61,059 nucleotides of DNA from a virus, in IMG/VR virus record IMGVR_UViG_3300006754_005499, positions 1 through 61,059 of that record, one strand, 5' to 3'. Each line of letters opens with the position of its first letter. Position 1 is the stretch's first letter. Shown here piece by piece: positions 1-61,059 of the stretch. The notes below the pieces were generated by a model. The model worked only from the letters and a program-made list of their open reading frames with translations. It had not been told where the DNA came from and did not search any database. The position numbers and the translations under genes were made by a program.

Positions 1-909
1 AAGTTTTCGCATCATCATGTTCCACCGGATTGGGTCTTCATGGGCTGCGGCTCGGACGAGGCCCCATAAATATGCTGAGTTGGTTTTAGTATATGTTCTC
101 TTAGTAGCGTCCGTCATATATTGATCTGTCTCATGCTCTGTCTGGCGGACGATCGGAAGGTCGCGAGGGTGTGGGGTCTCTCCCGGTGCATATGGCTGAG
201 ATCGCCAAGGCGGGCGGCGCTGCTGCCACTGCTGATTTGCTTTCCTCAAAAAATCAAGAGGAGGATAATAAGGATATGAATTACCATGCGTGGGCGTCGC
301 GGCTCGTTTCCGATTAGCGCGTTTGTACCTCGCCTCCCTTTCGGATTCAAGCATCTCGTCTGAGAAAAGCTTCTCAACATATTCTTTATATTCATCGTCA
401 GGGATATCTTGCGAAGTGTATATCAAAGGGAGACCTTCCATCACTTTAAATAACAGGATGTAAGGTTCATTTTGAGCAAATGGCAGTGTCCCGTCTGCAA
501 GTTGCCTAAAGATACTCTGGTTGAGGGGGTAAGAATATATTCCATAGGGAGTGTTATATTGGGAAGACGGGTTGACGCCAAACTTGAACTGTGGGCCGTG
601 TTTTGATTGTCGAGTGCCGGCACTAACATCTTTTGCAGGACCCAGTTTAGGATCCGCTACCATCTGATTGGACCATGAAGCGGCCTTCTTCTTTACCGGG
701 GAGACGTCTCGCTCTCCAACTCCACCAAAGTGAACAAAATGAGTTGCTTTCTCGTCATCAGGAGTAACGTATTGTTTCAAGACATCGAGAGTCCCACCCA
801 TTTCTCCTGATTCCAGCGGGTAAGGACCTTCAAGCCCTTCTTCCTTCCAACGAGTGGCCATTTCATCAATTTTGATATATTTGTGCCACTTTTTAAGATA
901 TGGTTTCAT
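1..909 (-). CDS. hypothetical protein, partial (runs off left edge)
   Basis: The frame is open from an ATG at 909 to the left edge, giving 303 codons without a stop; the C-terminus lies outside the window. The ATG overlaps the stop of the upstream HAD gene as ATGA, which supports this start and translational coupling. The protein opens with a Trp/Tyr-containing helix (W8, Y11, I12) followed by a basic, soluble body. A conserved-looking segment near residues 114-130 reads NTPYGIYSYPL; I remember similar strings from uncultured phage proteins but cannot assign a function. Residues after about 205 are rich in Arg, Gln and Pro. The N-terminal spacing of M1, W8, Y11 and a hydrophobic residue 12 is shared with the next gene upstream. 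No catalytic motif is recognised. Confidence 0.8.
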   Translation of the reverse strand, partial: MKPYLKKWHKYIKIDEMATRWKEEGLEGPYPLESGEMGGTLDVLKQYVTPDDEKATHFVHFGGVGERDVSPVKKKAASWSNQMVADPKLGPAKDVSAGTRQSKHGPQFKFGVNPSSQYNTPYGIYSYPLNQSIFRQLADGTLPFAQNEPYILLFKVMEGLPLIYTSQDIPDDEYKEYVEKLFSDEMLESEREARYKRANRKRAATPTHGNSYPYYPPLDFLRKANQQWQQRRPPWRSQPYAPGETPHPRDLPIVRQTEHETDQYMTDATKRTYTKTNSAYLWGLVRAAAHEDPIRWNMMMRKL

Positions 910-1616
910 TCTGGCGTCTCCTCCGGTGGCTCGGCACCCACTCCCAGGCCTGCTAGCTCTTTCAAAGTATCCGTCATCGAAGTGTGTAGAATACCGATGC
1001 CGCCGGCTTGCTCCCACAACGCAATTTTTTCAGGAGTGTCGTCGATAAGTACATTTGGTGTACCAGAATCACCGACCGCATATTTGAATTTATCTCTCTC
1101 GACGATGACACGTTCCAAAGGCAACCCTAAATTCTCTTCATTCTGCACCCACAACTCTTTTCCCTCATGGGAAGCTTGACCATGCATAGGCGATGTCAAA
1201 ATAACAGGTGGAGGCTCAACATCTTTGACTAGTTCCCAAAGCACGCGTCCGTCAGGTTCAATCCAGTTCAGTTCAGACCAGAACTGCAAATCATCCTGAA
1301 GTCTGGGATACATATAATTTCTCACGGCGTTTATTCTGTTTGGCGATTTCTTGTCAAAATCCTCTGCGGTGATTTTCCAATCTTCCTGATTCTGTGGATC
1401 TCTGCCAAGTTCCTCTAAGGCCCTAGCCATTTTATCATACCTCTTCTTAAGACGCTCAGGGACGCTCTCAGGGGCCTTTAAATCGATGTTAATGGCCTCT
1501 GTAGCACCACGCTGAAAATCGACAAGTACTCCGTCTAAATCGACGTAAAGCTGAAAAGGAGTAATGCCAGTTCCCTCGCCCAAGTATGCACGCCAATTTT
1601 CAAAAAAAAGCTGCAT
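906..1616 (-). CDS. HAD-family phosphatase, 5'(3')-deoxyribonucleotidase-like
   Basis: This is probably a phosphatase of the haloacid dehalogenase superfamily; phage members often act on nucleoside monophosphates or DNA/RNA ends. With the start at 1616 (236 aa), motif I is YVDLDGVLVD (D26 nucleophile, D28), motif II is near T141 in VILTSP, and motif IV is VLIDD (D192/D193) before an Ala/Gly-rich helix. The frame could begin upstream at 1691, but that would overlap the resolvase gene by 67 nt. The ATG at 1616 lies 8 nt after the resolvase stop and gives a protein starting with the pattern M-x6-W-x2-Y-L seen in the downstream gene. No clear Shine-Dalgarno precedes it. The DxDGVLxD form resembles deoxy-pyrimidine 5'-nucleotidases, but the substrate is inferred only. 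The tail is acidic and Pro-rich. Confidence 0.75.
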   Translation of the reverse strand: MQLFFENWRAYLGEGTGITPFQLYVDLDGVLVDFQRGATEAINIDLKAPESVPERLKKRYDKMARALEELGRDPQNQEDWKITAEDFDKKSPNRINAVRNYMYPRLQDDLQFWSELNWIEPDGRVLWELVKDVEPPPVILTSPMHGQASHEGKELWVQNEENLGLPLERVIVERDKFKYAVGDSGTPNVLIDDTPEKIALWEQAGGIGILHTSMTDTLKELAGLGVGAEPPEETPE

Positions 1617-1624
1617 ACCAGTAA

Positions 1625-2161
1625 CTAGTTCCCACTTTCCCATTTCTTCAGACCTGCTCTCGCAATAATGATCGAGTCCGATCGATCCCAAGAGCCCGGT
1701 TTTGGATTACCGTGTTTTGTATATTCTATACTGAAACTTGGTTCGTTGTCAAGAAGATACTCCAAGACGACTTCCTTGGCTTTGCGACCCCTTTCGACCT
1801 TGATACCGCACAGCTTTCGGGCTGATGAAGCTCCAATAAATTCTGGTTGCAAACCAAAAACCTTGTAACACGTAAAACTAACGATGCCGTTGAATTTGGC
1901 AAGAGTTGATAAAGTTTTAGCTGATGAGAATCCGGACTTAAAGGTTTGTAAGGATTCCTCCACATAAACCTTTTCGATATTGTATCCTCTCCTCACCTTT
2001 ACGTCTTTCAGTTTATTTTCAATGAAAATTGCCTTATCCCATAAAGTAGGGAAGCGCTTCTTATTCCTGGTATCCCAAGATTCGCAAAATAATATTTCTC
2101 CGTTCTTGTCAACAACAGTTGCGCCTGTTATTGACGTAGAGACGTCTAGTCCTAAAATCAT
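1625..2161 (-). CDS. RuvC-like Holliday junction resolvase / RNase H-fold endonuclease
   Basis: Predicted to cleave branched DNA during late recombination and packaging. The 178-aa protein has the RuvC/RNase H acidic set: D6 in LGLDVSTSITG on strand 1, E68/E69 in VYVEES, and D159 plus D162 near the C-terminus (WDRSDSIIIA). K127/K129 precede the last helix pair in the way seen in RuvC-type phage enzymes. Length is typical (RuvC is about 170 aa). The start overlaps the stop of the upstream structural gene as ATGA, so it is co-translated with tail genes. In T4 this job is done by the unrelated endonuclease VII, so this would be a non-homologous replacement. An alternative is a RuvC-fold nuclease with another DNA-repair role. 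Confidence 0.75.
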   Translation of the reverse strand: MILGLDVSTSITGATVVDKNGEILFCESWDTRNKKRFPTLWDKAIFIENKLKDVKVRRGYNIEKVYVEESLQTFKSGFSSAKTLSTLAKFNGIVSFTCYKVFGLQPEFIGASSARKLCGIKVERGRKAKEVVLEYLLDNEPSFSIEYTKHGNPKPGSWDRSDSIIIARAGLKKWESGN

Positions 2162-3378
2162 ATATCCAATTTTAATTTAAATGTAAATTCTCTAGAAGCA
2201 GTTTTCTTCACTGGGTTTGCCAACTTGGCCACTCCAATCAAGTTCTTGTCTTCATCATATATCCCGACCCGGCTTATGTATGTGATCTTTTCATATGACT
2301 GATCATAACCGGTGAAAGAACTGCTTGCAATATTCTTAATCGCCACCTGTGGGTCCTCGTAGTAACCCCCGCTGGAAGTGGCCGGTGTGGCCGACTGAGT
2401 AATGTCCTGATAAGTGCGATTATTGGAATGTACAAGATGGTTGCGAGGAGCGCTTGCAAACATAGTAATCGTAGGTACATGCTGGGTACCATCAAACTTC
2501 ATATAGAAGCTAGAACTGACAGCGATATCAGTTTGTGTATTTGTGCCACCGAACGTGCCTACACCATTTGCAAAGTATGTCCAGTTGGGAGGAGAAGCAG
2601 CCCCAACATATGCTTCTGTGTGTGCTGGGCCCATCGCTGTACTATTTGCGGTCAAATCCCACGTTCCTGTGAGTACGCAGAAGCCCTCGTTATATAAGAC
2701 GACACCAGCCACGCTTCCCGAACCGTTGCTGCCGGTTGGTCCAACTTGAATAAGTTCACCGTTTTTCCCTGCGTCATGAAGCTCGCCCACTAGAGTCCCT
2801 GAAATAAAGAACTTAAGATTCATGGAACCCTTCTTGATTGAAGAGCCATAAAAAATAGAAGGGATGCTCACAAGGCCCAACTGTTGGGTTGCCTTATTCC
2901 AATGCAGATCTATACCCACCGACGAGCTAAAAGCATAATGAGGGCTCAAATAACGATAATAGTTTAATGTGTTCTCAAGCGATGTAATATGATTTGAACC
3001 TGTTGTTCGGGCAGCAGCATCTGTTACCGCGCCCCAATATTCTTTGGAGATGCTGGCCGATAAAGGATAGCTTCCGGTCAGGGTGTCGCCATAGGAGAAC
3101 TGGTTGAATGAGGTCGTAGTGATAGTGTTGAATGCGCCCTGAGACCCATCCTTGGTTATAAAGGGGTAGATTAGATTGCCCGCTGAGCGGTCAACATTCA
3201 TCTCATAAAGAGACACATATCCACGAGGAACGTGTTTTACGGGGTCTGTAAAGGCGCCAGATATAGCAGGGCTGTTGTTGTGTACAAGAGTTCTACCGTA
3301 AACATAGAAAGTACATTCAGGGTTTGTTTCAATTGTGTTGTTTAGGAGATCGCCATCGTTGAACTTGTATATATACAT
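2158..3378 (-). CDS. putative virion structural protein, paralogue of the next upstream gene
   Basis: A 406-aa protein rich in Ser, Thr, Gly, Asn and Tyr with alternating beta-type sequence, as in tail or fibre proteins. I do not recognise a named domain. It matches its upstream neighbour (3384-4535) at several points: an IKKGS block near the middle, a VAGVVLYNEGF stretch matching VAGLVFYQAGI, and the last 40 residues, where YISRVGIYDEDKNL matches YITTIGMYSADNEL and both end in a K-x-K/R-x-LD plus hydrophobic/aromatic residue. Spacing to the neighbour is 5 nt. Both probably form part of the distal tail or baseplate periphery. Confidence 0.7.
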   Translation of the reverse strand: MYIYKFNDGDLLNNTIETNPECTFYVYGRTLVHNNSPAISGAFTDPVKHVPRGYVSLYEMNVDRSAGNLIYPFITKDGSQGAFNTITTTSFNQFSYGDTLTGSYPLSASISKEYWGAVTDAAARTTGSNHITSLENTLNYYRYLSPHYAFSSSVGIDLHWNKATQQLGLVSIPSIFYGSSIKKGSMNLKFFISGTLVGELHDAGKNGELIQVGPTGSNGSGSVAGVVLYNEGFCVLTGTWDLTANSTAMGPAHTEAYVGAASPPNWTYFANGVGTFGGTNTQTDIAVSSSFYMKFDGTQHVPTITMFASAPRNHLVHSNNRTYQDITQSATPATSSGGYYEDPQVAIKNIASSSFTGYDQSYEKITYISRVGIYDEDKNLIGVAKLANPVKKTASREFTFKLKLDI

Positions 3379-3383
3379 TTCAC

Positions 3384-4535
3384 TTAATAATCTAAGCGCA
3401 CCCTCAGAGTAAGTTCTGTATTAGGATCTTTCTTAAGTGGTTCCGATATCTTTGCCATAGCCAGTAACTCGTTATCTGCTGAATACATGCCGATGGTAGT
3501 GATATACGAAAGGGGCAAGTCCGTAGTGTTATCTTTAACAACAATCTTGCTTTCACTGACATAGGTCGGGTTTGACGAATAGTTAAACTCGTTATGGTTA
3601 GCTCGGCAGAAGTAAATAGTCGAGTTCAGCTCAGTAGTGTTGTTAAAGCTGATGTTCTTCACTCGGCCTCTAAACCCATCTGCGGCGCCGGAGATCGACT
3701 GCGACGCAAAAAGCTGGATCATGTTTGAAGAACCGGTGATGGCGGAGCCGAAATAACCTCGGCCGCCGGAGCCGCTTCCAATCTGCGCCGGTTGGGCGCC
3801 ATATACATCCGGATATTCGCTATAGAATGCCACTGGTGAACTGAACACGCTTGCTGTGAGGACTACGATACCAGCTTGATAGAAAACAAGGCCAGCGACA
3901 TTACTGTTGGCTTTATCAGTGACAAGGAGCGCTGTCGAGGAGGTCAAAAGTAACCCATACTCGCCTGCGGGGGAGTTAACACGATAGTTATTCGCAGCAT
4001 TGTAATCAGAGATGGTCATGGAGGTAGAGTTATCAATCGCGCCGGTTGCGGAACTACCAGTATAGAGATCTATAGTGAATGAACCCTTCTTAATTTCGTC
4101 CTTCGTTAAGAGCCTAGAGAAGCTTAGGAAGAAAACCTCGGCTAGTCCATCTGAGCCGCCGGCGGTGTTACCGTCACGGTCAAAGCCACGAATAGCAGAA
4201 CCAGTAGCATTGTATCCCATGAGTACCTGAGCCATCTGATTGTAAATATTGATCTTTTTGGCTTGTTGGGTAACCTGGGTGGAGTCGGAAGAGGAGACAG
4301 GAGAGGAAGCGCTCATGCCAACTGTAATGTCTACGATATGATTAGCAGAAGAACTCAGATAAGGGTAGTCGTAAACTGATTGGAACATCCCGTGGCCAAA
4401 GTTCTTGATATTTGTTTCGGTATTCGTGATGTACGTACCTGACAAAATCGAACCCGTCATCGGGATTGCTTCATGCAATAGCGTTCTCGTGTTTGTGAGA
4501 TCGCTATTTAAAAAATTCTTAAATGTTGTTGCCAT
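3384..4535 (-). CDS. putative virion structural protein, paralogue of the next downstream gene
   Basis: A 383-aa Ser/Thr/Gly/Asn-rich protein of presumed beta structure. It shares with the 406-aa product of 2158-3378 a central IKKGS block, a VAGLVFYQAGI-type strand and a C-terminal module with YITTIGMYSADNEL and a final RVRLDY. The start has GCAGGCAACA just upstream and sits 15 nt after the stop of the preceding gene. It lies at the end of the tail-gene run and is flanked by structural genes on both sides, which is the main ground for calling it virion-associated. No enzymatic motif is visible. Confidence 0.7.
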   Translation of the reverse strand: MATTFKNFLNSDLTNTRTLLHEAIPMTGSILSGTYITNTETNIKNFGHGMFQSVYDYPYLSSSANHIVDITVGMSASSPVSSSDSTQVTQQAKKINIYNQMAQVLMGYNATGSAIRGFDRDGNTAGGSDGLAEVFFLSFSRLLTKDEIKKGSFTIDLYTGSSATGAIDNSTSMTISDYNAANNYRVNSPAGEYGLLLTSSTALLVTDKANSNVAGLVFYQAGIVVLTASVFSSPVAFYSEYPDVYGAQPAQIGSGSGGRGYFGSAITGSSNMIQLFASQSISGAADGFRGRVKNISFNNTTELNSTIYFCRANHNEFNYSSNPTYVSESKIVVKDNTTDLPLSYITTIGMYSADNELLAMAKISEPLKKDPNTELTLRVRLDY

Positions 4536-4550
4536 TGTTGCCTGCTTCCT

Positions 4551-5504
4551 TTATGCGTTATATACTTTTACGAACCTAACTGGCACATCAATGCGATAGC
4601 CAGTCTGTCCTCCTGTAATACGAACCGTTGAGTCAATATACTTCAAGCCTGTGTAGTTTGTGCCGGCGGTGCCGCCTGTCTTGACCGCTGTAGCTAAAAC
4701 ACTAGTAGTATCTGTGGAGCCGAGTCTATCAAAGAGAAACTCACTACTTTGAAGCTCCACTGAGGATTTGAGGCTGAAGGTAAGTCTCGTTCCGCGTGGG
4801 CCTGCAATGGGTGAGTTGGGGTTCTGGGAGGGGCCCCGCAAAGTCGTCGTTATCATGCTCCCTCCAACTTGGGAAATATAATAGCTAGCAATACTGTCAT
4901 CATCGATAAAAGATACAGGTTGGACGTCGCCGCCGTCGTTTGTCACCTGGCCAAGACGGTTATCAATTTCCATAATGTATTGGTTCTCGATCAAATCTGG
5001 ATCCAAAGCAAACGACGACGGAATCTCTGTTGTGTCAAGCCCTTGGTCCAAGACTATATCAAATACCGGATCCGTGTCGGGGCCCCGGATAACCGTCCCC
5101 ACCGTGTCGGCGGCGCCGACACATAGGGCGTTCACAGTATTGGTGTCGGCTGCAACGACCCAGGTTTGTAAATTAGTATTTCTGGCGGTGCCGGCGAGGA
5201 GTTCGTTGATCTCCATGATCGGCAGATAGAGTAAGTTGGTTCTGGCAATTGTCATAAGTTTTGATTTTAAAAATGACGTATTGTTGGTGAATGCCTCCAG
5301 AACTGGCGTTTGCAAAATCTCTAAATCATAATATGCGGATCCGCTAGCGTTCCCTTTGTCATACAAGCCATAGTTAATTTCATCATCACCTAAAGCAAAC
5401 TTTGCAATTCTAAACGAGCCGTCTCCGCGAGCAAGGCGCATGCGCCCCGTATCGGTTAAGACTGCGTCAAGAATTATATCCCCAGAGTTATCTAAAAATG
5501 CCAT
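4551..5504 (-). CDS. putative virion structural protein with LTDTGRxxLARG N-terminal module
   Basis: A 317-aa protein. Its first 45 residues include VLTDTGRMRLARGDGSF and end in KFALGDDEINY, a form I know from presumed structural proteins of uncultured T4-like phages. The same pattern, LTTHGKRLLSEGKFKP leading to FFDDDIIY, opens the 340-aa product of 13003-14025, so the two share an N-terminal module. The rest is mixed beta/coil with no enzymatic motif. The ATG is preceded by GGAGAT about 7 nt upstream. It follows one of the few real gaps of the window (5505-5576), so it may start a transcript. Confidence 0.7.
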   Translation of the reverse strand: MAFLDNSGDIILDAVLTDTGRMRLARGDGSFRIAKFALGDDEINYGLYDKGNASGSAYYDLEILQTPVLEAFTNNTSFLKSKLMTIARTNLLYLPIMEINELLAGTARNTNLQTWVVAADTNTVNALCVGAADTVGTVIRGPDTDPVFDIVLDQGLDTTEIPSSFALDPDLIENQYIMEIDNRLGQVTNDGGDVQPVSFIDDDSIASYYISQVGGSMITTTLRGPSQNPNSPIAGPRGTRLTFSLKSSVELQSSEFLFDRLGSTDTTSVLATAVKTGGTAGTNYTGLKYIDSTVRITGGQTGYRIDVPVRFVKVYNA

Positions 5505-5576
5505 ACTGTATCTCCATTATACTGTTTATAATTAGTGTTTTTTAATAAATAGTGCTTCTTTTTATCAAAAGGCATC
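5505..5576 (-). promoter_or_regulatory. intergenic region, possible promoter for 4551-5504
   Basis: A 72-nt AT-rich gap in otherwise abutting genes. Read on the minus strand it holds TATAAACA (plus-strand 5523-5530), one mismatch from the T4 late -10 element TATAAATA, then TATAAT, then the ribosome site GGAGAT before the ATG. The stretch AAACAGTATAATGGAGA (5511-5527) recurs with one change upstream of the rmlB-like gene at 41363-41379. The promoter role is inference: the TATAAT lies only 11 nt from the ATG, so of the two boxes TATAAACA is better placed. No convincing terminator hairpin is visible. Confidence 0.35.
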
Positions 5577-8360
5577 TTATTCTTCACCCTTCTTGGTCAA
5601 GTTAACACCCAGGTTCACATCAAACTTTCTCCCGGTTGCTCGCGAGGTAAATCGTAGTTTAAAAGTTCGCCCCCAAACACTCGGGATATTCATGCCCACC
5701 TCTATATCTTGTAAATCAATATCTTTCGTTGACTCCGGCATTGGCACCCCTTCTAGTACCGTGGCCAATTGATCGGGCGTTATCATTTGGTTTGCATAGT
5801 TGGGGGCAATCTGTATATATCTCCTCATATCTCGTGAGGGTATTCTTGTGAGCCCAGAGGGCGCCAACGGAACGATGCGAATGGACGGCATTATGATACC
5901 ATCATTGTTGACCATGCGAACCTCGTAAAGTTCGGTAGGGTTAGAAATAAAACCATGGTAATCCACAGTTCGAGCCGTGTAGTAATAATACTTATTAGGC
6001 TCGATGTAATCTACCAAAGAGCGAGAATCATACCTACTACCACGATAGGTCGTATCGAGAGGAGAAGTTTCTAGCTCTGCGCCTGCAAACTCTTCATATG
6101 AAGATGGCCAGTGTTCTAGGCGATATATCTGAAACTCCTTCGCTATGTCGTCACCAGTGAACCTGACGACCTCCTGTCCTCGGTCATTCCTCAAGTTTCC
6201 CTGGGTCTCCCTGACTCTAGAAAACTTATCCAAATCGTTGTTATCCCCATCGACCTCAATCGGGACGCCAGGGGCGACAAATTCGCCAAAAGAATTATTA
6301 ATGTTGAACAACACTCTGTCATCTTTGCCCTTGTAAGGAACAAGATGAACCTCAGGCGGGGGCGGAGGATCGTCGACCACGCGGGCAGATAATGACTCGC
6401 CATAGTCGACTTCGCACAACTTTATATTAGGTACCACGATCGTGCGCAAAAAAGCCGAACCGTTAGGGAAGGACTGCACGTCGGCGCCCGGTTGGGGCAT
6501 GCGCCAGGCGCCTGGGGAGTTGATCTGCCTCGCGGGGAGGTGGGCGGCGACCCCCGGTGTCTCGTCAAAGTAAACACGGCTTCCGAAAACAAGAACCAGT
6601 TGTTTAATTCGGTATTCATAAAGTCGGTTATAACGCACCTGTGTGTCGATATATTTTATAACGTCTAATTTATTAGAGTTTGGGATGATTGTCTTTGAAA
6701 TAAGTTGCGAAGCGGCGGCCGATCGGTACTTACAAATCTCATAGCCAACCACCTCGGAGTATGCAGGTGTGCCAGAAAGTATATCAAAAAAAGTACGCTT
6801 GTTAGCTTCGTAAGTCTGTTCTAATTTAGCTGAGGTCATCGCGGACGCTATTGTCTTGTAAAGCTCGTCGTTGTTCATTTCGTTGTAGATGCGATCGCCT
6901 GTAGGTCCATAGATAACTACATTGCTAATTTGTGCATCAGGGCCTGTGAGGGGAGCAAGGTAGTCATCTTTAAAGGTTGAAGCGTTAAAGGGCAGCGTAC
7001 GTACGGAGTTAAACGCAGGGCGTGACGCTGTCAACAACGGGGAATCTACATCCTGAGTCGTCTGTTGTTTTTGAACGATACGTACCATTCGAGTCGAGGA
7101 GGGTCGAACGCCAGGGAGAGGAGGTTCTGGGTCTAACATCCTCGGAAGAATGAAATTGTTAATTTTGAGTTCCGACATCGTTTCCACGAAACTAGTGTCG
7201 GTACTGGTGTTCATTTCCACTTCGACGTGCATCGGGAAGAGATTCCTTTTCTCATGAGAGCTTTTTAACAGGTTATAGGAGTCATTAGCAAAATAAACAT
7301 TCTTATAATCATCGGACAGTTCGCTCAAATCACTTAAATTATCATTCTCCGCCATGGCAGAAACCGCAGTTGCATACTTCTGGAAGTATTGCCCCTCATC
7401 AACATCGCTAACCTTAATATTATCCTCAACTTGGTCAACCATAATTCCATCAATCCGACCGTTTAAAGTAATCAGTTGGTTAAAAATTGAATTATCCGCG
7501 TCTCTAAATTGTCCCGAAGCTTCTGAGGTGAATGCGTACAAACTTGGTAAAGCAGTGTCGCTTAAGCTATGATTTGCTATGTTTTCCTCGTACGAGGGTA
7601 CTAAATAACTGTATTCGGGCTTCACTGATAAATAGAACGGGTTGTTCACCAACACAGCATTCATATCAGAAGGTAGAAGCGGACTCGGTGTCTCAAACAC
7701 GAAGTCATCAAAATACATTCCTTCACGTAGAGTACCCATATAGGAAGGGAACCCATCATGTCTATCCCATTCCTGGGTAGCGACGTTAAAATCGCCAAGT
7801 CTTGTGGTTTTAAGAGCTTTTGAAAACAAATAATTATGAGCAGTTTCGCCCGGGTTTTGCTCTTGCACCAACTCATTAATGGAGATACCCAACACTCTTA
7901 ATTCTAAATCTTGTACATCTCCTTTAACTGTCTGTGCATGGACGTGGCCGTCGCCCTCGCGCACCCCTAGAGAATAGGCCGGGGCCCAAACAGGCGTTGG
8001 GCCAGTAAAGCCCGTTGAAATATCTGGGGAGCGGGGGAAATCAACTGACTTAAGGGTCATATCGCGTCCGTGGAGCGTCCCCTCGCTTGTACGGAGGGCT
8101 CCCGGGGCGCCGGGGCGTTCGGCTGCGTTATGGATGGTCTGCATATCGACAGCCTTGTGCCACATCTCGTTGGTGTTACGGTGATGAGAGTCTTCACCAG
8201 TAAAATAACTACCAAAATATTCCCTAATCGAGAGGGCTGCCCGTTGGTTTGCTTCTCCAAACCCCAGGGGGCGATAGTATCTACTTCGAGAGTTGGTTTT
8301 ACTTGGGCTCTTAAAAATAAGCTCTGGAAAATATGTAGTAATATTAGATTTATAGGGCAT
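5577..8360 (-). CDS. large putative virion structural protein with Fn3-like segment
   Basis: A 927-aa protein, most of it without recognisable domains. Residues around 740-825 have the look of a fibronectin type III or related beta-sandwich: IYRLEHWP at its start, then YYYYTARTVDYHG, then ELYEVRMV. A short Pro run (DDPPPPPEV) near residue 665 may be a hinge. The first 30 residues are rich in basic and aromatic residues. The ATG overlaps the stop of the 1,546-aa gene upstream by one base (TAATG). Its size and position between two other large presumed structural genes argue for a tail-tip or baseplate component. No catalytic motif found. Confidence 0.7.
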   Translation of the reverse strand: MPYKSNITTYFPELIFKSPSKTNSRSRYYRPLGFGEANQRAALSIREYFGSYFTGEDSHHRNTNEMWHKAVDMQTIHNAAERPGAPGALRTSEGTLHGRDMTLKSVDFPRSPDISTGFTGPTPVWAPAYSLGVREGDGHVHAQTVKGDVQDLELRVLGISINELVQEQNPGETAHNYLFSKALKTTRLGDFNVATQEWDRHDGFPSYMGTLREGMYFDDFVFETPSPLLPSDMNAVLVNNPFYLSVKPEYSYLVPSYEENIANHSLSDTALPSLYAFTSEASGQFRDADNSIFNQLITLNGRIDGIMVDQVEDNIKVSDVDEGQYFQKYATAVSAMAENDNLSDLSELSDDYKNVYFANDSYNLLKSSHEKRNLFPMHVEVEMNTSTDTSFVETMSELKINNFILPRMLDPEPPLPGVRPSSTRMVRIVQKQQTTQDVDSPLLTASRPAFNSVRTLPFNASTFKDDYLAPLTGPDAQISNVVIYGPTGDRIYNEMNNDELYKTIASAMTSAKLEQTYEANKRTFFDILSGTPAYSEVVGYEICKYRSAAASQLISKTIIPNSNKLDVIKYIDTQVRYNRLYEYRIKQLVLVFGSRVYFDETPGVAAHLPARQINSPGAWRMPQPGADVQSFPNGSAFLRTIVVPNIKLCEVDYGESLSARVVDDPPPPPEVHLVPYKGKDDRVLFNINNSFGEFVAPGVPIEVDGDNNDLDKFSRVRETQGNLRNDRGQEVVRFTGDDIAKEFQIYRLEHWPSSYEEFAGAELETSPLDTTYRGSRYDSRSLVDYIEPNKYYYYTARTVDYHGFISNPTELYEVRMVNNDGIIMPSIRIVPLAPSGLTRIPSRDMRRYIQIAPNYANQMITPDQLATVLEGVPMPESTKDIDLQDIEVGMNIPSVWGRTFKLRFTSRATGRKFDVNLGVNLTKKGEE

Positions 8361-11300
8361 TACTGGACTCCTCGCATTGGCAGCGTCACAGCATAAATCG
8401 TGTCGCAGGCGCCCTGGGGTTCAGCAGCCTGGAGTTCGGGCACGGCAACAGGGTTGGCCTCTTGATCTGCAGTGAGACGTCCTTTCACTATAAACATATC
8501 ATCAAACACAGTCATGTTTAAATATGAAGGGTGTATAACTCTAAGTGCATCATTCTGATATGGTACCAGGCGACAAAGAACATTGTAATCAAAATCTTGA
8601 GCGGTGGCCTTTTCCCAGCGAGGTGAATCCATTAATAAGACTCCGCCACTATCGTCTTGCATGGTATTGAATCCCTTTAACACTTGGATCTCCATTGTCT
8701 TATTCAAGTGAATGTCCACAAAGCCATCGTAGTTACGTGCCCACAAGTTAGAGGGGTTTCTGTAGCGATCTGGTTCTGGGTGTCCATTTGTTAGTATGAG
8801 TTTAACAGAGTTGGGTAGACTATTATATGCATTTCCTGCTTCCAGGGCTGCTTCGGCGCGCCGCCATTCGGGGCCATTAACATCAGAAAAGAGAAAGTTT
8901 ATATACTTTCTAGACAAAGATGTTTTCTGAGAGTCTAACAGCGCATCAAAGAATTTGGCAGTATCGGCAGAACTAGGTACTTTGAAAGTTCTGAAGTATG
9001 CATTAGAGCCCAGCTGAGCGCCGACGGCGTAGGGATCGAGGTAGCCAGTAAATGAATCATCCAAACCCATTATCGAAGCGGCGGATGGGGAATCGTCATC
9101 TTGTTGAACGACCTCTGCTAAGTTTTCTACTCCTCTAACCATCCTATTTAATAAGTAATTATAACTTGACTTTGTAAACACGGTAGCGTTCTGAAACTCG
9201 AATATACTATCAAGGGTGTCCCCAAGACGGTACCGGTCATTTCTATTTGGGTTCTGTCGGTTTGGAGACTGCGGAGGACGGGTATAAAAATCCTCTTTAA
9301 TAGCAGGCACGTTGTCTGTTTCAATAAGTTTATTGAGCAAACGTATGCGAGCAACCATCAGGTCATAGCTGCGAAGGCCTTCCATGTAATGCGCCGGGGT
9401 GGCAGCTATATTATACGCATGTTCAAATACAAATAAGTCCAAGTTCTGCAAGCTTTCAGGGAATCTTTGCATGTCTTCCATGGTTTGGTTAGAGTTACTC
9501 CCGTGTGCGTCCAGTACGATGTACTGTGGCGTGAGATATGAATATTGAGAGGGCTTTGCAAAGTCTGGGGTACCTCCGGCGTCGCTGCCGATGTTTTCCA
9601 AAATACCTCCCCAGCTGGGATCGAAAAAGCTCTTCTTCACTTCTTTTTTCGAAAGCGCGGTGATGTATTCATGGCCAAGGATTCTGATACCATCAGGGTA
9701 CCTTTCCTCCCACCTTTGCCAGTCTCCTCCGTCCGTAGCGCTAATTGCACGGGCATTGTTGGGCACCGTGTAACGCGCATTTAGATAGTAATATCCATTA
9801 GCGGCTGTACGGCCAGCTTGGATGGTTTTGCTGGACCGTCTTTCTATGGCGAAGTCCCGCGGGGGACGGGCGCCGGCTGGACGGGCTGCCCAGACCTCTG
9901 AGTTAGGGTAGTGTGGCTTAACCGCGATCGAAAGGAGTTCGTCAATTTTAGACATAGTGTTCTGTAACAAATCCATTATCCTATAGACTGTTTTTCTGGA
10001 ACAGGTACAGACCCCCAGAAAGCCTCTCAAGATATTGCTCACCTCTTCTCGGTTAAAACTAGACGGATCCGCAGAGAGAGTTGCCAAAGTGTTAATAAAC
10101 ACACCATTACGCTTATAAAGTCGCTGTGCAATCGTTTTGACCGGTTGCGGAATACCGCTGGCTGCACTCTCCATCGCTCGAATAAAAGAATCACTAGGAC
10201 GATTAAGAGCGTTGTTGTAGTTCCCTCTTACAGTATAGTTTCCATTGGCTTGGCGATCCTGGGCAACACTTATTCCATATCCTTTACCATCTTGGGAATT
10301 TTGGACGGCGTTTACTCCATTAACCATCAGAAGATTGTAATACTGTGATAAGTCGTTCAATAGCCCTCGTAACTGTGTTCTCCGTTCACTCAGATAACCC
10401 TGTGTTTTATCAAGTATTTTAAACCTGACGCCGTACTGGTAGGCTCCGCCAGTCAAATTGGCGGCGGATAAATCCTCTGCAGAGAAGAACCTTGCTTTCC
10501 CAGTTTGGTATGCAAAGTTAGCTTGTGTTGAGGAGGCAGCCGTAAACTCGCCATTATGCTTATTCGCTAGAAGATCCGTTACTTCGCGAAGTTTTCCGCT
10601 TATGGTCGAATTTTTATGGAACGTTCCGTCGATATCCGCACTGTCTATTACAATGTCCGGGGCGGTTGCAGTCTCTCTGGTGCCTACATTCGGATAATCA
10701 GTGTCTGGGCCTCCAAGTCGATTGTGGACCTGAAGATCTCTAATTTGATGCCTTATTACCTCCAAAGATTTAATTTCCACACGCGTCATCACCTCTCTTC
10801 TTTCTGGAGGGGAGAGGCGTCGGAAGAAAGCGCCTATTGGAGAATTCTGAAAAACGGCTGTTTCCATGTCAATTCCAAAAAACAGTTTATTGACTCGACC
10901 AGAGTCAGAAGTTATATGAATATCTGTCACCGGATCCAATCTTTGATATATCACATTATTGTTTTCTTGATTGACTCCTCCAATTGAGGGCAAGAACTCT
11001 TTAATATTCGTTAAACCCAAATTATACTCAAAACGCTGGGCCTTATCTATGATTCTATTGTCTTGTATTTTATTATTTGGAAGGTAGTCTATCCTTAAGC
11101 GGGGCTGAACCTTGCTTGAGTCTCGGCGATTCCCGCCATACCATCCGCGCTCTAGCTGGCCGCCACGCTCGTCCTCGCCAACATAAAGACCAGAATCATA
11201 AAATACTGGGCCCTTCCACTGTTCGCCGGATCGATAACCTTCAATATTTTGATCCACGAAGAATACACTACTAGTCCTTACTAATGCTCCGGACTCTATG

Positions 11301-13000
11301 ATGTTCTCCCCTGTTGGATTGCCGACAAAGAAGGGTGCGTATTTGCCGAAATACGTTGGGTTGAGCACAGTAGCTAAGTCAACATCGGCCGATTGGTTGA
11401 GCTGTTGTACAAACCCAACAACATTCAAATACGGTAATATATATAACCTCAAGCTTCTTGGGTTTGTTGCCAGGACTTGTTCAGGCAACTCAAAGTTAAT
11501 ATCGCATGTTCTGTTGCCGTCTTTATCGAGAACAGCCTCACGTTGAAGTTCGGAATATGGGTTGTTCCCCGTACTCATCATTTCGAAAATGTTGAAGACC
11601 TGTGCCACGATCCTACCCTGGGCCCGGCCATTTAATCCTGCGTCAACATAATCTCTGGGGTTTGGCGAATCAATTTTAAATAACTGGTTCCAACCAGTCT
11701 CTGTTGCTGCGTTCCTAAAAAGTTGTTCAACATACTCGTGAATCTCGCTTACCGGAAGGTGATGATTTTCCTCCTCTTTTACCCAGACAGCGAGGAACTC
11801 CAGTTGTTGTGCTAGTTGTTCGTCTGACATAAGAGTACTAAAAACCGTGTTGGCCGGCTGGGTTATCTTAACGTTAATTAGAGTCTTTACCGAAACAGTA
11901 GAGTCCATATCGTCCATATTGCTTTGAGCAGTATACAGCACAGATCTGTCAGTCGCAGCATCCCAAGCTTGTTGTCCCGCAATCTGTTCCCCAATCAAGT
12001 CTTGGTAATACAATACGCTGGCCCGGCGGACTATCTCATAGATGAATGGCAAAACAATCGTTTGTAACGCTGTATGATGGTGGCCGTCTAGTTCCTTGCC
12101 ACGCGGATATAAAGAACTGTAGACATCTTCTAGGTTTTTCAGACCTGCCAAAGTTATATTATAAGAGGGGGACGCTCCCAATAATAACTCTGTATCTGCA
12201 CTTAAAACGTATTCCGAAGATAAGTCTGGAGAGTTGATAAAGTTAATCAACTCATCAATTGCGAAATTTGGTAAGAGTTCGGGAGTGCCTGTGCGACCGA
12301 CGGCATTATAGGAACCGGGGTCATATGCTGCGGAGGTGCGGTATAACCAGTCACCCTCAGGAAAATTCCAAGGCTCAATGGGCCCAAATTTGTCAATAAC
12401 CTGGGCGTCTGTGCGCAAGAACCCATAATTCCTCCTGAATCCTCCTTGAGGATTATTGCCTCGATTAAAAACATCCTCAAACCTGGCGGTCTTCCAAGGA
12501 CCTTGTCTAACAGCAGTCTTCGCAAGGAACTCTTGCACAATTTTGTTGACGGCGTAAGCATGCTTAGCCTTATTAAAGATTTCCACCCAGTGAGCTAAGC
12601 GGTTAGCTGCGGGACGTGAATCAATTGAAAGGCGCGCCCAGGCCCAGTTTCTAAAAATTTGTAAGTAGCGCCCGTTATCTCGTGAAAAGTCTCTAACCAT
12701 TTCCAGGTAGGTGCCGGAGGGGCGATGAAGACGTGGATTAGGATCCCCACTCCACGCGCGAGCGATATACTCCCGACGTTCATCAGCCGTCAAAGCTGGC
12801 GAGGTAATATCATAAAAATCATCTACGGCGTTGCTTATCCTTGCCGCAGTCTCTGCTGCCCTAGGGTTAGGGCCCTCAAACCCAGTCTCCACAATATGAG
12901 GGTTATCTTCAATAATCGTGTTGCCACCCGAAGAAAGTGAAATACGTCGAACCCTGACTTCTGGGATTGTGGAGTCTACAGCATTAAGATAATCCGCCAT
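8360..13000 (-). CDS. very large hypothetical virion protein (1,546 aa)
   Basis: I do not recognise a domain in this 1,546-aa protein. It is soluble, with no signal peptide or membrane segment. Composition is even, with many Asn, Asp, Arg and Tyr residues and long predicted helical stretches between beta-rich parts. Residues from about 950 to 1000 contain the only clustered cysteines (CTC). It begins 2 nt after the stop of the 340-aa gene and ends by one-base overlap with the 927-aa gene, so the three are surely one transcription unit. Position inside the tail-gene block suggests a virion component; an injected internal protein is also possible. Confidence 0.7.
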   Translation of the reverse strand: MADYLNAVDSTIPEVRVRRISLSSGGNTIIEDNPHIVETGFEGPNPRAAETAARISNAVDDFYDITSPALTADERREYIARAWSGDPNPRLHRPSGTYLEMVRDFSRDNGRYLQIFRNWAWARLSIDSRPAANRLAHWVEIFNKAKHAYAVNKIVQEFLAKTAVRQGPWKTARFEDVFNRGNNPQGGFRRNYGFLRTDAQVIDKFGPIEPWNFPEGDWLYRTSAAYDPGSYNAVGRTGTPELLPNFAIDELINFINSPDLSSEYVLSADTELLLGASPSYNITLAGLKNLEDVYSSLYPRGKELDGHHHTALQTIVLPFIYEIVRRASVLYYQDLIGEQIAGQQAWDAATDRSVLYTAQSNMDDMDSTVSVKTLINVKITQPANTVFSTLMSDEQLAQQLEFLAVWVKEEENHHLPVSEIHEYVEQLFRNAATETGWNQLFKIDSPNPRDYVDAGLNGRAQGRIVAQVFNIFEMMSTGNNPYSELQREAVLDKDGNRTCDINFELPEQVLATNPRSLRLYILPYLNVVGFVQQLNQSADVDLATVLNPTYFGKYAPFFVGNPTGENIIESGALVRTSSVFFVDQNIEGYRSGEQWKGPVFYDSGLYVGEDERGGQLERGWYGGNRRDSSKVQPRLRIDYLPNNKIQDNRIIDKAQRFEYNLGLTNIKEFLPSIGGVNQENNNVIYQRLDPVTDIHITSDSGRVNKLFFGIDMETAVFQNSPIGAFFRRLSPPERREVMTRVEIKSLEVIRHQIRDLQVHNRLGGPDTDYPNVGTRETATAPDIVIDSADIDGTFHKNSTISGKLREVTDLLANKHNGEFTAASSTQANFAYQTGKARFFSAEDLSAANLTGGAYQYGVRFKILDKTQGYLSERRTQLRGLLNDLSQYYNLLMVNGVNAVQNSQDGKGYGISVAQDRQANGNYTVRGNYNNALNRPSDSFIRAMESAASGIPQPVKTIAQRLYKRNGVFINTLATLSADPSSFNREEVSNILRGFLGVCTCSRKTVYRIMDLLQNTMSKIDELLSIAVKPHYPNSEVWAARPAGARPPRDFAIERRSSKTIQAGRTAANGYYYLNARYTVPNNARAISATDGGDWQRWEERYPDGIRILGHEYITALSKKEVKKSFFDPSWGGILENIGSDAGGTPDFAKPSQYSYLTPQYIVLDAHGSNSNQTMEDMQRFPESLQNLDLFVFEHAYNIAATPAHYMEGLRSYDLMVARIRLLNKLIETDNVPAIKEDFYTRPPQSPNRQNPNRNDRYRLGDTLDSIFEFQNATVFTKSSYNYLLNRMVRGVENLAEVVQQDDDSPSAASIMGLDDSFTGYLDPYAVGAQLGSNAYFRTFKVPSSADTAKFFDALLDSQKTSLSRKYINFLFSDVNGPEWRRAEAALEAGNAYNSLPNSVKLILTNGHPEPDRYRNPSNLWARNYDGFVDIHLNKTMEIQVLKGFNTMQDDSGGVLLMDSPRWEKATAQDFDYNVLCRLVPYQNDALRVIHPSYLNMTVFDDMFIVKGRLTADQEANPVAVPELQAAEPQGACDTIYAVTLPMRGVQ

Positions 13001-13002
13001 TG

Positions 13003-14025
13003 CTAATCCTCACACGGCCCGAGACCGTCCTCCTCATTGAGTGGAATACCATAAACGTCTTCATTCTTTGCGTCGTCATCAGTAGTGCACTCCACACTTC
13101 GTTTATCAAAAATACCCTTTGCTGGATCGGCTGGCTTAAGCCTGCACATTATATCTTGGTCAATTTCTTTGTCCACAAATATATCTAAAAAGTACTCAAC
13201 ATAAGTAGAATCTAGAACAGGATTTATTGCAAGATTGGCATCGTCACTGGCAAAGGACATGGCCGAACCGGTATAATGACAGGTTGTGGCACGCTCGTTG
13301 TTCAAAAAGTCAACAGTACCATTAAGCTCAGTTACTTCTATATCAAAATTTTCTTTAGAAAAGACACCGTGAACTTCAAATAAGTCTAAGATCAGATCTT
13401 CTTTCTTAAAGATTATCGCACTGCGATCATTGAATACGTGGATTATCTCAACGTCATCAGAATCCTCATACCCCCAATCATCAACATTCTGGACAGTCTC
13501 TAATACACAATTCAGGTTAGCCGTAACCTGTGGAATACGTCGTGAAGGGTGGGCTGGGGGACCACCAGGACGATCAGCAACAACGCTAGAAGTTAGATAT
13601 GATGACGCACTATCAAATTGGTTACGTAAGGCACTAACCTTCCATGCGGGTATAAATTCGCTAGCTGGGCTGGCGGTACCAAGTGGGGGACCCAAGGCGT
13701 ATTCTTTTTCTTTCACGCTCTGAAATGGTATGAAATCAGTATCATTAATTTCAGGCTTTTCGGTGCGCACTTCGTTGATCACTTGTTTAACCGATGTTTC
13801 AGCGCCCACATAGTTTACCTGGTTTTTAATTCGTAGAGAACCTGTGATGCGGGGTTGTGAATCATTGCGAGCCTCCGCTACTCCGCCGGCATTTCCGTCG
13901 TAAATAATGTCGTCGTCAAAGAAACTGTAGTAGACAGGTTTAAATTTGCCCTCAGACAAAAGTCTTTTACCATGAGTGGTTAACTCAATATCAATGACAT
14001 CTTCTTTTTTATTATAAAACGACAT
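13003..14025 (-). CDS. putative virion structural protein with LTxxGKxLLSxGKF N-terminal module
   Basis: A 340-aa acidic protein. Its first 45 residues (DIELTTHGKRLLSEGKFKP, then FFDDDIIYDG) are of a type common in presumed structural proteins of uncultured phages and match the N-terminus of the 317-aa product of 4551-5504 in spacing and key residues (L-T-x-x-G, basic/Leu, G-x-F, two or three Asp, I-x-Y). The C-terminus is very acidic with a few Cys. The ATG overlaps the stop of the giant upstream gene by one base, so expression is tied to it. It may be an adaptor that anchors larger tail proteins, but that is inference from size and position. Confidence 0.7.
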   Translation of the reverse strand: MSFYNKKEDVIDIELTTHGKRLLSEGKFKPVYYSFFDDDIIYDGNAGGVAEARNDSQPRITGSLRIKNQVNYVGAETSVKQVINEVRTEKPEINDTDFIPFQSVKEKEYALGPPLGTASPASEFIPAWKVSALRNQFDSASSYLTSSVVADRPGGPPAHPSRRIPQVTANLNCVLETVQNVDDWGYEDSDDVEIIHVFNDRSAIIFKKEDLILDLFEVHGVFSKENFDIEVTELNGTVDFLNNERATTCHYTGSAMSFASDDANLAINPVLDSTYVEYFLDIFVDKEIDQDIMCRLKPADPAKGIFDKRSVECTTDDDAKNEDVYGIPLNEEDGLGPCED

Positions 14026-17000
14026 TATTCATCCCCTCCGTCGGCAGCCCCAGCGATGTCGCCGGCGGGAGCCGGGGGTGGCGCAGGCGCGTCCGCTGTA
14101 TACTCGACAGACGCGTCTATCTTAGCTAATTCAACTAAGGAGAAGAAGTCATACGGCCAGTTGTAACTGTATGGTGGTTCTGCGCTTTTCGAGCTTCCGG
14201 GCCGGCCGAAAAGCTGTTCGTAACTAAAGCGAGCGTCATCAGCGCTGTCCAAAGTTTTACGGTAATAATTCATCTTGGCGCGCTGTTTAACCTTGAACAC
14301 CATAAATTTAATATTTCGGATATCGCGGGTGCGGCCGTGTCGTTGCAGGTGAATAAGATCATTGAGTAAGAGGTCGTCACTAATCGTAGCCGTGGCTGTC
14401 TCCATCCTCTCATGGATTGATGGAGGCAGGTTTTGCCAGATATCAGTAACGTCAAGAGTCGTTAGTTGGTGTTTAAACTCAAATATAAACATCGAAATAG
14501 GTAGCACCGTGCCAGGGCGATTTTGGCCTTGTGGCCCGGCGCGCCAACCATCGTAATAGAGACAATTAAACTGGGGTGGCATGACATATTCACCCATTTT
14601 TCGAAATTGCTCGGCTAACTCGAAATAAGGATTGGAAGTAGGGAGAACCGTGTTCTCTTCCAGAAGCGACAAAGCAAAGTGCGCGTCTTGTGTAGAAATG
14701 GGATAGAAATCCTTGCCATCCGGAGTCTCTTGATACGGAATTGCTACAACGGCCTCTTTGATCTCTTTTTCAATTGCAGGCTTTCCAAGCGGTTCTGCTC
14801 CACGCTTGAAACCCATCAAATCAACGAGCGAGCCTGTAACGGCTGTCCGGACGGGTGGCGTATCTAGGTTATAGAGGCGCCCCCACTGTAGAAGCGATTG
14901 GTCGTATACATCAGCATTAACACTATCCCTAATTTCTAAAAAGATCCCTTCGCCTGGTGGCGGCGTGGCGCCATACTGGTGCCACATGCCAAAAGTTACG
15001 ATACTGTTGGCATCAGTATGAGTAATGGGGGGCTGCGGATAAATCCCCCTAGCTGCTAAAGAAGACGATCTAAAATCCAAGATAGGCGTTTCAAAGCGAC
15101 TTTGAATTACCAATACCTCCGATTCAGAATCGGAGAGCCCCTCTGGCGCTCTTGATATCGCACCAAATGATACATCCTTTGCTCTTACTTTTACCAGTTC
15201 TGCAGGGTTTTGAGAAATATTAAGGGATGCGCTTATTTGAGAGCCGTCCACCCACGCGGGGCCAAACTGTAAGGCGCCAACAGGATCAACTAGGCCGTCA
15301 AGATGATAATATTTCACAGTCATATTGGAAAGGATCTCATCCAACGAATAGACCTGCCCCTCGCCGGCGCCGCGGAAAGGTACAAACTCAAGCCGAGCAA
15401 TAGAAGGATAAGAAAGATGAGAAGGAGTAAAAGGAAAACATTGCCAGTTATAAATAGCAGCGTTGAGGCCGTCCGTCATTTCTTTGGAAGAATTAACCGG
15501 GGGCCCGAATGCAAGACCAGTGTAGTCAGTCCAGCCCGTCTCGCCGGCGACGCCCTTGCCCTGGATCTGATTATACATCATAGGAAAGTTTAGCGTCGAT
15601 GGATCGGGCGCGGACCCCATGTGCGCTGGGCCAGGAAGGGGCCCAGGAGTGCTACCCGTAGATACGTTTTGAGAAATTATAACGTCCATAGAAAAAACAT
15701 CAGCGACAGAATTTCCCGTATTACCAAAATTTGCATCCCCGTCAGGCAAGGAGACCAAAGAAGTAAGAGTGGAATCCTTCAAGAAAAAGTCAATTGTTTC
15801 GGCCAAGAAATTGTGCATCGCCATCTTATACCGACTATCGAAGGAACCATGAAGAGATGCGGTAGCATTTATCTCGGTCCTATTAATCTCAGGTTCGTTC
15901 ACACCACGAGTGGGGTGGTCAGCATCAATATATTGTTGTTCTATATCTCGTATGTTATTCAAGACTCTCTCTGGTTCCAGCAGGGACTCGAAGGGCGCCC
16001 GATAACTAGCGCTAAGACAGATATAAGAACCAGAGGCGTTCTTCCCGACGTACGCATTGTAGTCGGCATCTTTAGCTGTAGGGTCTGTTAAGAAGTCATC
16101 AGAACCAGTATAGATTGGCCAGTCAACGGCGAGACCCGACTTGATTGTATTATAAAGTATGCCAGGAGCGAAGAAAGGCTGTAAGGCCGCTCGGAAACGC
16201 TGATCGGCCGGGGGGTAGAAGCCGAGCGGTGCTATTCCGCGGCCGCCAGCTAGCCAAGGCGCGCCGCTGCAACTCATTGCCGGCCCATAAGACTGCGAGA
16301 ATAAAGTAGCCAATTGCACACTTCTTTGTGCTGGATAGAAGCCGTTATACGGCAAGAACTTTTTGATCGCTCGACAACTAAGGGTTAACCGCGTGGGGTT
16401 CATGTCGGTACCTTCGTTTATATCATCTAACACATCAAAGTACTTTAACATGTCTGTCAAAGAATATTCTTCAAAGAAACCGTCCATTGAACTACTAGCA
16501 ACAACGCCGGCGGGCAATGCGTTATTGAGTACCGCCCCAGTTAAGCTTAACATCCCCGGCACTTCTTCGTGCACCTGCGCGCCGCGGCCGAACGACCCCC
16601 AGGTGGGAGGCGTCGGGGGCCGGGCCCGGGACGGGTCCGAGTGGGGCTCAAACTCACCATTGCGTTCAGTAATATAGTAAGCCATGTGATCGCTAATTCG
16701 GAACTCAGGAACTATTGTATAATCCGGAGCTTTAACTCGAATATCAGCCGCATAGGCATCATACGATTCATAGTAGAAAGGATTCTTCCCCGCCTCGGCG
16801 CCGGCTGTCCATCGTACACCAGCAAGACCTCGAAATGTTCCCGCATCGGGGCCCGGAACACCGGCGCGATTGTAAGACACGCCCAAGCCAAAATGGGTTT
16901 CGGAGTCGCCGGGCTCGACGCTCGATGTGCCATACGCAATACTATATCGATTCTGCAACTCACCAGCTCTCCCGAAGGAGGACGGGACATTGGATGCACC

Positions 17001-20000
17001 AGAGACGTGACCGTTATAACGAGCATCCAACACCCATATACTCTGGGTCCCGATCGGCCATCCTTGCGAGTTTACATAGCGCCAGTAACGCTCGGCGGCG
17101 GGGATCAAGTCGCCGGCGGGCGTGTAGACGTCGTACCAGTTCGTTGGCGTGCGCGAGCCGCTGAGTGGGTGCCAGAAATCAACAATAAACGCTTCTCTCT
17201 GTCTGACTTTGGCCAAGAAAGCGTTCTTGCCGCGAGGGAAGATTGTTTCCTGATAGGTGAACTTTCTCAAGGCATGTTCCGGTGGCATATAGCCGTTCTT
17301 GGTGGCGTCCATGATATTTGTATGAACCTCGTCCACATCACGAGGCAATAAGTAAGTGTAAAGAGCAGTATTGACTTCTTCATTAAACGTCTCCATTTGA
17401 TTGGAGAAAGTATCAGTAAGAATAATCTCGTTCGGCGAGCGCTGGGGGCCCATCTCATGAATTAATGGCTTGTACTTAGACGTTACCATTGACTGTGTAG
17501 CATTAATCATGTATGCTGAGCGGGCCGCGAAGGAGTTGCGACGCGAATCTGCGTTATACTTGTGGTCATAATCGCTGCCAAGCTGCCTTATAGTTTGACG
17601 TGCAATTGGAAGAACAGATAGCTGACTCTCTTTCTTATGTTGCCTAGCAACTGGATGCTCACCTGTTCTAATTTGTTTCCATGAGGGATATTGATAGGGA
17701 CCGTTTCGGTGGTTTAAGAGTCCGTTGAGCATTCTCACTTCGCCCCCCGTCCGTGTGGAAACCGGGAACGCTGACCATATATCTACCAAACCTCCTTGAT
17801 ATATCTGGTCGGCGCGCTCGCCCAGAAGGCCCCAACTATAGCTCAAAGGATACCCTGCGATATTCGTACTCGAAGTAACTGGCTCATAAAGGTTGGTATT
17901 GAGGCCCACGAAATCATCATGAATGAATTGGTCAGCGCCCTTCTGTGCTACCGGGGTGGCGTAGCGGCGGCGCGCCTGGGCGTCGTCGGGGTCCACGTAC
18001 GTACCCAGATCGCTGCTACTAAGAAACGTTATGTCCGTTGAAGAAGTTGTGTATCCGAACGCATCCGAACTTAACATCGAAGAAGTTATCCACATATATT
18101 GTGAATCAGATTGAGGAATGGCATGCTGCACAAACATATTGTCATAAATGCGCGTGCCCAGAGTTGCAACGGTGCGGCCGCTAGCAGTCATGGAACTGCG
18201 CACGAAGCCGGCGGCGACTGAGTCGTGAGGGATCAAGGGGAAACTACCCGTGGCGCCATCGATTATCAAATCAGGTGTGTCACCGGGGGTGTTTCCAAAT
18301 CTCCACCACGCCTTTAAGGAACTGGAAATACCCAGTTCGGGGCCGGCGGCGAGGATGCCTCTCATAGACTGATAAGGGTTAACGAGACCAAATGTGTATG
18401 AATCAGAACCTATATACCTACACGTATGTTTGTTCGCAGTGACGGAGAGATATTCGTCATAGACTTGCATACCGGCCATTTCGCCTTTAAAGAAGGCGCC
18501 GGGATTGGCGTCGCCGTATCCGTCGGCAGAGGCCGAGGGCGAGCCGCCAACACACAGGTTGGGGACGCCGCTGTAAGTAATTTTAAAGTAACCTCCCTCG
18601 TCGACGTAAACTCCATCGATATACAAAGCAGCGGTGCGGCCGGAGTCGTAGTGCAGTACACTGACAAAATGCCACTCACCATCGACTATAGAATTTGTCG
18701 ATACTGCCGCTGGGGATGCGGGGATATCACCTTCCTCCTCATAAATAGCAATTTTTCCATCACTCTTTCGAACACACAACAAGAGTTCCAGGCCGGTGCC
18801 CCCCTCATCATAAATCGCCCAGACAGTACCGTAATCCTCAGAGGGGGTTTCCGCCTTTATCCAACAACCAATCGTAAAATCGATGTTGTAGCCGATGCTC
18901 GGCCCCTGGATGATATCATACAGATTCGCTTTATACATGCCGCTTGTACCATCAAAATAAGTACCCATACCCCCCTTGACAGCCTCCCACTTGCCCGGGC
19001 TTGGGATTATTGAACCAAGAGGGGCGTCAACGAATAACTGGGGATTGTTGTTTGCATCCGGATGTGGGAGCGCCGGCGATTCGAAGCGTGAACTATCCCG
19101 CAGCATGTATGGTTCCGCATTAATTCCATAGTCCATATAAGGAGCATTGCCCATTTGGTACCAAGCGACCAGCGTCCCAGAACATGGATGTTGGTTGAGG
19201 TCACAGGGGCCTGCTTGGTTGGCACCAAACTTATAAAGTTGTGTGATATCACTTCCTGTAAGTTCGGAATTCCAAAATGCAATATCGGTTATTGAGCCCT
19301 TAAATTCCGACGTCATGCCGGTATCTTCAGCGCCGATCCCAATTTTGGACGTGCCAGCATAGGAGGCCGATACGGCGCCATTAGCTACTGCCTTTCCATT
19401 CACATAAAGAGTAGAATAGGTAATGCCACCATCTCCGTTATAGCGACCGGTCACGCCTACGTGCATCCATTCACCCGCCTGAGCACTATAAGTGCTAGAG
19501 TTAATAGCAGACGCGCCATTTTGTGCCTCCACAAAAAATCGGCCAAGGGTGCCGCCGGATTCCTCAGCCCGGAGATGTATGGTGTCGAGGCCGCCGCCGG
19601 CGGGTCCTATGAAAAAAACCACTCCATCTTGCGAAAGTGAAGTAGGCACCTTTATCCAAGCAAAAGTAGAAAAAGAAGAGTTTTGAAGTCCTAATTCAGA
19701 TATAGCCAACCCAGACAAGTAGAGGTCATTTGTTCCATCAAAATAAATCGAATAATTGCTATACCACCGAGCATCATTCTCATACCTTCTGGCAACGTTT
19801 TGGTTAACTTTATGATATGAGGCAGATATTAAGTGCTGAACATTATCTAATTGGGCCGAGCTTGAAAGCGTATTTGCTTTCATCCCATACTTAGCGGCGT
19901 GTTGTGCAAAAAGAGAGTTTAATGGTTGGCGAACCGTGAGGTTACGCCACGGAAGCGCGTTGTATGGAGAGTACTCTTCTGAAGTGTAGTCTCGTGTTCC

Positions 20001-23000
20001 TCTCGCCATCACCTCTGATGAACCTGGGGCGCTGAATCTCTCGACAAAAACGCTCTTATTTGTAGTGCGGGTGGGAAGAGTATAATCAATAACTCCAGTG
20101 ACATAGGATGAGCCACTACTTGCAATCGTGAGGTTCTCTATCGAAAGGTTGTTAATCCTCCTTCCGCTTGTTTGCACCACTTGGTAATTCTGATCAAAGT
20201 TGCCAATCTTTGTGACACCAGAGCTTGTAACTTGTTGAATGTTTGCAATGTTAACCGGGCGCTTGGCATAGGTTTCCCTTGTTCTGTTGGCGAAACCAGC
20301 GTTCGCATCGGCGGCAGAGCCTGTGAAATCAATAGCACCGCCAGCAACAGTTATAGTGCCGGGGGAGGAGCCGACCTCATCGCCCATTATTATGCGGAAA
20401 CCTTCAGGACGGTCGTACCTCGTGTTAAGATCGCGTTCCGAGGATGAATAATTCACGTCTACGTGGCGATATTGGTAGCCTCCAACGTATTTCTCGGTGA
20501 AGGGACCCTGAAGTGGTATCTCATAATCAGGACCGTATGAATCATTGTGAAGATTGGTTAGTGCGGTTCCTTCAAAGCCCGCAACATCCTGAATCTCCTT
20601 AACGTACCCTGTGGACACGGAAGAAGAATAAAACGTAAATGGAGCGCTGTCTTTGGCAACCTCTGTCGGGGATCCATCATTAGCTGAGCCAGTGTGAGTA
20701 TAATACGATATCCTCTTTTTGGCAGCCGGATTGCCCGACGCGTCTGTGAATACTGGCTTTAAGACGTCATCGCAGTCTTCAATTTGTTCGAGATCGGAAC
20801 CTGAGATATATACGTAATCATGGTAAAGTTGTGTAGAATCTTCATCCTTAACGTTGTCGAACGTTGATAGTACTGATTTTTCTTTTGCGTTTGTTGGGGC
20901 GTTAGAACCCCCCTTTATATTTCGTACCTCAACAGCGCTGAATTTGTAGGGCGAGTCAAGCCGTCGATTTAAAACTTGTAATGAAGCAGACAGATACTCA
21001 GTCCTGTTCTCGTTGACTGCGGGATTCCCAGAAGCGCTGATTGCCCCAATCGTGCGCTCGGCGCGCTCCTTCCACCAGAAACAATTAACGTCTTGTTGAT
21101 TTCCAATACCACCAGTCAATTTTGCTGGAGAAGAACCGTTGGCTCCAGCAGCAACCATCTGCCCCACGACATCCGTAAACACAATTTCATTACCTGCAGA
21201 TCCGATCCTGGTCGCACTTACAGTTATCGTTGGGTTGGTTCCGAGCGTGGCGGAAATGCCTGCGACACCATTAGTCGCGTCACCGGCCCCTGTTCCATAC
21301 GCGACAGAATTAGAAGGTGACGGAGTGCCTCCAGTTATAGCGATAACGAGTCGAGCAAGAATTGCGGCGGCGGTGCCAGCCGTGCTAACTTCTACCTGAT
21401 TCGCGGTTCCGGAAGATGGGGTTCCAGACACCATTTTGACAGTTATATCGGTACCAGATACGCCGGTGTCTGTCGCAACATTAACTGTAAACTTATCATT
21501 GTCGCTGAAACCGGTTAATGTTAACAGATCAGCAAATGAGGCGCCCTTCGATGGGGCTGCGTGTCCAAATTTCCAGTTATATAGTAATTCGTTAATACCG
21601 CGAGCGGCGTCTTCAGGATCTGAGAACTTGCTCTCAAGTGTTGGGAACTTATTCCAATACTTATTCCTTTCGAGTACGTGGCTCTCCACCATGGTGCGGA
21701 CACCTTCAGAGAATTTTGCCGACGCTGGAATCATTTGAACCAACATCAGAGTCAGAGAACTGTCAATCCATTTGTAATACTCTAGATATTTTTCAAAATC
21801 TATAGTACTATTGGACACCCCTTCAAAGAATAGCTGACGAAGCTTTCCTAAGATCTTATATTCTTGACGATAGCGATTAACGGGGTCTCCAATCAAATTA
21901 TTGAAGTCTTTAATAGTGGCAAAGAAATCAATCATCTGGCGCGAGACTGCCTCGTACATGCTCTTTTCAATCGAGAAGTAATAATTAGTTGGCCTGGAAT
22001 CGAGAGTGAAATTGACGTCGTCCTGCGAAAGGATGTTTACCATCTCTGAACTATCAACGTACTCGGGTAATGTTTGTTTTGAGGCATACAAAAATTGTGT
22101 GTCCACGACAGTTGTCTGGTTGGCTAAGTAGTCCTCACCACGACCTGTGTGTTGGGATCTGAGCATTGGACCGAGCCACCCATAAGTGTTTGTACCACCT
22201 GGGATGGCTGTAACGGAACCCGAGGATACATCAGGTACCGCAAACCCTGCTGTGTATCCTGTTCCTCCGTCGCCGGCATCAGAGCCGGTCACGGTTGCAA
22301 AATCCCAATCCAACAGAAGGGTCTCTATTGAAGGAAGATAAGAGCCAGTGCAGTCTTGGAAAACATACGCATTTCTATAAGGGTGTGCAGCACCAAAACT
22401 AGTAGGATCCTTTGCGTGAGCCAGAATGGTTGTGTTGTCCAGTACGTCCAGCCATGCACGTGCAGAGGAAATCTTGGCATCTGACTTTTGTAGGGCCCCC
22501 CCCAGGAAGTTCGTCTTGTTTGCTCCAACGAAAACACGCTTCGAGGACGTCATGAATTGCTTCGCGTAGTCCCCATCCATGCTGGCAGTTAAGTAAAACT
22601 CGTTCTCAATCTGATTATAGTTCAGATTAACACCGTAAAATTCAACTTTGTATGGTTGGTTGTCTCTTGTTGGTAAGGTTCCCGATACCTCCGAAGATAG
22701 TGGATATGAAGACGGGCCGATCTTGACGGCGAAGTTCCAACGTTGGTTTTCATAAACGCCGGGGATCGCCGAAGACGTGAGAGCCGGATGGAAGAACCCA
22801 CCCGCAGAACCAGTCAAGATGAATCGCACGGCGCCGGCCGAAATATCTTCGGCGGCCGGGGTATAGTCTTTGGCAGCTAATACTTGGAAGTTGGCCACGT
22901 CTGGTGAGTTCCAAGCAACCTCTGCGCCCGTTTCAGACTCAGACGTCTGTTTAACCGTGTGTATACCAAAAATAGACGCCGTTGCAAAATCATTGATAAA

Positions 23001-25076
23001 GTAGTTTGTCTCGCTGACCTTTTTAGGGGCCGGGAAAATAGCTTCAGCCTCAAACGTCATACCCCAGCCGCCTGTAAGATGACCAGACCCTGTAATAAAA
23101 GGTACTGAATTAGCATTCGCGCTGGCAGTTTGCTGGTATACTACCGCGTTAAACCGATCGGGGTGATAAAAGTCAGCATACTTCTTTCTTGTTGCGCCGG
23201 CGCTTCGGTTATCTCGAATTTTATATGTAACATCACTTCCATATACTTTTAAATCTATAACTTCTCGGTCAATGCCGTAACAGCGTATTAAGTTGCGGAA
23301 GGATTTCTCTGTTCCTTTGGACTTATAGATATAAACTAAGTTATTGTAAATGTTTTCGTAAATTCTATTTTTAACATTGTAAATATCGTCTGCGAAGATC
23401 TTCTCATCGTTGCGAGCAGCCAACTTTTCTATAATGTCTGCGTCGACAAACATCTCAGGTGCAATTAATCCGACCGATTCAAGCAGTTCTTTCCCGAACG
23501 GAAGGGGTTTGGCGCTGGCACTAGTGTACAAGACGTTCTCGCGTATTGCTGGCAATGCCTCCATCTGGAGATGCATGCTATCAAAGAAGCTAGAGATAAC
23601 CTGAGTCAGGTTTTTGATTGCTCCAGAATCTTCTTCGATAATCCAGGCCGGAATCGTATTATATAGAGATGCCGGGTTTGAGTAGTCATAAACTGACCCA
23701 GTGGCCAAGAGCTTGGTGCGCAAACTGACCACGCTGGGGTGATCACCGTAGATAATTGGATCCTCGAATTCTATAGCAGAGGCACTTGACTCGATCATAG
23801 CTGACCCAGTATTCCTGGAGTACAAAGCCTCATAACCAGCAAACGTACCGTTAGTAATCCTGCCAGAGAAGTCGAGAGCCACTGAGTCTAAGCTTGAATC
23901 CCCGGTGATCCCCTCGTTAAACTTATAATAAACACCTAATTGTGTGTTAGCTGTGTCGCTGTTGGTGCCGCCGCCAACTTGGGAAAACCAATGGCGGCCG
24001 ACTTGTCGTGCATCACGCTTAGTCTTCCAGTATCTAAATTCGTCTACGGAACCTGAGGTCTTATACCAACCAATAGAACCAGTTGTGACACCAGGAGTAG
24101 TATAGGCGGCGCTGTTCAGGGCGCCGACAGTAGCTACCAGGGCACCAGTGATCTCATTGATAGCTTGGCCAGTCTCGGTAACTGTATTGACGATGGTTCC
24201 GTTTTCATAAACCTGATATGCTAAATCAGATCCGTCATTAACGACAGTGATAGCATAATGATTCCAAGACCCGGTGCTTGTCAGAGTCAAACCATCGGAG
24301 ATGGAATACAACATCGTAGAAGTTGCAACGCTTCCAGATTGCAGGCTGGCCTTGAGCCCACTAGTTGCGGCCGCACCATTGTTATAATAATAAACGTAGA
24401 AGCGCCCATACGGTGAGGAGGCGTCGGACCCAGAAAGTTGGGAGTTAGAAAGGTCGAAGAGTACCTGAGTTTGAGTGGTGACGTCCGGATCTAAATCTCC
24501 AAACTTTACCCAGAACTCCATCGTGGCGCCTGAAGAGAGATCGAATTTTAAGTTAGATTCTTGATTTTCAGTCGGTGACCAGACATTGGAACCACTGAAA
24601 GTTTTGTAAAGAGGTGTCGTAGTCATCCCGCTGGATGCGGTATGAGGACCTCCGTAAAAAATAATATACTCTTTACTGGTCGGATTGCCGGGCTGGGCCG
24701 AATCAATTGCGTATCCAGTAGAAGGGTTACCACCAAAAGTAACATACCCGTTCGTGCGAGGATACTCATTATTAAAGATGTATAAATCAACACCGGAAGA
24801 ACTATTCTCCCACTCTAATTTTTCTTGGTGTGAACCATCATAAGGATAGTTTTTTAAAATACGATTAATCGAATCGTCATAATACTTCTCGGCTGAACCG
24901 TATTTAACAAAATTTGACGCTGATGAGAAATCTACGTGTGGGAGGAACCGATTCTTCTTCTTAAGATAATCTTTTATATAGCCTACCGACTCTACTTCGG
25001 TGGCCACGGCCTCAAGGCTTTTATCCTCCAGGGTCGTGTTACTATGTTTCTTAAACAGATCTTTTATGCTGCTCAT
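14025..25076 (-). CDS. giant baseplate/tail-tip protein with three LamG-like domains (3,683 aa)
   Basis: The largest gene of the window. Residues 1-130 form a helical N-terminal part. LamG/concanavalin A-like beta-sandwich domains are visible at about 170-365 (MEFWVKF, then SWNHYAITV, then SVDEFRYWK), 1770-1950 (FSTFAWIKVP, EWMHVGVTG, ITDIAFWNSEL) and 2035-2220 (FTIGCWIKAE, EWHFVSVLHY, MAGMQVYDEYL). Around 582-598 the sequence IYKSKGTEKSFRNLIRCYGI resembles the conserved YR-x-GT block of P2 gpI-type tail proteins, which partner baseplate J proteins; a gp6/J gene lies two genes upstream. Residues about 1184-1325 look like an inserted beta domain also found in the 639-aa neighbour. The C-terminus is Pro/Ala-rich and acidic. 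LamG domains usually bind glycans, so roles in wedge assembly and host binding are both plausible. Start overlaps the upstream stop (ATGA). Confidence 0.8.
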   Translation of the reverse strand: MSSIKDLFKKHSNTTLEDKSLEAVATEVESVGYIKDYLKKKNRFLPHVDFSSASNFVKYGSAEKYYDDSINRILKNYPYDGSHQEKLEWENSSSGVDLYIFNNEYPRTNGYVTFGGNPSTGYAIDSAQPGNPTSKEYIIFYGGPHTASSGMTTTPLYKTFSGSNVWSPTENQESNLKFDLSSGATMEFWVKFGDLDPDVTTQTQVLFDLSNSQLSGSDASSPYGRFYVYYYNNGAAATSGLKASLQSGSVATSTMLYSISDGLTLTSTGSWNHYAITVVNDGSDLAYQVYENGTIVNTVTETGQAINEITGALVATVGALNSAAYTTPGVTTGSIGWYKTSGSVDEFRYWKTKRDARQVGRHWFSQVGGGTNSDTANTQLGVYYKFNEGITGDSSLDSVALDFSGRITNGTFAGYEALYSRNTGSAMIESSASAIEFEDPIIYGDHPSVVSLRTKLLATGSVYDYSNPASLYNTIPAWIIEEDSGAIKNLTQVISSFFDSMHLQMEALPAIRENVLYTSASAKPLPFGKELLESVGLIAPEMFVDADIIEKLAARNDEKIFADDIYNVKNRIYENIYNNLVYIYKSKGTEKSFRNLIRCYGIDREVIDLKVYGSDVTYKIRDNRSAGATRKKYADFYHPDRFNAVVYQQTASANANSVPFITGSGHLTGGWGMTFEAEAIFPAPKKVSETNYFINDFATASIFGIHTVKQTSESETGAEVAWNSPDVANFQVLAAKDYTPAAEDISAGAVRFILTGSAGGFFHPALTSSAIPGVYENQRWNFAVKIGPSSYPLSSEVSGTLPTRDNQPYKVEFYGVNLNYNQIENEFYLTASMDGDYAKQFMTSSKRVFVGANKTNFLGGALQKSDAKISSARAWLDVLDNTTILAHAKDPTSFGAAHPYRNAYVFQDCTGSYLPSIETLLLDWDFATVTGSDAGDGGTGYTAGFAVPDVSSGSVTAIPGGTNTYGWLGPMLRSQHTGRGEDYLANQTTVVDTQFLYASKQTLPEYVDSSEMVNILSQDDVNFTLDSRPTNYYFSIEKSMYEAVSRQMIDFFATIKDFNNLIGDPVNRYRQEYKILGKLRQLFFEGVSNSTIDFEKYLEYYKWIDSSLTLMLVQMIPASAKFSEGVRTMVESHVLERNKYWNKFPTLESKFSDPEDAARGINELLYNWKFGHAAPSKGASFADLLTLTGFSDNDKFTVNVATDTGVSGTDITVKMVSGTPSSGTANQVEVSTAGTAAAILARLVIAITGGTPSPSNSVAYGTGAGDATNGVAGISATLGTNPTITVSATRIGSAGNEIVFTDVVGQMVAAGANGSSPAKLTGGIGNQQDVNCFWWKERAERTIGAISASGNPAVNENRTEYLSASLQVLNRRLDSPYKFSAVEVRNIKGGSNAPTNAKEKSVLSTFDNVKDEDSTQLYHDYVYISGSDLEQIEDCDDVLKPVFTDASGNPAAKKRISYYTHTGSANDGSPTEVAKDSAPFTFYSSSVSTGYVKEIQDVAGFEGTALTNLHNDSYGPDYEIPLQGPFTEKYVGGYQYRHVDVNYSSSERDLNTRYDRPEGFRIIMGDEVGSSPGTITVAGGAIDFTGSAADANAGFANRTRETYAKRPVNIANIQQVTSSGVTKIGNFDQNYQVVQTSGRRINNLSIENLTIASSGSSYVTGVIDYTLPTRTTNKSVFVERFSAPGSSEVMARGTRDYTSEEYSPYNALPWRNLTVRQPLNSLFAQHAAKYGMKANTLSSSAQLDNVQHLISASYHKVNQNVARRYENDARWYSNYSIYFDGTNDLYLSGLAISELGLQNSSFSTFAWIKVPTSLSQDGVVFFIGPAGGGLDTIHLRAEESGGTLGRFFVEAQNGASAINSSTYSAQAGEWMHVGVTGRYNGDGGITYSTLYVNGKAVANGAVSASYAGTSKIGIGAEDTGMTSEFKGSITDIAFWNSELTGSDITQLYKFGANQAGPCDLNQHPCSGTLVAWYQMGNAPYMDYGINAEPYMLRDSSRFESPALPHPDANNNPQLFVDAPLGSIIPSPGKWEAVKGGMGTYFDGTSGMYKANLYDIIQGPSIGYNIDFTIGCWIKAETPSEDYGTVWAIYDEGGTGLELLLCVRKSDGKIAIYEEEGDIPASPAAVSTNSIVDGEWHFVSVLHYDSGRTAALYIDGVYVDEGGYFKITYSGVPNLCVGGSPSASADGYGDANPGAFFKGEMAGMQVYDEYLSVTANKHTCRYIGSDSYTFGLVNPYQSMRGILAAGPELGISSSLKAWWRFGNTPGDTPDLIIDGATGSFPLIPHDSVAAGFVRSSMTASGRTVATLGTRIYDNMFVQHAIPQSDSQYMWITSSMLSSDAFGYTTSSTDITFLSSSDLGTYVDPDDAQARRRYATPVAQKGADQFIHDDFVGLNTNLYEPVTSSTNIAGYPLSYSWGLLGERADQIYQGGLVDIWSAFPVSTRTGGEVRMLNGLLNHRNGPYQYPSWKQIRTGEHPVARQHKKESQLSVLPIARQTIRQLGSDYDHKYNADSRRNSFAARSAYMINATQSMVTSKYKPLIHEMGPQRSPNEIILTDTFSNQMETFNEEVNTALYTYLLPRDVDEVHTNIMDATKNGYMPPEHALRKFTYQETIFPRGKNAFLAKVRQREAFIVDFWHPLSGSRTPTNWYDVYTPAGDLIPAAERYWRYVNSQGWPIGTQSIWVLDARYNGHVSGASNVPSSFGRAGELQNRYSIAYGTSSVEPGDSETHFGLGVSYNRAGVPGPDAGTFRGLAGVRWTAGAEAGKNPFYYESYDAYAADIRVKAPDYTIVPEFRISDHMAYYITERNGEFEPHSDPSRARPPTPPTWGSFGRGAQVHEEVPGMLSLTGAVLNNALPAGVVASSSMDGFFEEYSLTDMLKYFDVLDDINEGTDMNPTRLTLSCRAIKKFLPYNGFYPAQRSVQLATLFSQSYGPAMSCSGAPWLAGGRGIAPLGFYPPADQRFRAALQPFFAPGILYNTIKSGLAVDWPIYTGSDDFLTDPTAKDADYNAYVGKNASGSYICLSASYRAPFESLLEPERVLNNIRDIEQQYIDADHPTRGVNEPEINRTEINATASLHGSFDSRYKMAMHNFLAETIDFFLKDSTLTSLVSLPDGDANFGNTGNSVADVFSMDVIISQNVSTGSTPGPLPGPAHMGSAPDPSTLNFPMMYNQIQGKGVAGETGWTDYTGLAFGPPVNSSKEMTDGLNAAIYNWQCFPFTPSHLSYPSIARLEFVPFRGAGEGQVYSLDEILSNMTVKYYHLDGLVDPVGALQFGPAWVDGSQISASLNISQNPAELVKVRAKDVSFGAISRAPEGLSDSESEVLVIQSRFETPILDFRSSSLAARGIYPQPPITHTDANSIVTFGMWHQYGATPPPGEGIFLEIRDSVNADVYDQSLLQWGRLYNLDTPPVRTAVTGSLVDLMGFKRGAEPLGKPAIEKEIKEAVVAIPYQETPDGKDFYPISTQDAHFALSLLEENTVLPTSNPYFELAEQFRKMGEYVMPPQFNCLYYDGWRAGPQGQNRPGTVLPISMFIFEFKHQLTTLDVTDIWQNLPPSIHERMETATATISDDLLLNDLIHLQRHGRTRDIRNIKFMVFKVKQRAKMNYYRKTLDSADDARFSYEQLFGRPGSSKSAEPPYSYNWPYDFFSLVELAKIDASVEYTADAPAPPPAPAGDIAGAADGGDE

Positions 25077-26992
25077 TCTTCTACTCTAAACTTGTAACTC
25101 TCTTTGCTCTCAATATATTTTCCGCTAAGGTAATAGAGGTATCGGACTGTATAGGAGTAGCCAGCTTCTAAAATACTGACATCGAAATCAAAGTAGCTCC
25201 CCGTAACATCATAAGATAACTTGGTATAATTATCGCTTCCTGTACCAAATGCTACAACTTCAAACTCGTCTATAGTGCGAGAAATATTATAATAGACGCT
25301 CTCAATGGTATAATTCGCGATCTCTTGTGTTACTTTTGTATATACATTAGGAGTCCAGTCTTTTTGCCTGGTGAATAATCGGAATCTTGTATTCTTTTCT
25401 TCTTTATTATAAGACGGCTTCAAATTGGTCATACTACTAACGATATCTGGGCTAGGATTATAATTCGAGGCTTGAAAAACTTTAGGGTCAGAGGAGCCAG
25501 TATGGAACTCCGTGGTATCGTTATGCCACATATCGAAAACTCGTGTCAAAGCAGTTGTACCAGTCACAGCAATGCTGGCTGAATAGATGCCTGTGGAAAC
25601 GATGCCCCCTGTGGCATTCAAGTCTGCTGCGGCCGCGACGTCTCCGCCAACGCTCAATTCTAACTTGTTTGTACCGGGAGTTGTATTAGTATCAGAACCC
25701 GAATACAAGCTTACAAAGATAGCCTTGTTAGTGAGGTTCGGGATTTCCTGCAACTGGCCGCGGACATAGTTATATAAATACAGCGTATTAAGGTTGTCGG
25801 CTGCTGTCGCGATACTACTGCTAAAATAAAAGTCGCCGCGATTGTCGGATACCGAAGAGTCCCATCGAGCTTCGATAATAGGGCGTTTGAAGAAGTACTG
25901 CGACCCCCGAGCAAAAAACTTTTTAGTGTACTGCGAGACGCTACTACTCTCCAGACTAGAGGTCAGCTTCACACACAGTCCATGGTTACTAAGGCCAGCG
26001 GTGGCTCCGCCTTTGATCCAATCTTCAACGAGGGGGGTGATATCTAGTTCTATATCTTCAGTGCCATTTGGCATTGCCACATCAAACCACGTTCTTGTGG
26101 AGGCATTCTTTATCTCATTGAAAGAACCGCCGTCTGTTGCGATCCCCTCAGTGTCAAACCAGGGTGTCCATTGGGAACCTGAGTAAAACCCTTGTACCGA
26201 CCCCGTATTCATCGACGCGCTAGCGTACGTCGTGCCGTCAACTAAGGTACCATTAATGTGCGTGTTACCTATTTGACCGGCTTCTGTTTGATACAGTGTA
26301 ACAATCGCACTTGAACCATCCCAGGACGCGCTGATCGGAACAGAGCCTGCAGCTAGGGCGCCCGTGAGTGTGTTGTAGACCGCATTGGCTAAGTTGGCCG
26401 CAGAACTCATATCCGAAAGACCCACCGAAGTTGCCGTTGAGGCGGCGCGGGCCAAAGAAGTATCACAAGTGGCTGTATAAGATGTGCCATCAGTGCCGCT
26501 GAGGATTAGCGTTTTTCCGTTCATCCCAGTATTTGCTGTGGCTATCGCCGTCACGGAACCGGTAGCGGCGACCAAAAGATCGCTAGCTTGCAGCCAGTTT
26601 GAACCAGTAGAGCCATACGTTAAATTAGAGTAAGCCTCCATGTCCATCCCATAACCTTCTTGCCAGGATTGAGATAAAGCAATTACGGTATATGTTGCAT
26701 CCCTGGGAATTGATGAACCATGGGGCGCGTTAAACATGCGTAGGTAAAAAGTCACGCTGCCGCTAGCTGGGATGTCTTCGTTTGTTCGATCGGTAGAAAT
26801 TGTGCTTATTGGAAATTCAATGATAGCTCGGGACAATTCTTGTGATGTGGAAGATTCCTGACCGAAAATATGGAAAATCTCCAAGATGTCGGCGCGGCCC
26901 ATATTAGATCCAGTGGCGCGAGTGCTTAGGTTGCTCTCAAAAGCATTTGTAATCGTGTTGTCGGCGCCAGCCGTATACCTTTTAATCGCCAT
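25073..26992 (-). CDS. putative baseplate/tail protein (639 aa), DNRLRE-like beta segment
   Basis: A 639-aa Ser/Thr-rich protein located directly after the gp6-like gene. Residues 50-115, with LSRAIIEFPIS followed by YTVIALSQSWQEGYGMDM, resemble the DNRLRE/disaggregatase-related beta fold, in which a W-x-E-G motif is typical; this is a weak assignment. Residues about 144-267 form an insertion (IATANTGMNGKTLILSG to about NTHINGT) that looks like the domain at 1184-1325 of the 3,683-aa protein: both carry an Ala-rich helix and a G-x-x-G-N turn. The ATG overlaps the gp6 stop (TAATG), and the stop overlaps the giant's start. It is probably a baseplate wedge or collar component. Confidence 0.7.
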   Translation of the reverse strand: MAIKRYTAGADNTITNAFESNLSTRATGSNMGRADILEIFHIFGQESSTSQELSRAIIEFPISTISTDRTNEDIPASGSVTFYLRMFNAPHGSSIPRDATYTVIALSQSWQEGYGMDMEAYSNLTYGSTGSNWLQASDLLVAATGSVTAIATANTGMNGKTLILSGTDGTSYTATCDTSLARAASTATSVGLSDMSSAANLANAVYNTLTGALAAGSVPISASWDGSSAIVTLYQTEAGQIGNTHINGTLVDGTTYASASMNTGSVQGFYSGSQWTPWFDTEGIATDGGSFNEIKNASTRTWFDVAMPNGTEDIELDITPLVEDWIKGGATAGLSNHGLCVKLTSSLESSSVSQYTKKFFARGSQYFFKRPIIEARWDSSVSDNRGDFYFSSSIATAADNLNTLYLYNYVRGQLQEIPNLTNKAIFVSLYSGSDTNTTPGTNKLELSVGGDVAAAADLNATGGIVSTGIYSASIAVTGTTALTRVFDMWHNDTTEFHTGSSDPKVFQASNYNPSPDIVSSMTNLKPSYNKEEKNTRFRLFTRQKDWTPNVYTKVTQEIANYTIESVYYNISRTIDEFEVVAFGTGSDNYTKLSYDVTGSYFDFDVSILEAGYSYTVRYLYYLSGKYIESKESYKFRVEE

Positions 26993-28791
26993 TACTTGAG
27001 TGTCCCTTTAATATCGCTATCAGGATACTTAATCTCCCAGATAAAGTTTTCTGGAAATGCGATGTACCTTCCATCGGCGCTTTGGTAGTCCTCGATCACG
27101 AAAGAGACGGTTGAGTAGTTACTCCCTTCCTTTTTAGTAATATCAACTGTTACCACATCAACAATCCCTCCTACATCATTAATTACATTATAGATATCTG
27201 AGATATAGAACGGCTGCGCAATATTGGGCAATATTTCGAAATGTTCAGCCAAGGCGTCCTGAACATCTTTCAACACATCAAATCGGTTTGCTTCCACGTC
27301 TGCAATCGCCACAAATTCAATACCCAGATTAACCAGACGTGCGTCTAGTATATCTATAGTATCATTGACCATCTTAACACTAGCTAACCAATTTTTTAAA
27401 TTTTGTTTGATAGTTGAGTTAGTTTCAACAAGTTTCTCAGAAGAGTCTTCCGAAATAACATACAAATTTAGATTCCTCTTGAATGAATCTTTGTCTTGCA
27501 CTATATTACAACGCTTGATAGCCCCCAAATCAGACGGCATATTGTATATCATGCTTATATAGTCCTGCTTCGTCACCGCTCGATTCTGGGTTGCAAAGTG
27601 AGAAAAAGCACGATGCTTCAACTCCTCTGAGGTAGGGTATGAAATACTACCCACAATTGAATCTTCGTTCGAAACCTCTAGCGAATTCATGACCGCCGTT
27701 GCGGCGTTTGCCGAAAGGCTTGCAAAGTTGGGAAAACGAAACGAGGGATTAGCAACAGTGTCTAGTGCTGTCGGGGCAACGTTCATGTTTGAACTGTTGT
27801 TTACTCTATAGACAACTGTCAGCGTAGTGTTGGAGGGACCCACTCCGAGCTTGTCTGTTGCAATCAGGTTGTTTGGGTCTAGAGTCTTGTCAGAGAAATA
27901 GTCCTTTCCGTGCACATCCAGCACAACGTTGCTCGGATCTGCCACAGACTTTGTAGTTAATTCTGAATCGGATCCGAAACCAAACTGAAGATATACCTGA
28001 GTACGCTGGCGCTCCACTGTAAAGCGTCGAGGGACGGGTACTGCGGTCAACAACGATTGTACAGAATCTGCATTCGTACCCCTATTTTTTAATGATTTAT
28101 AGACTACGTCCTGAGAAAGATAATCAACTTCATGATATTCATTACCGTCCGAATCGGTCACAGAGATAATTTCGGTGATGTTGTTGCCCGAGATCCTAAC
28201 TCTCTTGAATTTCTCAAATGTTCCCACTTGTGCGGTTTCGCGTACAAGTTGACCTGACATTACCTGTCCGTACGCTTTGATGGCGAAATAGGTTGTATTG
28301 CCAGTATCAGGATCTTGGCGCGCCGAGACTTTTCCAGCTACAAACCGCGTATTGGCAAAATTGACGTCCTCATTAAGAATAAAGCCGCGGCCGTCGGCGG
28401 TCATAAATTCACTACCTTTCTCTAAAACTGGCAGATAGCTTGTATCTGGGCCGGTGCCGATAGTGTTGGCTGGCACAATAATATAGAAAGAGGCCACGCC
28501 CACGGACGAAGGCGCCAAATCCAACTTGAAGCCCAGCTGTTTGCTAAGCTTGATAATGTTGTCGTACTCTAATGCGGTTGATAAAAACGACTCGTTTGCC
28601 TGATAATCAACATAGAAGGAGAGCATGTCTCCCACATAGGCCACTGTGTCTAGGAGTAATGAACCAAAGCCGGCTTCATTGAAGTCTCTAAAGGTGTCAG
28701 GATAGTATCTCTTCGCGTATTGTACTAATTCATTTTTTATTGATACAAAATCTCTACTAGTATAACTGACAGCGACTTTCTTCTTTGGCAT
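26992..28791 (-). CDS. baseplate wedge protein, T4 gp6-like / baseplate J family
   Basis: This 599-aa protein is the core wedge subunit that links neighbouring wedges of a contractile-tail baseplate. The N-terminus is diagnostic: YTSRDFVSIKNELVQYAKRYYPD, then FNEAGFGSLLLDTVAYVGDMLSFYVD, then NESFLSTA and NIIKLSKQLGFKL, as in T4-like gp6 and J proteins. Residues 370-520 hold the HFATQNRAVTKQDYISMIYN block common to the family. Length is close to T4 gp6 (about 660 aa). It lies 18 nt after the gp25-like gene, the same order as in T4 and P2 (W-J). SD-like GGAGAGGA lies about 8 nt before the ATG. Confidence 0.92.
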   Translation of the reverse strand: MPKKKVAVSYTSRDFVSIKNELVQYAKRYYPDTFRDFNEAGFGSLLLDTVAYVGDMLSFYVDYQANESFLSTALEYDNIIKLSKQLGFKLDLAPSSVGVASFYIIVPANTIGTGPDTSYLPVLEKGSEFMTADGRGFILNEDVNFANTRFVAGKVSARQDPDTGNTTYFAIKAYGQVMSGQLVRETAQVGTFEKFKRVRISGNNITEIISVTDSDGNEYHEVDYLSQDVVYKSLKNRGTNADSVQSLLTAVPVPRRFTVERQRTQVYLQFGFGSDSELTTKSVADPSNVVLDVHGKDYFSDKTLDPNNLIATDKLGVGPSNTTLTVVYRVNNSSNMNVAPTALDTVANPSFRFPNFASLSANAATAVMNSLEVSNEDSIVGSISYPTSEELKHRAFSHFATQNRAVTKQDYISMIYNMPSDLGAIKRCNIVQDKDSFKRNLNLYVISEDSSEKLVETNSTIKQNLKNWLASVKMVNDTIDILDARLVNLGIEFVAIADVEANRFDVLKDVQDALAEHFEILPNIAQPFYISDIYNVINDVGGIVDVVTVDITKKEGSNYSTVSFVIEDYQSADGRYIAFPENFIWEIKYPDSDIKGTLK

Positions 28792-28809
28792 TAACTTTTC
28801 CTCTCCACC

Positions 28810-29208
28810 CTAAATAGTTTGAAATCCGGTATTTCTTACAGTTGAATTGGTCACCTCAAACCTGTCTTTTATGTTTATTCCAGGTATATGGTACTCGATA
28901 GAGATCGACAACAACTGAGTTGTGTCATCGAAGCCGATATTGACCGCGCTTAACTTAATAAAGGGCATATACTTGCGGACCTGCTGGTTGATACGAGACC
29001 TTAAATTTTCCTCAAGCGCATATGAGTTTTGAGAAAACAGGTAGTTTCGGAGTCCTACGCCAAAGGTTGGGTCCATCATCCGTTCACCAGGGGCGGTGAG
29101 AATTAGATTTTTTAAATTTTGTTTAAATACTTGCGTCAAAGTTGTGTTCATCACATAACCGTCTTCGGTGTCCCTCTCAAACGGCAGTGCTGGTGATATA
29201 AAAGCCAT
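28810..29208 (-). CDS. baseplate wedge protein, T4 gp25-like
   Basis: A 132-aa homologue of gp25/GPW, the small wedge subunit that helps start sheath assembly. The family block APGERMMDPTFGVGL (residues 39-53) corresponds to the conserved P-x-E-R-x-x-x-P-x-F-G motif, followed by the usual NYLF segment, a helix with LRSRINQQVRKYMP and a beta hairpin (ISIEYHI). Length matches T4 gp25 (132 aa). AGAGGA lies 7 nt before the ATG. It is followed closely by the gp6-like gene, its structural partner. Confidence 0.95.
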   Translation of the reverse strand: MAFISPALPFERDTEDGYVMNTTLTQVFKQNLKNLILTAPGERMMDPTFGVGLRNYLFSQNSYALEENLRSRINQQVRKYMPFIKLSAVNIGFDDTTQLLSISIEYHIPGINIKDRFEVTNSTVRNTGFQTI

Positions 29209-29260
29209 ATTAATGTCCTCTTGATGTTAGTAAATATTTCAACTAAAATATTATTCCCTA

Positions 29261-32200
29261 TTATTCGACCGAGAAATAGTCAGGTACTTCTACTTTACAT
29301 TCCTCATCAATTTCCTTGTTCGATGTGGGGTCGCATGAGTTATCGTCAAACTCTGGCCATGGCGGAAGTGATGGGAAGTCCGGACAATCCCACTCCTTCT
29401 TGATGCGGTTCCCTAGACCGCCAAAAGTTCCGTCTGTAGGTATCACCGGGCACAAGATGAGTTTCATCAGCCCAAATGGGTCCAACATTGAGCCAGCCAA
29501 CTGCAGGATGGCCAACACCGCTGCCAAAATTGTATCGAAAACGACGTCTATGGCACTGAAGCCCATATCGTCCAGTAGACTCTCCCAATCAATACCGGTT
29601 AAGCTGATGCCCCAATCTGAATCGCAGCGGCCGGCCTTGTTCCCAAAGGGACTCTCGTCAATCATCAACAAATACAACAATCTCAATGCCGCCTTCAACC
29701 CCTTGAATGCTTTGTCTGTTTTGTAATACTTATTAGAAACAAAGGATTCAGCAAATATAAAAGATGTACCAAATACTCGGTCTGCTGCCATTATGTATTC
29801 CATCAGTCGTTTGTAGTCTTCGCCGTCGATCACTTGTTGCTGGAGAGTTTCCCACAAGGTGTCTCCGTTGGGCAACTGGTGTCGATATCTCTCAACATCC
29901 CTCACTTCGTGTGTCCATTCAAAATCTAACGGGATCTCCATCTCTTGTGAAGCTAATGGAATCACAATACGTCGGAAGGTAGACGATGCCAAACGGTTTT
30001 GTCCTTCTTGGCCACGAGAGAGACGTTCGAGATCTGGGTCTCCCACCTCTGTCACCAAAAAAGCCTTTTCTCGTATGGCCGACCTGGTGCCAGCATTGGT
30101 TAACTGACCATGCTCCGTTGGCTGTAGATCCGGGAATAGGCTCTGAATGGTGCTTAGATCCTCGTCATCCCGGGCCACGTATACAAGACGTACACCATAG
30201 GCCAACTTATTGAAGTAACCACCTACCGTGGTACCTTGGGGGCCGCCATGCAGAGCGAGGCCTTGGCCCCCCATAAAATCTTGCCAGGCATTGTAGTTAA
30301 CCACATCTTGCAAGTCAGCATTTCCAACAAAATCAAAAAATTGATTACGAGTCGCATTACCAAAATGACCCTCCGAGGCGCCCGGTGGTACTATTCTACC
30401 GCTATTTCGACGACTGTCGGCTCCGCCGCGGCGCACTTTCAATGCTGTACCCCACAAACCTTCAGAATTCTCGTTATCCACGACTCTCATGTACCTTTCA
30501 AAATAAAAGGTACCAACTGCCGGTTCATAGGTATCATCAAACCGGGCGGGCCTATAAAAATAAGAAGGGGGCACATCGTGTATAGAGGTGCCGGCCTGCG
30601 TGAAATCAACAATCGACTCAGCTATACTTTTATGGTGCACCCCCTCCCACTCTGGGGGTATTACACCAGCGTGAGCCCGTTGGCGCGCCTTTTTGTGAGA
30701 GTCGATAATATAATTGTACTCTCTTTCAAGTTCCAAAACCTGATTTTTTAATAAGAAAACTAACTTTTCCTCAAAAGCCGCGGCGTCGGAAAGATCAATC
30801 TCAACATCCATCACCGGGTCCCTAAAGCTCTCCCCACTCTTTCCCATATCACCAATAATTTTATCAACGCCTTTTTTAAACTCACAGTAATAGACGTCAT
30901 CTTGACTGATATCACTCTTGAGGTTTTGGACAATGTACAATGGCACCACATTTGATTTGAACATGTCGCTAATTCTAAAATTAACCAAAACAGGGGCTAT
31001 CTTCAACAGAAACTCTAAAGTATAAACACGTAAGATTAAGTAAACAACGCCGGCCATAGCTGCGGTTTCAAGTTGAGAGAGATCTTTGTTGGCAAAGGGA
31101 TCATCCGGGTCTTCGCAAAAGGGACTGGAGAGAAAGTCGTTTTTAACCTTCTCTTTAATCGTATCGAGCGAAAGAAGATCACCACGTGGGGCCGAGGCGC
31201 CTATGTCAGGCCCATCATAACCAGGGAGTGCTGCAATTTCGTTCGCCTCTTTAGAGCCCATCTTCACAAAAACGCGTGAAACACTGTTGTCGGGCGCCTG
31301 GACTTCGACAGGTACAACTCCGCGGGCTCGCTGCACTCTCTGGTTTGAAGATGGAATAACCTCCAAACTAGACAACTCTGCTGGACTTGCGAAAAACGGG
31401 TTTGGGGCCCCGTTTGTTGAAAAAATCATGTTCTGGAAAACATTCCCCATCATTCCCGACACAGCCCGAGTGTACAACGCTCCTACTTCCTCACCATGGC
31501 CCGCCTGAGCGGTGGCCACAGGATCAACCTCAGTAGGAATATGTCTTTTTATAGCATCGCCCAAAAAGTCTATAAATAGAAGGGTCTTGCTTAGAGATGA
31601 GGCTCTCGGATCTTTATAGTAATCCTGATAAACTGTTTCATATTTTTCAACCGCTGTGAGACTGCCTGGAACACCGAAGGCCTGTCTCTGTCCGTCTACT
31701 CTATGCTGTTCTGCAGTCACGGTGCGCTCATATTTCAGCTGAAATGCGTCATACTCATTAGCGTCGTCAACCAAATCCAGGACCGAAACATGGGGGGACG
31801 AATTTATGCGCAAGCCCGAGATGGTTGGGTTAATTAGACCTGCATTCGGCCGGAAGCCGTCTTTTGCTTTGTTTGATAGAGTGTTAACAAAGTCTTTAGC
31901 CGGATACTTAAAATCAAGAGTGCTTGCGAGCGTTGTCCTATTTGTTTGAAGTTCGCTGCTGTAGGGGATGCCCTCCCCCACACCATAACCCACAGCTTCG
32001 TACAAAGAGAACCGGGCGTTTCCGGCTGCGAGATTGCGAAATTTATCTATGGGCACCAGTCCCTCGGCCCGGGGAGAAGTGACGGTATAAATTATTGTTT
32101 GTCCTTCTAGCCGACTGCCGTAATCTAAGTGACTAGGGAACTCTATGATGCTACCATCTAGGCCTGGCACAAGCGACAAAAAGGTCGAAGCTAAATCTAA

Positions 32201-35200
32201 AATAGTGTATGGGCCAGCGTTTCCTGGACGAGTTTGTATGGTTCGAACTGGTGGTGCTACTATCCCCGGGGGGAAATTCTCCCTAACCTTCTCAATCATC
32301 GTCGACCACCCGACAAGAGACATCAAGGCGGAAAGACCACCGTTGGCCATGCTTGGTGGTAGCTGACCGGGTAAACCCATTTGAACAAAGGTATCACCGG
32401 CCGAGTTGCGCACTTCGTCCATCTTCGACCACGCCAGCCACTTACGGATGTGCTCAGTAATCAGTTCCTGGTCGACTCCGGCTGCGGCGAGGGCGTTCCG
32501 GTCGGCGTCGGTGGGTGTGAGGCGGTCTGCAGGAGTTGCGGAGGCGTTGTCGTTTGTGACTGTAGTGTGACCTGCAGGCATAATAGGTGGCCACCAAGGG
32601 CCGCCAAAGCGGACGAACTCATTTGCCTTTTCTTCGATCCCATCTCGGTATAATTGAAACATCTGTTCAACCCAGGCATCATCCTCGTGTGTGAACATAT
32701 AAACACGCTGAACATGGTTAGTCCAGGTTATTGGTACCCCGTCCTCCACCGGGCCATTAGGATCGTAATTAACAACAAGTTCTGGACTCGTTAAAGCTTT
32801 CAACAGCTGCGGGGCGCCGTGAGACCAGCGTGCATTAACATCGTGATAAAACGTATCGATGGCAACATTGTTGGCGTTTTCTATTACTGGTACTCTCTTC
32901 CAATCGACAACCGGTGGGGGTGCTCCGGGGGCTGCAGGTTCGCCCGGGGCAGGAGGGGGAGGGGTGCATTCGTCAATAAGGGGTGCAACTGCATCGTTAT
33001 GGTTGCCGTCATTTGCTAACTGCTTAGCCAACTCGTCCATCAAGTCTTTAAGTTCGTCTCTTAACTGGTCGGCCGAGGTACCTCCGGAGCCAGGGCCTCC
33101 TGCTGCAGAGTTTTGCTGCTGCCACGCGTCGAAGAGTGTCCCGGGAGGAAGATCGCACAGGTCTTCAATCATTGCATCATCAATGTTCAATAGTGCATCA
33201 CAAAAATCTGGGCTCACAAGTTGGCCGGCTGCCTTAAAGAACTGCGCTATCCTGTCGGTGTCCGTGAACGTATTTTTAAGAACCGGGACCTCATCAAAGG
33301 CTGCCTTGACTTTTCTTAATAACTCTATCCCCGCAGTTCCTCCAATCAATTGGCACAACTCTGCACTACTAATTTGGCTGGTAATCTGGTCTAAAATATT
33401 CTCTAGTGCGGTAACAAGATCCGTTTCTCCGTCGAAGGCTCCCAACAATTCGTTTAGCGGCCCCATTAACGAAGCGGGTGTTTCTGTGTCGCCAAACAAA
33501 TCATTCAGCAAGTTTCTTAAATCGTCTTTGGACAGAGGGATGGAAGGGTTATCAGAGGGAATAAAGTCTTCATCAAACGGCCACCCAACATTAACTGTCA
33601 ACTTCAAATCATTACAAATTTTCGATATCAAGCCGAGTATTTTCAAAGTGGCTTTCACCGCTATTTGCTCAAGCGCTGTCCACACAGCCTCTTCGGCTAC
33701 GCGAGCAATCGCCTCAAACAAATTTATTGTGGGGAACTTCTCAGGTAAGTCTAAGGTGGGAACAAGTCTTGGAAACTTGAAATCCGACAATGTAAATTCA
33801 GGATTAGTTAAAAACTCTATAATAGCATCAAGTAATTCGCGCAGCACCTCGCATAATTCGTCAATCGTGAAGACATCGCTAAGTCGCTCAAAGTATTGTG
33901 CCGAATCTACGAAGGCGCCGGCGTGGTTCCGATAATCCTTTTGAGTATCTCTTAGACCTTGGATCTCTTGTGCAAGTTCTTTATTTGCCAATAGCAAGAG
34001 CCGACGGTCTTCTGGTGTCTGTTCAGGTGGTGGATTCTCAAGTAAATAAAGATTAAAATAGTAATCCTCTTCTTTGAAGCGAGCAAGCTGGTTAATCGTC
34101 TGGCCCACGCCAGTGTAGGTATTCATGTAGGAACTTACGACCTGGCCCCCAACACTAGACGCCCACTGTGTATATGGTACCAGGACTTTAGCACGGAACT
34201 CTTCAACGCCCAAGTGTTCTAAGACCATCTGCAGTCTCGTCTCACATGTGAAGCCCAAGCCTACGATATTCATCAAACATTCGAGGATCTGCTTTGCAAC
34301 CCATTCAAGACCGTAACGATTTAAAAATACGTCGTAAGCGCCGCCAATCGAAGTTATGTGCTCAACAGTGCGATCCAAAAAAGTAAAAGTAGGATCACCT
34401 GGATTGTATTTGCGTTTCTTGGCACGTTCATATACTTGTGAACGTATGATCGGATCCTGGAGCATCTTATCTTCTCTCTGGAGTTCCTGAAAGCTTTTTA
34501 TCCCTGGAGACTCCTCAGCTTCCATAAATTCAATGAACTTCGGTCGAGGCACAATATATTGTTTGGCTATGGATACAAACCCTTTTTTATTACGCTGAGC
34601 ATCTACGATACTCGACATGTTTGCCAAATAAGAAACGTTCTTTGCTGAAGAAGCTGGGAGGTTGGCAAACCGTTCAAACCCTACAAATAGAGGCATCTCG
34701 CTGAAATCTTTATTGACTGCTGTAAGGCCCTTTAATAAGTATTTATCGTCATAGACTATTTTAAGTTGGATGGGAGGGGCAGAACCCACCTCATTCTCAC
34801 GCATATAATTGCCAACGGCGCCGCCCAGTTTTGTATCGGATTTCTGGTTGACCTTTATAAATGCCTCAAAATTATCATATTCTTGAGAAAAGGAAAAGTC
34901 CTCTGGTTCGGTTATGTTCCCTTGAGCCTTCCAGCCCCGCAACTCCGCATCCAGTTCAGTCATGGTTTGTTTAAAGTTGGCCAAATTTTTCTGGAATATT
35001 GTTAACCATATATCTTGTTCCCAGAAATAGTTGTAATAAGAGCCGTGCCCAAACAACGTTTCATATGCAAACTTGTCACGGATGTTCTTATCAATCATGT
35101 CTATATAAACACGGTGAATGGTAACCTTAAAGACCGCGCCACGAGGACCTGGCGCATAATCAGACACAACCGCTTTATTAGCTAGCGCATCAACAACGTC

Positions 35201-36205
35201 GAAATTCCCAATGCCTTGTTTGTCAAAATATTGTAGTAATTTGTCAACCGCTGCCATCTTAATAAAATCAACGGGCGGCATCTGGGGAGGGTCGAGCCTC
35301 AGCTCCTCGTTGATGCCCTTAAATAATAGTTCCTCATATGTTTCTGGGGTTACGTTTGGGCCCGGCTTGATGTCTACTGTGCCTCGTAAGTATGCATCAA
35401 TGTTAATTGTGGCGGCTGCGGTAGCCAAACCCACCGAATCACTGAAATATGGTAAGGTCTGTTTGCCATCGGCGGTAATAGCTATGTTATAAGTATTGTA
35501 ATCTGTATCTACCCACGGTTCGTAAACGGGCGTGTTCCACCACTCAAAGGGTTTCTCGCTTAGCCGGGGTGTCCATTCTTTCTCTTTATATTGGGCTAGG
35601 CTTGTGCCCTGCACTGCCGCAATAGCGGCCGCAATCTGGCTACCTGATGCCGCAAGAATGGCGGTGGGTGTTGGGAACATAAACGCAGGTAATGCAGGGA
35701 GCGGATTACCACCAATAGATTCTGCTACATCGATCTCACCATTCGCCAAGCGGGTATACACCTGCCCCTCAAAAGAACTTTCTGCTATAGCATACGTGTT
35801 TTCTAAAAAATTGATTGAGGCTTCTGGGTCGATAAGCAGTTTCTCTTCGATAAAGCCTCCTGAGCCGGTGATGGGCCCGTTTTGCTCCTGAAACCGGGTT
35901 TTCGCGGCGTTGAGCGTGTTCGTTGATACAAATTTGTAATACGTATGATTGCGCTCACCTGGCTTAAATCCTTGCTCCAGCAGAGCAGCGATGTTACCGC
36001 CTTTGTCAGCCGATCTAAGGGCGAGGGCGAGATCGGCGGCGGCGAAGTCTTCTTCAGTGGTGGCACTAGCATGGAGCCACTCGGCGTATGCATACGTGTC
36101 GGGCGCAGGAGAACCCGCTGCTTCCCAAGAAGCTTGTTCACTCCTAGTCCAGGTTTCGCCAGGGGCGCCTGGTTTTGGTAATAAATCGCCTAACTTTGTT
36201 GTCAT
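29261..36205 (-). CDS. giant protein of unknown function in the baseplate operon (2,314 aa)
   Basis: I do not recognise a family. The N-terminal 150 residues are Ala/Glu-rich helix. Residues about 800-1000 are long amphipathic helices. A Pro-rich linker (PPPPAPGEPAAPGAPPPV) sits near residue 1085. The C-terminal 100 residues contain a hydrophobic stretch (ILAAVLAILQLAGSML, near 2235) followed by a Cys-bearing acidic end. It is not built like a tape-measure protein, which would be helical throughout. It lies between the spike genes and gp25, a place where T4 has small baseplate genes, so a hub or wedge role is plausible; delivery with the genome is another option given the hydrophobic segment. 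The ATG is one base after the upstream stop (TAAGATG), so it probably depends on reinitiation. Confidence 0.75.
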   Translation of the reverse strand: MTTKLGDLLPKPGAPGETWTRSEQASWEAAGSPAPDTYAYAEWLHASATTEEDFAAADLALALRSADKGGNIAALLEQGFKPGERNHTYYKFVSTNTLNAAKTRFQEQNGPITGSGGFIEEKLLIDPEASINFLENTYAIAESSFEGQVYTRLANGEIDVAESIGGNPLPALPAFMFPTPTAILAASGSQIAAAIAAVQGTSLAQYKEKEWTPRLSEKPFEWWNTPVYEPWVDTDYNTYNIAITADGKQTLPYFSDSVGLATAAATINIDAYLRGTVDIKPGPNVTPETYEELLFKGINEELRLDPPQMPPVDFIKMAAVDKLLQYFDKQGIGNFDVVDALANKAVVSDYAPGPRGAVFKVTIHRVYIDMIDKNIRDKFAYETLFGHGSYYNYFWEQDIWLTIFQKNLANFKQTMTELDAELRGWKAQGNITEPEDFSFSQEYDNFEAFIKVNQKSDTKLGGAVGNYMRENEVGSAPPIQLKIVYDDKYLLKGLTAVNKDFSEMPLFVGFERFANLPASSAKNVSYLANMSSIVDAQRNKKGFVSIAKQYIVPRPKFIEFMEAEESPGIKSFQELQREDKMLQDPIIRSQVYERAKKRKYNPGDPTFTFLDRTVEHITSIGGAYDVFLNRYGLEWVAKQILECLMNIVGLGFTCETRLQMVLEHLGVEEFRAKVLVPYTQWASSVGGQVVSSYMNTYTGVGQTINQLARFKEEDYYFNLYLLENPPPEQTPEDRRLLLLANKELAQEIQGLRDTQKDYRNHAGAFVDSAQYFERLSDVFTIDELCEVLRELLDAIIEFLTNPEFTLSDFKFPRLVPTLDLPEKFPTINLFEAIARVAEEAVWTALEQIAVKATLKILGLISKICNDLKLTVNVGWPFDEDFIPSDNPSIPLSKDDLRNLLNDLFGDTETPASLMGPLNELLGAFDGETDLVTALENILDQITSQISSAELCQLIGGTAGIELLRKVKAAFDEVPVLKNTFTDTDRIAQFFKAAGQLVSPDFCDALLNIDDAMIEDLCDLPPGTLFDAWQQQNSAAGGPGSGGTSADQLRDELKDLMDELAKQLANDGNHNDAVAPLIDECTPPPPAPGEPAAPGAPPPVVDWKRVPVIENANNVAIDTFYHDVNARWSHGAPQLLKALTSPELVVNYDPNGPVEDGVPITWTNHVQRVYMFTHEDDAWVEQMFQLYRDGIEEKANEFVRFGGPWWPPIMPAGHTTVTNDNASATPADRLTPTDADRNALAAAGVDQELITEHIRKWLAWSKMDEVRNSAGDTFVQMGLPGQLPPSMANGGLSALMSLVGWSTMIEKVRENFPPGIVAPPVRTIQTRPGNAGPYTILDLASTFLSLVPGLDGSIIEFPSHLDYGSRLEGQTIIYTVTSPRAEGLVPIDKFRNLAAGNARFSLYEAVGYGVGEGIPYSSELQTNRTTLASTLDFKYPAKDFVNTLSNKAKDGFRPNAGLINPTISGLRINSSPHVSVLDLVDDANEYDAFQLKYERTVTAEQHRVDGQRQAFGVPGSLTAVEKYETVYQDYYKDPRASSLSKTLLFIDFLGDAIKRHIPTEVDPVATAQAGHGEEVGALYTRAVSGMMGNVFQNMIFSTNGAPNPFFASPAELSSLEVIPSSNQRVQRARGVVPVEVQAPDNSVSRVFVKMGSKEANEIAALPGYDGPDIGASAPRGDLLSLDTIKEKVKNDFLSSPFCEDPDDPFANKDLSQLETAAMAGVVYLILRVYTLEFLLKIAPVLVNFRISDMFKSNVVPLYIVQNLKSDISQDDVYYCEFKKGVDKIIGDMGKSGESFRDPVMDVEIDLSDAAAFEEKLVFLLKNQVLELEREYNYIIDSHKKARQRAHAGVIPPEWEGVHHKSIAESIVDFTQAGTSIHDVPPSYFYRPARFDDTYEPAVGTFYFERYMRVVDNENSEGLWGTALKVRRGGADSRRNSGRIVPPGASEGHFGNATRNQFFDFVGNADLQDVVNYNAWQDFMGGQGLALHGGPQGTTVGGYFNKLAYGVRLVYVARDDEDLSTIQSLFPDLQPTEHGQLTNAGTRSAIREKAFLVTEVGDPDLERLSRGQEGQNRLASSTFRRIVIPLASQEMEIPLDFEWTHEVRDVERYRHQLPNGDTLWETLQQQVIDGEDYKRLMEYIMAADRVFGTSFIFAESFVSNKYYKTDKAFKGLKAALRLLYLLMIDESPFGNKAGRCDSDWGISLTGIDWESLLDDMGFSAIDVVFDTILAAVLAILQLAGSMLDPFGLMKLILCPVIPTDGTFGGLGNRIKKEWDCPDFPSLPPWPEFDDNSCDPTSNKEIDEECKVEVPDYFSVE

Positions 36206-36206
36206 C

Positions 36207-37160
36207 TTAGTTTGTCTTGTTCATAGGGCTTAGAATGTACTTGGTACCAGAAGGGCTTAAGTAATTAGTTTTTACACTTTTAAACATGAGCTTATTTTTA
36301 ACCAAATCTGGGATAGACTTTCCTACCTGATGCTTCATTTGGAGAATGCCCGCTACCGTTGTCATCGGCGTTGCTATCGATGGAGCGGCAAAGTAAGGAC
36401 TAATATGTATGTGGTTTGCCACCGTCGCGTTAAACTCAACTTGAGAGCTTAAAAAGTGGCCCACCAACTCTCCCAACGAATCGATATCGGCCACGATCTT
36501 GTTCAGGGCTGCAACTAGATTATCACCTTTGACGAGTGGTTGCAGGAGTGGGACCCCATTTTTGTCCAAGCCATCTTCATACATTGAAATTAGTTCGATA
36601 CCATGCCGGGCGCATTCGCCCGTTTGTGAATTTCTTTCTTCGGCTGTGGCTACTCCGGTTACCAACTTTATGCCTTCTCTGCCGATCACCCTGATTCCGT
36701 CGGCCTTAATGAGAACTGCTGAGCGTGTTTTTGCATTCCCGATTCCCCCATTCGGAAGCCTAAAGTATTCATCAATATCCGATTTTTCAGAGATGTATAT
36801 ACGGGCTGCGTCATCCATCGGAAGCGGATCGACCGCTTTGTCGTTACCAACATTTTTGCACGCACCTCTTCCCACAACCAAATCAATGGCAGCACAATTG
36901 GTGTCGCCTTTGCCCCCGTATCCATGTTTTCTCGGACCCATATTATCTTTGGTTAAACAGATGTAAGATCCGTAATTATTCTTGAGGGGAGGCTTGTTTT
37001 CGCAATCTCTCTCAACATAAGTGGGGCTCGGACCGGCGGGGCCTGCTCCGCAAAACACATTTCTTTTATACCCCTCATCACCACACTCGGTTTGTTGTTT
37101 ATTATGCTCCTTGATTGCGGCGTTTTTAGGGGGCTTGACAGCCTTTTCTTGGGTGCTCAT
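36207..37160 (-). CDS. putative baseplate spike-associated protein
   Basis: A 317-aa protein coupled by ATGA overlap to the amidase-bearing spike gene. The first 110 residues are Cys-, Gly- and Asn-rich without a known fold. Residues 147-170 (SAVLIKADGIRVIGREGIKLVTG) have the repeated short-strand pattern of gp5-type beta-helix spikes, where ADGI/V-x-V-x-G turns are common. The C-terminal part has a helical segment (NLVAALNKIVADIDSLGELVGHFL) and the sequence VANHIHISPY. I infer a spike extension or tip partner. No enzymatic residues are evident. It is followed one base later by the 2,314-aa gene. Confidence 0.65.
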   Translation of the reverse strand: MSTQEKAVKPPKNAAIKEHNKQQTECGDEGYKRNVFCGAGPAGPSPTYVERDCENKPPLKNNYGSYICLTKDNMGPRKHGYGGKGDTNCAAIDLVVGRGACKNVGNDKAVDPLPMDDAARIYISEKSDIDEYFRLPNGGIGNAKTRSAVLIKADGIRVIGREGIKLVTGVATAEERNSQTGECARHGIELISMYEDGLDKNGVPLLQPLVKGDNLVAALNKIVADIDSLGELVGHFLSSQVEFNATVANHIHISPYFAAPSIATPMTTVAGILQMKHQVGKSIPDLVKNKLMFKSVKTNYLSPSGTKYILSPMNKTN

Positions 37161-38584
37161 AATATCTTACCTCCGGCGCCTTGTGGGCGAGGTGCAGCTG
37201 CATGCTTGCGCGCGTCTTGGTTACCGGCAGTACAAGCATCCTCAGGGGGGACTGTTTCATCGGCCACGGCGACGGCGCTTACTTCAGCAGCCGTAGGCAC
37301 CATTAAATGAATAGGAAAGTCAAGAGGGCACGGCCTTGAAGTACAATTGGCGTGGCGCAACAGAGTGTAGCCTTCTTTTATCAACTGGGGGACTTTTTTC
37401 TTGCTTTTTTCACAGTCCCCTTCTTGGCTAAATCCACTTGGCCACCCTTGACGTGTAGTAGGGGGCCCGCAGCGAGGCGGCGCAACACTAGGCGCAATTG
37501 AAAATCTCTTGCAAAGATATGCCGTTAGCATTTTTGCAGACTTAATTTGTTTTTCGGGCCAACTATTCTCACGAACCCGGGGATTGTGACTCATATCTAT
37601 TCCGATAGAAAGAGTATTATTGCCGCGGCCTGCATGGTAAGCTATAAACTCACTAGGATCTAGATATTCATACACAATCCCTTTGCGATCAATTTCATAG
37701 TGTGTTGAGACTTTTCTCTCATTCAATACCCTCACCGTTCCTTGCCAATTCGCGGGGGCGCCGGTCATGTGATAAACGATTGATTGTGGCAACGGGCGCT
37801 TTCGACGCTCAAGAAACTTATCCAACAACCCGTATTTCTTGACGATAATGAGGTCGCCATGAGCCTCGACGCCAGGGGGTAACGGCGTATCTGTGGGAGG
37901 ATGAGGGTTATCCCCAGTTGCGTCTTTCCCGGCACCTGAAGGCGTAGAACATTCAGTAACTTGCAGGGCTCTCGCGGAGCGTGATACAAGTGGGTTCATG
38001 ATCACTTCACCATTCTTGTTTTTCACTACGTCAAGTACGGTTCCGCCGCGAGAAGGAAACTTCTTATCGTAAAGGCTCACTTGTACAAAATTACCAGGAC
38101 GGATAGTTTCAGAAAAACTATTGGGAATCTCAAATACAGGAGCTACATTACACAACTTCTCGGCGGCTGCAAGGTTCTGATTGCATAAATCAGAGATTGT
38201 GGGTTGTGTTGTGGCTTGCACTGTTCGATTCGGAAGCGGCAGCCCAATACACAGTTCTGGTATTATAGCATTAACAGTGTTAGGGGGCAGTTCCGGTGGG
38301 CCTTCCTCTGTACTTGATATAATTCCTTTACCTCCCACAGGACCACACGTATTGCCAGCTGTGTCCATAGTCGAATCGTTATAGCGCACAACATAAGCAC
38401 TAAACGAATTGCCGGCTTTATCAATCAGGTTGGGATTAATCTCTTTTTGAACTAATTCTCGTAAATATGTGATTTCAGTGATGTTATCAGTATCAATGAG
38501 AACTAAATCAGGTGCCAGGTTAGGATTAGTCTGATAAAAGGGAAGATTATCCTTACCGGTTGAATTCCTGTTTCTCTGTCCCAT
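37157..38584 (-). CDS. gp5-like baseplate spike with N-acetylmuramoyl-L-alanine amidase domain
   Basis: A 475-aa tail-associated cell-wall hydrolase that should open the peptidoglycan during infection. Residues 160-215 (GNFVQVSLYDKKFPSRGGTVLDVV) look like the OB-fold region that trimerises gp5-type hubs. Residues 250-430 form an Amidase_2 domain. By comparison with T7 lysozyme, zinc ligands are H272, H411 and C419, the last pair with the same 8-residue spacing as T7 H122 and C130; Y296 fits catalytic Y46, and R417 stands where T7 has K128. A basic, Cys-containing insertion (about 365-395) separates the two halves of the site. T4 gp5 instead carries a muramidase. The start overlaps the upstream stop (TGATG). 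Confidence 0.85.
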   Translation of the reverse strand: MGQRNRNSTGKDNLPFYQTNPNLAPDLVLIDTDNITEITYLRELVQKEINPNLIDKAGNSFSAYVVRYNDSTMDTAGNTCGPVGGKGIISSTEEGPPELPPNTVNAIIPELCIGLPLPNRTVQATTQPTISDLCNQNLAAAEKLCNVAPVFEIPNSFSETIRPGNFVQVSLYDKKFPSRGGTVLDVVKNKNGEVIMNPLVSRSARALQVTECSTPSGAGKDATGDNPHPPTDTPLPPGVEAHGDLIIVKKYGLLDKFLERRKRPLPQSIVYHMTGAPANWQGTVRVLNERKVSTHYEIDRKGIVYEYLDPSEFIAYHAGRGNNTLSIGIDMSHNPRVRENSWPEKQIKSAKMLTAYLCKRFSIAPSVAPPRCGPPTTRQGWPSGFSQEGDCEKSKKKVPQLIKEGYTLLRHANCTSRPCPLDFPIHLMVPTAAEVSAVAVADETVPPEDACTAGNQDARKHAAAPRPQGAGGKIL

Positions 38585-38901
38585 CAGTCGCCCTCAGGCG
38601 AATCTTCATCTTCCCTAATAAGATCAAAGAGCGCATCCTTGTCTAAATCAGTAAAGCCTTGAACAACGCTATCTTTCTTATAAAGAAGGTTCGTAATCTT
38701 AACTAACTGTTCATTGGATCGTTGGAGGGTTTCAACATATTTAGATGCAATCATGCCGCAGTCTTTGTGAGCAGATGTATCCTTTTTCATATACATAATC
38801 AAATCAGCCAAAAGTGAATTGACGACATTCCTGTCCCTTCTCACATTATCCACGGCCTCTTCTAGCCTGTCTTCTAGATCTAGATCTTTCCTGCGTCCCA
38901 T
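38584..38901 (-). CDS. small helical protein of unknown function
   Basis: A 105-aa protein, almost entirely predicted helix, with a charged start (GRRKDLDLEDRLEEAVDNVRRD) and an acidic end (REDEDSPEGD). Heptad-like spacing of Leu, Ile and Val across residues 8-75 suggests a coiled coil. No named domain. The start overlaps the end of the sigma-factor gene by 22 nt, and the stop overlaps the spike gene start, so it is translated with both. A small terminase subunit or tail assembly factor would be guesses; nothing in the sequence decides it. Confidence 0.7.
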   Translation of the reverse strand: MGRRKDLDLEDRLEEAVDNVRRDRNVVNSLLADLIMYMKKDTSAHKDCGMIASKYVETLQRSNEQLVKITNLLYKKDSVVQGFTDLDKDALFDLIREDEDSPEGD

Positions 38902-39566
38902 TTCTTCTTGAATACTCGGTATTTTTCTCGCATCTTATTGAGATTGTTAACGACCTGTTTTGTGTTCAGGCCCGTCAATTCTCTCATATACAAGTAAATA
39001 GCCTTTTTATTAAAAATTTCAATATCATCGGAGTTAGAAAGCAGTATTTTTACAGCCTCAAAAACCTTTCGTTCGTTTATTTTCATATTGGGACCGACAT
39101 CCCAACCTTGAATCTCTTCCCACAGATGTTCCCAAAATTCGTCTCTCTCGCGGTCAGCGGGGTACTCAATCGCGGCAGATAGATGAGTATGCTCTAGATT
39201 CTTTGATATGTCCTCGAAGTAAACTTCGCGCTTGTTTTGTTGTGCGGTCTTCTTTACCTTATGAATAAACCAATTTTTTGTAATAACACTAAAGTAAGAG
39301 AACGCCTTGGAGCCACGGTTTGGGTCGTACTTGTCCAGAATTGTTGTTAGCCATATTTTACACTCGTCACTTAGGCTTTCGATATTTGGTAAACTTGTAA
39401 ATTTATAAGTATAAATAATCTTGTCCACCATCTCACTAAAGGCGGGTTCGATATAGTGTATATAGAGCTCTGTGCGCACCTCTAAACTTTCTGTCGAGGC
39501 GTACCGAACAACTGCCTTTTCATGCTCCTCTGTAAAGTAGTACCTTTTAGTTCTCTTCTTCGGCAT
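38880..39566 (-). CDS. late-transcription sigma factor, T4 gp55-like
   Basis: A 228-aa sigma-70-related factor that should redirect host RNA polymerase to phage late promoters. Residues 79-103 (KYDPNRGSKAFSYFSVITKNWFIHKV) match the region 2 core-binding and -10 recognition segment of T4-type gp55 proteins. The C-terminal IYLYMRELTGLNTKQVVNNL fits the helix-turn-helix-like end of the family. The ATG at 39566 is chosen over the in-frame one at 39629 because a perfect AGGAGG (39573-39578) lies 6 nt before it and the overlap with the upstream gene falls to 20 nt. It lies directly upstream of the tail genes it presumably drives. Confidence 0.85.
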   Translation of the reverse strand: MPKKRTKRYYFTEEHEKAVVRYASTESLEVRTELYIHYIEPAFSEMVDKIIYTYKFTSLPNIESLSDECKIWLTTILDKYDPNRGSKAFSYFSVITKNWFIHKVKKTAQQNKREVYFEDISKNLEHTHLSAAIEYPADRERDEFWEHLWEEIQGWDVGPNMKINERKVFEAVKILLSNSDDIEIFNKKAIYLYMRELTGLNTKQVVNNLNKMREKYRVFKKKWDAGKI

Positions 39567-39903
39567 CGGAGCCCTCCTCTTGATCGGTCCCATATTGATA
39601 CCACTCCCACTCCGCAAACTCCTCCTCATCTTCTATGTTAAAGACTCTGCAGAAATCTTCAATGTTCTCCTTAATTTCACGGCTATGTATTAGGAGTCTC
39701 TCTAGCGTAGGCTCACCGTAAAATGTTTCTGATTCGTATATCTTTTTAAGATGAGAGCCGTATGCAATAATATTATATCTTAAATTACCGATATTGGTAT
39801 TTAAAAAACCATACTTTGTTAGCATCTGGTATAGATACCATAGCAAAAACGCGTTGGCTGTTGCACTCAAGGCTATAGCTATATATAAATAAATTTCATT
39901 CAT
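39547..39903 (-). CDS. small membrane protein with acidic cytoplasmic tail
   Basis: A 118-aa protein with one N-terminal transmembrane helix (residues about 3-26, IYLYIAIALSATANAFLLWYLY), a helical middle (FYGEPTLERLLIHSREIKENIEDF) and a very acidic C-terminus. Similar one-helix proteins with an FYG-x-x-T-L block occur in T4-like marine phages, as I recall them, without known function. An in-frame ATG at 39918 would add five residues, but neither start has a good ribosome site; 39903 gives an eight-base overlap with the upstream stop (ATGAATGA). The fold does not favour a holin, because the soluble part is far larger than the membrane part. Confidence 0.7.
   Translation of the reverse strand: MNEIYLYIAIALSATANAFLLWYLYQMLTKYGFLNTNIGNLRYNIIAYGSHLKKIYESETFYGEPTLERLLIHSREIKENIEDFCRVFNIEDEEEFAEWEWYQYGTDQEEGSDAEEEN
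39573..39578 (-). promoter_or_regulatory. ribosome binding site of the sigma-factor gene
   Basis: AGGAGG on the minus strand, 6 nt upstream of the ATG at 39566. It lies inside the end of the preceding gene and decides the start of the gp55-like gene. Confidence 0.7.
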
Positions 39904-40171
39904 TGGGTTCAACCACATATTCCTGCGAGGTCATATCTCTCTTTTGTTCTTTCAGTTCGTCACGTGAGTCTTCAATGAAGCGCCTGACCCGAGTACCAGA
40001 GGTATCGTTTGTTTCTGGGCGGAAAATCTTCGGGACGCTAAATATTTTAGTGATCGAGCCCTTTTCGGAGCACTTACTTATCTCACTGCACAACTGTGGC
40101 TTTTCACCAATTGGTAAGATTGCTTCGAGTATTTTCTCGCACTTAGTACACCTATAGTCGTACCGAGGCAT
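39896..40171 (-). CDS. FmdB-type zinc ribbon protein
   Basis: A 91-aa protein opening with MPRYDYRCTKCEKILE, the standard start of FmdB/CxxC regulatory proteins. C8 and C11 form the first zinc pair; C28 and C34 are the likely second pair, spaced wider than the usual C-P-x-C. The rest is charged and helical. Members are small nucleic-acid or regulatory proteins of unclear function and are found in many T4-like phages. It is coupled to its upstream neighbour by TAATG and lies two genes before the sigma factor, so a part in late transcription is possible but unproven. Confidence 0.8.
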   Translation of the reverse strand: MPRYDYRCTKCEKILEAILPIGEKPQLCSEISKCSEKGSITKIFSVPKIFRPETNDTSGTRVRRFIEDSRDELKEQKRDMTSQEYVVEPNE

Positions 40172-40383
40172 TAATCCTCAATCGGCTCATCCGTAGCAGC
40201 TTCGTGTAAAGCGTCGTCGAATTCGTCATCGAACTTTACCAAAGGCGGATTCGTGACAACAAGTCCTTCCTCAGAATTTGTGAAATCAAAGTCCTTCAGT
40301 GTAGGTACGATATCACTTTGCTCCATTAAAGACTTTTGCAACGCCATCATTACGGCGCCCATTGCTTGGTTAGATAGTTTCAT
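40171..40383 (-). CDS. small acidic protein of unknown function
   Basis: A 70-aa protein with a Met-rich amphipathic helix at the start (SNQAMGAVMMALQKSLMEQ) and an Asp/Glu-rich end. No domain recognised. AAGGA lies about 7 nt before the ATG, and the stop overlaps the zinc-ribbon gene by one base. Small acidic proteins near gp55 genes include the T4 co-activator gp33, but I see no gp33 sequence feature here. Confidence 0.65.
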   Translation of the reverse strand: MKLSNQAMGAVMMALQKSLMEQSDIVPTLKDFDFTNSEEGLVVTNPPLVKFDDEFDDALHEAATDEPIED

Positions 40384-40395
40384 TATTTTTCCTTT

Positions 40396-41361
40396 TTACC
40401 ATGTAAATGTTTTTTTATAGAACTTGACAATCTGTTCTATTTGCTTGTCAAAATTGATCTCTGGCTTCCAGCCCAACTTGCGAAGCTTATCATCATTCAA
40501 GGCATACCGGACGTCTTGTCCTTTTCTAGAATACGAGAAGTCCACACAGTCCTCCCACATTAAAGGTTGAGATGGTTCATCTCTGTAGTAAGCCATAATG
40601 ATCTTTTGAACTGTTTCAAGGTTGGTTTGTTCGAAGCCGCCGGCCACGTTGTAAATCTGATCGCTCTTGCCAGAATCAATTATAGCCAAAACAGCGCTAG
40701 CTGTGTCTCTAGCGTGTAACCAATTCCGGATCGGCTCACCGCTGTTGTGTAGTCTAATCTTCTTTGAGCGTCGCAAAAGTTTAACGGACAAAGGAATCAG
40801 CTTCTCTGGATATTGTCTTATACCGTAATTGTTAGTGGGTCTCAGGATAACGTACTTTATACCGTAGGTCCGGGCCCAAGCCTTTATAAGTAGATCGGCC
40901 GACGCTTTTGACGCAGAATAGGGATTGCTAGGGTTTAACAAATCCTCCTCAACGTGTTCCCCTTCGGTGATATCACCATACACTTCATCAGTACTAAAAT
41001 GGAAAAAGATGGGTGGTTGCTGGACGTTATTGGGCTTAACCTTTATTAAGTCTAACAAATTCTTAACGCCGTCTATATTGGATCTGATAAAATTTGTGCT
41101 ATCTACGATACTGTTGCCAACATGAGTCTCAGCAGCAATATTGATGACATAATCACAATCAGGGATATGTTTGAGATCACATATATCTTTCTCTTTGAAA
41201 AAGAAATTGTCATACTTCTTCTTCATCTTGTCTATGAATTGGCGGCTGCCAGCATATGTAAAATTATCTACTCCATATACTTGCCAGCCACGCTTTAAGC
41301 ATGCTTTCGTCACGTACGAGCCAATAAAGCCCGCACACCCTGTTATTACTACTAGCTTCAT
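40396..41361 (-). CDS. rmlB: dTDP-glucose 4,6-dehydratase-like enzyme
   Basis: A 321-aa extended short-chain dehydrogenase that should convert dTDP-glucose to the 4-keto-6-deoxy sugar. NAD-binding GCAGFIG is at residues 8-14. The dehydratase triad block STDEVYG places T124, D125 and E126 as catalytic residues, with Y148 and K152 in YSASK. RPTNNYGIRQYPEKLIPL is the RmlB signature. Length is slightly below the bacterial norm (about 350). It is the last gene of the glycan island and is separated from the next island gene by a 34-nt gap with a possible regulatory motif. The 4-keto product could feed the aminotransferase-like or reductase-like genes upstream. A UDP-sugar dehydratase is the main alternative. 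Confidence 0.85.
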   Translation of the reverse strand: MKLVVITGCAGFIGSYVTKACLKRGWQVYGVDNFTYAGSRQFIDKMKKKYDNFFFKEKDICDLKHIPDCDYVINIAAETHVGNSIVDSTNFIRSNIDGVKNLLDLIKVKPNNVQQPPIFFHFSTDEVYGDITEGEHVEEDLLNPSNPYSASKASADLLIKAWARTYGIKYVILRPTNNYGIRQYPEKLIPLSVKLLRRSKKIRLHNSGEPIRNWLHARDTASAVLAIIDSGKSDQIYNVAGGFEQTNLETVQKIIMAYYRDEPSQPLMWEDCVDFSYSRKGQDVRYALNDDKLRKLGWKPEINFDKQIEQIVKFYKKTFTW

Positions 41362-41395
41362 CTCTCTATTATACTGTTTTTTTTAAATTTGTTCA
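41362..41395 (-). promoter_or_regulatory. intergenic motif shared with 5505-5576
   Basis: This AT-rich gap upstream of the rmlB-like gene contains, on the minus strand, AAACAGTATAATAGAGA (41363-41379), which differs by one base from a stretch before the 317-aa virion gene at 5511-5527. It could be a phage promoter -10 element (TATAAT) or an extended ribosome site. The distance from TATAAT to the ATG is only 6 nt, which argues against a normal leader. Confidence 0.3.
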
Positions 41396-42364
41396 CTACT
41401 TTTCAATCTGGTCGGAAATCCACTTATAGGTTCTTTCCATTCCCACTCGTAGTGCTTGCGCCTCTATCGGTCCGACTTTGTCAGTGAATAAAGTGTTGTC
41501 CGAGTTGCGACCACGGACTCCCTCGGGGCCTGGAATGTTTTTTATCCCCAAATCCTTGCCGGATATTTCAATGGCCATCCTCGCGAACTCATTGATGGCA
41601 ATCATCTCCTCAGAACCAATATTCACGGGGCCCACAAAATCAGAGTCCATTAGACGGCGCGTCATATCAAGGCATTCATCAATATAAAGAAAGGACCGAG
41701 TTTGTTTACCATCCCCCCACACTTCGATCTGTGTGCTATCAGGCGCAAGGGCGACCTTTCTACAGAAAGCGGCGGGGGCCTTTTCACGGCCGCCGTCCCA
41801 TGTCCCTTCCGGGCCAAAAATGTTATGATAGCGTGCTATCCGCACTGTTAAACCGTAGTTCTTAGCAAAAGCCAGATAAAGACGCTCGCTAAAAAGCTTT
41901 TCCCACCCATATTCACTATCAGGTGACGCCGGGTAGGCCGAATCCTCAACACATTTGGGATTGTCCGGATCCATTTGATTGTATTCGGGATACATACAGG
42001 CAGACGAGGAATAAAATACTCTTTTTATACCCTTATCCACGCACTGACCCACAATGTTAAGATTAATCAATGCAGAGTTGTGCATTATATTTGCGTCGTT
42101 CTCCCCTGTAAAGATAAACCCTGCACCGCCCATGTCTGCGGCAAACTGATATACCTCATCAATATCCTCCGAGACCACCTCATCACACAATCGCGGGTCT
42201 TTAAGATCTCCAAGGATAAACTCATCCGCAACTTCAGCGCAGTTGAAATAATCATGTTCTTTGACATCGACGCCACGAACCCAATGACCTTCTGATTTCA
42301 ACCGCTTTACCATGGCTCCCCCAATGAAGCCGCCAGCGCCACAAACTAGTATTCTCTTGCTCAT
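41396..42364 (-). CDS. GDP-mannose 3,5-epimerase
   Basis: A 322-aa enzyme predicted to convert GDP-D-mannose to GDP-L-galactose (and GDP-L-gulose), known mainly from plant vitamin C synthesis and some bacteria. The match to the plant enzyme is strong along the whole length: AADMGGAGFI, SSACMYPE, GTWDGGREKAPAAFCRK, GDGKQTRSF and GPEGVRGRNSDN. Catalytic residues equivalent to Arabidopsis C145, Y174, K178 and K217 are C123, Y152, K156 and K195. NAD-binding is GAGGFIG near the start. The ATG at 42364 is chosen over one at 42412 because GAGGAG lies 7 nt upstream and the overlap with the dehydrogenase gene disappears. No GDP-fucose synthesis genes accompany it here. Confidence 0.88.
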   Translation of the reverse strand: MSKRILVCGAGGFIGGAMVKRLKSEGHWVRGVDVKEHDYFNCAEVADEFILGDLKDPRLCDEVVSEDIDEVYQFAADMGGAGFIFTGENDANIMHNSALINLNIVGQCVDKGIKRVFYSSSACMYPEYNQMDPDNPKCVEDSAYPASPDSEYGWEKLFSERLYLAFAKNYGLTVRIARYHNIFGPEGTWDGGREKAPAAFCRKVALAPDSTQIEVWGDGKQTRSFLYIDECLDMTRRLMDSDFVGPVNIGSEEMIAINEFARMAIEISGKDLGIKNIPGPEGVRGRNSDNTLFTDKVGPIEAQALRVGMERTYKWISDQIEK

Positions 42365-42365
42365 C

Positions 42366-43469
42366 TTATCTCTCCTCATATTCAAACAAGTTGCCATATT
42401 TTTCAGAAACACTCTGAATAACTGCTTTTCTTTCTCTAATCTTTACGTTGAAGCCTCTTCTGGCTACCCCGGCTGCGAAAGCTAGCTGCTGGGACTCGAT
42501 AATCATTGTCGACTGCGGTTTGTAAGTCACACACTCAAACACTATCTGTTCATCGTTGTCATTGTTTTTTACGAACTCCTCTATTTGGAAATCTAGATGC
42601 CGCTCGTTAACCTCATCTGAAGCTATGCTTATAAGGGCGCTCATATCTTTGTCTTTTGCACAGAGGGCAAAAGCACGATTGTCTCTTGGAAAACAAGGCC
42701 CTCCATACCCATAGCCGTAACCTAGGTATTTAGAACCTATTCTGCTATCACCACCAATCGCTTTTAAAACAACTTTCGGATCTCCATCGTAACTCTTAAC
42801 GATGTCACCGACCATATTAGCATAGGATATCTTGGTTGTTAAGAAGCAGTTTAGTGCAATCTTGGTTATCTCCGCCTCAGTGCACGACATCCTATTAAAC
42901 TTTGGTCCACTCTTAGTAACCTTTTCGTAGACCTGTTGTATTGAATCCCCTGCCTGTTTGGTTCCTTCTCCTATCAGTATTATGTCCGGGTTTAACTGGT
43001 CCTTGATAATTGTACCTTGCGCTATAAACTCTGGGTTATAGCTAACTGTGTAACCATATTGGCTGATCTCTTCAGTAACCCTTTCGCAGTATCCAGGCAT
43101 CACAGTGCAGCAAACAACAAAATGCTTGTTGCTCACGGTGCCATAAGACTTTACCTTCTCAACAACAGAATCTACTTGGGAGTGATCGTATCTACCGTTA
43201 TCCAAAGAGGGGGTGGCCACGATTACAAAGATTAAATCAGAAAACCGTAGCGCTTCTTCGACACTCGTTGAAGCTTTAAAATTTTTGCAGCTCCGTAAAA
43301 GTTCTTCGACCCCTTCTTCATCACTATTAAGTGTTCTTGAGTTTACTTTATCGATGTATTCTTGGCTAATATCAACACCTAAGACGTTATAGCCAGCCTT
43401 CTCCAGAGTCAAGGAAAAACATATTCCCAATTTTCCAATGCCAATAACCGATATATTTTTCATACTCAT
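42366..43469 (-). CDS. UDP-sugar (UDP-glucose or UDP-ManNAc) 6-dehydrogenase
   Basis: A 367-aa nucleotide-sugar dehydrogenase that makes a uronic acid donor with two NAD+ per cycle. The N-terminus has the GIGKLG dinucleotide fold; ATPSL and YNPEF blocks are family features; the catalytic cysteine is C259 in YGGPCFPRD, with K213 as the likely lysine partner. The C-terminal VTYKP block is kept but degenerate after it, and the protein is shorter than usual (about 390-430). The substrate cannot be told from sequence: the island encodes a UDP-GlcNAc 2-epimerase, so UDP-ManNAc is as likely as UDP-glucose. Overlaps the upstream methyltransferase stop (ATGA). Confidence 0.85.
42372..42377 (-). promoter_or_regulatory. 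ribosome binding site of the epimerase gene
   Basis: GAGGAG on the minus strand, 7 nt before the ATG at 42364. It lies within the last codons of the dehydrogenase gene and fixes the epimerase start. Confidence 0.65.
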
Positions 43470-44290
43470 TTCAACCTACATTTCGCTAAAAAATGCCAAC
43501 CTATCTCTTCGCACATCTCTTTATATTGAAAAGAGGTCATGTTCTTAAACTCATCCCTCACCACATATTTTTTATTTATATAATTTGGTATATCAAACTT
43601 AAAAACGTGGTCCTTTCTTAGTTCCAAAATTTCAAAATCCGAGAGCATCTTTTCCATCCCGGAACGCGTGTATGTTATTGCTCTTGGACAATTTAATTGC
43701 GCTTCAGCATAGTACTGTATAACTTCGTTGGACTTGGAAAAATCAACTGTTTCGCTTTGATACATAAAATCAAACAACTTAAAGCTATACTTAGCATAAA
43801 CCATTAGCCGAAGTTCTCCACTCTTCTTCAACACTCTGTGGGCGCTGTCTATTATCTTTTGTGGATACTCAGAGTGGTGTATAACACCAAATGAATAAAC
43901 AAGGTCAAACTTGTCTTTAATCTTGTTATTCTCTAATAGCTCTGACAAGTTCTCTGCATTTCCTAGAATAAAGTTCGCCTGTAGCCCGTACACGTCAAAT
44001 CTCTTCCTGCACAGATCTAGGCTCTCTTGAGATAACTCGATAACTGTTAAGTTGGCACCATTTCGAGCGAAGTTTATGCTATCGGTACCAATGCCACACC
44101 CAATTTCTAAAACATTTTTAGCCGTCCATTTTTCAAACTCTGCAAATTGGGGGATGTGCGGCTCGACAAAGTATTTTCTTTTTTCAACTTCGTCGAAATA
44201 TTCTTTGGTGCCGATATTCTTATCCGAATGCTTGATATTGCAAGGCCTTTTATTCCAATAGTCCTTGATCTCTTCCATCAACATAGGCAT
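43466..44290 (-). CDS. class I SAM-dependent methyltransferase
   Basis: A 274-aa methyltransferase. Motif [13 protein letters not shown] (residues 60-71), an acidic motif II (LTVIELSQ), and motif [12 protein letters not shown] followed by [16 protein letters not shown] place it among the Methyltransf_11/UbiE-like enzymes that methylate small molecules and sugars. Residues 1-45 form a family-typical lead (YWNKRPCN). It begins by TAATG overlap with the NAD synthetase gene. Part of its DNA is strikingly AT-rich: I count 62 G+C in the 180 bases 43561-43740. A sugar O-methyltransferase acting on the island's product is the likely role. Confidence 0.8.
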
Positions 44291-45048
44291 TATACATTCA
44301 ACCTGAAAATTGGAATCGGGTTCATCTTATGGGAATTCCTTTTGTTGAAGTGTCTGTAGACTTCAAGAACCTCTTTCTCCCTTCCCGTCATATCCTCTGG
44401 GGCTTTTTCGGTTTCCATAGCCCATTCCAACTCTTCATAAGACGCCCCAATTTGCTCTTCGTCAGTCCTGTCATCTTCCCACAGGCCATCAGTGGGAGGC
44501 GCTGCTATGATCCTTGGGTTCACTTCCAGTTCTTTCGCCAGTCGTCGTACCTGAGTTTTTGTAAGGTCTGCTATCGGGCTTACGTCCACACCCCCGTCTC
44601 CGTATTTGGTGTAAAAACCAACGCCAAAGTCCTCCACTTTGTTCCCGGTACCAACCACGATTCCTTTGTTATTTGCCGCGGCGAAGTAAAGTATCATCAT
44701 TCTCATGCGCGCCTTCGAATTAGCCTCAGCTAACTTGCTCGTACCAAGGTGGTCCGTGACGCCGGTAAGGAAAGAATCAAACGCGTCGGTAGCATCGATC
44801 TTCAAAGAAGACACATTCACATATTTCTCTGTCAACTCCTGGCAGTGTAGTTCCGACAAGCTAGTATTGACTGGTTTAGAGTTTATTGGCATATTTAAGA
44901 CAAGTGTCTCTAATCCAGTTTGAGCGCACAGAGTGGAAACAACAGCAGAATCTACACCTCCTGAAACACCGACCACAAAACAACTTAACCCGCTCTGCTC
45001 TAGGTAATCCTGCAACCATTTGGAAATTTCCGTTTTCAGTCCATTCAT
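44290..45048 (-). CDS. nadE: NH3-dependent NAD+ synthetase
   Basis: A 252-aa ATP-pyrophosphatase that amidates nicotinate adenine dinucleotide to NAD+. The PP-loop SGGVDS (29-34) binds [24 protein letters not shown] and [16 protein letters not shown] are the NadE-specific blocks, and [18 protein letters not shown] the C-terminal substrate loop. Length equals ammonia-dependent NadE; no glutaminase domain is present. The ATG at 45048 is chosen because it overlaps the fucosyltransferase stop as ATGA. It stands inside the sugar genes, several of which consume or hold NAD+, so local cofactor supply is one explanation; rescue from host NAD-depleting defence is another. Confidence 0.9.
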
Positions 45049-45920
45049 ACTAGTTCCCATCTATCGGGGTAAAACCCGTTTTCTACTCTTCCGTCATCAG
45101 GTACAGTATAATTTTTTGGTGCAATCACTTTCTTACCTTCTTTTTCATTTAGGAATGCAGCCCAATAACCAAAAGAGGTCATGTGTGTGGTTATATGATG
45201 ATCACAATTCTTCATAATTGCAAAATCCTGTATATCTGTTTGCTCCTCACAAAACAAAAATCTGCCTTCGTCCAAATTCTGCTTGCACCAAGCAATATCT
45301 GTTTGGTTATTACTCATTCCTGCGCGGCTGCCTCCTGAAAATACCAAGAATCTACAATTAATATTATCAAACTGTTCAATGGCTTTAAAGAAATATCTGC
45401 CAAAAATGCTCTCTTCAGACAACGTATCTGCAGGTCCATAATAGTTTGCGTAATCAGGATTAGTGCCATCTGTTAGATCGCCGCGGCGTATGTGCACGCT
45501 CACGATCTTCTCATTCCTGGTCTTGAGGCTTGCTAGGTATTCCTCTGCATATTCATCTAACTCTTTTCTCAACCGTAAATCAGCACGAACAGTTTTTTCG
45601 TGTTTAGCAAAGTATTGATAATTTTGAAAATACCCCGCAAGATCGGTGTTATCGCCTATCTGAAATACCTGAGGCCAATACGCAGCGTGGTGAGGTTCTG
45701 TAAAACGGAATCTTAGAGAGCGGTAATCTTCGTCAGTCAGGAAATCACACCCAATGTTAAACTCTGTAAGCTGACAACGTTGGTTTTGCCACACAACCTG
45801 CTCCGGATCTGGGATCTTCATCTCATATCCGGTTTCTAATGATACACTCCTCAACGCAGCATATTGAAAAAGCTGGTTGCCCAGCCTACCAAAATTTCCT
45901 AATTGCGTATATGTGATCAT
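45045..45920 (-). CDS. GT11 glycosyltransferase (alpha-1,2-fucosyltransferase family)
   Basis: A 291-aa enzyme of the GT11 family. GRLGNQLFQYAALR (11-24) is the N-terminal signature; HIRRGD (143-148) is the GDP-sugar-binding motif shared by fucosyltransferases; the late FSGGS and TSFGYWAAFL (248-257) blocks complete the pattern. It should transfer L-fucose or a close GDP-L-sugar to a galactose or similar acceptor. The island lacks GDP-fucose synthesis but has a GDP-mannose 3,5-epimerase, whose product GDP-L-galactose is 6-hydroxy-GDP-L-fucose. The start at 45920 overlaps the upstream stop as ATGA; the frame opens 24 nt earlier. Confidence 0.85.
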   Translation of the reverse strand: MITYTQLGNFGRLGNQLFQYAALRSVSLETGYEMKIPDPEQVVWQNQRCQLTEFNIGCDFLTDEDYRSLRFRFTEPHHAAYWPQVFQIGDNTDLAGYFQNYQYFAKHEKTVRADLRLRKELDEYAEEYLASLKTRNEKIVSVHIRRGDLTDGTNPDYANYYGPADTLSEESIFGRYFFKAIEQFDNINCRFLVFSGGSRAGMSNNQTDIAWCKQNLDEGRFLFCEEQTDIQDFAIMKNCDHHITTHMTSFGYWAAFLNEKEGKKVIAPKNYTVPDDGRVENGFYPDRWELV

Positions 45921-47305
45921 GGGGTACCCAAAACCTCCTCCCACACGCTGCTTATCCGGGCGTCGTCATTGAATTTGTTGAAGTTTTCTCTGCTTTTAAG
46001 CTTAAACTTATTGAGAGATCTAGTATTCAATGTTAAAATTCCATTAAGTGCTGCGGCGAACGTATCCACGTCGTAAGTTTCCACAATTGCGCCCGATTCA
46101 TCATCAATAAAATCCCATGCAATACATCGGTCAAATGAGACGGTCGGGGTACCGTGGGCGGCCGCCTCCGGTATGGTGCGCGGCATCGCATCCTCTAAGG
46201 TAGTACACGCGTACACGTCCGCCGCTAACAAAACATCAGTCACCCCTTGCTGACCAAGGAGCCCTGCTCCAAAAAATTGCAATTTCTTTGGTAAGAATGC
46301 CTTGCACTTTTCAAAGTCTTCAAGATTACCTACCAAATAAAACGCAGTTTCTTGCATCTGCTCTTCGGAAAAATATTTCTTTTCTAAAAGGTGTAACGAA
46401 TCCATATAGTATTTAAAACCCTTGCGAGGCAACAAAGGATCATAGCCTGACCACACACAAATATTTTTCAAATCTTGGCCAGTGACGGAACGCAGACCCT
46501 TCAATATCTTTTTTTTCTTCTTCCGCTTAAGTTTCAAAAATTCATTATTAGGCAAATCACTAGAACCTACGTTCTTCAAGGGAATGATATAATGAGGGAG
46601 TTCTTTAAGTAAAAAGCTACTTTGAGATTGACGCTTTGCATATGTTGCCGGCAAACATATTTTTACGCGATCGCTGTTTTTTACCAAATCCAAACTTAGA
46701 AACTTTCTCATCTCCTCAAACTGTATCTCAGGAAAATTTGCACCAATGGGCCCCGCAGATGGATCGGCTTTTAGTTGATGTACAAATTCGCAATTATAAC
46801 ACCCACTCTCAAATTTATACTTATCGCAACGCGCTTCCTCTGGATAAGAACACAGCCCCGTATGGGTATTATGAACTAACCCATAAATAATCAATTGTGA
46901 ATCAAAGTGTTCCATAATTTTAGCGGCCAACCGAAAATCTAAATCACTCTTGTCTGCCAGAATGATATTTTTGTGCTTAGGAAGTTTAGTAACATCAATC
47001 TCATCAATATAGGGTTGCGAGTGGAGCGGATCTGTTTCCTCATGCCCGTGTAAATGTAGAACTGAATATCTGAATCTAGGATTCACTAGTGGTGCTGGCA
47101 GAATCTGGCTCACGTTATACAAACTTTCTCTTTCAAAGATAGCGCCTTCGGTGCACAAATATGCGCAGTCTCTCTTAAGAGTCTCCTGAAAGTATTTAAA
47201 AACCTGAAAGAGACCATGATTGTCTGAGCCTGCATAGTTATCAGTTCGACTTATGAATATCGTGTCAAACTCTTCATTAGACATGTCGTTAATGCTATTT
47301 ATCAC
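45917..47305 (-). CDS. GT4-type glycosyltransferase
   Basis: A 462-aa GT-B fold enzyme. The C-terminal half carries VWSGYDPLLPRKG, YLVGN, and LEDAMPRTIPEAAAHGTPTVSF, the E/D-x7-E nucleotide-sugar site with Asp in place of the first Glu. The first half has Cys residues (CSYPEEARCDKYKFESGC) that look like a small metal site, unusual for GT4. The first codon may be a GTG at 47305; an in-frame ATG at 47284 is the alternative and neither has a good ribosome site. A run of eight A residues within a Lys stretch (RKKKKKI, near 46505-46520) forms an A-AAA-AAG slippery heptamer. Confidence 0.8.
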   Translation of the reverse strand: MINSINDMSNEEFDTIFISRTDNYAGSDNHGLFQVFKYFQETLKRDCAYLCTEGAIFERESLYNVSQILPAPLVNPRFRYSVLHLHGHEETDPLHSQPYIDEIDVTKLPKHKNIILADKSDLDFRLAAKIMEHFDSQLIIYGLVHNTHTGLCSYPEEARCDKYKFESGCYNCEFVHQLKADPSAGPIGANFPEIQFEEMRKFLSLDLVKNSDRVKICLPATYAKRQSQSSFLLKELPHYIIPLKNVGSSDLPNNEFLKLKRKKKKKILKGLRSVTGQDLKNICVWSGYDPLLPRKGFKYYMDSLHLLEKKYFSEEQMQETAFYLVGNLEDFEKCKAFLPKKLQFFGAGLLGQQGVTDVLLAADVYACTTLEDAMPRTIPEAAAHGTPTVSFDRCIAWDFIDDESGAIVETYDVDTFAAALNGILTLNTRSLNKFKLKSRENFNKFNDDARISSVWEEVLGTP

Positions 47306-47311
47306 CTGTTT

Positions 47312-47929
47312 CTATCTAACCTCTATGTCTTTAAACAATTCAAACTCGGTCAAATCACGATAGGGAGGATCCTCCGGAATGTCCGGCATGTGTTCTGGGT
47401 AATTCTGCATCAACATAAGGCCGCGGGTAGCTTGCTCGGGGCCCATATACATATTCCACCCCTCCTCTCCAATGTCATCCTCATGGTAGGGCACCGGGCT
47501 GCGACCTTCGTAGCGACCCTTCTTAAACCACTCAACTGCCTCTTCATCATCAGTTAGAATCATGCCTCCTTTACCAATCTTTAGATGCTTCTTAATATGG
47601 AAAGACAGGCACATGTAGGCGCCGGGAATATACATGTTAGAAGTAAACCTTTTTGCAGCATCCCAAATAGGAAACGGTTTAAATTGGTATATCCCTTCCC
47701 ACTCAACGTCTTCGAACACCAAATTGCCGCCGGCCTGCATAATAGACTGCGGAGGGGACAAATAGGTACGTCTTGGTATTATAACGTCTTGGCCGCTGAT
47801 GTCGTTATACATGCATGCTAAAAAAAGAGCGTTAGTACAGCTATCAGTCGATACAGCATAGGGCGCGCCGGTGTAATGGGCAACTTCTTCCTCAAACATT
47901 TCAACTATTTTATATGGGTTATGTAACAC
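47312..47929 (-). CDS. compact DegT/DnrJ/EryC1/StrS-type aminotransferase
   Basis: A 205-aa form of the PLP-dependent sugar aminotransferases, whose usual length is 360-400 aa. The N-terminal block AVSTDSCTNALFLACM is classic. Asp90 (WDAAKRF) should bind the PLP ring nitrogen, and K114 in SFHIKKHLKIGKGG the cofactor. About 50 residues between strand 3 and the Asp are missing, and the C-terminal domain is cut after the helix GPEQATRGLMLM. The start is a GTG at 47929 that overlaps the upstream gene by 11 nt; residues 4-14 (NPYKIVEMFEE) fit the family N-terminus and support it. It could be a minimal enzyme or a sugar-binding relic. Confidence 0.75.
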   Translation of the reverse strand: MLHNPYKIVEMFEEEVAHYTGAPYAVSTDSCTNALFLACMYNDISGQDVIIPRRTYLSPPQSIMQAGGNLVFEDVEWEGIYQFKPFPIWDAAKRFTSNMYIPGAYMCLSFHIKKHLKIGKGGMILTDDEEAVEWFKKGRYEGRSPVPYHEDDIGEEGWNMYMGPEQATRGLMLMQNYPEHMPDIPEDPPYRDLTEFELFKDIEVR

Positions 47930-48755
47930 TCTTTTCCACTTGCTCTGAAGGCCACCAATTATGTCTTACAAACCATAAATTATGTGCCTTGATAACCTCA
48001 TCGGGCGGTGAGGCCACCCTAGCTACTTGTTCATCAACTCTCATGTCCAAACTAGTCCACTTTGATTCTTCTGATGTGGCGGAGGGCGAGCCTAGGCGCC
48101 TGCGGCGAAAAGTTTCGAAATCGTTCGAAACAGCTTCAAAATCAATAATATGATGTGTTCGATGTATCTCTTCAATCAGTTTTCTTTTGCATTCGAAACC
48201 ATAAAAGTCATGTAATTCCATGGCGATAAAGTCTATTTTATCATATGAATTAAAGTTTTTAAATATCTCATATTCGCTTCCCTCACAGTCAATCTTAAGA
48301 TAATTTATCCTATCAACCTTAATTAAATCAAATATATCATCTAAAGACACTGTCTCGCAACTTTCATCTAAATTTGAAAAATCTTCACTCTCAAAATCCG
48401 CACACGTAATGTTTCCACTGTAATTTTCTTTTTCTGCCCTCAATTGGACTTCCACACCGGAGTGGCCAGTTACCGCTTTTTGGAATACTTCCACGTTGTC
48501 AATCGACATTAGTTCACAAAAGTTTCTTATGATTTTGCAGTGTCTTTCGAACGGTTCAAATGCATATATCTTGTGGAATAATGCATTTGCATATATTGAA
48601 AATGCACCAATATTTGCACCAATGTCGACCGCGATGGGCCATATCTGGCCCCGGTCAGGTACCGGGAGCGGGTAGCTGGCCCAACATTCTTTTACAAGCT
48701 CCTCCAAACTATCAATAACGTTCTCGTCGGTAAGGTTCGTAAATTGAGTACTCAT
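47919..48755 (-). CDS. FkbM-family methyltransferase
   Basis: A 278-aa SAM-dependent O-methyltransferase. VDIGANIGAFSIYA (43-56) is motif I; AFEPF binds the SAM ribose; LKIDCEGSEYEIF (153-165) is the FkbM signature. Such enzymes methylate sugar hydroxyls in natural products and surface glycans. The C-terminal 60 residues are Arg- and Ser-rich and vary in the family. It is coupled by ATGA to the short reductase-like gene upstream and overlaps the aminotransferase start. DNA around 48241-48300 is very AT-rich. Confidence 0.85.
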   Translation of the reverse strand: MSTQFTNLTDENVIDSLEELVKECWASYPLPVPDRGQIWPIAVDIGANIGAFSIYANALFHKIYAFEPFERHCKIIRNFCELMSIDNVEVFQKAVTGHSGVEVQLRAEKENYSGNITCADFESEDFSNLDESCETVSLDDIFDLIKVDRINYLKIDCEGSEYEIFKNFNSYDKIDFIAMELHDFYGFECKRKLIEEIHRTHHIIDFEAVSNDFETFRRRRLGSPSATSEESKWTSLDMRVDEQVARVASPPDEVIKAHNLWFVRHNWWPSEQVEKSVT

Positions 48756-49276
48756 TGAACTGCCCCGGTCTTTCCCAGCAACATCAAATTCTGAACGGTC
48801 GTAGCTCTTAAAATCTCACCATTGTACGTGAAAATTTTCACCGCCCCACCATAGGAGGTCAACTCCAAAATCTTATCTGCGGCGTCTTTCATACAAATGA
48901 GACCCATTTCACCATATGGTTCAACTTCCTCATTTCGTAGCTTTGTTAAAATCCCTCTCCCTATCAAAATTGGAAACTTCACAACTATTCCGTTTTCACA
49001 ATTTTGCAACAAGTATGACTCTGCTAAATTCTTATAATGTACATACCAGCAATCTTTTTCAGAAGTGGTAGAAACAAATATAATTTTAGATTTGTTATGT
49101 CGATCGGTGAAAAGCTTAAACTTTTCGTATTCGGTCGATTGAGCAGGTTTGGAGCGATCTTGAATATTCCATGTATGGTAAATATATGTTGAAATAGGTG
49201 ATGATGCATCACTTTCTGTTAATCGTTTGTTAAGCACGTGGCCCAACTGTCCTCTTCCATTAATAAGCTTTATCAC
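48752..49276 (-). CDS. very short Rossmann-fold reductase-like protein
   Basis: A 174-aa protein that looks like a shrunken extended-SDR enzyme. INGRGQLGHVL (5-15) resembles the GxxGQLG loop of RmlD-type reductases, KIIFVSTTS (64-72) the Ser/Thr strand, and Y78-x3-K82 the catalytic pair. LVICMKDAADKILEL-type sequence near the C-terminus fits the sugar-binding half. RmlD is about 290-300 aa, so over 100 residues are missing. It starts with GTG at 49276 after a 47-nt gap that lacks a clear ribosome site. It may reduce a 4-keto sugar made by the rmlB-like enzyme, or only bind NAD(P). Confidence 0.55.
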   Translation of the reverse strand: MIKLINGRGQLGHVLNKRLTESDASSPISTYIYHTWNIQDRSKPAQSTEYEKFKLFTDRHNKSKIIFVSTTSEKDCWYVHYKNLAESYLLQNCENGIVVKFPILIGRGILTKLRNEEVEPYGEMGLICMKDAADKILELTSYGGAVKIFTYNGEILRATTVQNLMLLGKTGAVQ

Positions 49277-49323
49277 AGTTCAAGAATACCATATAATGCC
49301 AAGATCGTTAATGGGCATCAAGA

Positions 49324-49731
49324 TTAGGCCTCTTCTTTATGGGCCTCTTTTTCCAACAAATAGTATTTCTTAACAAATCCACAACTTTCAAACAGCTTAA
49401 TGCTTGCTTTGTTTTCAAGCTTAATCTTTGCAACTGCATCTGGATACAGTTGCATTATTTCATTAACCATAAATTTGCCCACCCCTCTCTTTTGAAAATC
49501 TGGATGAGTACATACTCCGATGTCTTCAGCCAGCACCCGAATAAAGCCGGCTGGTTTATCATCAACTAAACACAGGTGGAAACATTGGCCGTGAGACATC
49601 ATATAGTCGACATGCTGTTCAGGGCGAATCTCCTCTTGTTGGATAAACCCATACTTAACGCGCCCGTCGTTGCGCAGCCCTCTTATAAACTCCCAGTATT
49701 TAGGTTCATTTTTGACAAATTCTAACCGCAT
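49324..49731 (-). CDS. GNAT-family N-acetyltransferase
   Basis: A 135-aa acetyltransferase. The acetyl-CoA loop is Q80-K-R-G-V-G85, preceded by the strand GVCTHPDF and followed by a helix (FMVNEIMQLYP). The end ENKASIKLFESCGFVKKYYLLEK is the normal GNAT C-terminus. Likely acceptor is an amino sugar nucleotide, given the aminotransferase-like gene nearby. The ATG overlaps the upstream gene by 10 nt. Confidence 0.85.
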   Translation of the reverse strand: MRLEFVKNEPKYWEFIRGLRNDGRVKYGFIQQEEIRPEQHVDYMMSHGQCFHLCLVDDKPAGFIRVLAEDIGVCTHPDFQKRGVGKFMVNEIMQLYPDAVAKIKLENKASIKLFESCGFVKKYYLLEKEAHKEEA

Positions 49732-50504
49732 GATTTATATATATCTCCCAGTGGGTGCCCCAACCAATAAGCTTTCAAATAATCTCGTTCAAGAGATAAA
49801 TCCATCCACTTATGAAGGGTGGTACCTACATCAATATACGTGTTTTTCTCCGCAATGTTAAATAATTCATGAATCAATATTTCGCTAAGGCTGCTGGCGG
49901 AGAAAAGAAAGACGTGGTCTTGAATGTCGTTGTTTTGGACCCACTCGCACACCTCATCAATCAGGTGATGATCGTTGACAATGCAGTTTCTTCCAACTCG
50001 AAAATCCTTTACCACGTCAAAAGGAAGTGTTTGGATGTTCGCGTTTTCACTACATACCATAACGACTTTATGGTTGGCAAATTCTGGTACCATGTTGTTG
50101 ACAAAGAGGGGGTAATTGGCGTTAACGAACAAATTTGTCGTGGTCCAATGTTCCTCGCCGTTATTATAGAGATCGCGCATCCACGGTATATACTCATTGA
50201 TTGCGCACGTGCAATTAGCGCATCCTCCGCCGACAAAATAGTTCTTCTTTTTAAAGGAAAAGGCTTTTAAGAGCCTTTCTCTCACGATAGCGTCCCTTTC
50301 GGGTAAGAATTCTTTATAATCGTCGGGTGAGTAGCCGAACCCATACCTTATGTCACCTACTTCTACATGACTCTCCCCTAAGAGGACCTTCTTATTTTGC
50401 ATTACAAATACTTCACCATCCGAAAACCGCGTAAACGCAAAGTGTTCCCCGTTTTTTAGCTTGTTCAGCAAGAAAAAAAAGTCCTCTACATACCCTTGCG
50501 ACAT
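49722..50504 (-). CDS. putative GT-D-fold glycosyltransferase (DUF1792-like)
   Basis: A 260-aa protein. FTRFSDGEVFVM (residues 24-35) resembles the RFGDGE motif of GT-D glucosyltransferases such as the SP_1767/DUF1792 family, where the acidic residues bind metal and UDP-sugar. Late in the protein, TYIDVGTTLHKWM resembles the D-x-G block near the active site. The middle has a Cys pair (CANCTCA). The start overlaps the 2-epimerase stop by one base. The assignment rests on two short motifs only, so another sugar-transferase fold is possible. Confidence 0.55.
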   Translation of the reverse strand: MSQGYVEDFFFLLNKLKNGEHFAFTRFSDGEVFVMQNKKVLLGESHVEVGDIRYGFGYSPDDYKEFLPERDAIVRERLLKAFSFKKKNYFVGGGCANCTCAINEYIPWMRDLYNNGEEHWTTTNLFVNANYPLFVNNMVPEFANHKVVMVCSENANIQTLPFDVVKDFRVGRNCIVNDHHLIDEVCEWVQNNDIQDHVFLFSASSLSEILIHELFNIAEKNTYIDVGTTLHKWMDLSLERDYLKAYWLGHPLGDIYKSCG

Positions 50505-51514
50505 TACAAGCCTTCCTGTGTTAAAATTTCAATTATTCGTTCAGATGAACGGCCGTCGCCATATGGGCATTCTTCATCCGGGTCCGGAATGGGATTGTTG
50601 TTTATTTCCTTAAAGATAGAAGACAGTTGACTGGGTTCACCACACAGCGTAGCAAAAACACCCATACCCTCACCTCGCTCGGTTGTTTTCCTACAGACAA
50701 TGCACCGCTTGCGGAAAAAGGAAGATTCTTCTTGTAGGCCGCCACTATCAGTGATGACTAAGTGGCTTTCAGATAAAAGCTTAATAAACTCTTCATATTT
50801 CATAGCATCGACAGCCTTAACATTTTTAAGTAGGCCCTGGTGTTTGATGACATTAGGGTTTGGGTGGATCGGTAACACAAACTCTAGATCCGGATGCTGA
50901 GTCGCTAGAGTCTCGAAAGTAGCAAACCATTCTTCTATGTCCGAATGATTCTCACGGCGGTGCATAGTCACCACCACTTTGTTTGTACGTTTCGGTACAA
51001 TCTCTACCAAATTATCTAACACAGTGTTCCCTACCACATGGACGGACCCTGCCACCTTCTCGCGGTGAAGATTGGCTGCTGCAGTTTCCGTGGGGCACAA
51101 ATGGACCGTGGCCAGTCTAGACAGGGCTTGTCGGTTAAATTCTTCTGGATACGGATTGTCAAGGTCATATGTACGCAACCCTGCCTCTAGGTGTATTACT
51201 TTAAGCTTCCTGTGAAAAGCTGCCAAGCCCACTGCAAATGCCGAGGTTGTGTCTCCCTGAACCAAGACATGAGTGGTGTCTTCGAAGGCCACACAGTTGT
51301 TTGGGGTTAGGATGGAGGAGACCAGCGCGTCGAGGCGATTGGTATCGCCTTTAATCAGCATCCTCTCTAAATTATTGTGGTCCAGGTGCGACAACAGATC
51401 TTCATGCTGTCCCGTAAACAACATCTTATATTTAACGTCATGTTTCTGACATGCAGCGATGATGGGTTTAATTTTTATGTATTCAGGTCGAGTACCAAAA
51501 CTAATTAATAACAT
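50504..51514 (-). CDS. wecB: UDP-N-acetylglucosamine 2-epimerase
   Basis: A 336-aa enzyme predicted to interconvert UDP-GlcNAc and UDP-ManNAc. SFGTRPEYIKIKPI, VLVQGDTTSAFA, HLEAGLRT, PEEFNRQ, VVTMHRRENH and ITDSGGLQEE are the conserved blocks, in the right order and spacing, with the catalytic acidic residues in the last four. Length is near the bacterial norm (about 370). The ATG follows directly on the upstream stop (TGAATG). With the dehydrogenase of the island it could give UDP-ManNAcA. Confidence 0.9.
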   Translation of the reverse strand: MLLISFGTRPEYIKIKPIIAACQKHDVKYKMLFTGQHEDLLSHLDHNNLERMLIKGDTNRLDALVSSILTPNNCVAFEDTTHVLVQGDTTSAFAVGLAAFHRKLKVIHLEAGLRTYDLDNPYPEEFNRQALSRLATVHLCPTETAAANLHREKVAGSVHVVGNTVLDNLVEIVPKRTNKVVVTMHRRENHSDIEEWFATFETLATQHPDLEFVLPIHPNPNVIKHQGLLKNVKAVDAMKYEEFIKLLSESHLVITDSGGLQEESSFFRKRCIVCRKTTERGEGMGVFATLCGEPSQLSSIFKEINNNPIPDPDEECPYGDGRSSERIIEILTQEGL

Positions 51515-53104
51515 TCACTTTCCCTCTCGTACAAGCTGCCACCCTCCCGCGATAGCTTTTTGCACACAGAAGTCCCTCTCAGAGAAGAACGTCTGATGGC
51601 TCACAGCGGAGTTGGTTGAAGTGGCTTTGCTATCAATCCCTAGCTCGTTACCATAGATTGAACCATGTAGTGCTTTGTTATCTGGCGGATGAGGAGGGCA
51701 ATAGGTCTTAATTCCTCCATGCTTTTGGGCCATATAAGAAAACTGCATGTCCTCACCGTTATCCCACGTGGTAGGCGGCTCGTACCACAAGTATTTAAGC
51801 CACGAGCGCTCAAAAAACCACGCGTGGCCCACAAGATCGACCTCTGTAGTTTTCGTGTTTTCAGCAGGCCAACCGATGCGAGTGTGAGGATTATAAGTAT
51901 TATTGTGTAAAATTACACCAGCTGAACCTAAAATCCCAGGTGTTTCCTTCATCGTCTGTATACAGTTTTCAAACCACTGTGAGCCCGGTATTGTGTCGTC
52001 GTCGAAAATAGCAACATATTTCGTGTCCGCCAACAATGCAGCAGAAAACCGTCCGTAAAATTTCCAATTATGGTCATTCCGGAATACCCTGTCAACATCT
52101 AAAACTTCAAAATCAAACCCACTTAGATCTTCGTGGTCATTGACCCAAATCCAAATTTGTTTAGGAGGCCGGTTTTGTTCCTTGATCGATTTTATTTGAC
52201 GCTCCAAGTTGTAAGGACGCCGATATGCATTTAAGATAACTGTAATGTCTTCATATTCTGCAGGAGCAACGAACGTGTCGACAAAGACGTCTATTACCCT
52301 CTCTCGTTGTCCTCTCAAGTATTCGATAAGCTCGGCGCCCTTTAATTTAAACCAATCCTCGCTTGTGGCACCAATTAAATGATTAGTGTGCACCGTGCAC
52401 CCCAACATACGAGCTTCAACGATGACACGGCTATAAGTCTCCAAAACGGTAGGTAAGAATACGAAGCTCTCACACTCGCTCAGTTGTTCAAGAAAGGCGG
52501 AGGGTGTGCATGGGCCCAAGAGTTCGTACTCCATCTTATTAGAAGCGCAGTGCTCGATGGCGCCAGAGGTGTTCTTAATAACATTTGCCGAGTTCATGAC
52601 GCCGGCGACGCGGCGCTTTGTACTCGTACGCAGCAATTGCTCAATGTGATCCAATTCTTGATCAGTCCACGGGTTTGTTGAAGCATTGATAATGTTTTTC
52701 AAGCCCAAGTTCTTCTGTAATACTTCTGCATGGATTTTCGTTTGGCAGACCACCGCGTGGGCATTTCGATAAAAGTCCTTGTTTACAAGTTGGTCAGCGG
52801 GGGCTATGAAATCCTGGAACACGGAGGGGTCCCGCGTTTTCAAATATTTATGATCATGCTCATAGATGATGTATTTCTCCTGTGCCAGTTTACGCTTACA
52901 GGAGTCGCCCAGGTTTAAAAAGTTGCCTACAATAAAGTTGCTGCCGGAGTATTCTTCGAGTACAAATAAATTTACCTGATGAGAGTGTATGGGTATCACT
53001 GTGTGGCCGCGAGACCTCAGAGAAGTAATCAAAACATCGTTTACTATCTCTCCTCCACCGCAAACATCTGCTTTAAAAAAATCAGCAATAAAGACGTACT
53101 GCAC
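51515..53104 (-). CDS. two-domain glycosyltransferase, GT-B fused to GT-A
   Basis: A 529-aa fusion. Residues 1-265 look like a GT-B enzyme: GGGEIVNDVLI near the start and LPTVLETYSRVIVEARMLGC with an E-x7-E pair. Residues about 280-529 form a GT2-type GT-A domain: ITVILNAYRRPYNLERQIKSI, the metal-binding DDD in VAIFDDDTIPG, and WDNGEDMQFSYMAQKHG with the catalytic ED. It may add two sugars in sequence. It lies between two GT4 genes and the 2-epimerase with spacings of 2 and 0 nt. Confidence 0.85.
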   Translation of the reverse strand: MQYVFIADFFKADVCGGGEIVNDVLITSLRSRGHTVIPIHSHQVNLFVLEEYSGSNFIVGNFLNLGDSCKRKLAQEKYIIYEHDHKYLKTRDPSVFQDFIAPADQLVNKDFYRNAHAVVCQTKIHAEVLQKNLGLKNIINASTNPWTDQELDHIEQLLRTSTKRRVAGVMNSANVIKNTSGAIEHCASNKMEYELLGPCTPSAFLEQLSECESFVFLPTVLETYSRVIVEARMLGCTVHTNHLIGATSEDWFKLKGAELIEYLRGQRERVIDVFVDTFVAPAEYEDITVILNAYRRPYNLERQIKSIKEQNRPPKQIWIWVNDHEDLSGFDFEVLDVDRVFRNDHNWKFYGRFSAALLADTKYVAIFDDDTIPGSQWFENCIQTMKETPGILGSAGVILHNNTYNPHTRIGWPAENTKTTEVDLVGHAWFFERSWLKYLWYEPPTTWDNGEDMQFSYMAQKHGGIKTYCPPHPPDNKALHGSIYGNELGIDSKATSTNSAVSHQTFFSERDFCVQKAIAGGWQLVREGK

Positions 53105-53106
53105 TA

Positions 53107-54429
53107 CTACTCGTATGTCTGCACCGGTGGGGAAGCGGGGGGCGGCGTGATACCCGATATAGGTTGCAGCATGGTGCCGACCTCGGGCTCCTTTAGCACA
53201 TTCAGGATCTCTTCCGCAAACTTAGTACTTTGGTTTTCAAAGGAGTGTGTTTGTAATATATGCTTTTGCAACTTCTTCGCCAAACCGCGATGTTGGTTAT
53301 ACTTTTTAATCATTTCCTTCATTTTGGTTTTGGCGCTATTTTCCTTTGGATAGCACCACGCTGCATCGGGCTGGATTACTCCCTCCCAATGAGCATCTTC
53401 CTGAACAACATTCAAATCATAATCGACCCGAGAAAAATGGGGCCGCATTCGAACCTTTTTTGTCTTTTTCTTGATAACCGGAGCATACAAAAAATCTAAT
53501 TGACCACCCCACTCTGGTGCCAACACTGGCATGCCATTACAAACAGCCTCGAAAAGCGGTAATCCATACCCTTCTCCGTGTGACAGGGATAACAAGCAAT
53601 GAATGTCAGGATGGGTATAAAGACCAGTCATCTCTTCATCGGTCATCTCTCCGTGCACCAAGTATATCTTACACTGGATCTCTTGATCCTCGAAAGAGTC
53701 CATAAGTTGTGTGAACCCTGCGCTTGTAACTTCGCGGTCCATGGTGCTATTATTCTGATTGAACACCTTCAAAACGAGACCCACTGTTGGATCATCCTTA
53801 AACTGTTCAATGAACCACCTGGTCGTGTTTAGCAAGTTCTTGCGGGGTCCATTTTGTGCAACGATAAGAAAGTTGAACTTGGTTTTAAACTCAACCCCCA
53901 GTTCTGCTGGTTCTAAAGTCTTAGCAGGGAAATTGACGACGGACACCGGAGTGGTGACACGAAAATCCTCAAACACCTGGCCTGTTTCTTTATGTTCGGC
54001 ATGGTATGCCGTGTTGTCAAAGCCATATTTAGCGTGATTTGACACAACTATGACCTTGTCCATCATATTGGACTTCTCAACCCAAATCGGTGCTATTTTT
54101 GTACACTCAATCCCAGCTGTGTATCCTATATTAACGGCTGCTATCCTTTCCCATTCATTAGGAATAGTGACCTGTAAGGACACATCATAGGTGTGAGGAC
54201 CCACATCTGGTTGGGCATTTGCTACATTGGTCTTGCCAATGGTATAGTCAATCCAACGCCTCTCCTCAGAGTCCTCTGCTAACCAACTTGTGTTTCCCCA
54301 GCCGGTAGTCATTAGATAAATATCAAACTTATCCTCGTGGGCTCGGAGAGTACGCAAGGCAAATCTTGTCTGTTCTCCATAGCCGCTGCGCGTCAGGGCT
54401 GGCCCTCTTACAATGATCTTTTTTCTCAT
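53107..54429 (-). CDS. GT4-type glycosyltransferase
   Basis: A 440-aa GT-B enzyme. RSGYGEQTRFALR near the start is a glycine-rich acceptor loop; FLIVAQNGPRKNL starts the donor domain; LSLSHGEGYGLPLFEAVCNGMPVL carries E-x7-E for the donor diphosphate. The C-terminal 40 residues are Pro-rich and end beyond the fold. The ATG overlaps the stop of the GT4 gene upstream as ATGA. Donor unknown. Confidence 0.85.
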   Translation of the reverse strand: MRKKIIVRGPALTRSGYGEQTRFALRTLRAHEDKFDIYLMTTGWGNTSWLAEDSEERRWIDYTIGKTNVANAQPDVGPHTYDVSLQVTIPNEWERIAAVNIGYTAGIECTKIAPIWVEKSNMMDKVIVVSNHAKYGFDNTAYHAEHKETGQVFEDFRVTTPVSVVNFPAKTLEPAELGVEFKTKFNFLIVAQNGPRKNLLNTTRWFIEQFKDDPTVGLVLKVFNQNNSTMDREVTSAGFTQLMDSFEDQEIQCKIYLVHGEMTDEEMTGLYTHPDIHCLLSLSHGEGYGLPLFEAVCNGMPVLAPEWGGQLDFLYAPVIKKKTKKVRMRPHFSRVDYDLNVVQEDAHWEGVIQPDAAWCYPKENSAKTKMKEMIKKYNQHRGLAKKLQKHILQTHSFENQSTKFAEEILNVLKEPEVGTMLQPISGITPPPASPPVQTYE

Positions 54430-55730
54430 GCTGCTTTCTTCCTCTTGGTAATCTCTTGGAGTGTCCAGGGTTTATAGTTCTTTCTAGTCTCCCATGAGCC
54501 ACAGTGCTCATGTAGGTCTTGGATCGTGTCATCCCAGGTTTCAATGGCCTTGTTGAGGCTATAGTTTTTTTCTACATGTTGGCGTCCTAGTTCGCCCAAT
54601 TTGTCTCGCTCCTTCTGCGAGAAATTGTAAAATCTTTCCAGGGCTTCAACCACCACCTCCTCCGAGAGGCGGTCTTCGTAGATCGCTGGAATGTTTTGGG
54701 ACCCTATGATCGCCTTTGAAGTGGGGTCAAGACCGATCCCAAAATATTTCTTTCCATCTGTGACTTGCTCTTGAAGACCCCCGGTCTTATTAACCAGAAT
54801 AGGGGTCCCGCACGCCAAAGACTCTAGGGTTGCTAAGCCAAAGCCCTCAGCATCAGATATATTAATAGTACAGTCAACCATATTGTAAATTTTAGCTAAA
54901 ATCGGTTCGGGCAGCTTTTCCTTTGACAGCATGACTTGTCCATCAGTTATTCCCAATTCTCTAAGAATGTACTCTAGATCTTGACCATGCTGGTCTGTAG
55001 GATCTGTATGCATGATGAGCATCGCTTTATCGTGACCTACTTTGTCCAAAAACTTTTTGAACCAATAGATCAATGAACCAGATTGTTTTCGCCGGGCGTT
55101 TCTGTTGTTCCAGAAAAAAACCATCTTGTCTTCATTCTTCTCACCAAGTGCTTCTTGACGAAACTGCCTTATCTCTTCCTCTGGAAGCTTAATGTACGCA
55201 GGACCAGGGACGTGCCCAATACGCTTAACAGGGACGTCCGGAGACACAGTCCTCACTATATCATCAGTAACTTTAGAAATTGTCACTACCAAGTCATTGG
55301 AATCATAGTATTTCTTATTAAAAGTAGGGTATGGGTAATTATCCCATACATGGTAGTAAACCATCGGGATCATCGGACGGATCTCATTGTCCATCTCCCA
55401 TAGCCAGCCCCAAAACCTCGGATCTGTCATAAACCACAAGACATCAGGGCGCTCGGAACGAATCAAAGAGCGTATCACGTCTTTGTTACCATACCCGTCT
55501 ATAGGGACGATTTTCCAACTCTCCCCGTACTCAGGGGTTACAATAGGTTTGTAATCATGATGCTTCATGGCGCCGGCCAAAGAGAAAAATTCATATTTCC
55601 CAGTACGCAGCAGCCCCTCAATAAAGTACTTTGTCTGTGTACCGACCCCTGAGGGTGATAAGGGGTGATCACTCAAAGTTAAGATTTTTATTTTTTTTGG
55701 AGAAGTATCCCCACTAATATTTTCAGACAT
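54426..55730 (-). CDS. GT4-type glycosyltransferase, first gene of the glycan island
   Basis: A 434-aa GT-B enzyme. HPLSPSGVGTQTKYFIEG is the N-terminal loop, HVWDNYPYP an acceptor-site block, and ISDAEGFGLATLESLACGTPILV the E-x7-E donor site. It shares layout with the next gene (53107-54429), so the two may be old duplicates. GGGA lies about 10 nt before the ATG at 55730. It is the first gene of the island in the direction of transcription and lies 14 nt after the RecB-family nuclease gene. Confidence 0.85.
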   Translation of the reverse strand: MSENISGDTSPKKIKILTLSDHPLSPSGVGTQTKYFIEGLLRTGKYEFFSLAGAMKHHDYKPIVTPEYGESWKIVPIDGYGNKDVIRSLIRSERPDVLWFMTDPRFWGWLWEMDNEIRPMIPMVYYHVWDNYPYPTFNKKYYDSNDLVVTISKVTDDIVRTVSPDVPVKRIGHVPGPAYIKLPEEEIRQFRQEALGEKNEDKMVFFWNNRNARRKQSGSLIYWFKKFLDKVGHDKAMLIMHTDPTDQHGQDLEYILRELGITDGQVMLSKEKLPEPILAKIYNMVDCTINISDAEGFGLATLESLACGTPILVNKTGGLQEQVTDGKKYFGIGLDPTSKAIIGSQNIPAIYEDRLSEEVVVEALERFYNFSQKERDKLGELGRQHVEKNYSLNKAIETWDDTIQDLHEHCGSWETRKNYKPWTLQEITKRKKAA

Positions 55731-55744
55731 GTGTATTTATTCCC

Positions 55745-56536
55745 TTAGCTACAGTGTTCGGTGTTGTAAAAATCACAAAAACCCCAACGATTTTTGCAAG
55801 AAAGCTTGTTCTTAAGTGTAATCTTGCTTGTTATATTATAAATCGCTTTTTCCAACAAGTTAAGAGCATTATTCATCTTTTTGGCACCACTGGTTACCCG
55901 AAACAACTCTACCTTATTATTTTTAGCCGTCCGCTTAAGCAGGGCAAAATGTGTTTCGATTAGCTTATGCTCGACTCCATGTTTCTTAGCCCAGTAATTC
56001 TTGTAAAGAGTAAGTTGATAGGTAGTCATTCTTTCGTTTTTTCTTTGAGCATCCCAGCCCCAGGAACAAGTTTTCCAATCGATTATATGGTATTTCCCAT
56101 CCGAGGTCTGTAAGACAAGGTCGATGAAGCCTTTAAATTTGTAATCCTGGATGTCGGTGTCTTCATAGAGTCTTTCCTCGGTAGAAATAAGTTCAAACTC
56201 TCCGAAATATTCCTCAAGCGCTGGGATTATGTATTCGATAAGAGGAGGTCCCTGCTGATACATATTCTTTAAAAGCTTCTTGTCTTTGATTTCGATCTGT
56301 CTGGACTCATTCAGGAACGCGTTCTTAAAAAAATCCTCAGCGTCAAACGTCTTGTCTTCTTTCGGAAGTTTTACAAGCTGTTCGCATGTATCGTGCATTG
56401 CTGTACCAAAAGCTGTGTGTTCGTTGCCATCAAACACTTTGATGCCGTCGACATAAACCAACTTATGATAATAAGGGCACGTGTTCCAGTTTTTTAATTC
56501 AGAAAAAGAAATGTGGTTCTTTTTAAGCGTCGCCAC
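55745..56536 (-). CDS. RecB-family PD-(D/E)XK nuclease with probable Fe-S cysteines
   Basis: A 263-aa exonuclease-like protein for recombination or replication. FGTAMHDTCE gives H48; FKGFIDLVL gives D139; HIIDWKT gives D153 and K155; TTYQLTLYK gives Q174: the RecB/Cas4 order. C20 together with C247, C254 and C262 matches the cysteine plan of Fe-S nucleases (AddB, Cas4, Dna2), where one N-terminal and three C-terminal Cys hold a 4Fe-4S cluster. I start it at a GTG (56536) that overlaps the upstream gene by 14 nt; the ATG at 56620 would add an unlikely basic leader encoded in the other gene. No cas genes lie near. Confidence 0.8.
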   Translation of the reverse strand: MATLKKNHISFSELKNWNTCPYYHKLVYVDGIKVFDGNEHTAFGTAMHDTCEQLVKLPKEDKTFDAEDFFKNAFLNESRQIEIKDKKLLKNMYQQGPPLIEYIIPALEEYFGEFELISTEERLYEDTDIQDYKFKGFIDLVLQTSDGKYHIIDWKTCSWGWDAQRKNERMTTYQLTLYKNYWAKKHGVEHKLIETHFALLKRTAKNNKVELFRVTSGAKKMNNALNLLEKAIYNITSKITLKNKLSCKNRWGFCDFYNTEHCS

Positions 56537-56831
56537 TCTTCCTCGCTTTTGCTCCAGCCTTCTTAGGCTTGGGTGTGCTCGCCTTCTTGGCACGAGGTGC
56601 AGAAGGCTTCTTAAAAACACAAACCGCAGTTCGGCGTGTCTCTTTGATGTTGCTCATATAAGAAGGCATTTCGGTACATTTCCATTCTTCTTTGATGAGG
56701 CCACTGGCTACGACCGCTTCCGTGATCTGCGAACCGTTTAACGCACATGTATCTTCGTCTCGAACCCGGGGTGGTAGAGTCAACTCCACCCGGACCTCCT
56801 TCTCGGTTTCTAAAATAATCTTACAATTCAT
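56523..56831 (-). CDS. small protein with basic Lys/Ala tail
   Basis: A 102-aa protein. Residues 1-70 may form a small beta/alpha domain (IILETEKEVRVELTLPPRV). Residues 74-102 are Lys, Ala and Pro-rich (KKASTPKPKKAGAKARK), like histone H1-type tails, and probably bind nucleic acid. GGGAGA lies about 7 nt before the ATG. Four nt separate it from the metallopeptidase gene. Not assigned to a family. Confidence 0.7.
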   Translation of the reverse strand: MNCKIILETEKEVRVELTLPPRVRDEDTCALNGSQITEAVVASGLIKEEWKCTEMPSYMSNIKETRRTAVCVFKKPSAPRAKKASTPKPKKAGAKARKSGDA

Positions 56832-56835
56832 TTAC

Positions 56836-57534
56836 TTAATCTCCCTGAGATTCACCCAGAACCTCTTCTATTTTACGATAGACTGCAGGACTTATAGTCC
56901 TGACATACTCCATATCCTTCAAAAAATATTGCTCAAAAGCAGTCGCAAAATATTCCCTGAGGGACGTCGCTGAATAGGGCGATACAAAAAGCCCCATGCT
57001 TAATGGCACCAACGCTGGGTACCCAATTGTATTGTACAGGAACTCGTCAAATTTTTCGGAGTACTCTGGATCCAAAAACCCCGACACAACTGGTTTAACG
57101 GCATCGTGGCCGTATTCCGCTTGTAATATCTGTAACAACCGCTTACGTTTCCCTAAAAATTCCACCTCAACAGCACTATCTGCATAAATAGATTCACCGT
57201 ATAAGTTTTCAACATTATGAGCGACCTCATGAACGATATCGTCAATCATATCTTCTTCGCTATCCTGTTCGTTGCTCACATATATAGCACCATTTTCCAG
57301 TTTCGCATTTGTATTCTTGTTATCAAAATCTTCAAAAGAACCAACAAAAATTGTATCAATACCATATAAAAACCGGGAAGGGACACGTTGCTCGATTTCA
57401 TCCATAGCTGCCTCGACGTCAATGTCTTGATCGATGAACTTGTCTTTAAAATAGACCGGGATATTATAGAGGTTATAAGACACCATGTGCGCTTCCATCA
57501 AAAGAGTACTTAAATTTTGACGCGTCCTAGACAT
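56836..57534 (-). CDS. putative HExxH zinc metallopeptidase
   Basis: A 232-aa protein with HEVAH at 102-106 in DDIVHEVAHNVENLYGE, a typical zinc-binding helix with the catalytic Glu103. A late helix, SLREYFATAFEQYFL (about 201-215), may supply the third ligand through its Glu, as in several peptidase families with a distant ligand. No signal peptide, so it should act in the host cytoplasm or the virion. Possible roles are maturation of phage proteins or an attack on host proteins. Starts by 8-nt overlap with the upstream gene. Confidence 0.65.
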   Translation of the reverse strand: MSRTRQNLSTLLMEAHMVSYNLYNIPVYFKDKFIDQDIDVEAAMDEIEQRVPSRFLYGIDTIFVGSFEDFDNKNTNAKLENGAIYVSNEQDSEEDMIDDIVHEVAHNVENLYGESIYADSAVEVEFLGKRKRLLQILQAEYGHDAVKPVVSGFLDPEYSEKFDEFLYNTIGYPALVPLSMGLFVSPYSATSLREYFATAFEQYFLKDMEYVRTISPAVYRKIEEVLGESQGD

Positions 57535-57802
57535 CTTCTCCGGTATCTGTCCCCAGATCTAGCAGGCCCGGCTGATCGGCTAGCCCCTGCTCGTAACCGC
57601 GAATCCAGTTTTCCTCTGCGAGAGAAAGAACGAACTCAGGGAACTCATCAGCAAATACCTCCACCACCATTTCCACTGTAATCAAATTATCTTCTGGTGC
57701 TAACTTAGTTCCTACATAGTTCACGACCATGTTTTTAAGATCAGTATCGGTAATTACCTCTGATAGCAGTTCTTCATTTTTAATATCATCAGCTTTTATC
57801 AC
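57527..57802 (-). CDS. small acidic protein of unknown function
   Basis: A 91-aa acidic, mostly helical protein (residues 45-75, VEMVVEVFADEFPEFVLSLAEENW). It starts with GTG at 57802, supported by AAGGA 7 to 8 nt upstream. It overlaps the metallopeptidase start by 8 nt, which suggests linked expression. No family recognised; a partner or inhibitor of the metallopeptidase would be a guess. Confidence 0.7.
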   Translation of the reverse strand: MIKADDIKNEELLSEVITDTDLKNMVVNYVGTKLAPEDNLITVEMVVEVFADEFPEFVLSLAEENWIRGYEQGLADQPGLLDLGTDTGEDV

Positions 57803-57817
57803 TTTTGTTTCCTTATT

Positions 57818-59131
57818 TTACAGTACCTTCGAAGCCAGGGTTGCAACTCGGGAGCGCTCTCCTTTTCGTAGAGAGATGTGACCAGCTAACTCACAGTCCT
57901 TGAATTTCTCAATAGCGTATGTCAAACCATTCGTTGTCTCGTCTAAATAGACATTATCGATTTGTTCAATGTCTCCTGTGAGAACTATTTTCGTATTCTC
58001 TCCTACTCTGGTAAGTATAGTCTTTAATTCATGATTTGTTAAGTTTTGAGCCTCGTCTATCACGATAAAGGCATTCGTAATCGAACGGCCTCGTATGTAA
58101 GTCAAAGCCTCAATCTCGATAAGACCCTTATCAGTATACATATCTAGAGATGCTTTGTCATCGTTCATTAGATGCTTTAGATTATCCTCAATCGGGGCTA
58201 TCCATGGGGCCATCTTTTCTTCCAATGTACCGGGCAGAAACCCTATATCTTTCCCTAGTGGTTGAACCGGGCGGGAAATGACTAGCCGTTTGTATTTTTT
58301 AGTTTCGAGCACCTGCTGTAACCCGGCAGCAACAGCTAAAAGAGTCTTCCCACAGCCTGCTTTGCCTGTGAGAGTAATGATTGGTATCTCTTCGTTCATC
58401 AGTAGGTCTATAGCAAATGTCTGTTCCTTGTTGCGAGAATGTACGCCCCAAATTCCTTGCCTGTATTCAGCGATTGCACTTAAAGGCTTTTTTATTGAAG
58501 ACAGGCGCGCAAGGGCCGTTTTCTTTGGATTTGAATTCGAAACGAGCATCAAAAACTGGTTGTCATATAGTTTGTTAGTCTCGTCGTCCAGTATTACCTC
58601 TTCATGGTTATAAAACCGATCAATTACCTGTTCATCGACAAGCTGATTTGTGAACCCAGCATACACGTCATCCAGGTCCTCAACCACTTGATTATCGACA
58701 TACCCCTCACATAATATCCCTAAAGCATCGCACTTGACGCGCATATTGATATCACGAGAAACCACAATAACCTTCCGGCGAGGTGTCTCCTCTTGTTCGC
58801 CTAGTGCCACACCAATAATCTTATTGTCAGCGTTTTCGATGTCGAAAGAATGAGGCAATATTGTTGAGGCGTTATAAGGGCGGGCGCGCACTATTCCTCT
58901 TCCTTTGCCCAGACGTACGCCCTTTCTCAAACACCCTCGGTCGCGGAGTTCGTCTAACGTTCGTATAATCTTGCGAGCGTTGGCTCCTACACCGTCCTGC
59001 CGCTTCTTGTGCTTATCGATCTCCTCAAGCACTTTAAGAGGAATAACGATATCATTATTGCCAAAAGCGCTGATTGAGGTTGCATCACTCAAATAAACGT
59101 TTGTGTCCAGTACGTAAGTTTTCTTCGCCAC
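57818..59131 (-). CDS. phoH: PhoH family protein with N-terminal PIN domain
   Basis: A 437-aa PIN-PhoH (PhoH2-type) protein, in bacteria an RNase with ATP-dependent helicase activity. The PIN domain starts VLDTNVYL (D9) and ends before about residue 170 with VVSRDINMRVKC. The ATPase has Walker A GKAGCGKT near 254-262, SRPVQPLGKDIGFLPG in between, and Walker B FIVIDEAQNLT near 353-362. PhoH genes are frequent in marine phages, with or without phosphate regulation. It starts with GTG at 59131, with AAGGG about 7 nt upstream. Confidence 0.92.
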   Translation of the reverse strand: MAKKTYVLDTNVYLSDATSISAFGNNDIVIPLKVLEEIDKHKKRQDGVGANARKIIRTLDELRDRGCLRKGVRLGKGRGIVRARPYNASTILPHSFDIENADNKIIGVALGEQEETPRRKVIVVSRDINMRVKCDALGILCEGYVDNQVVEDLDDVYAGFTNQLVDEQVIDRFYNHEEVILDDETNKLYDNQFLMLVSNSNPKKTALARLSSIKKPLSAIAEYRQGIWGVHSRNKEQTFAIDLLMNEEIPIITLTGKAGCGKTLLAVAAGLQQVLETKKYKRLVISRPVQPLGKDIGFLPGTLEEKMAPWIAPIEDNLKHLMNDDKASLDMYTDKGLIEIEALTYIRGRSITNAFIVIDEAQNLTNHELKTILTRVGENTKIVLTGDIEQIDNVYLDETTNGLTYAIEKFKDCELAGHISLRKGERSRVATLASKVL

Positions 59132-59150
59132 TTTTCGCCCTTTTACTATA

Positions 59151-59981
59151 CTAATTAGATTTCGGTCTTGTTAATTCTAACATATTCTTATACCACTTGT
59201 CATAGTAGTCCTTTATGTTATCATCGATAAAGTCGTTCAGTACGGCTGTCCGAGGACTAAAGCTTACGTGATGAAACCCATCCACAACTGAGTGTATCAT
59301 TCCCACAAGGCGCCCGTTAGAATCTAATACTGGAGACCCTGAGGAGCCGCCTGCGGCGGGAATAGTGAACAGAGATCGATCTTTGTCTATATCGCCTGAA
59401 TAGTGCCCACTGAACAGTGGTATGGCGCCGGGTTGGAACACATTGTGTGGGGCAGCTATATTATAGTAGGTCTCTCCTTTATTCAGGGTGCCATAAAAAC
59501 GTTTCAGCGGTTTCACTTTAAGATTTGGCGCAAAAGCAATACACGTATCGTTCTCTTGATCCGCAGCTATTACCTCCATCCTGGCGATCTCGCCTTCGTG
59601 CGTTGTGGCCCTATGGACGACAGTAATTTTAAATCGCTCGGTCGCTGGATCGCTTAGGAGCTGTTCTGTCAGGGCGGCCATAAAAGTCATATCATCTCGT
59701 GGATCCGCGCAAACATGCTGTGCGCTCAACACAAATACCCCTAACGCGTTAGCCGCGACGACGCTGCCGGATCCTTGGGCGCCCCAAGTTGCCATAGGAA
59801 TGTTCCCACATTCTTCAACTGTTTCCTTCTTTTTTTTCTTTTTCTTGCATACACTAAATTCTACCATTCTAGAAATTTTTATAAATGAACGTGTATGGGT
59901 ACGTAAAACTGATTCACTTGTACAGGAGGCCTGTAGCAAAACTAATATTAGAATAAGCCAAAGTGTCTTCTTCGTTTTCAT
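59151..59981 (-). CDS. exported trypsin-like serine protease, possible lipoprotein
   Basis: A 276-aa protein. Residues 1-20 form a signal peptide (KTKKTLWLILILVLL then QASC); C20 could be lipidated although the -3 residue is Gln, which is unusual for a lipobox. A run of seven Lys (46-52) separates it from the protease domain. The triad is H89 (SAQHVC), D145 (ENDTCIAF) and S214 in GGSSGSP. The domain is like the V8/HtrA branch without a PDZ. It probably acts in the host envelope, on entry, lysis or superinfection. The AGGAG is only one base from the ATG, so translation may be weak. The Lys run contains eight A in a row. Confidence 0.82.
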   Translation of the reverse strand: MKTKKTLWLILILVLLQASCTSESVLRTHTRSFIKISRMVEFSVCKKKKKKKETVEECGNIPMATWGAQGSGSVVAANALGVFVLSAQHVCADPRDDMTFMAALTEQLLSDPATERFKITVVHRATTHEGEIARMEVIAADQENDTCIAFAPNLKVKPLKRFYGTLNKGETYYNIAAPHNVFQPGAIPLFSGHYSGDIDKDRSLFTIPAAGGSSGSPVLDSNGRLVGMIHSVVDGFHHVSFSPRTAVLNDFIDDNIKDYYDKWYKNMLELTRPKSN

Positions 59982-60025
59982 ACTCCTATTGATAACTAGA
60001 GTTTTGAAAATATAAAAACAGAACT

Positions 60026-60415
60026 TTATTCCGTGTTATAGCGTTCCTTTATATATGGGTTAATTGTTACGGGCTCGCCATCTCCATCAACCCGTACAAA
60101 AGTCATCGTTGTGGAGCAAACCAATTTCTCACTACCATTGTAGGGGCTGCGCCGGCGGGCTTGGATATCGAAAACAGCACTGGTACCACCAAAAGATTTA
60201 ACAGACCCGTAAATTTTAATTATCTGACCAGTCCGAACGGGCTTGAGAAATTCTACTTCGCTCATCTTTGCTGTGACCATACGTGGCGTTTCACAAACTT
60301 GGCACGCATATGCTACCGCTGCTTCGTCCAACCAGGCCAGCATCTGGCCACCGAACAGATTTCCGTTAAACCCAACATCCCGGGCCATACATTTTCGGGT
60401 TGATATTAGTTCCAT
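60026..60415 (-). CDS. YciA-like acyl-CoA thioesterase (hotdog fold)
   Basis: A 129-aa single-hotdog enzyme predicted to hydrolyse acyl-CoA. NGNLFGGQMLAWLDEAAVAYA (17-37) is the YciA/BFIT signature, with D30 as likely catalytic residue; EVEFLKPVRTGQIIKIYG is the second conserved strand pair. Length fits bacterial YciA (132 aa). GGTGA lies close upstream of the ATG. It would be an auxiliary metabolic gene, perhaps touching host membrane lipids or CoA pools during infection. Its gap to the protease gene is 44 nt. Confidence 0.85.
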   Translation of the reverse strand: MELISTRKCMARDVGFNGNLFGGQMLAWLDEAAVAYACQVCETPRMVTAKMSEVEFLKPVRTGQIIKIYGSVKSFGGTSAVFDIQARRRSPYNGSEKLVCSTTMTFVRVDGDGEPVTINPYIKERYNTE

Positions 60416-60459
60416 CTTTTCACCATACGCATTTTTAGTACATCAGCAATATATATTTG

Positions 60460-60786
60460 CTACCTTGATGAAGCAGCGGTACCAGTTTTTCCTTCCCAGA
60501 TACTATTCTTGACCTTTATAGTGACGTGCCAGCGTTTATGTAGCTCTGAAGCAACCCTCTTTTTAAGAGGGTCGATCATTGTATGTGTCAACCTAGTAGT
60601 ATAGGGCGATATCTGCTGGACGATTACGAGTTTTACCTCAGCATCGAACTTTAGAAACTTATACCTAACCCCCTCTTTTAAGAATAATTTTTCACTTTCT
60701 TCTACACAAATAATTTCAGCCAAAGCAACCTTTTCCATGAAGGTTCTTTTTTTTGCAAGGGCTTTAAGATCCGCTGCTGTCGCCAT
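60460..60786 (-). CDS. hypothetical protein (108 aa)
   Basis: A 108-aa protein with a helical start (ATAADLKALAKKRTFMEKVALAEII) and a basic beta-rich second half. No family recognised and no membrane segment. AGGGAG lies about 11 nt upstream of the ATG. Followed by a 44-nt gap holding a small AT-rich palindrome. Confidence 0.65.
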   Translation of the reverse strand: MATAADLKALAKKRTFMEKVALAEIICVEESEKLFLKEGVRYKFLKFDAEVKLVIVQQISPYTTRLTHTMIDPLKKRVASELHKRWHVTIKVKNSIWEGKTGTAASSR

Positions 60787-60809
60787 AAGAAATAACTCCC
60801 TCTCTATAT

Positions 60810-61028
60810 TTAATTAGATCTCACGAGATTCTTTCTACACCAATGAAGCGTTCTTTCTCTCTCGTTTCCAGATTTAAGCGTCCTTACAAGCACACGCTCG
60901 GCTGCCTCATTGATACTCATAATCATTACCTTGATCGTCGGATTAGACCTCATATGGTACTCCCCTTTGTCGAGGTGTATATGCTTATATTTTTCGTATT
61001 CTTGTAGATATCTTTGCTGACTGTTCAT
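60810..61028 (-). CDS. hypothetical protein (72 aa)
   Basis: A 72-aa basic protein, mostly helical at the start (SQQRYLQEYEKYKH), ending in TLHWCRKNLVRSN. No known motif. The ATG at 61028 is near the right edge, so its upstream region is only partly visible; the short direct repeat at 61040-61057 lies there. Confidence 0.6.
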   Translation of the reverse strand: MNSQQRYLQEYEKYKHIHLDKGEYHMRSNPTIKVMIMSINEAAERVLVRTLKSGNERERTLHWCRKNLVRSN

Positions 61029-61059
61029 GGATATTCTCTTAATCGGTGTAATCGGTATA

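Follow-up and report, generated by a model that had tools for sequence, protein, structure and literature searches.

In the contractile phages studied, adsorption is mostly ascribed to separate fibers and spikes, and the wedge proteins of the baseplate are viewed as mechanical. The window analyzed here, i.e., the whole 61,059-base stretch of a virus record, harbors a tail gene which raises the question of whether both tasks may be joined in one chain. An earlier note on this DNA had proposed a 3,683-aa baseplate protein combining the gpI/gp7 wedge role with several glycan-binding heads of the LamG type. The reading frame itself is real: a single, uninterrupted, ATG-started frame of 3,683 aa was found at positions 14025–25076 on the minus strand, and the ORF call together with its relatives points to a giant of the baseplate-wedge type.

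Identification of the Giant ORF and Its Relatives

The giant showed zero matches to PHROGs, and nothing meaningful was obtained when P0001, the profiles A1 and A2, and LamG2–3 were searched against PDB sequences. Relatives were collected as 42 loci from a protein search plus the best 80 of at least 577 confirmed similar stretches from an alignment of the N-terminal core (N-core), and 103 distinct giants were examined for domain content. They belong to a large family of uncultivated marine phages, in which complete-looking giants range from ∼2,800 to 4,300 aa; one relative, L003, is an 81.8-kb IMG/VR contig carrying a 100% identical giant. Alignment on the window protein revealed that residues 1–1165 are kept in nearly all full-length members and that residues ∼1193–1327 and 1765–2310 are inserts which most members are without.

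The chain begins with a conserved N-terminal helical segment (residues 1–165; 24582–25076, minus strand), with an occupancy of 0.91–1.0 among aligned relatives, and ends with a moderately conserved C-terminal region (residues 2480–3683; 14028–17639, minus strand), which alignment and structure modeling indicate to be new to solved structures. The model of residues 2480–3670 (pTM 0.74, mean pLDDT 61) gave a best E of 1.6 in a fold search against the PDB, and the weak jelly-roll-like folds found there (E 1.6 or worse) were taken as noise. In BFVD, seven uncharacterized viral models were matched at E ≤ 1e-3, of which the only one with a name belongs to an uncultured marine virus and is itself labeled as uncharacterized. 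Two lineages have the giant read as two ORFs (L035/L041:13640–13780 and L026:15780–15930), with breaks near window residues 1390–1480 and near 2340, which could represent a natural split, a frameshift, or a sequence error. A prophage or host signal was seen in six genome bins, four of them with a strong match, and was judged unreliable. The locus L124 (CP070664.1 578495–601995) lies in a WOR-3 genome bin labeled as a chromosome. Homology there covers the end of the 639-aa gene plus the initial ∼1,380 residues of a giant and then breaks off; it may be a chimera or a degraded insertion.

Genetic Organization of the Tail Cluster and Placement of the Giant

The tail genes are located on the minus strand, in the transcription order 2,314-aa protein, gp25-like, gp6-like, 639-aa protein, giant, 340-aa, 1,546-aa, and 927-aa proteins. 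The gp25-like baseplate wedge subunit (132 aa; 28810–29208) matched phrog_261 (3e-22) and phrog_43 (2e-11), and the gp6-like baseplate wedge subunit (599 aa; 26992–28791) matched phrog_10646 (2.7e-20) and phrog_219 (4e-16). The 2,314-aa protein preceding gp25 (29261–36205) showed no convincing Pfam or PHROG match. The 639-aa protein between gp6 and the giant (25073–26992) has no family match and is 92% identical in the relative L004, and the three downstream proteins (5577–14025), without a convincing family match, are likely further baseplate or fiber proteins. BLASTN of the neighboring genes against cultured phages found no match.

The giant follows the gpJ/gp6 counterpart with one gene, that of the 639-aa protein, in between; extra genes are also present in Flavobacterium phage immuto and Microcystis phage Mel-JY01, with which the order gp25-gp6-X-(Y)-giant is shared. 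In cyanophage S-CAM1, the order is gp25-gp6-3,032-aa giant-gp8. The YKSKGT block, described in the earlier note as P2 gpI-like, is present at residue 584 (residues 584–589; 23310–23327, minus strand) and aligns with YSTKG of T4 gp7 and HKGT of P2 gpI. It lies in a KSKGT core block (residues 430–680; 23037–23789, minus strand), the HMM of which matched immuto gp109 (1.5e-20), Mel-JY01 (4.8e-18), and LR756508 (1.1e-17). A second wedge-core block (residues 990–1165; 21582–22109, minus strand), found in 103/103 giants, matched the same phages at 9e-6, 7e-9, and 7e-14, respectively. The 430–680 profile also matched the S-CAM1 giant at its DFYKVKGTDKS block (E 3.3e-4 in a ten-sequence search). The Y[SA][TS]KG block is kept in T4 gp7 and all six homologues compared with it, and T4 gp7 matches the wedge phrogs phrog_2885 (730–758) and phrog_17744 (646–758) at this KG block; both phrogs are also matched by the S-CAM1 giant. 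Direct profile links to the classical proteins fall below significance, with P 0.056 for hhalign against T4 gp7, aligned at the KG block only, and P 0.11 for a profile–profile alignment against P2 gpI (one comparison each). PF09684 (Tail_P2_I) gave no match at its cut-off in eight records of the giant's family, and reached 12.7 bits (E 0.024) at the KSKGT block of the LR756508 homologue. AlphaFold confidence was low over most of residues 512–622 and 1002–1165. Taken together, gene order and these weak block links suggest that the giant is likely a gp7/gpI-type wedge protein, in agreement with the placement given in the earlier note.

Like T4 gp7 (phrog_964) and P2 gpI (PF09684), the giant combines an operon place after gp6/gpJ with a KG[T/I] block, but it differs in length (1,032 aa in T4 gp7 and 176 aa in P2 gpI) and in its LamG domains, none of which was found in either. 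The S-CAM1 protein, a 3,032-aa virion structural protein (phrog_4406; phrog_2885, baseplate wedge), resembles the giant in its place directly after gp25-gp6, its KGT block, and the possession of an inserted domain; that domain, however, is YHYH (PF14240) and not LamG, and the rest could not be aligned with the profiles used here. Immuto gp109 (1,265 aa), Mel-JY01 WWT39511 (1,336 aa), and the jumbo LR756508 protein (1,404 aa) share the homologous wedge-core blocks and gene order, but show no detectable LamG1, no display region, and no homologue of the C-terminal 2,500 residues.

LamG-Like Domains of the Core

The LamG domains reported earlier are real, but their count is four and not three: LamG1, LamG2, LamG3, and a diverged LamG-like domain at residues ∼670–890, which is marked by the W-x-x-V at 780 and was left out of the earlier count. 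PF13385 (LamG_3) was assigned by Pfam to three stretches of the giant, with a whole-protein E of 1.1e-35. LamG2 and LamG3 pass the PF13385 cut-off, whereas LamG1 is recognized only through relatives and an iterated profile. The W-x-x-V repeat occurs four times (271, 780, 1870, and 2135), each within a LamG-like domain, against an average of 0.06 in shuffled sequences. Of the repeats called SVDEFR-type in the earlier note, the exact string SVDEFR is found only once (343); its counterparts in the other domains are ISSARAWLD (869), GSITDIAFW (1927), and GEMAGMQVY (2198).

LamG1 (residues 169–363; 23988–24572, minus strand), with SVDEFRYW at 343, was detected over residues 170–363 by an iterated family LamG profile (E 8e-46). 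In the giant it is below the reach of the Pfam LamG models, the sole Pfam model there being a Sialidase N-terminal/ConA-like one (0.0027), and PF13385 matched the segment holding LamG1 in 16 of 27 aligned N-cores of relatives. The fourth domain (22407–23069, minus strand) is beta-rich, with confident strands in the AlphaFold model; it has a homologue in 103/103 giants, and its matches to the LamG profile are confined to several relatives and weak (down to 4e-7). It is shared by Mel-JY01, whereas immuto has no match there. Structure prediction of the N-core segment followed by a Foldseek search of the PDB, as the earlier note had suggested, returned pentraxin, LNS, and neurexin domains (best E 8.3e-7), which indicates a concanavalin A-like beta-sandwich fold in LamG1, in the fourth domain, or in both.

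LamG1 is present in 102 of the 103 giants, the exception being L037, which is without the N-terminus. In a tree of 156 LamG domains, 102 of 103 LamG1 copies clustered together and away from every other LamG (support 0.81), and the odd copy is apparently a LamG inserted inside LamG1 of L012. LamG folds are often structural or protein-binding, and LamG_3 is a promiscuous fold. As nearly every giant has LamG1 and the fourth domain in conserved form, and as LamG1 forms one clade, both are probably structural parts of the core. Elements of the type YYKFNEG (23910–23930), AWYQMG (19149–19172), and AWWRFG (18294–18317) were observed after LamG1, LamG2, and LamG3, respectively; since such an element precedes LamG_3 domains, a permuted arrangement is possible.

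Accessory Domains and Their Sites

In the relatives, accessory domains of the LamG, MAM, or reelin-like type occur at about six sites (in window numbering). Site B (residues 1190–1302) holds in the window protein a ∼135-aa G/A/T-rich insert (residues 1193–1327; 21096–21500, minus strand); this insert gave no Pfam match and no tblastn match to cultured phages, and is missing from most relatives, including the 92% relative L004. In L012, L019, L024, and L094, the same site holds LamG. Site C (residues ∼1562–1589; 20310–20393, minus strand), empty in the window protein, carries LamG in L004, L005, L012, L072, and L110 and a MAM domain in L034 (PF00629, 31.7 bits, above cut-off). Site D (residues ∼1647–1673; 20058–20138, minus strand), also empty here, carries LamG in L086, L094, L112, and L052 and a 183-aa reelin-type domain in L095, the match to which lies under the cut-off (E 3.5e-4). 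Site E (residues ∼1765–2310) is occupied by the insert with LamG2 (residues 1789–1949; 19230–19712, minus strand; Pfam 5.4e-21 over residues ∼1789–1943) and LamG3 (residues 2064–2209; 18450–18887, minus strand; Pfam 1.0e-14 over residues ∼2063–2211), which is absent from most relatives, and tblastn of LamG2–3 against cultured phages gave no match. Site F (residues ∼2426–2444; 17745–17801, minus strand), empty here, carries LamG in L013, L112, and L052. The sixth site lies inside LamG1, near residues 324–331, and contains LamG in L012 only.

Accessory LamG domains behind the 990–1165 block were found in at least 28 of the 103 giants, with one to three copies each, a lower bound since contig ends cut giants. 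In the tree, the closest neighbors of these domains often belonged to a different site or to a separate protein of 1,048 aa with four LamG domains, although individual neighbor pairs are weak evidence because tree distances are long. That protein is encoded on the minus strand of the genome of L013, at L151 (G008:C1:63500–68000).

Domain Turnover Between Close Relatives

In close pairs with N-cores 92–100% identical, the middle of the giant differs by whole domains or drops to 15–35% identity. The window protein and L004 are 92% identical in the N-core, and their middle falls to 23–55% identity, interrupted by a 95% block; besides being without the site B insert, L004 has one LamG extra at site C. 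L095 and the near-identical L108 differ by 42 mismatches over ∼3,690 residues and by the clean 183-aa reelin-like insertion in L095, and L008 and L042, with an N-core identity of 94%, show 15% in one window of the middle. The pattern does not hold for all pairs, and in some the C-terminal part diverges as much as the middle. The giant is hypervariable with respect to neighboring genes in close relatives, as is expected of a receptor-binding protein, though variation in the middle region can also stem from relaxed constraint. Separate tail genes diversify too, a 1,078-aa downstream gene showing 16–24% identity in one block.

Proposed Role of the Giant and Alternative Explanations

It is fairly probable that the giant is a wedge-type gp7/gpI core grown to giant size, with structural core LamG domains and variable lectin-like cassettes serving as receptor-binding modules. 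The phage would be T4-like with a contractile tail, and the protein its enlarged wedge protein of the gp7/gpI type. Residues 1–1165 would form a fixed wedge core, comprising the helical segment, LamG1, the KSKGT block, the second LamG-like domain, and a helical block, which probably packs beside gp6 and gp25. Residues ∼1165–2480 would face outward as a display region and offer at least five sites (the sixth, in LamG1, being seen once), where whole beta-sandwich domains (LamG, MAM, and reelin-like) may be gained, lost, and exchanged. Glycans of the host surface or capsule are the likely ligands of these accessory domains, which would act alongside separate fiber proteins; as separate fiber-like genes also diversify, binding would be divided between them and the giant. 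The several glycan-binding heads of the earlier note hold up in part: the chain joins the core with several LamG-like domains, and part of these show the variation of receptor-binding modules, but only LamG2 and LamG3 behave as variable heads, LamG1 and the fourth domain appearing structural. A wider reading, tentative and with somewhat less than an even chance, is that the wedge protein acts as a docking board in a whole clade of abundant marine phages, with about six fixed sites at which LamG, MAM, and reelin-like cassettes can replace one another; the pool of such cassettes would supply separate LamG-repeat proteins as well. If so, host or capsule recognition would be retuned by domain swaps in the baseplate itself.

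A fusion artifact of metagenome assembly might be suspected, as the window is a metagenomic contig and the gene is split in two lineages, but its probability is negligible and it is refuted by independent contigs: the 103 distinct giants come from many samples with one architecture, and an identical copy exists in a second record. The giant could instead be a fiber or two-layer-baseplate protein (VrlC-like) located beside the wedge, the KSKGT likeness to gpI/gp7 having arisen by chance. VrlC is said to replace gp7 in pelagi- and cyanomyophages (PMC7029224), and the weak profile–profile scores to gpI and gp7 would fit such an assignment. Chance, however, sits poorly with a likeness that four comparisons place in one and the same block, and with a position after gp6 in the order seen in T4, P2, and S-CAM1; this explanation is quite unlikely.

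Somewhat more credible, but still unlikely, is that all the LamG-like domains are structural, stabilizing the baseplate or binding phage proteins or fibers with no host-binding role, and that the middle varies by drift, as a loosely constrained periphery would. LamG1 and the fourth domain, near universal and conserved, fit this explanation, as do the promiscuity of the LamG_3 fold and the fact that accessory LamG was not seen in 75 of 103 relatives, many of which are truncated so that the proportion observed to carry accessory LamG is a minimum. It is opposed by the clean gain and loss of whole domains between near-identical phages, by single sites that hold LamG in one phage and a MAM or reelin-like domain in another, and by nearest neighbors spread across sites and genes. 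These features exceed what point drift would give and are more like those of receptor-binding modules.

Comparison With Known Systems

The proposed wedge core with variable lectin-like cassettes has precedents in principle. Gp119 of phage Vp4, a CBM-bearing baseplate wedge protein, decorates Bacillus cereus cells, whereas its CBM-less Deep-Blue homologue does not (PMC11406892). As proposed for the giant, accessory domains of a carbohydrate-binding type are part of a wedge protein in a myophage and are missing in a close homologue; Gp119 is an 831-aa herellevirus protein with CBM16-like and other modules, and the likeness lies in architecture, homology not being claimed. In Pseudomonas phage K8, a mutant putative wedge protein binds core oligosaccharide (PMC9887876), and pelagi- and cyanomyophages were reported to be without T4 gp7 and to carry YHYH and concanavalin A domains in structural proteins that were not identified (PMC7029224). 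Evolved Dit of siphophages similarly has sugar-binding modules inserted into a structural baseplate protein, but it is a distal tail protein of non-contractile tails, in phages of Gram-positive hosts. Owing to these precedents, the principle is already known; the fixed core LamG pair and the exchange at several sites along a single giant chain have not been described, as far as searched. In this family, which is frequent in marine viromes, the largest wedge-type protein turns over as a receptor-binding module is expected to do. This suggests that the baseplate itself takes on some of the binding to the host surface. The family offers expressible domains with testable ligands, as well as natural variant pairs differing by a single domain.

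Other Genes of the Window

Positions 40396–55730 of the window contain genes for nucleotide-sugar epimerases (two adjacent paralogues), UDP-glucose dehydrogenase, NAD synthetase, and several glycosyltransferases. This run is flanked by a late-sigma-like gene (38880–39629) and PhoH (57818–59131).
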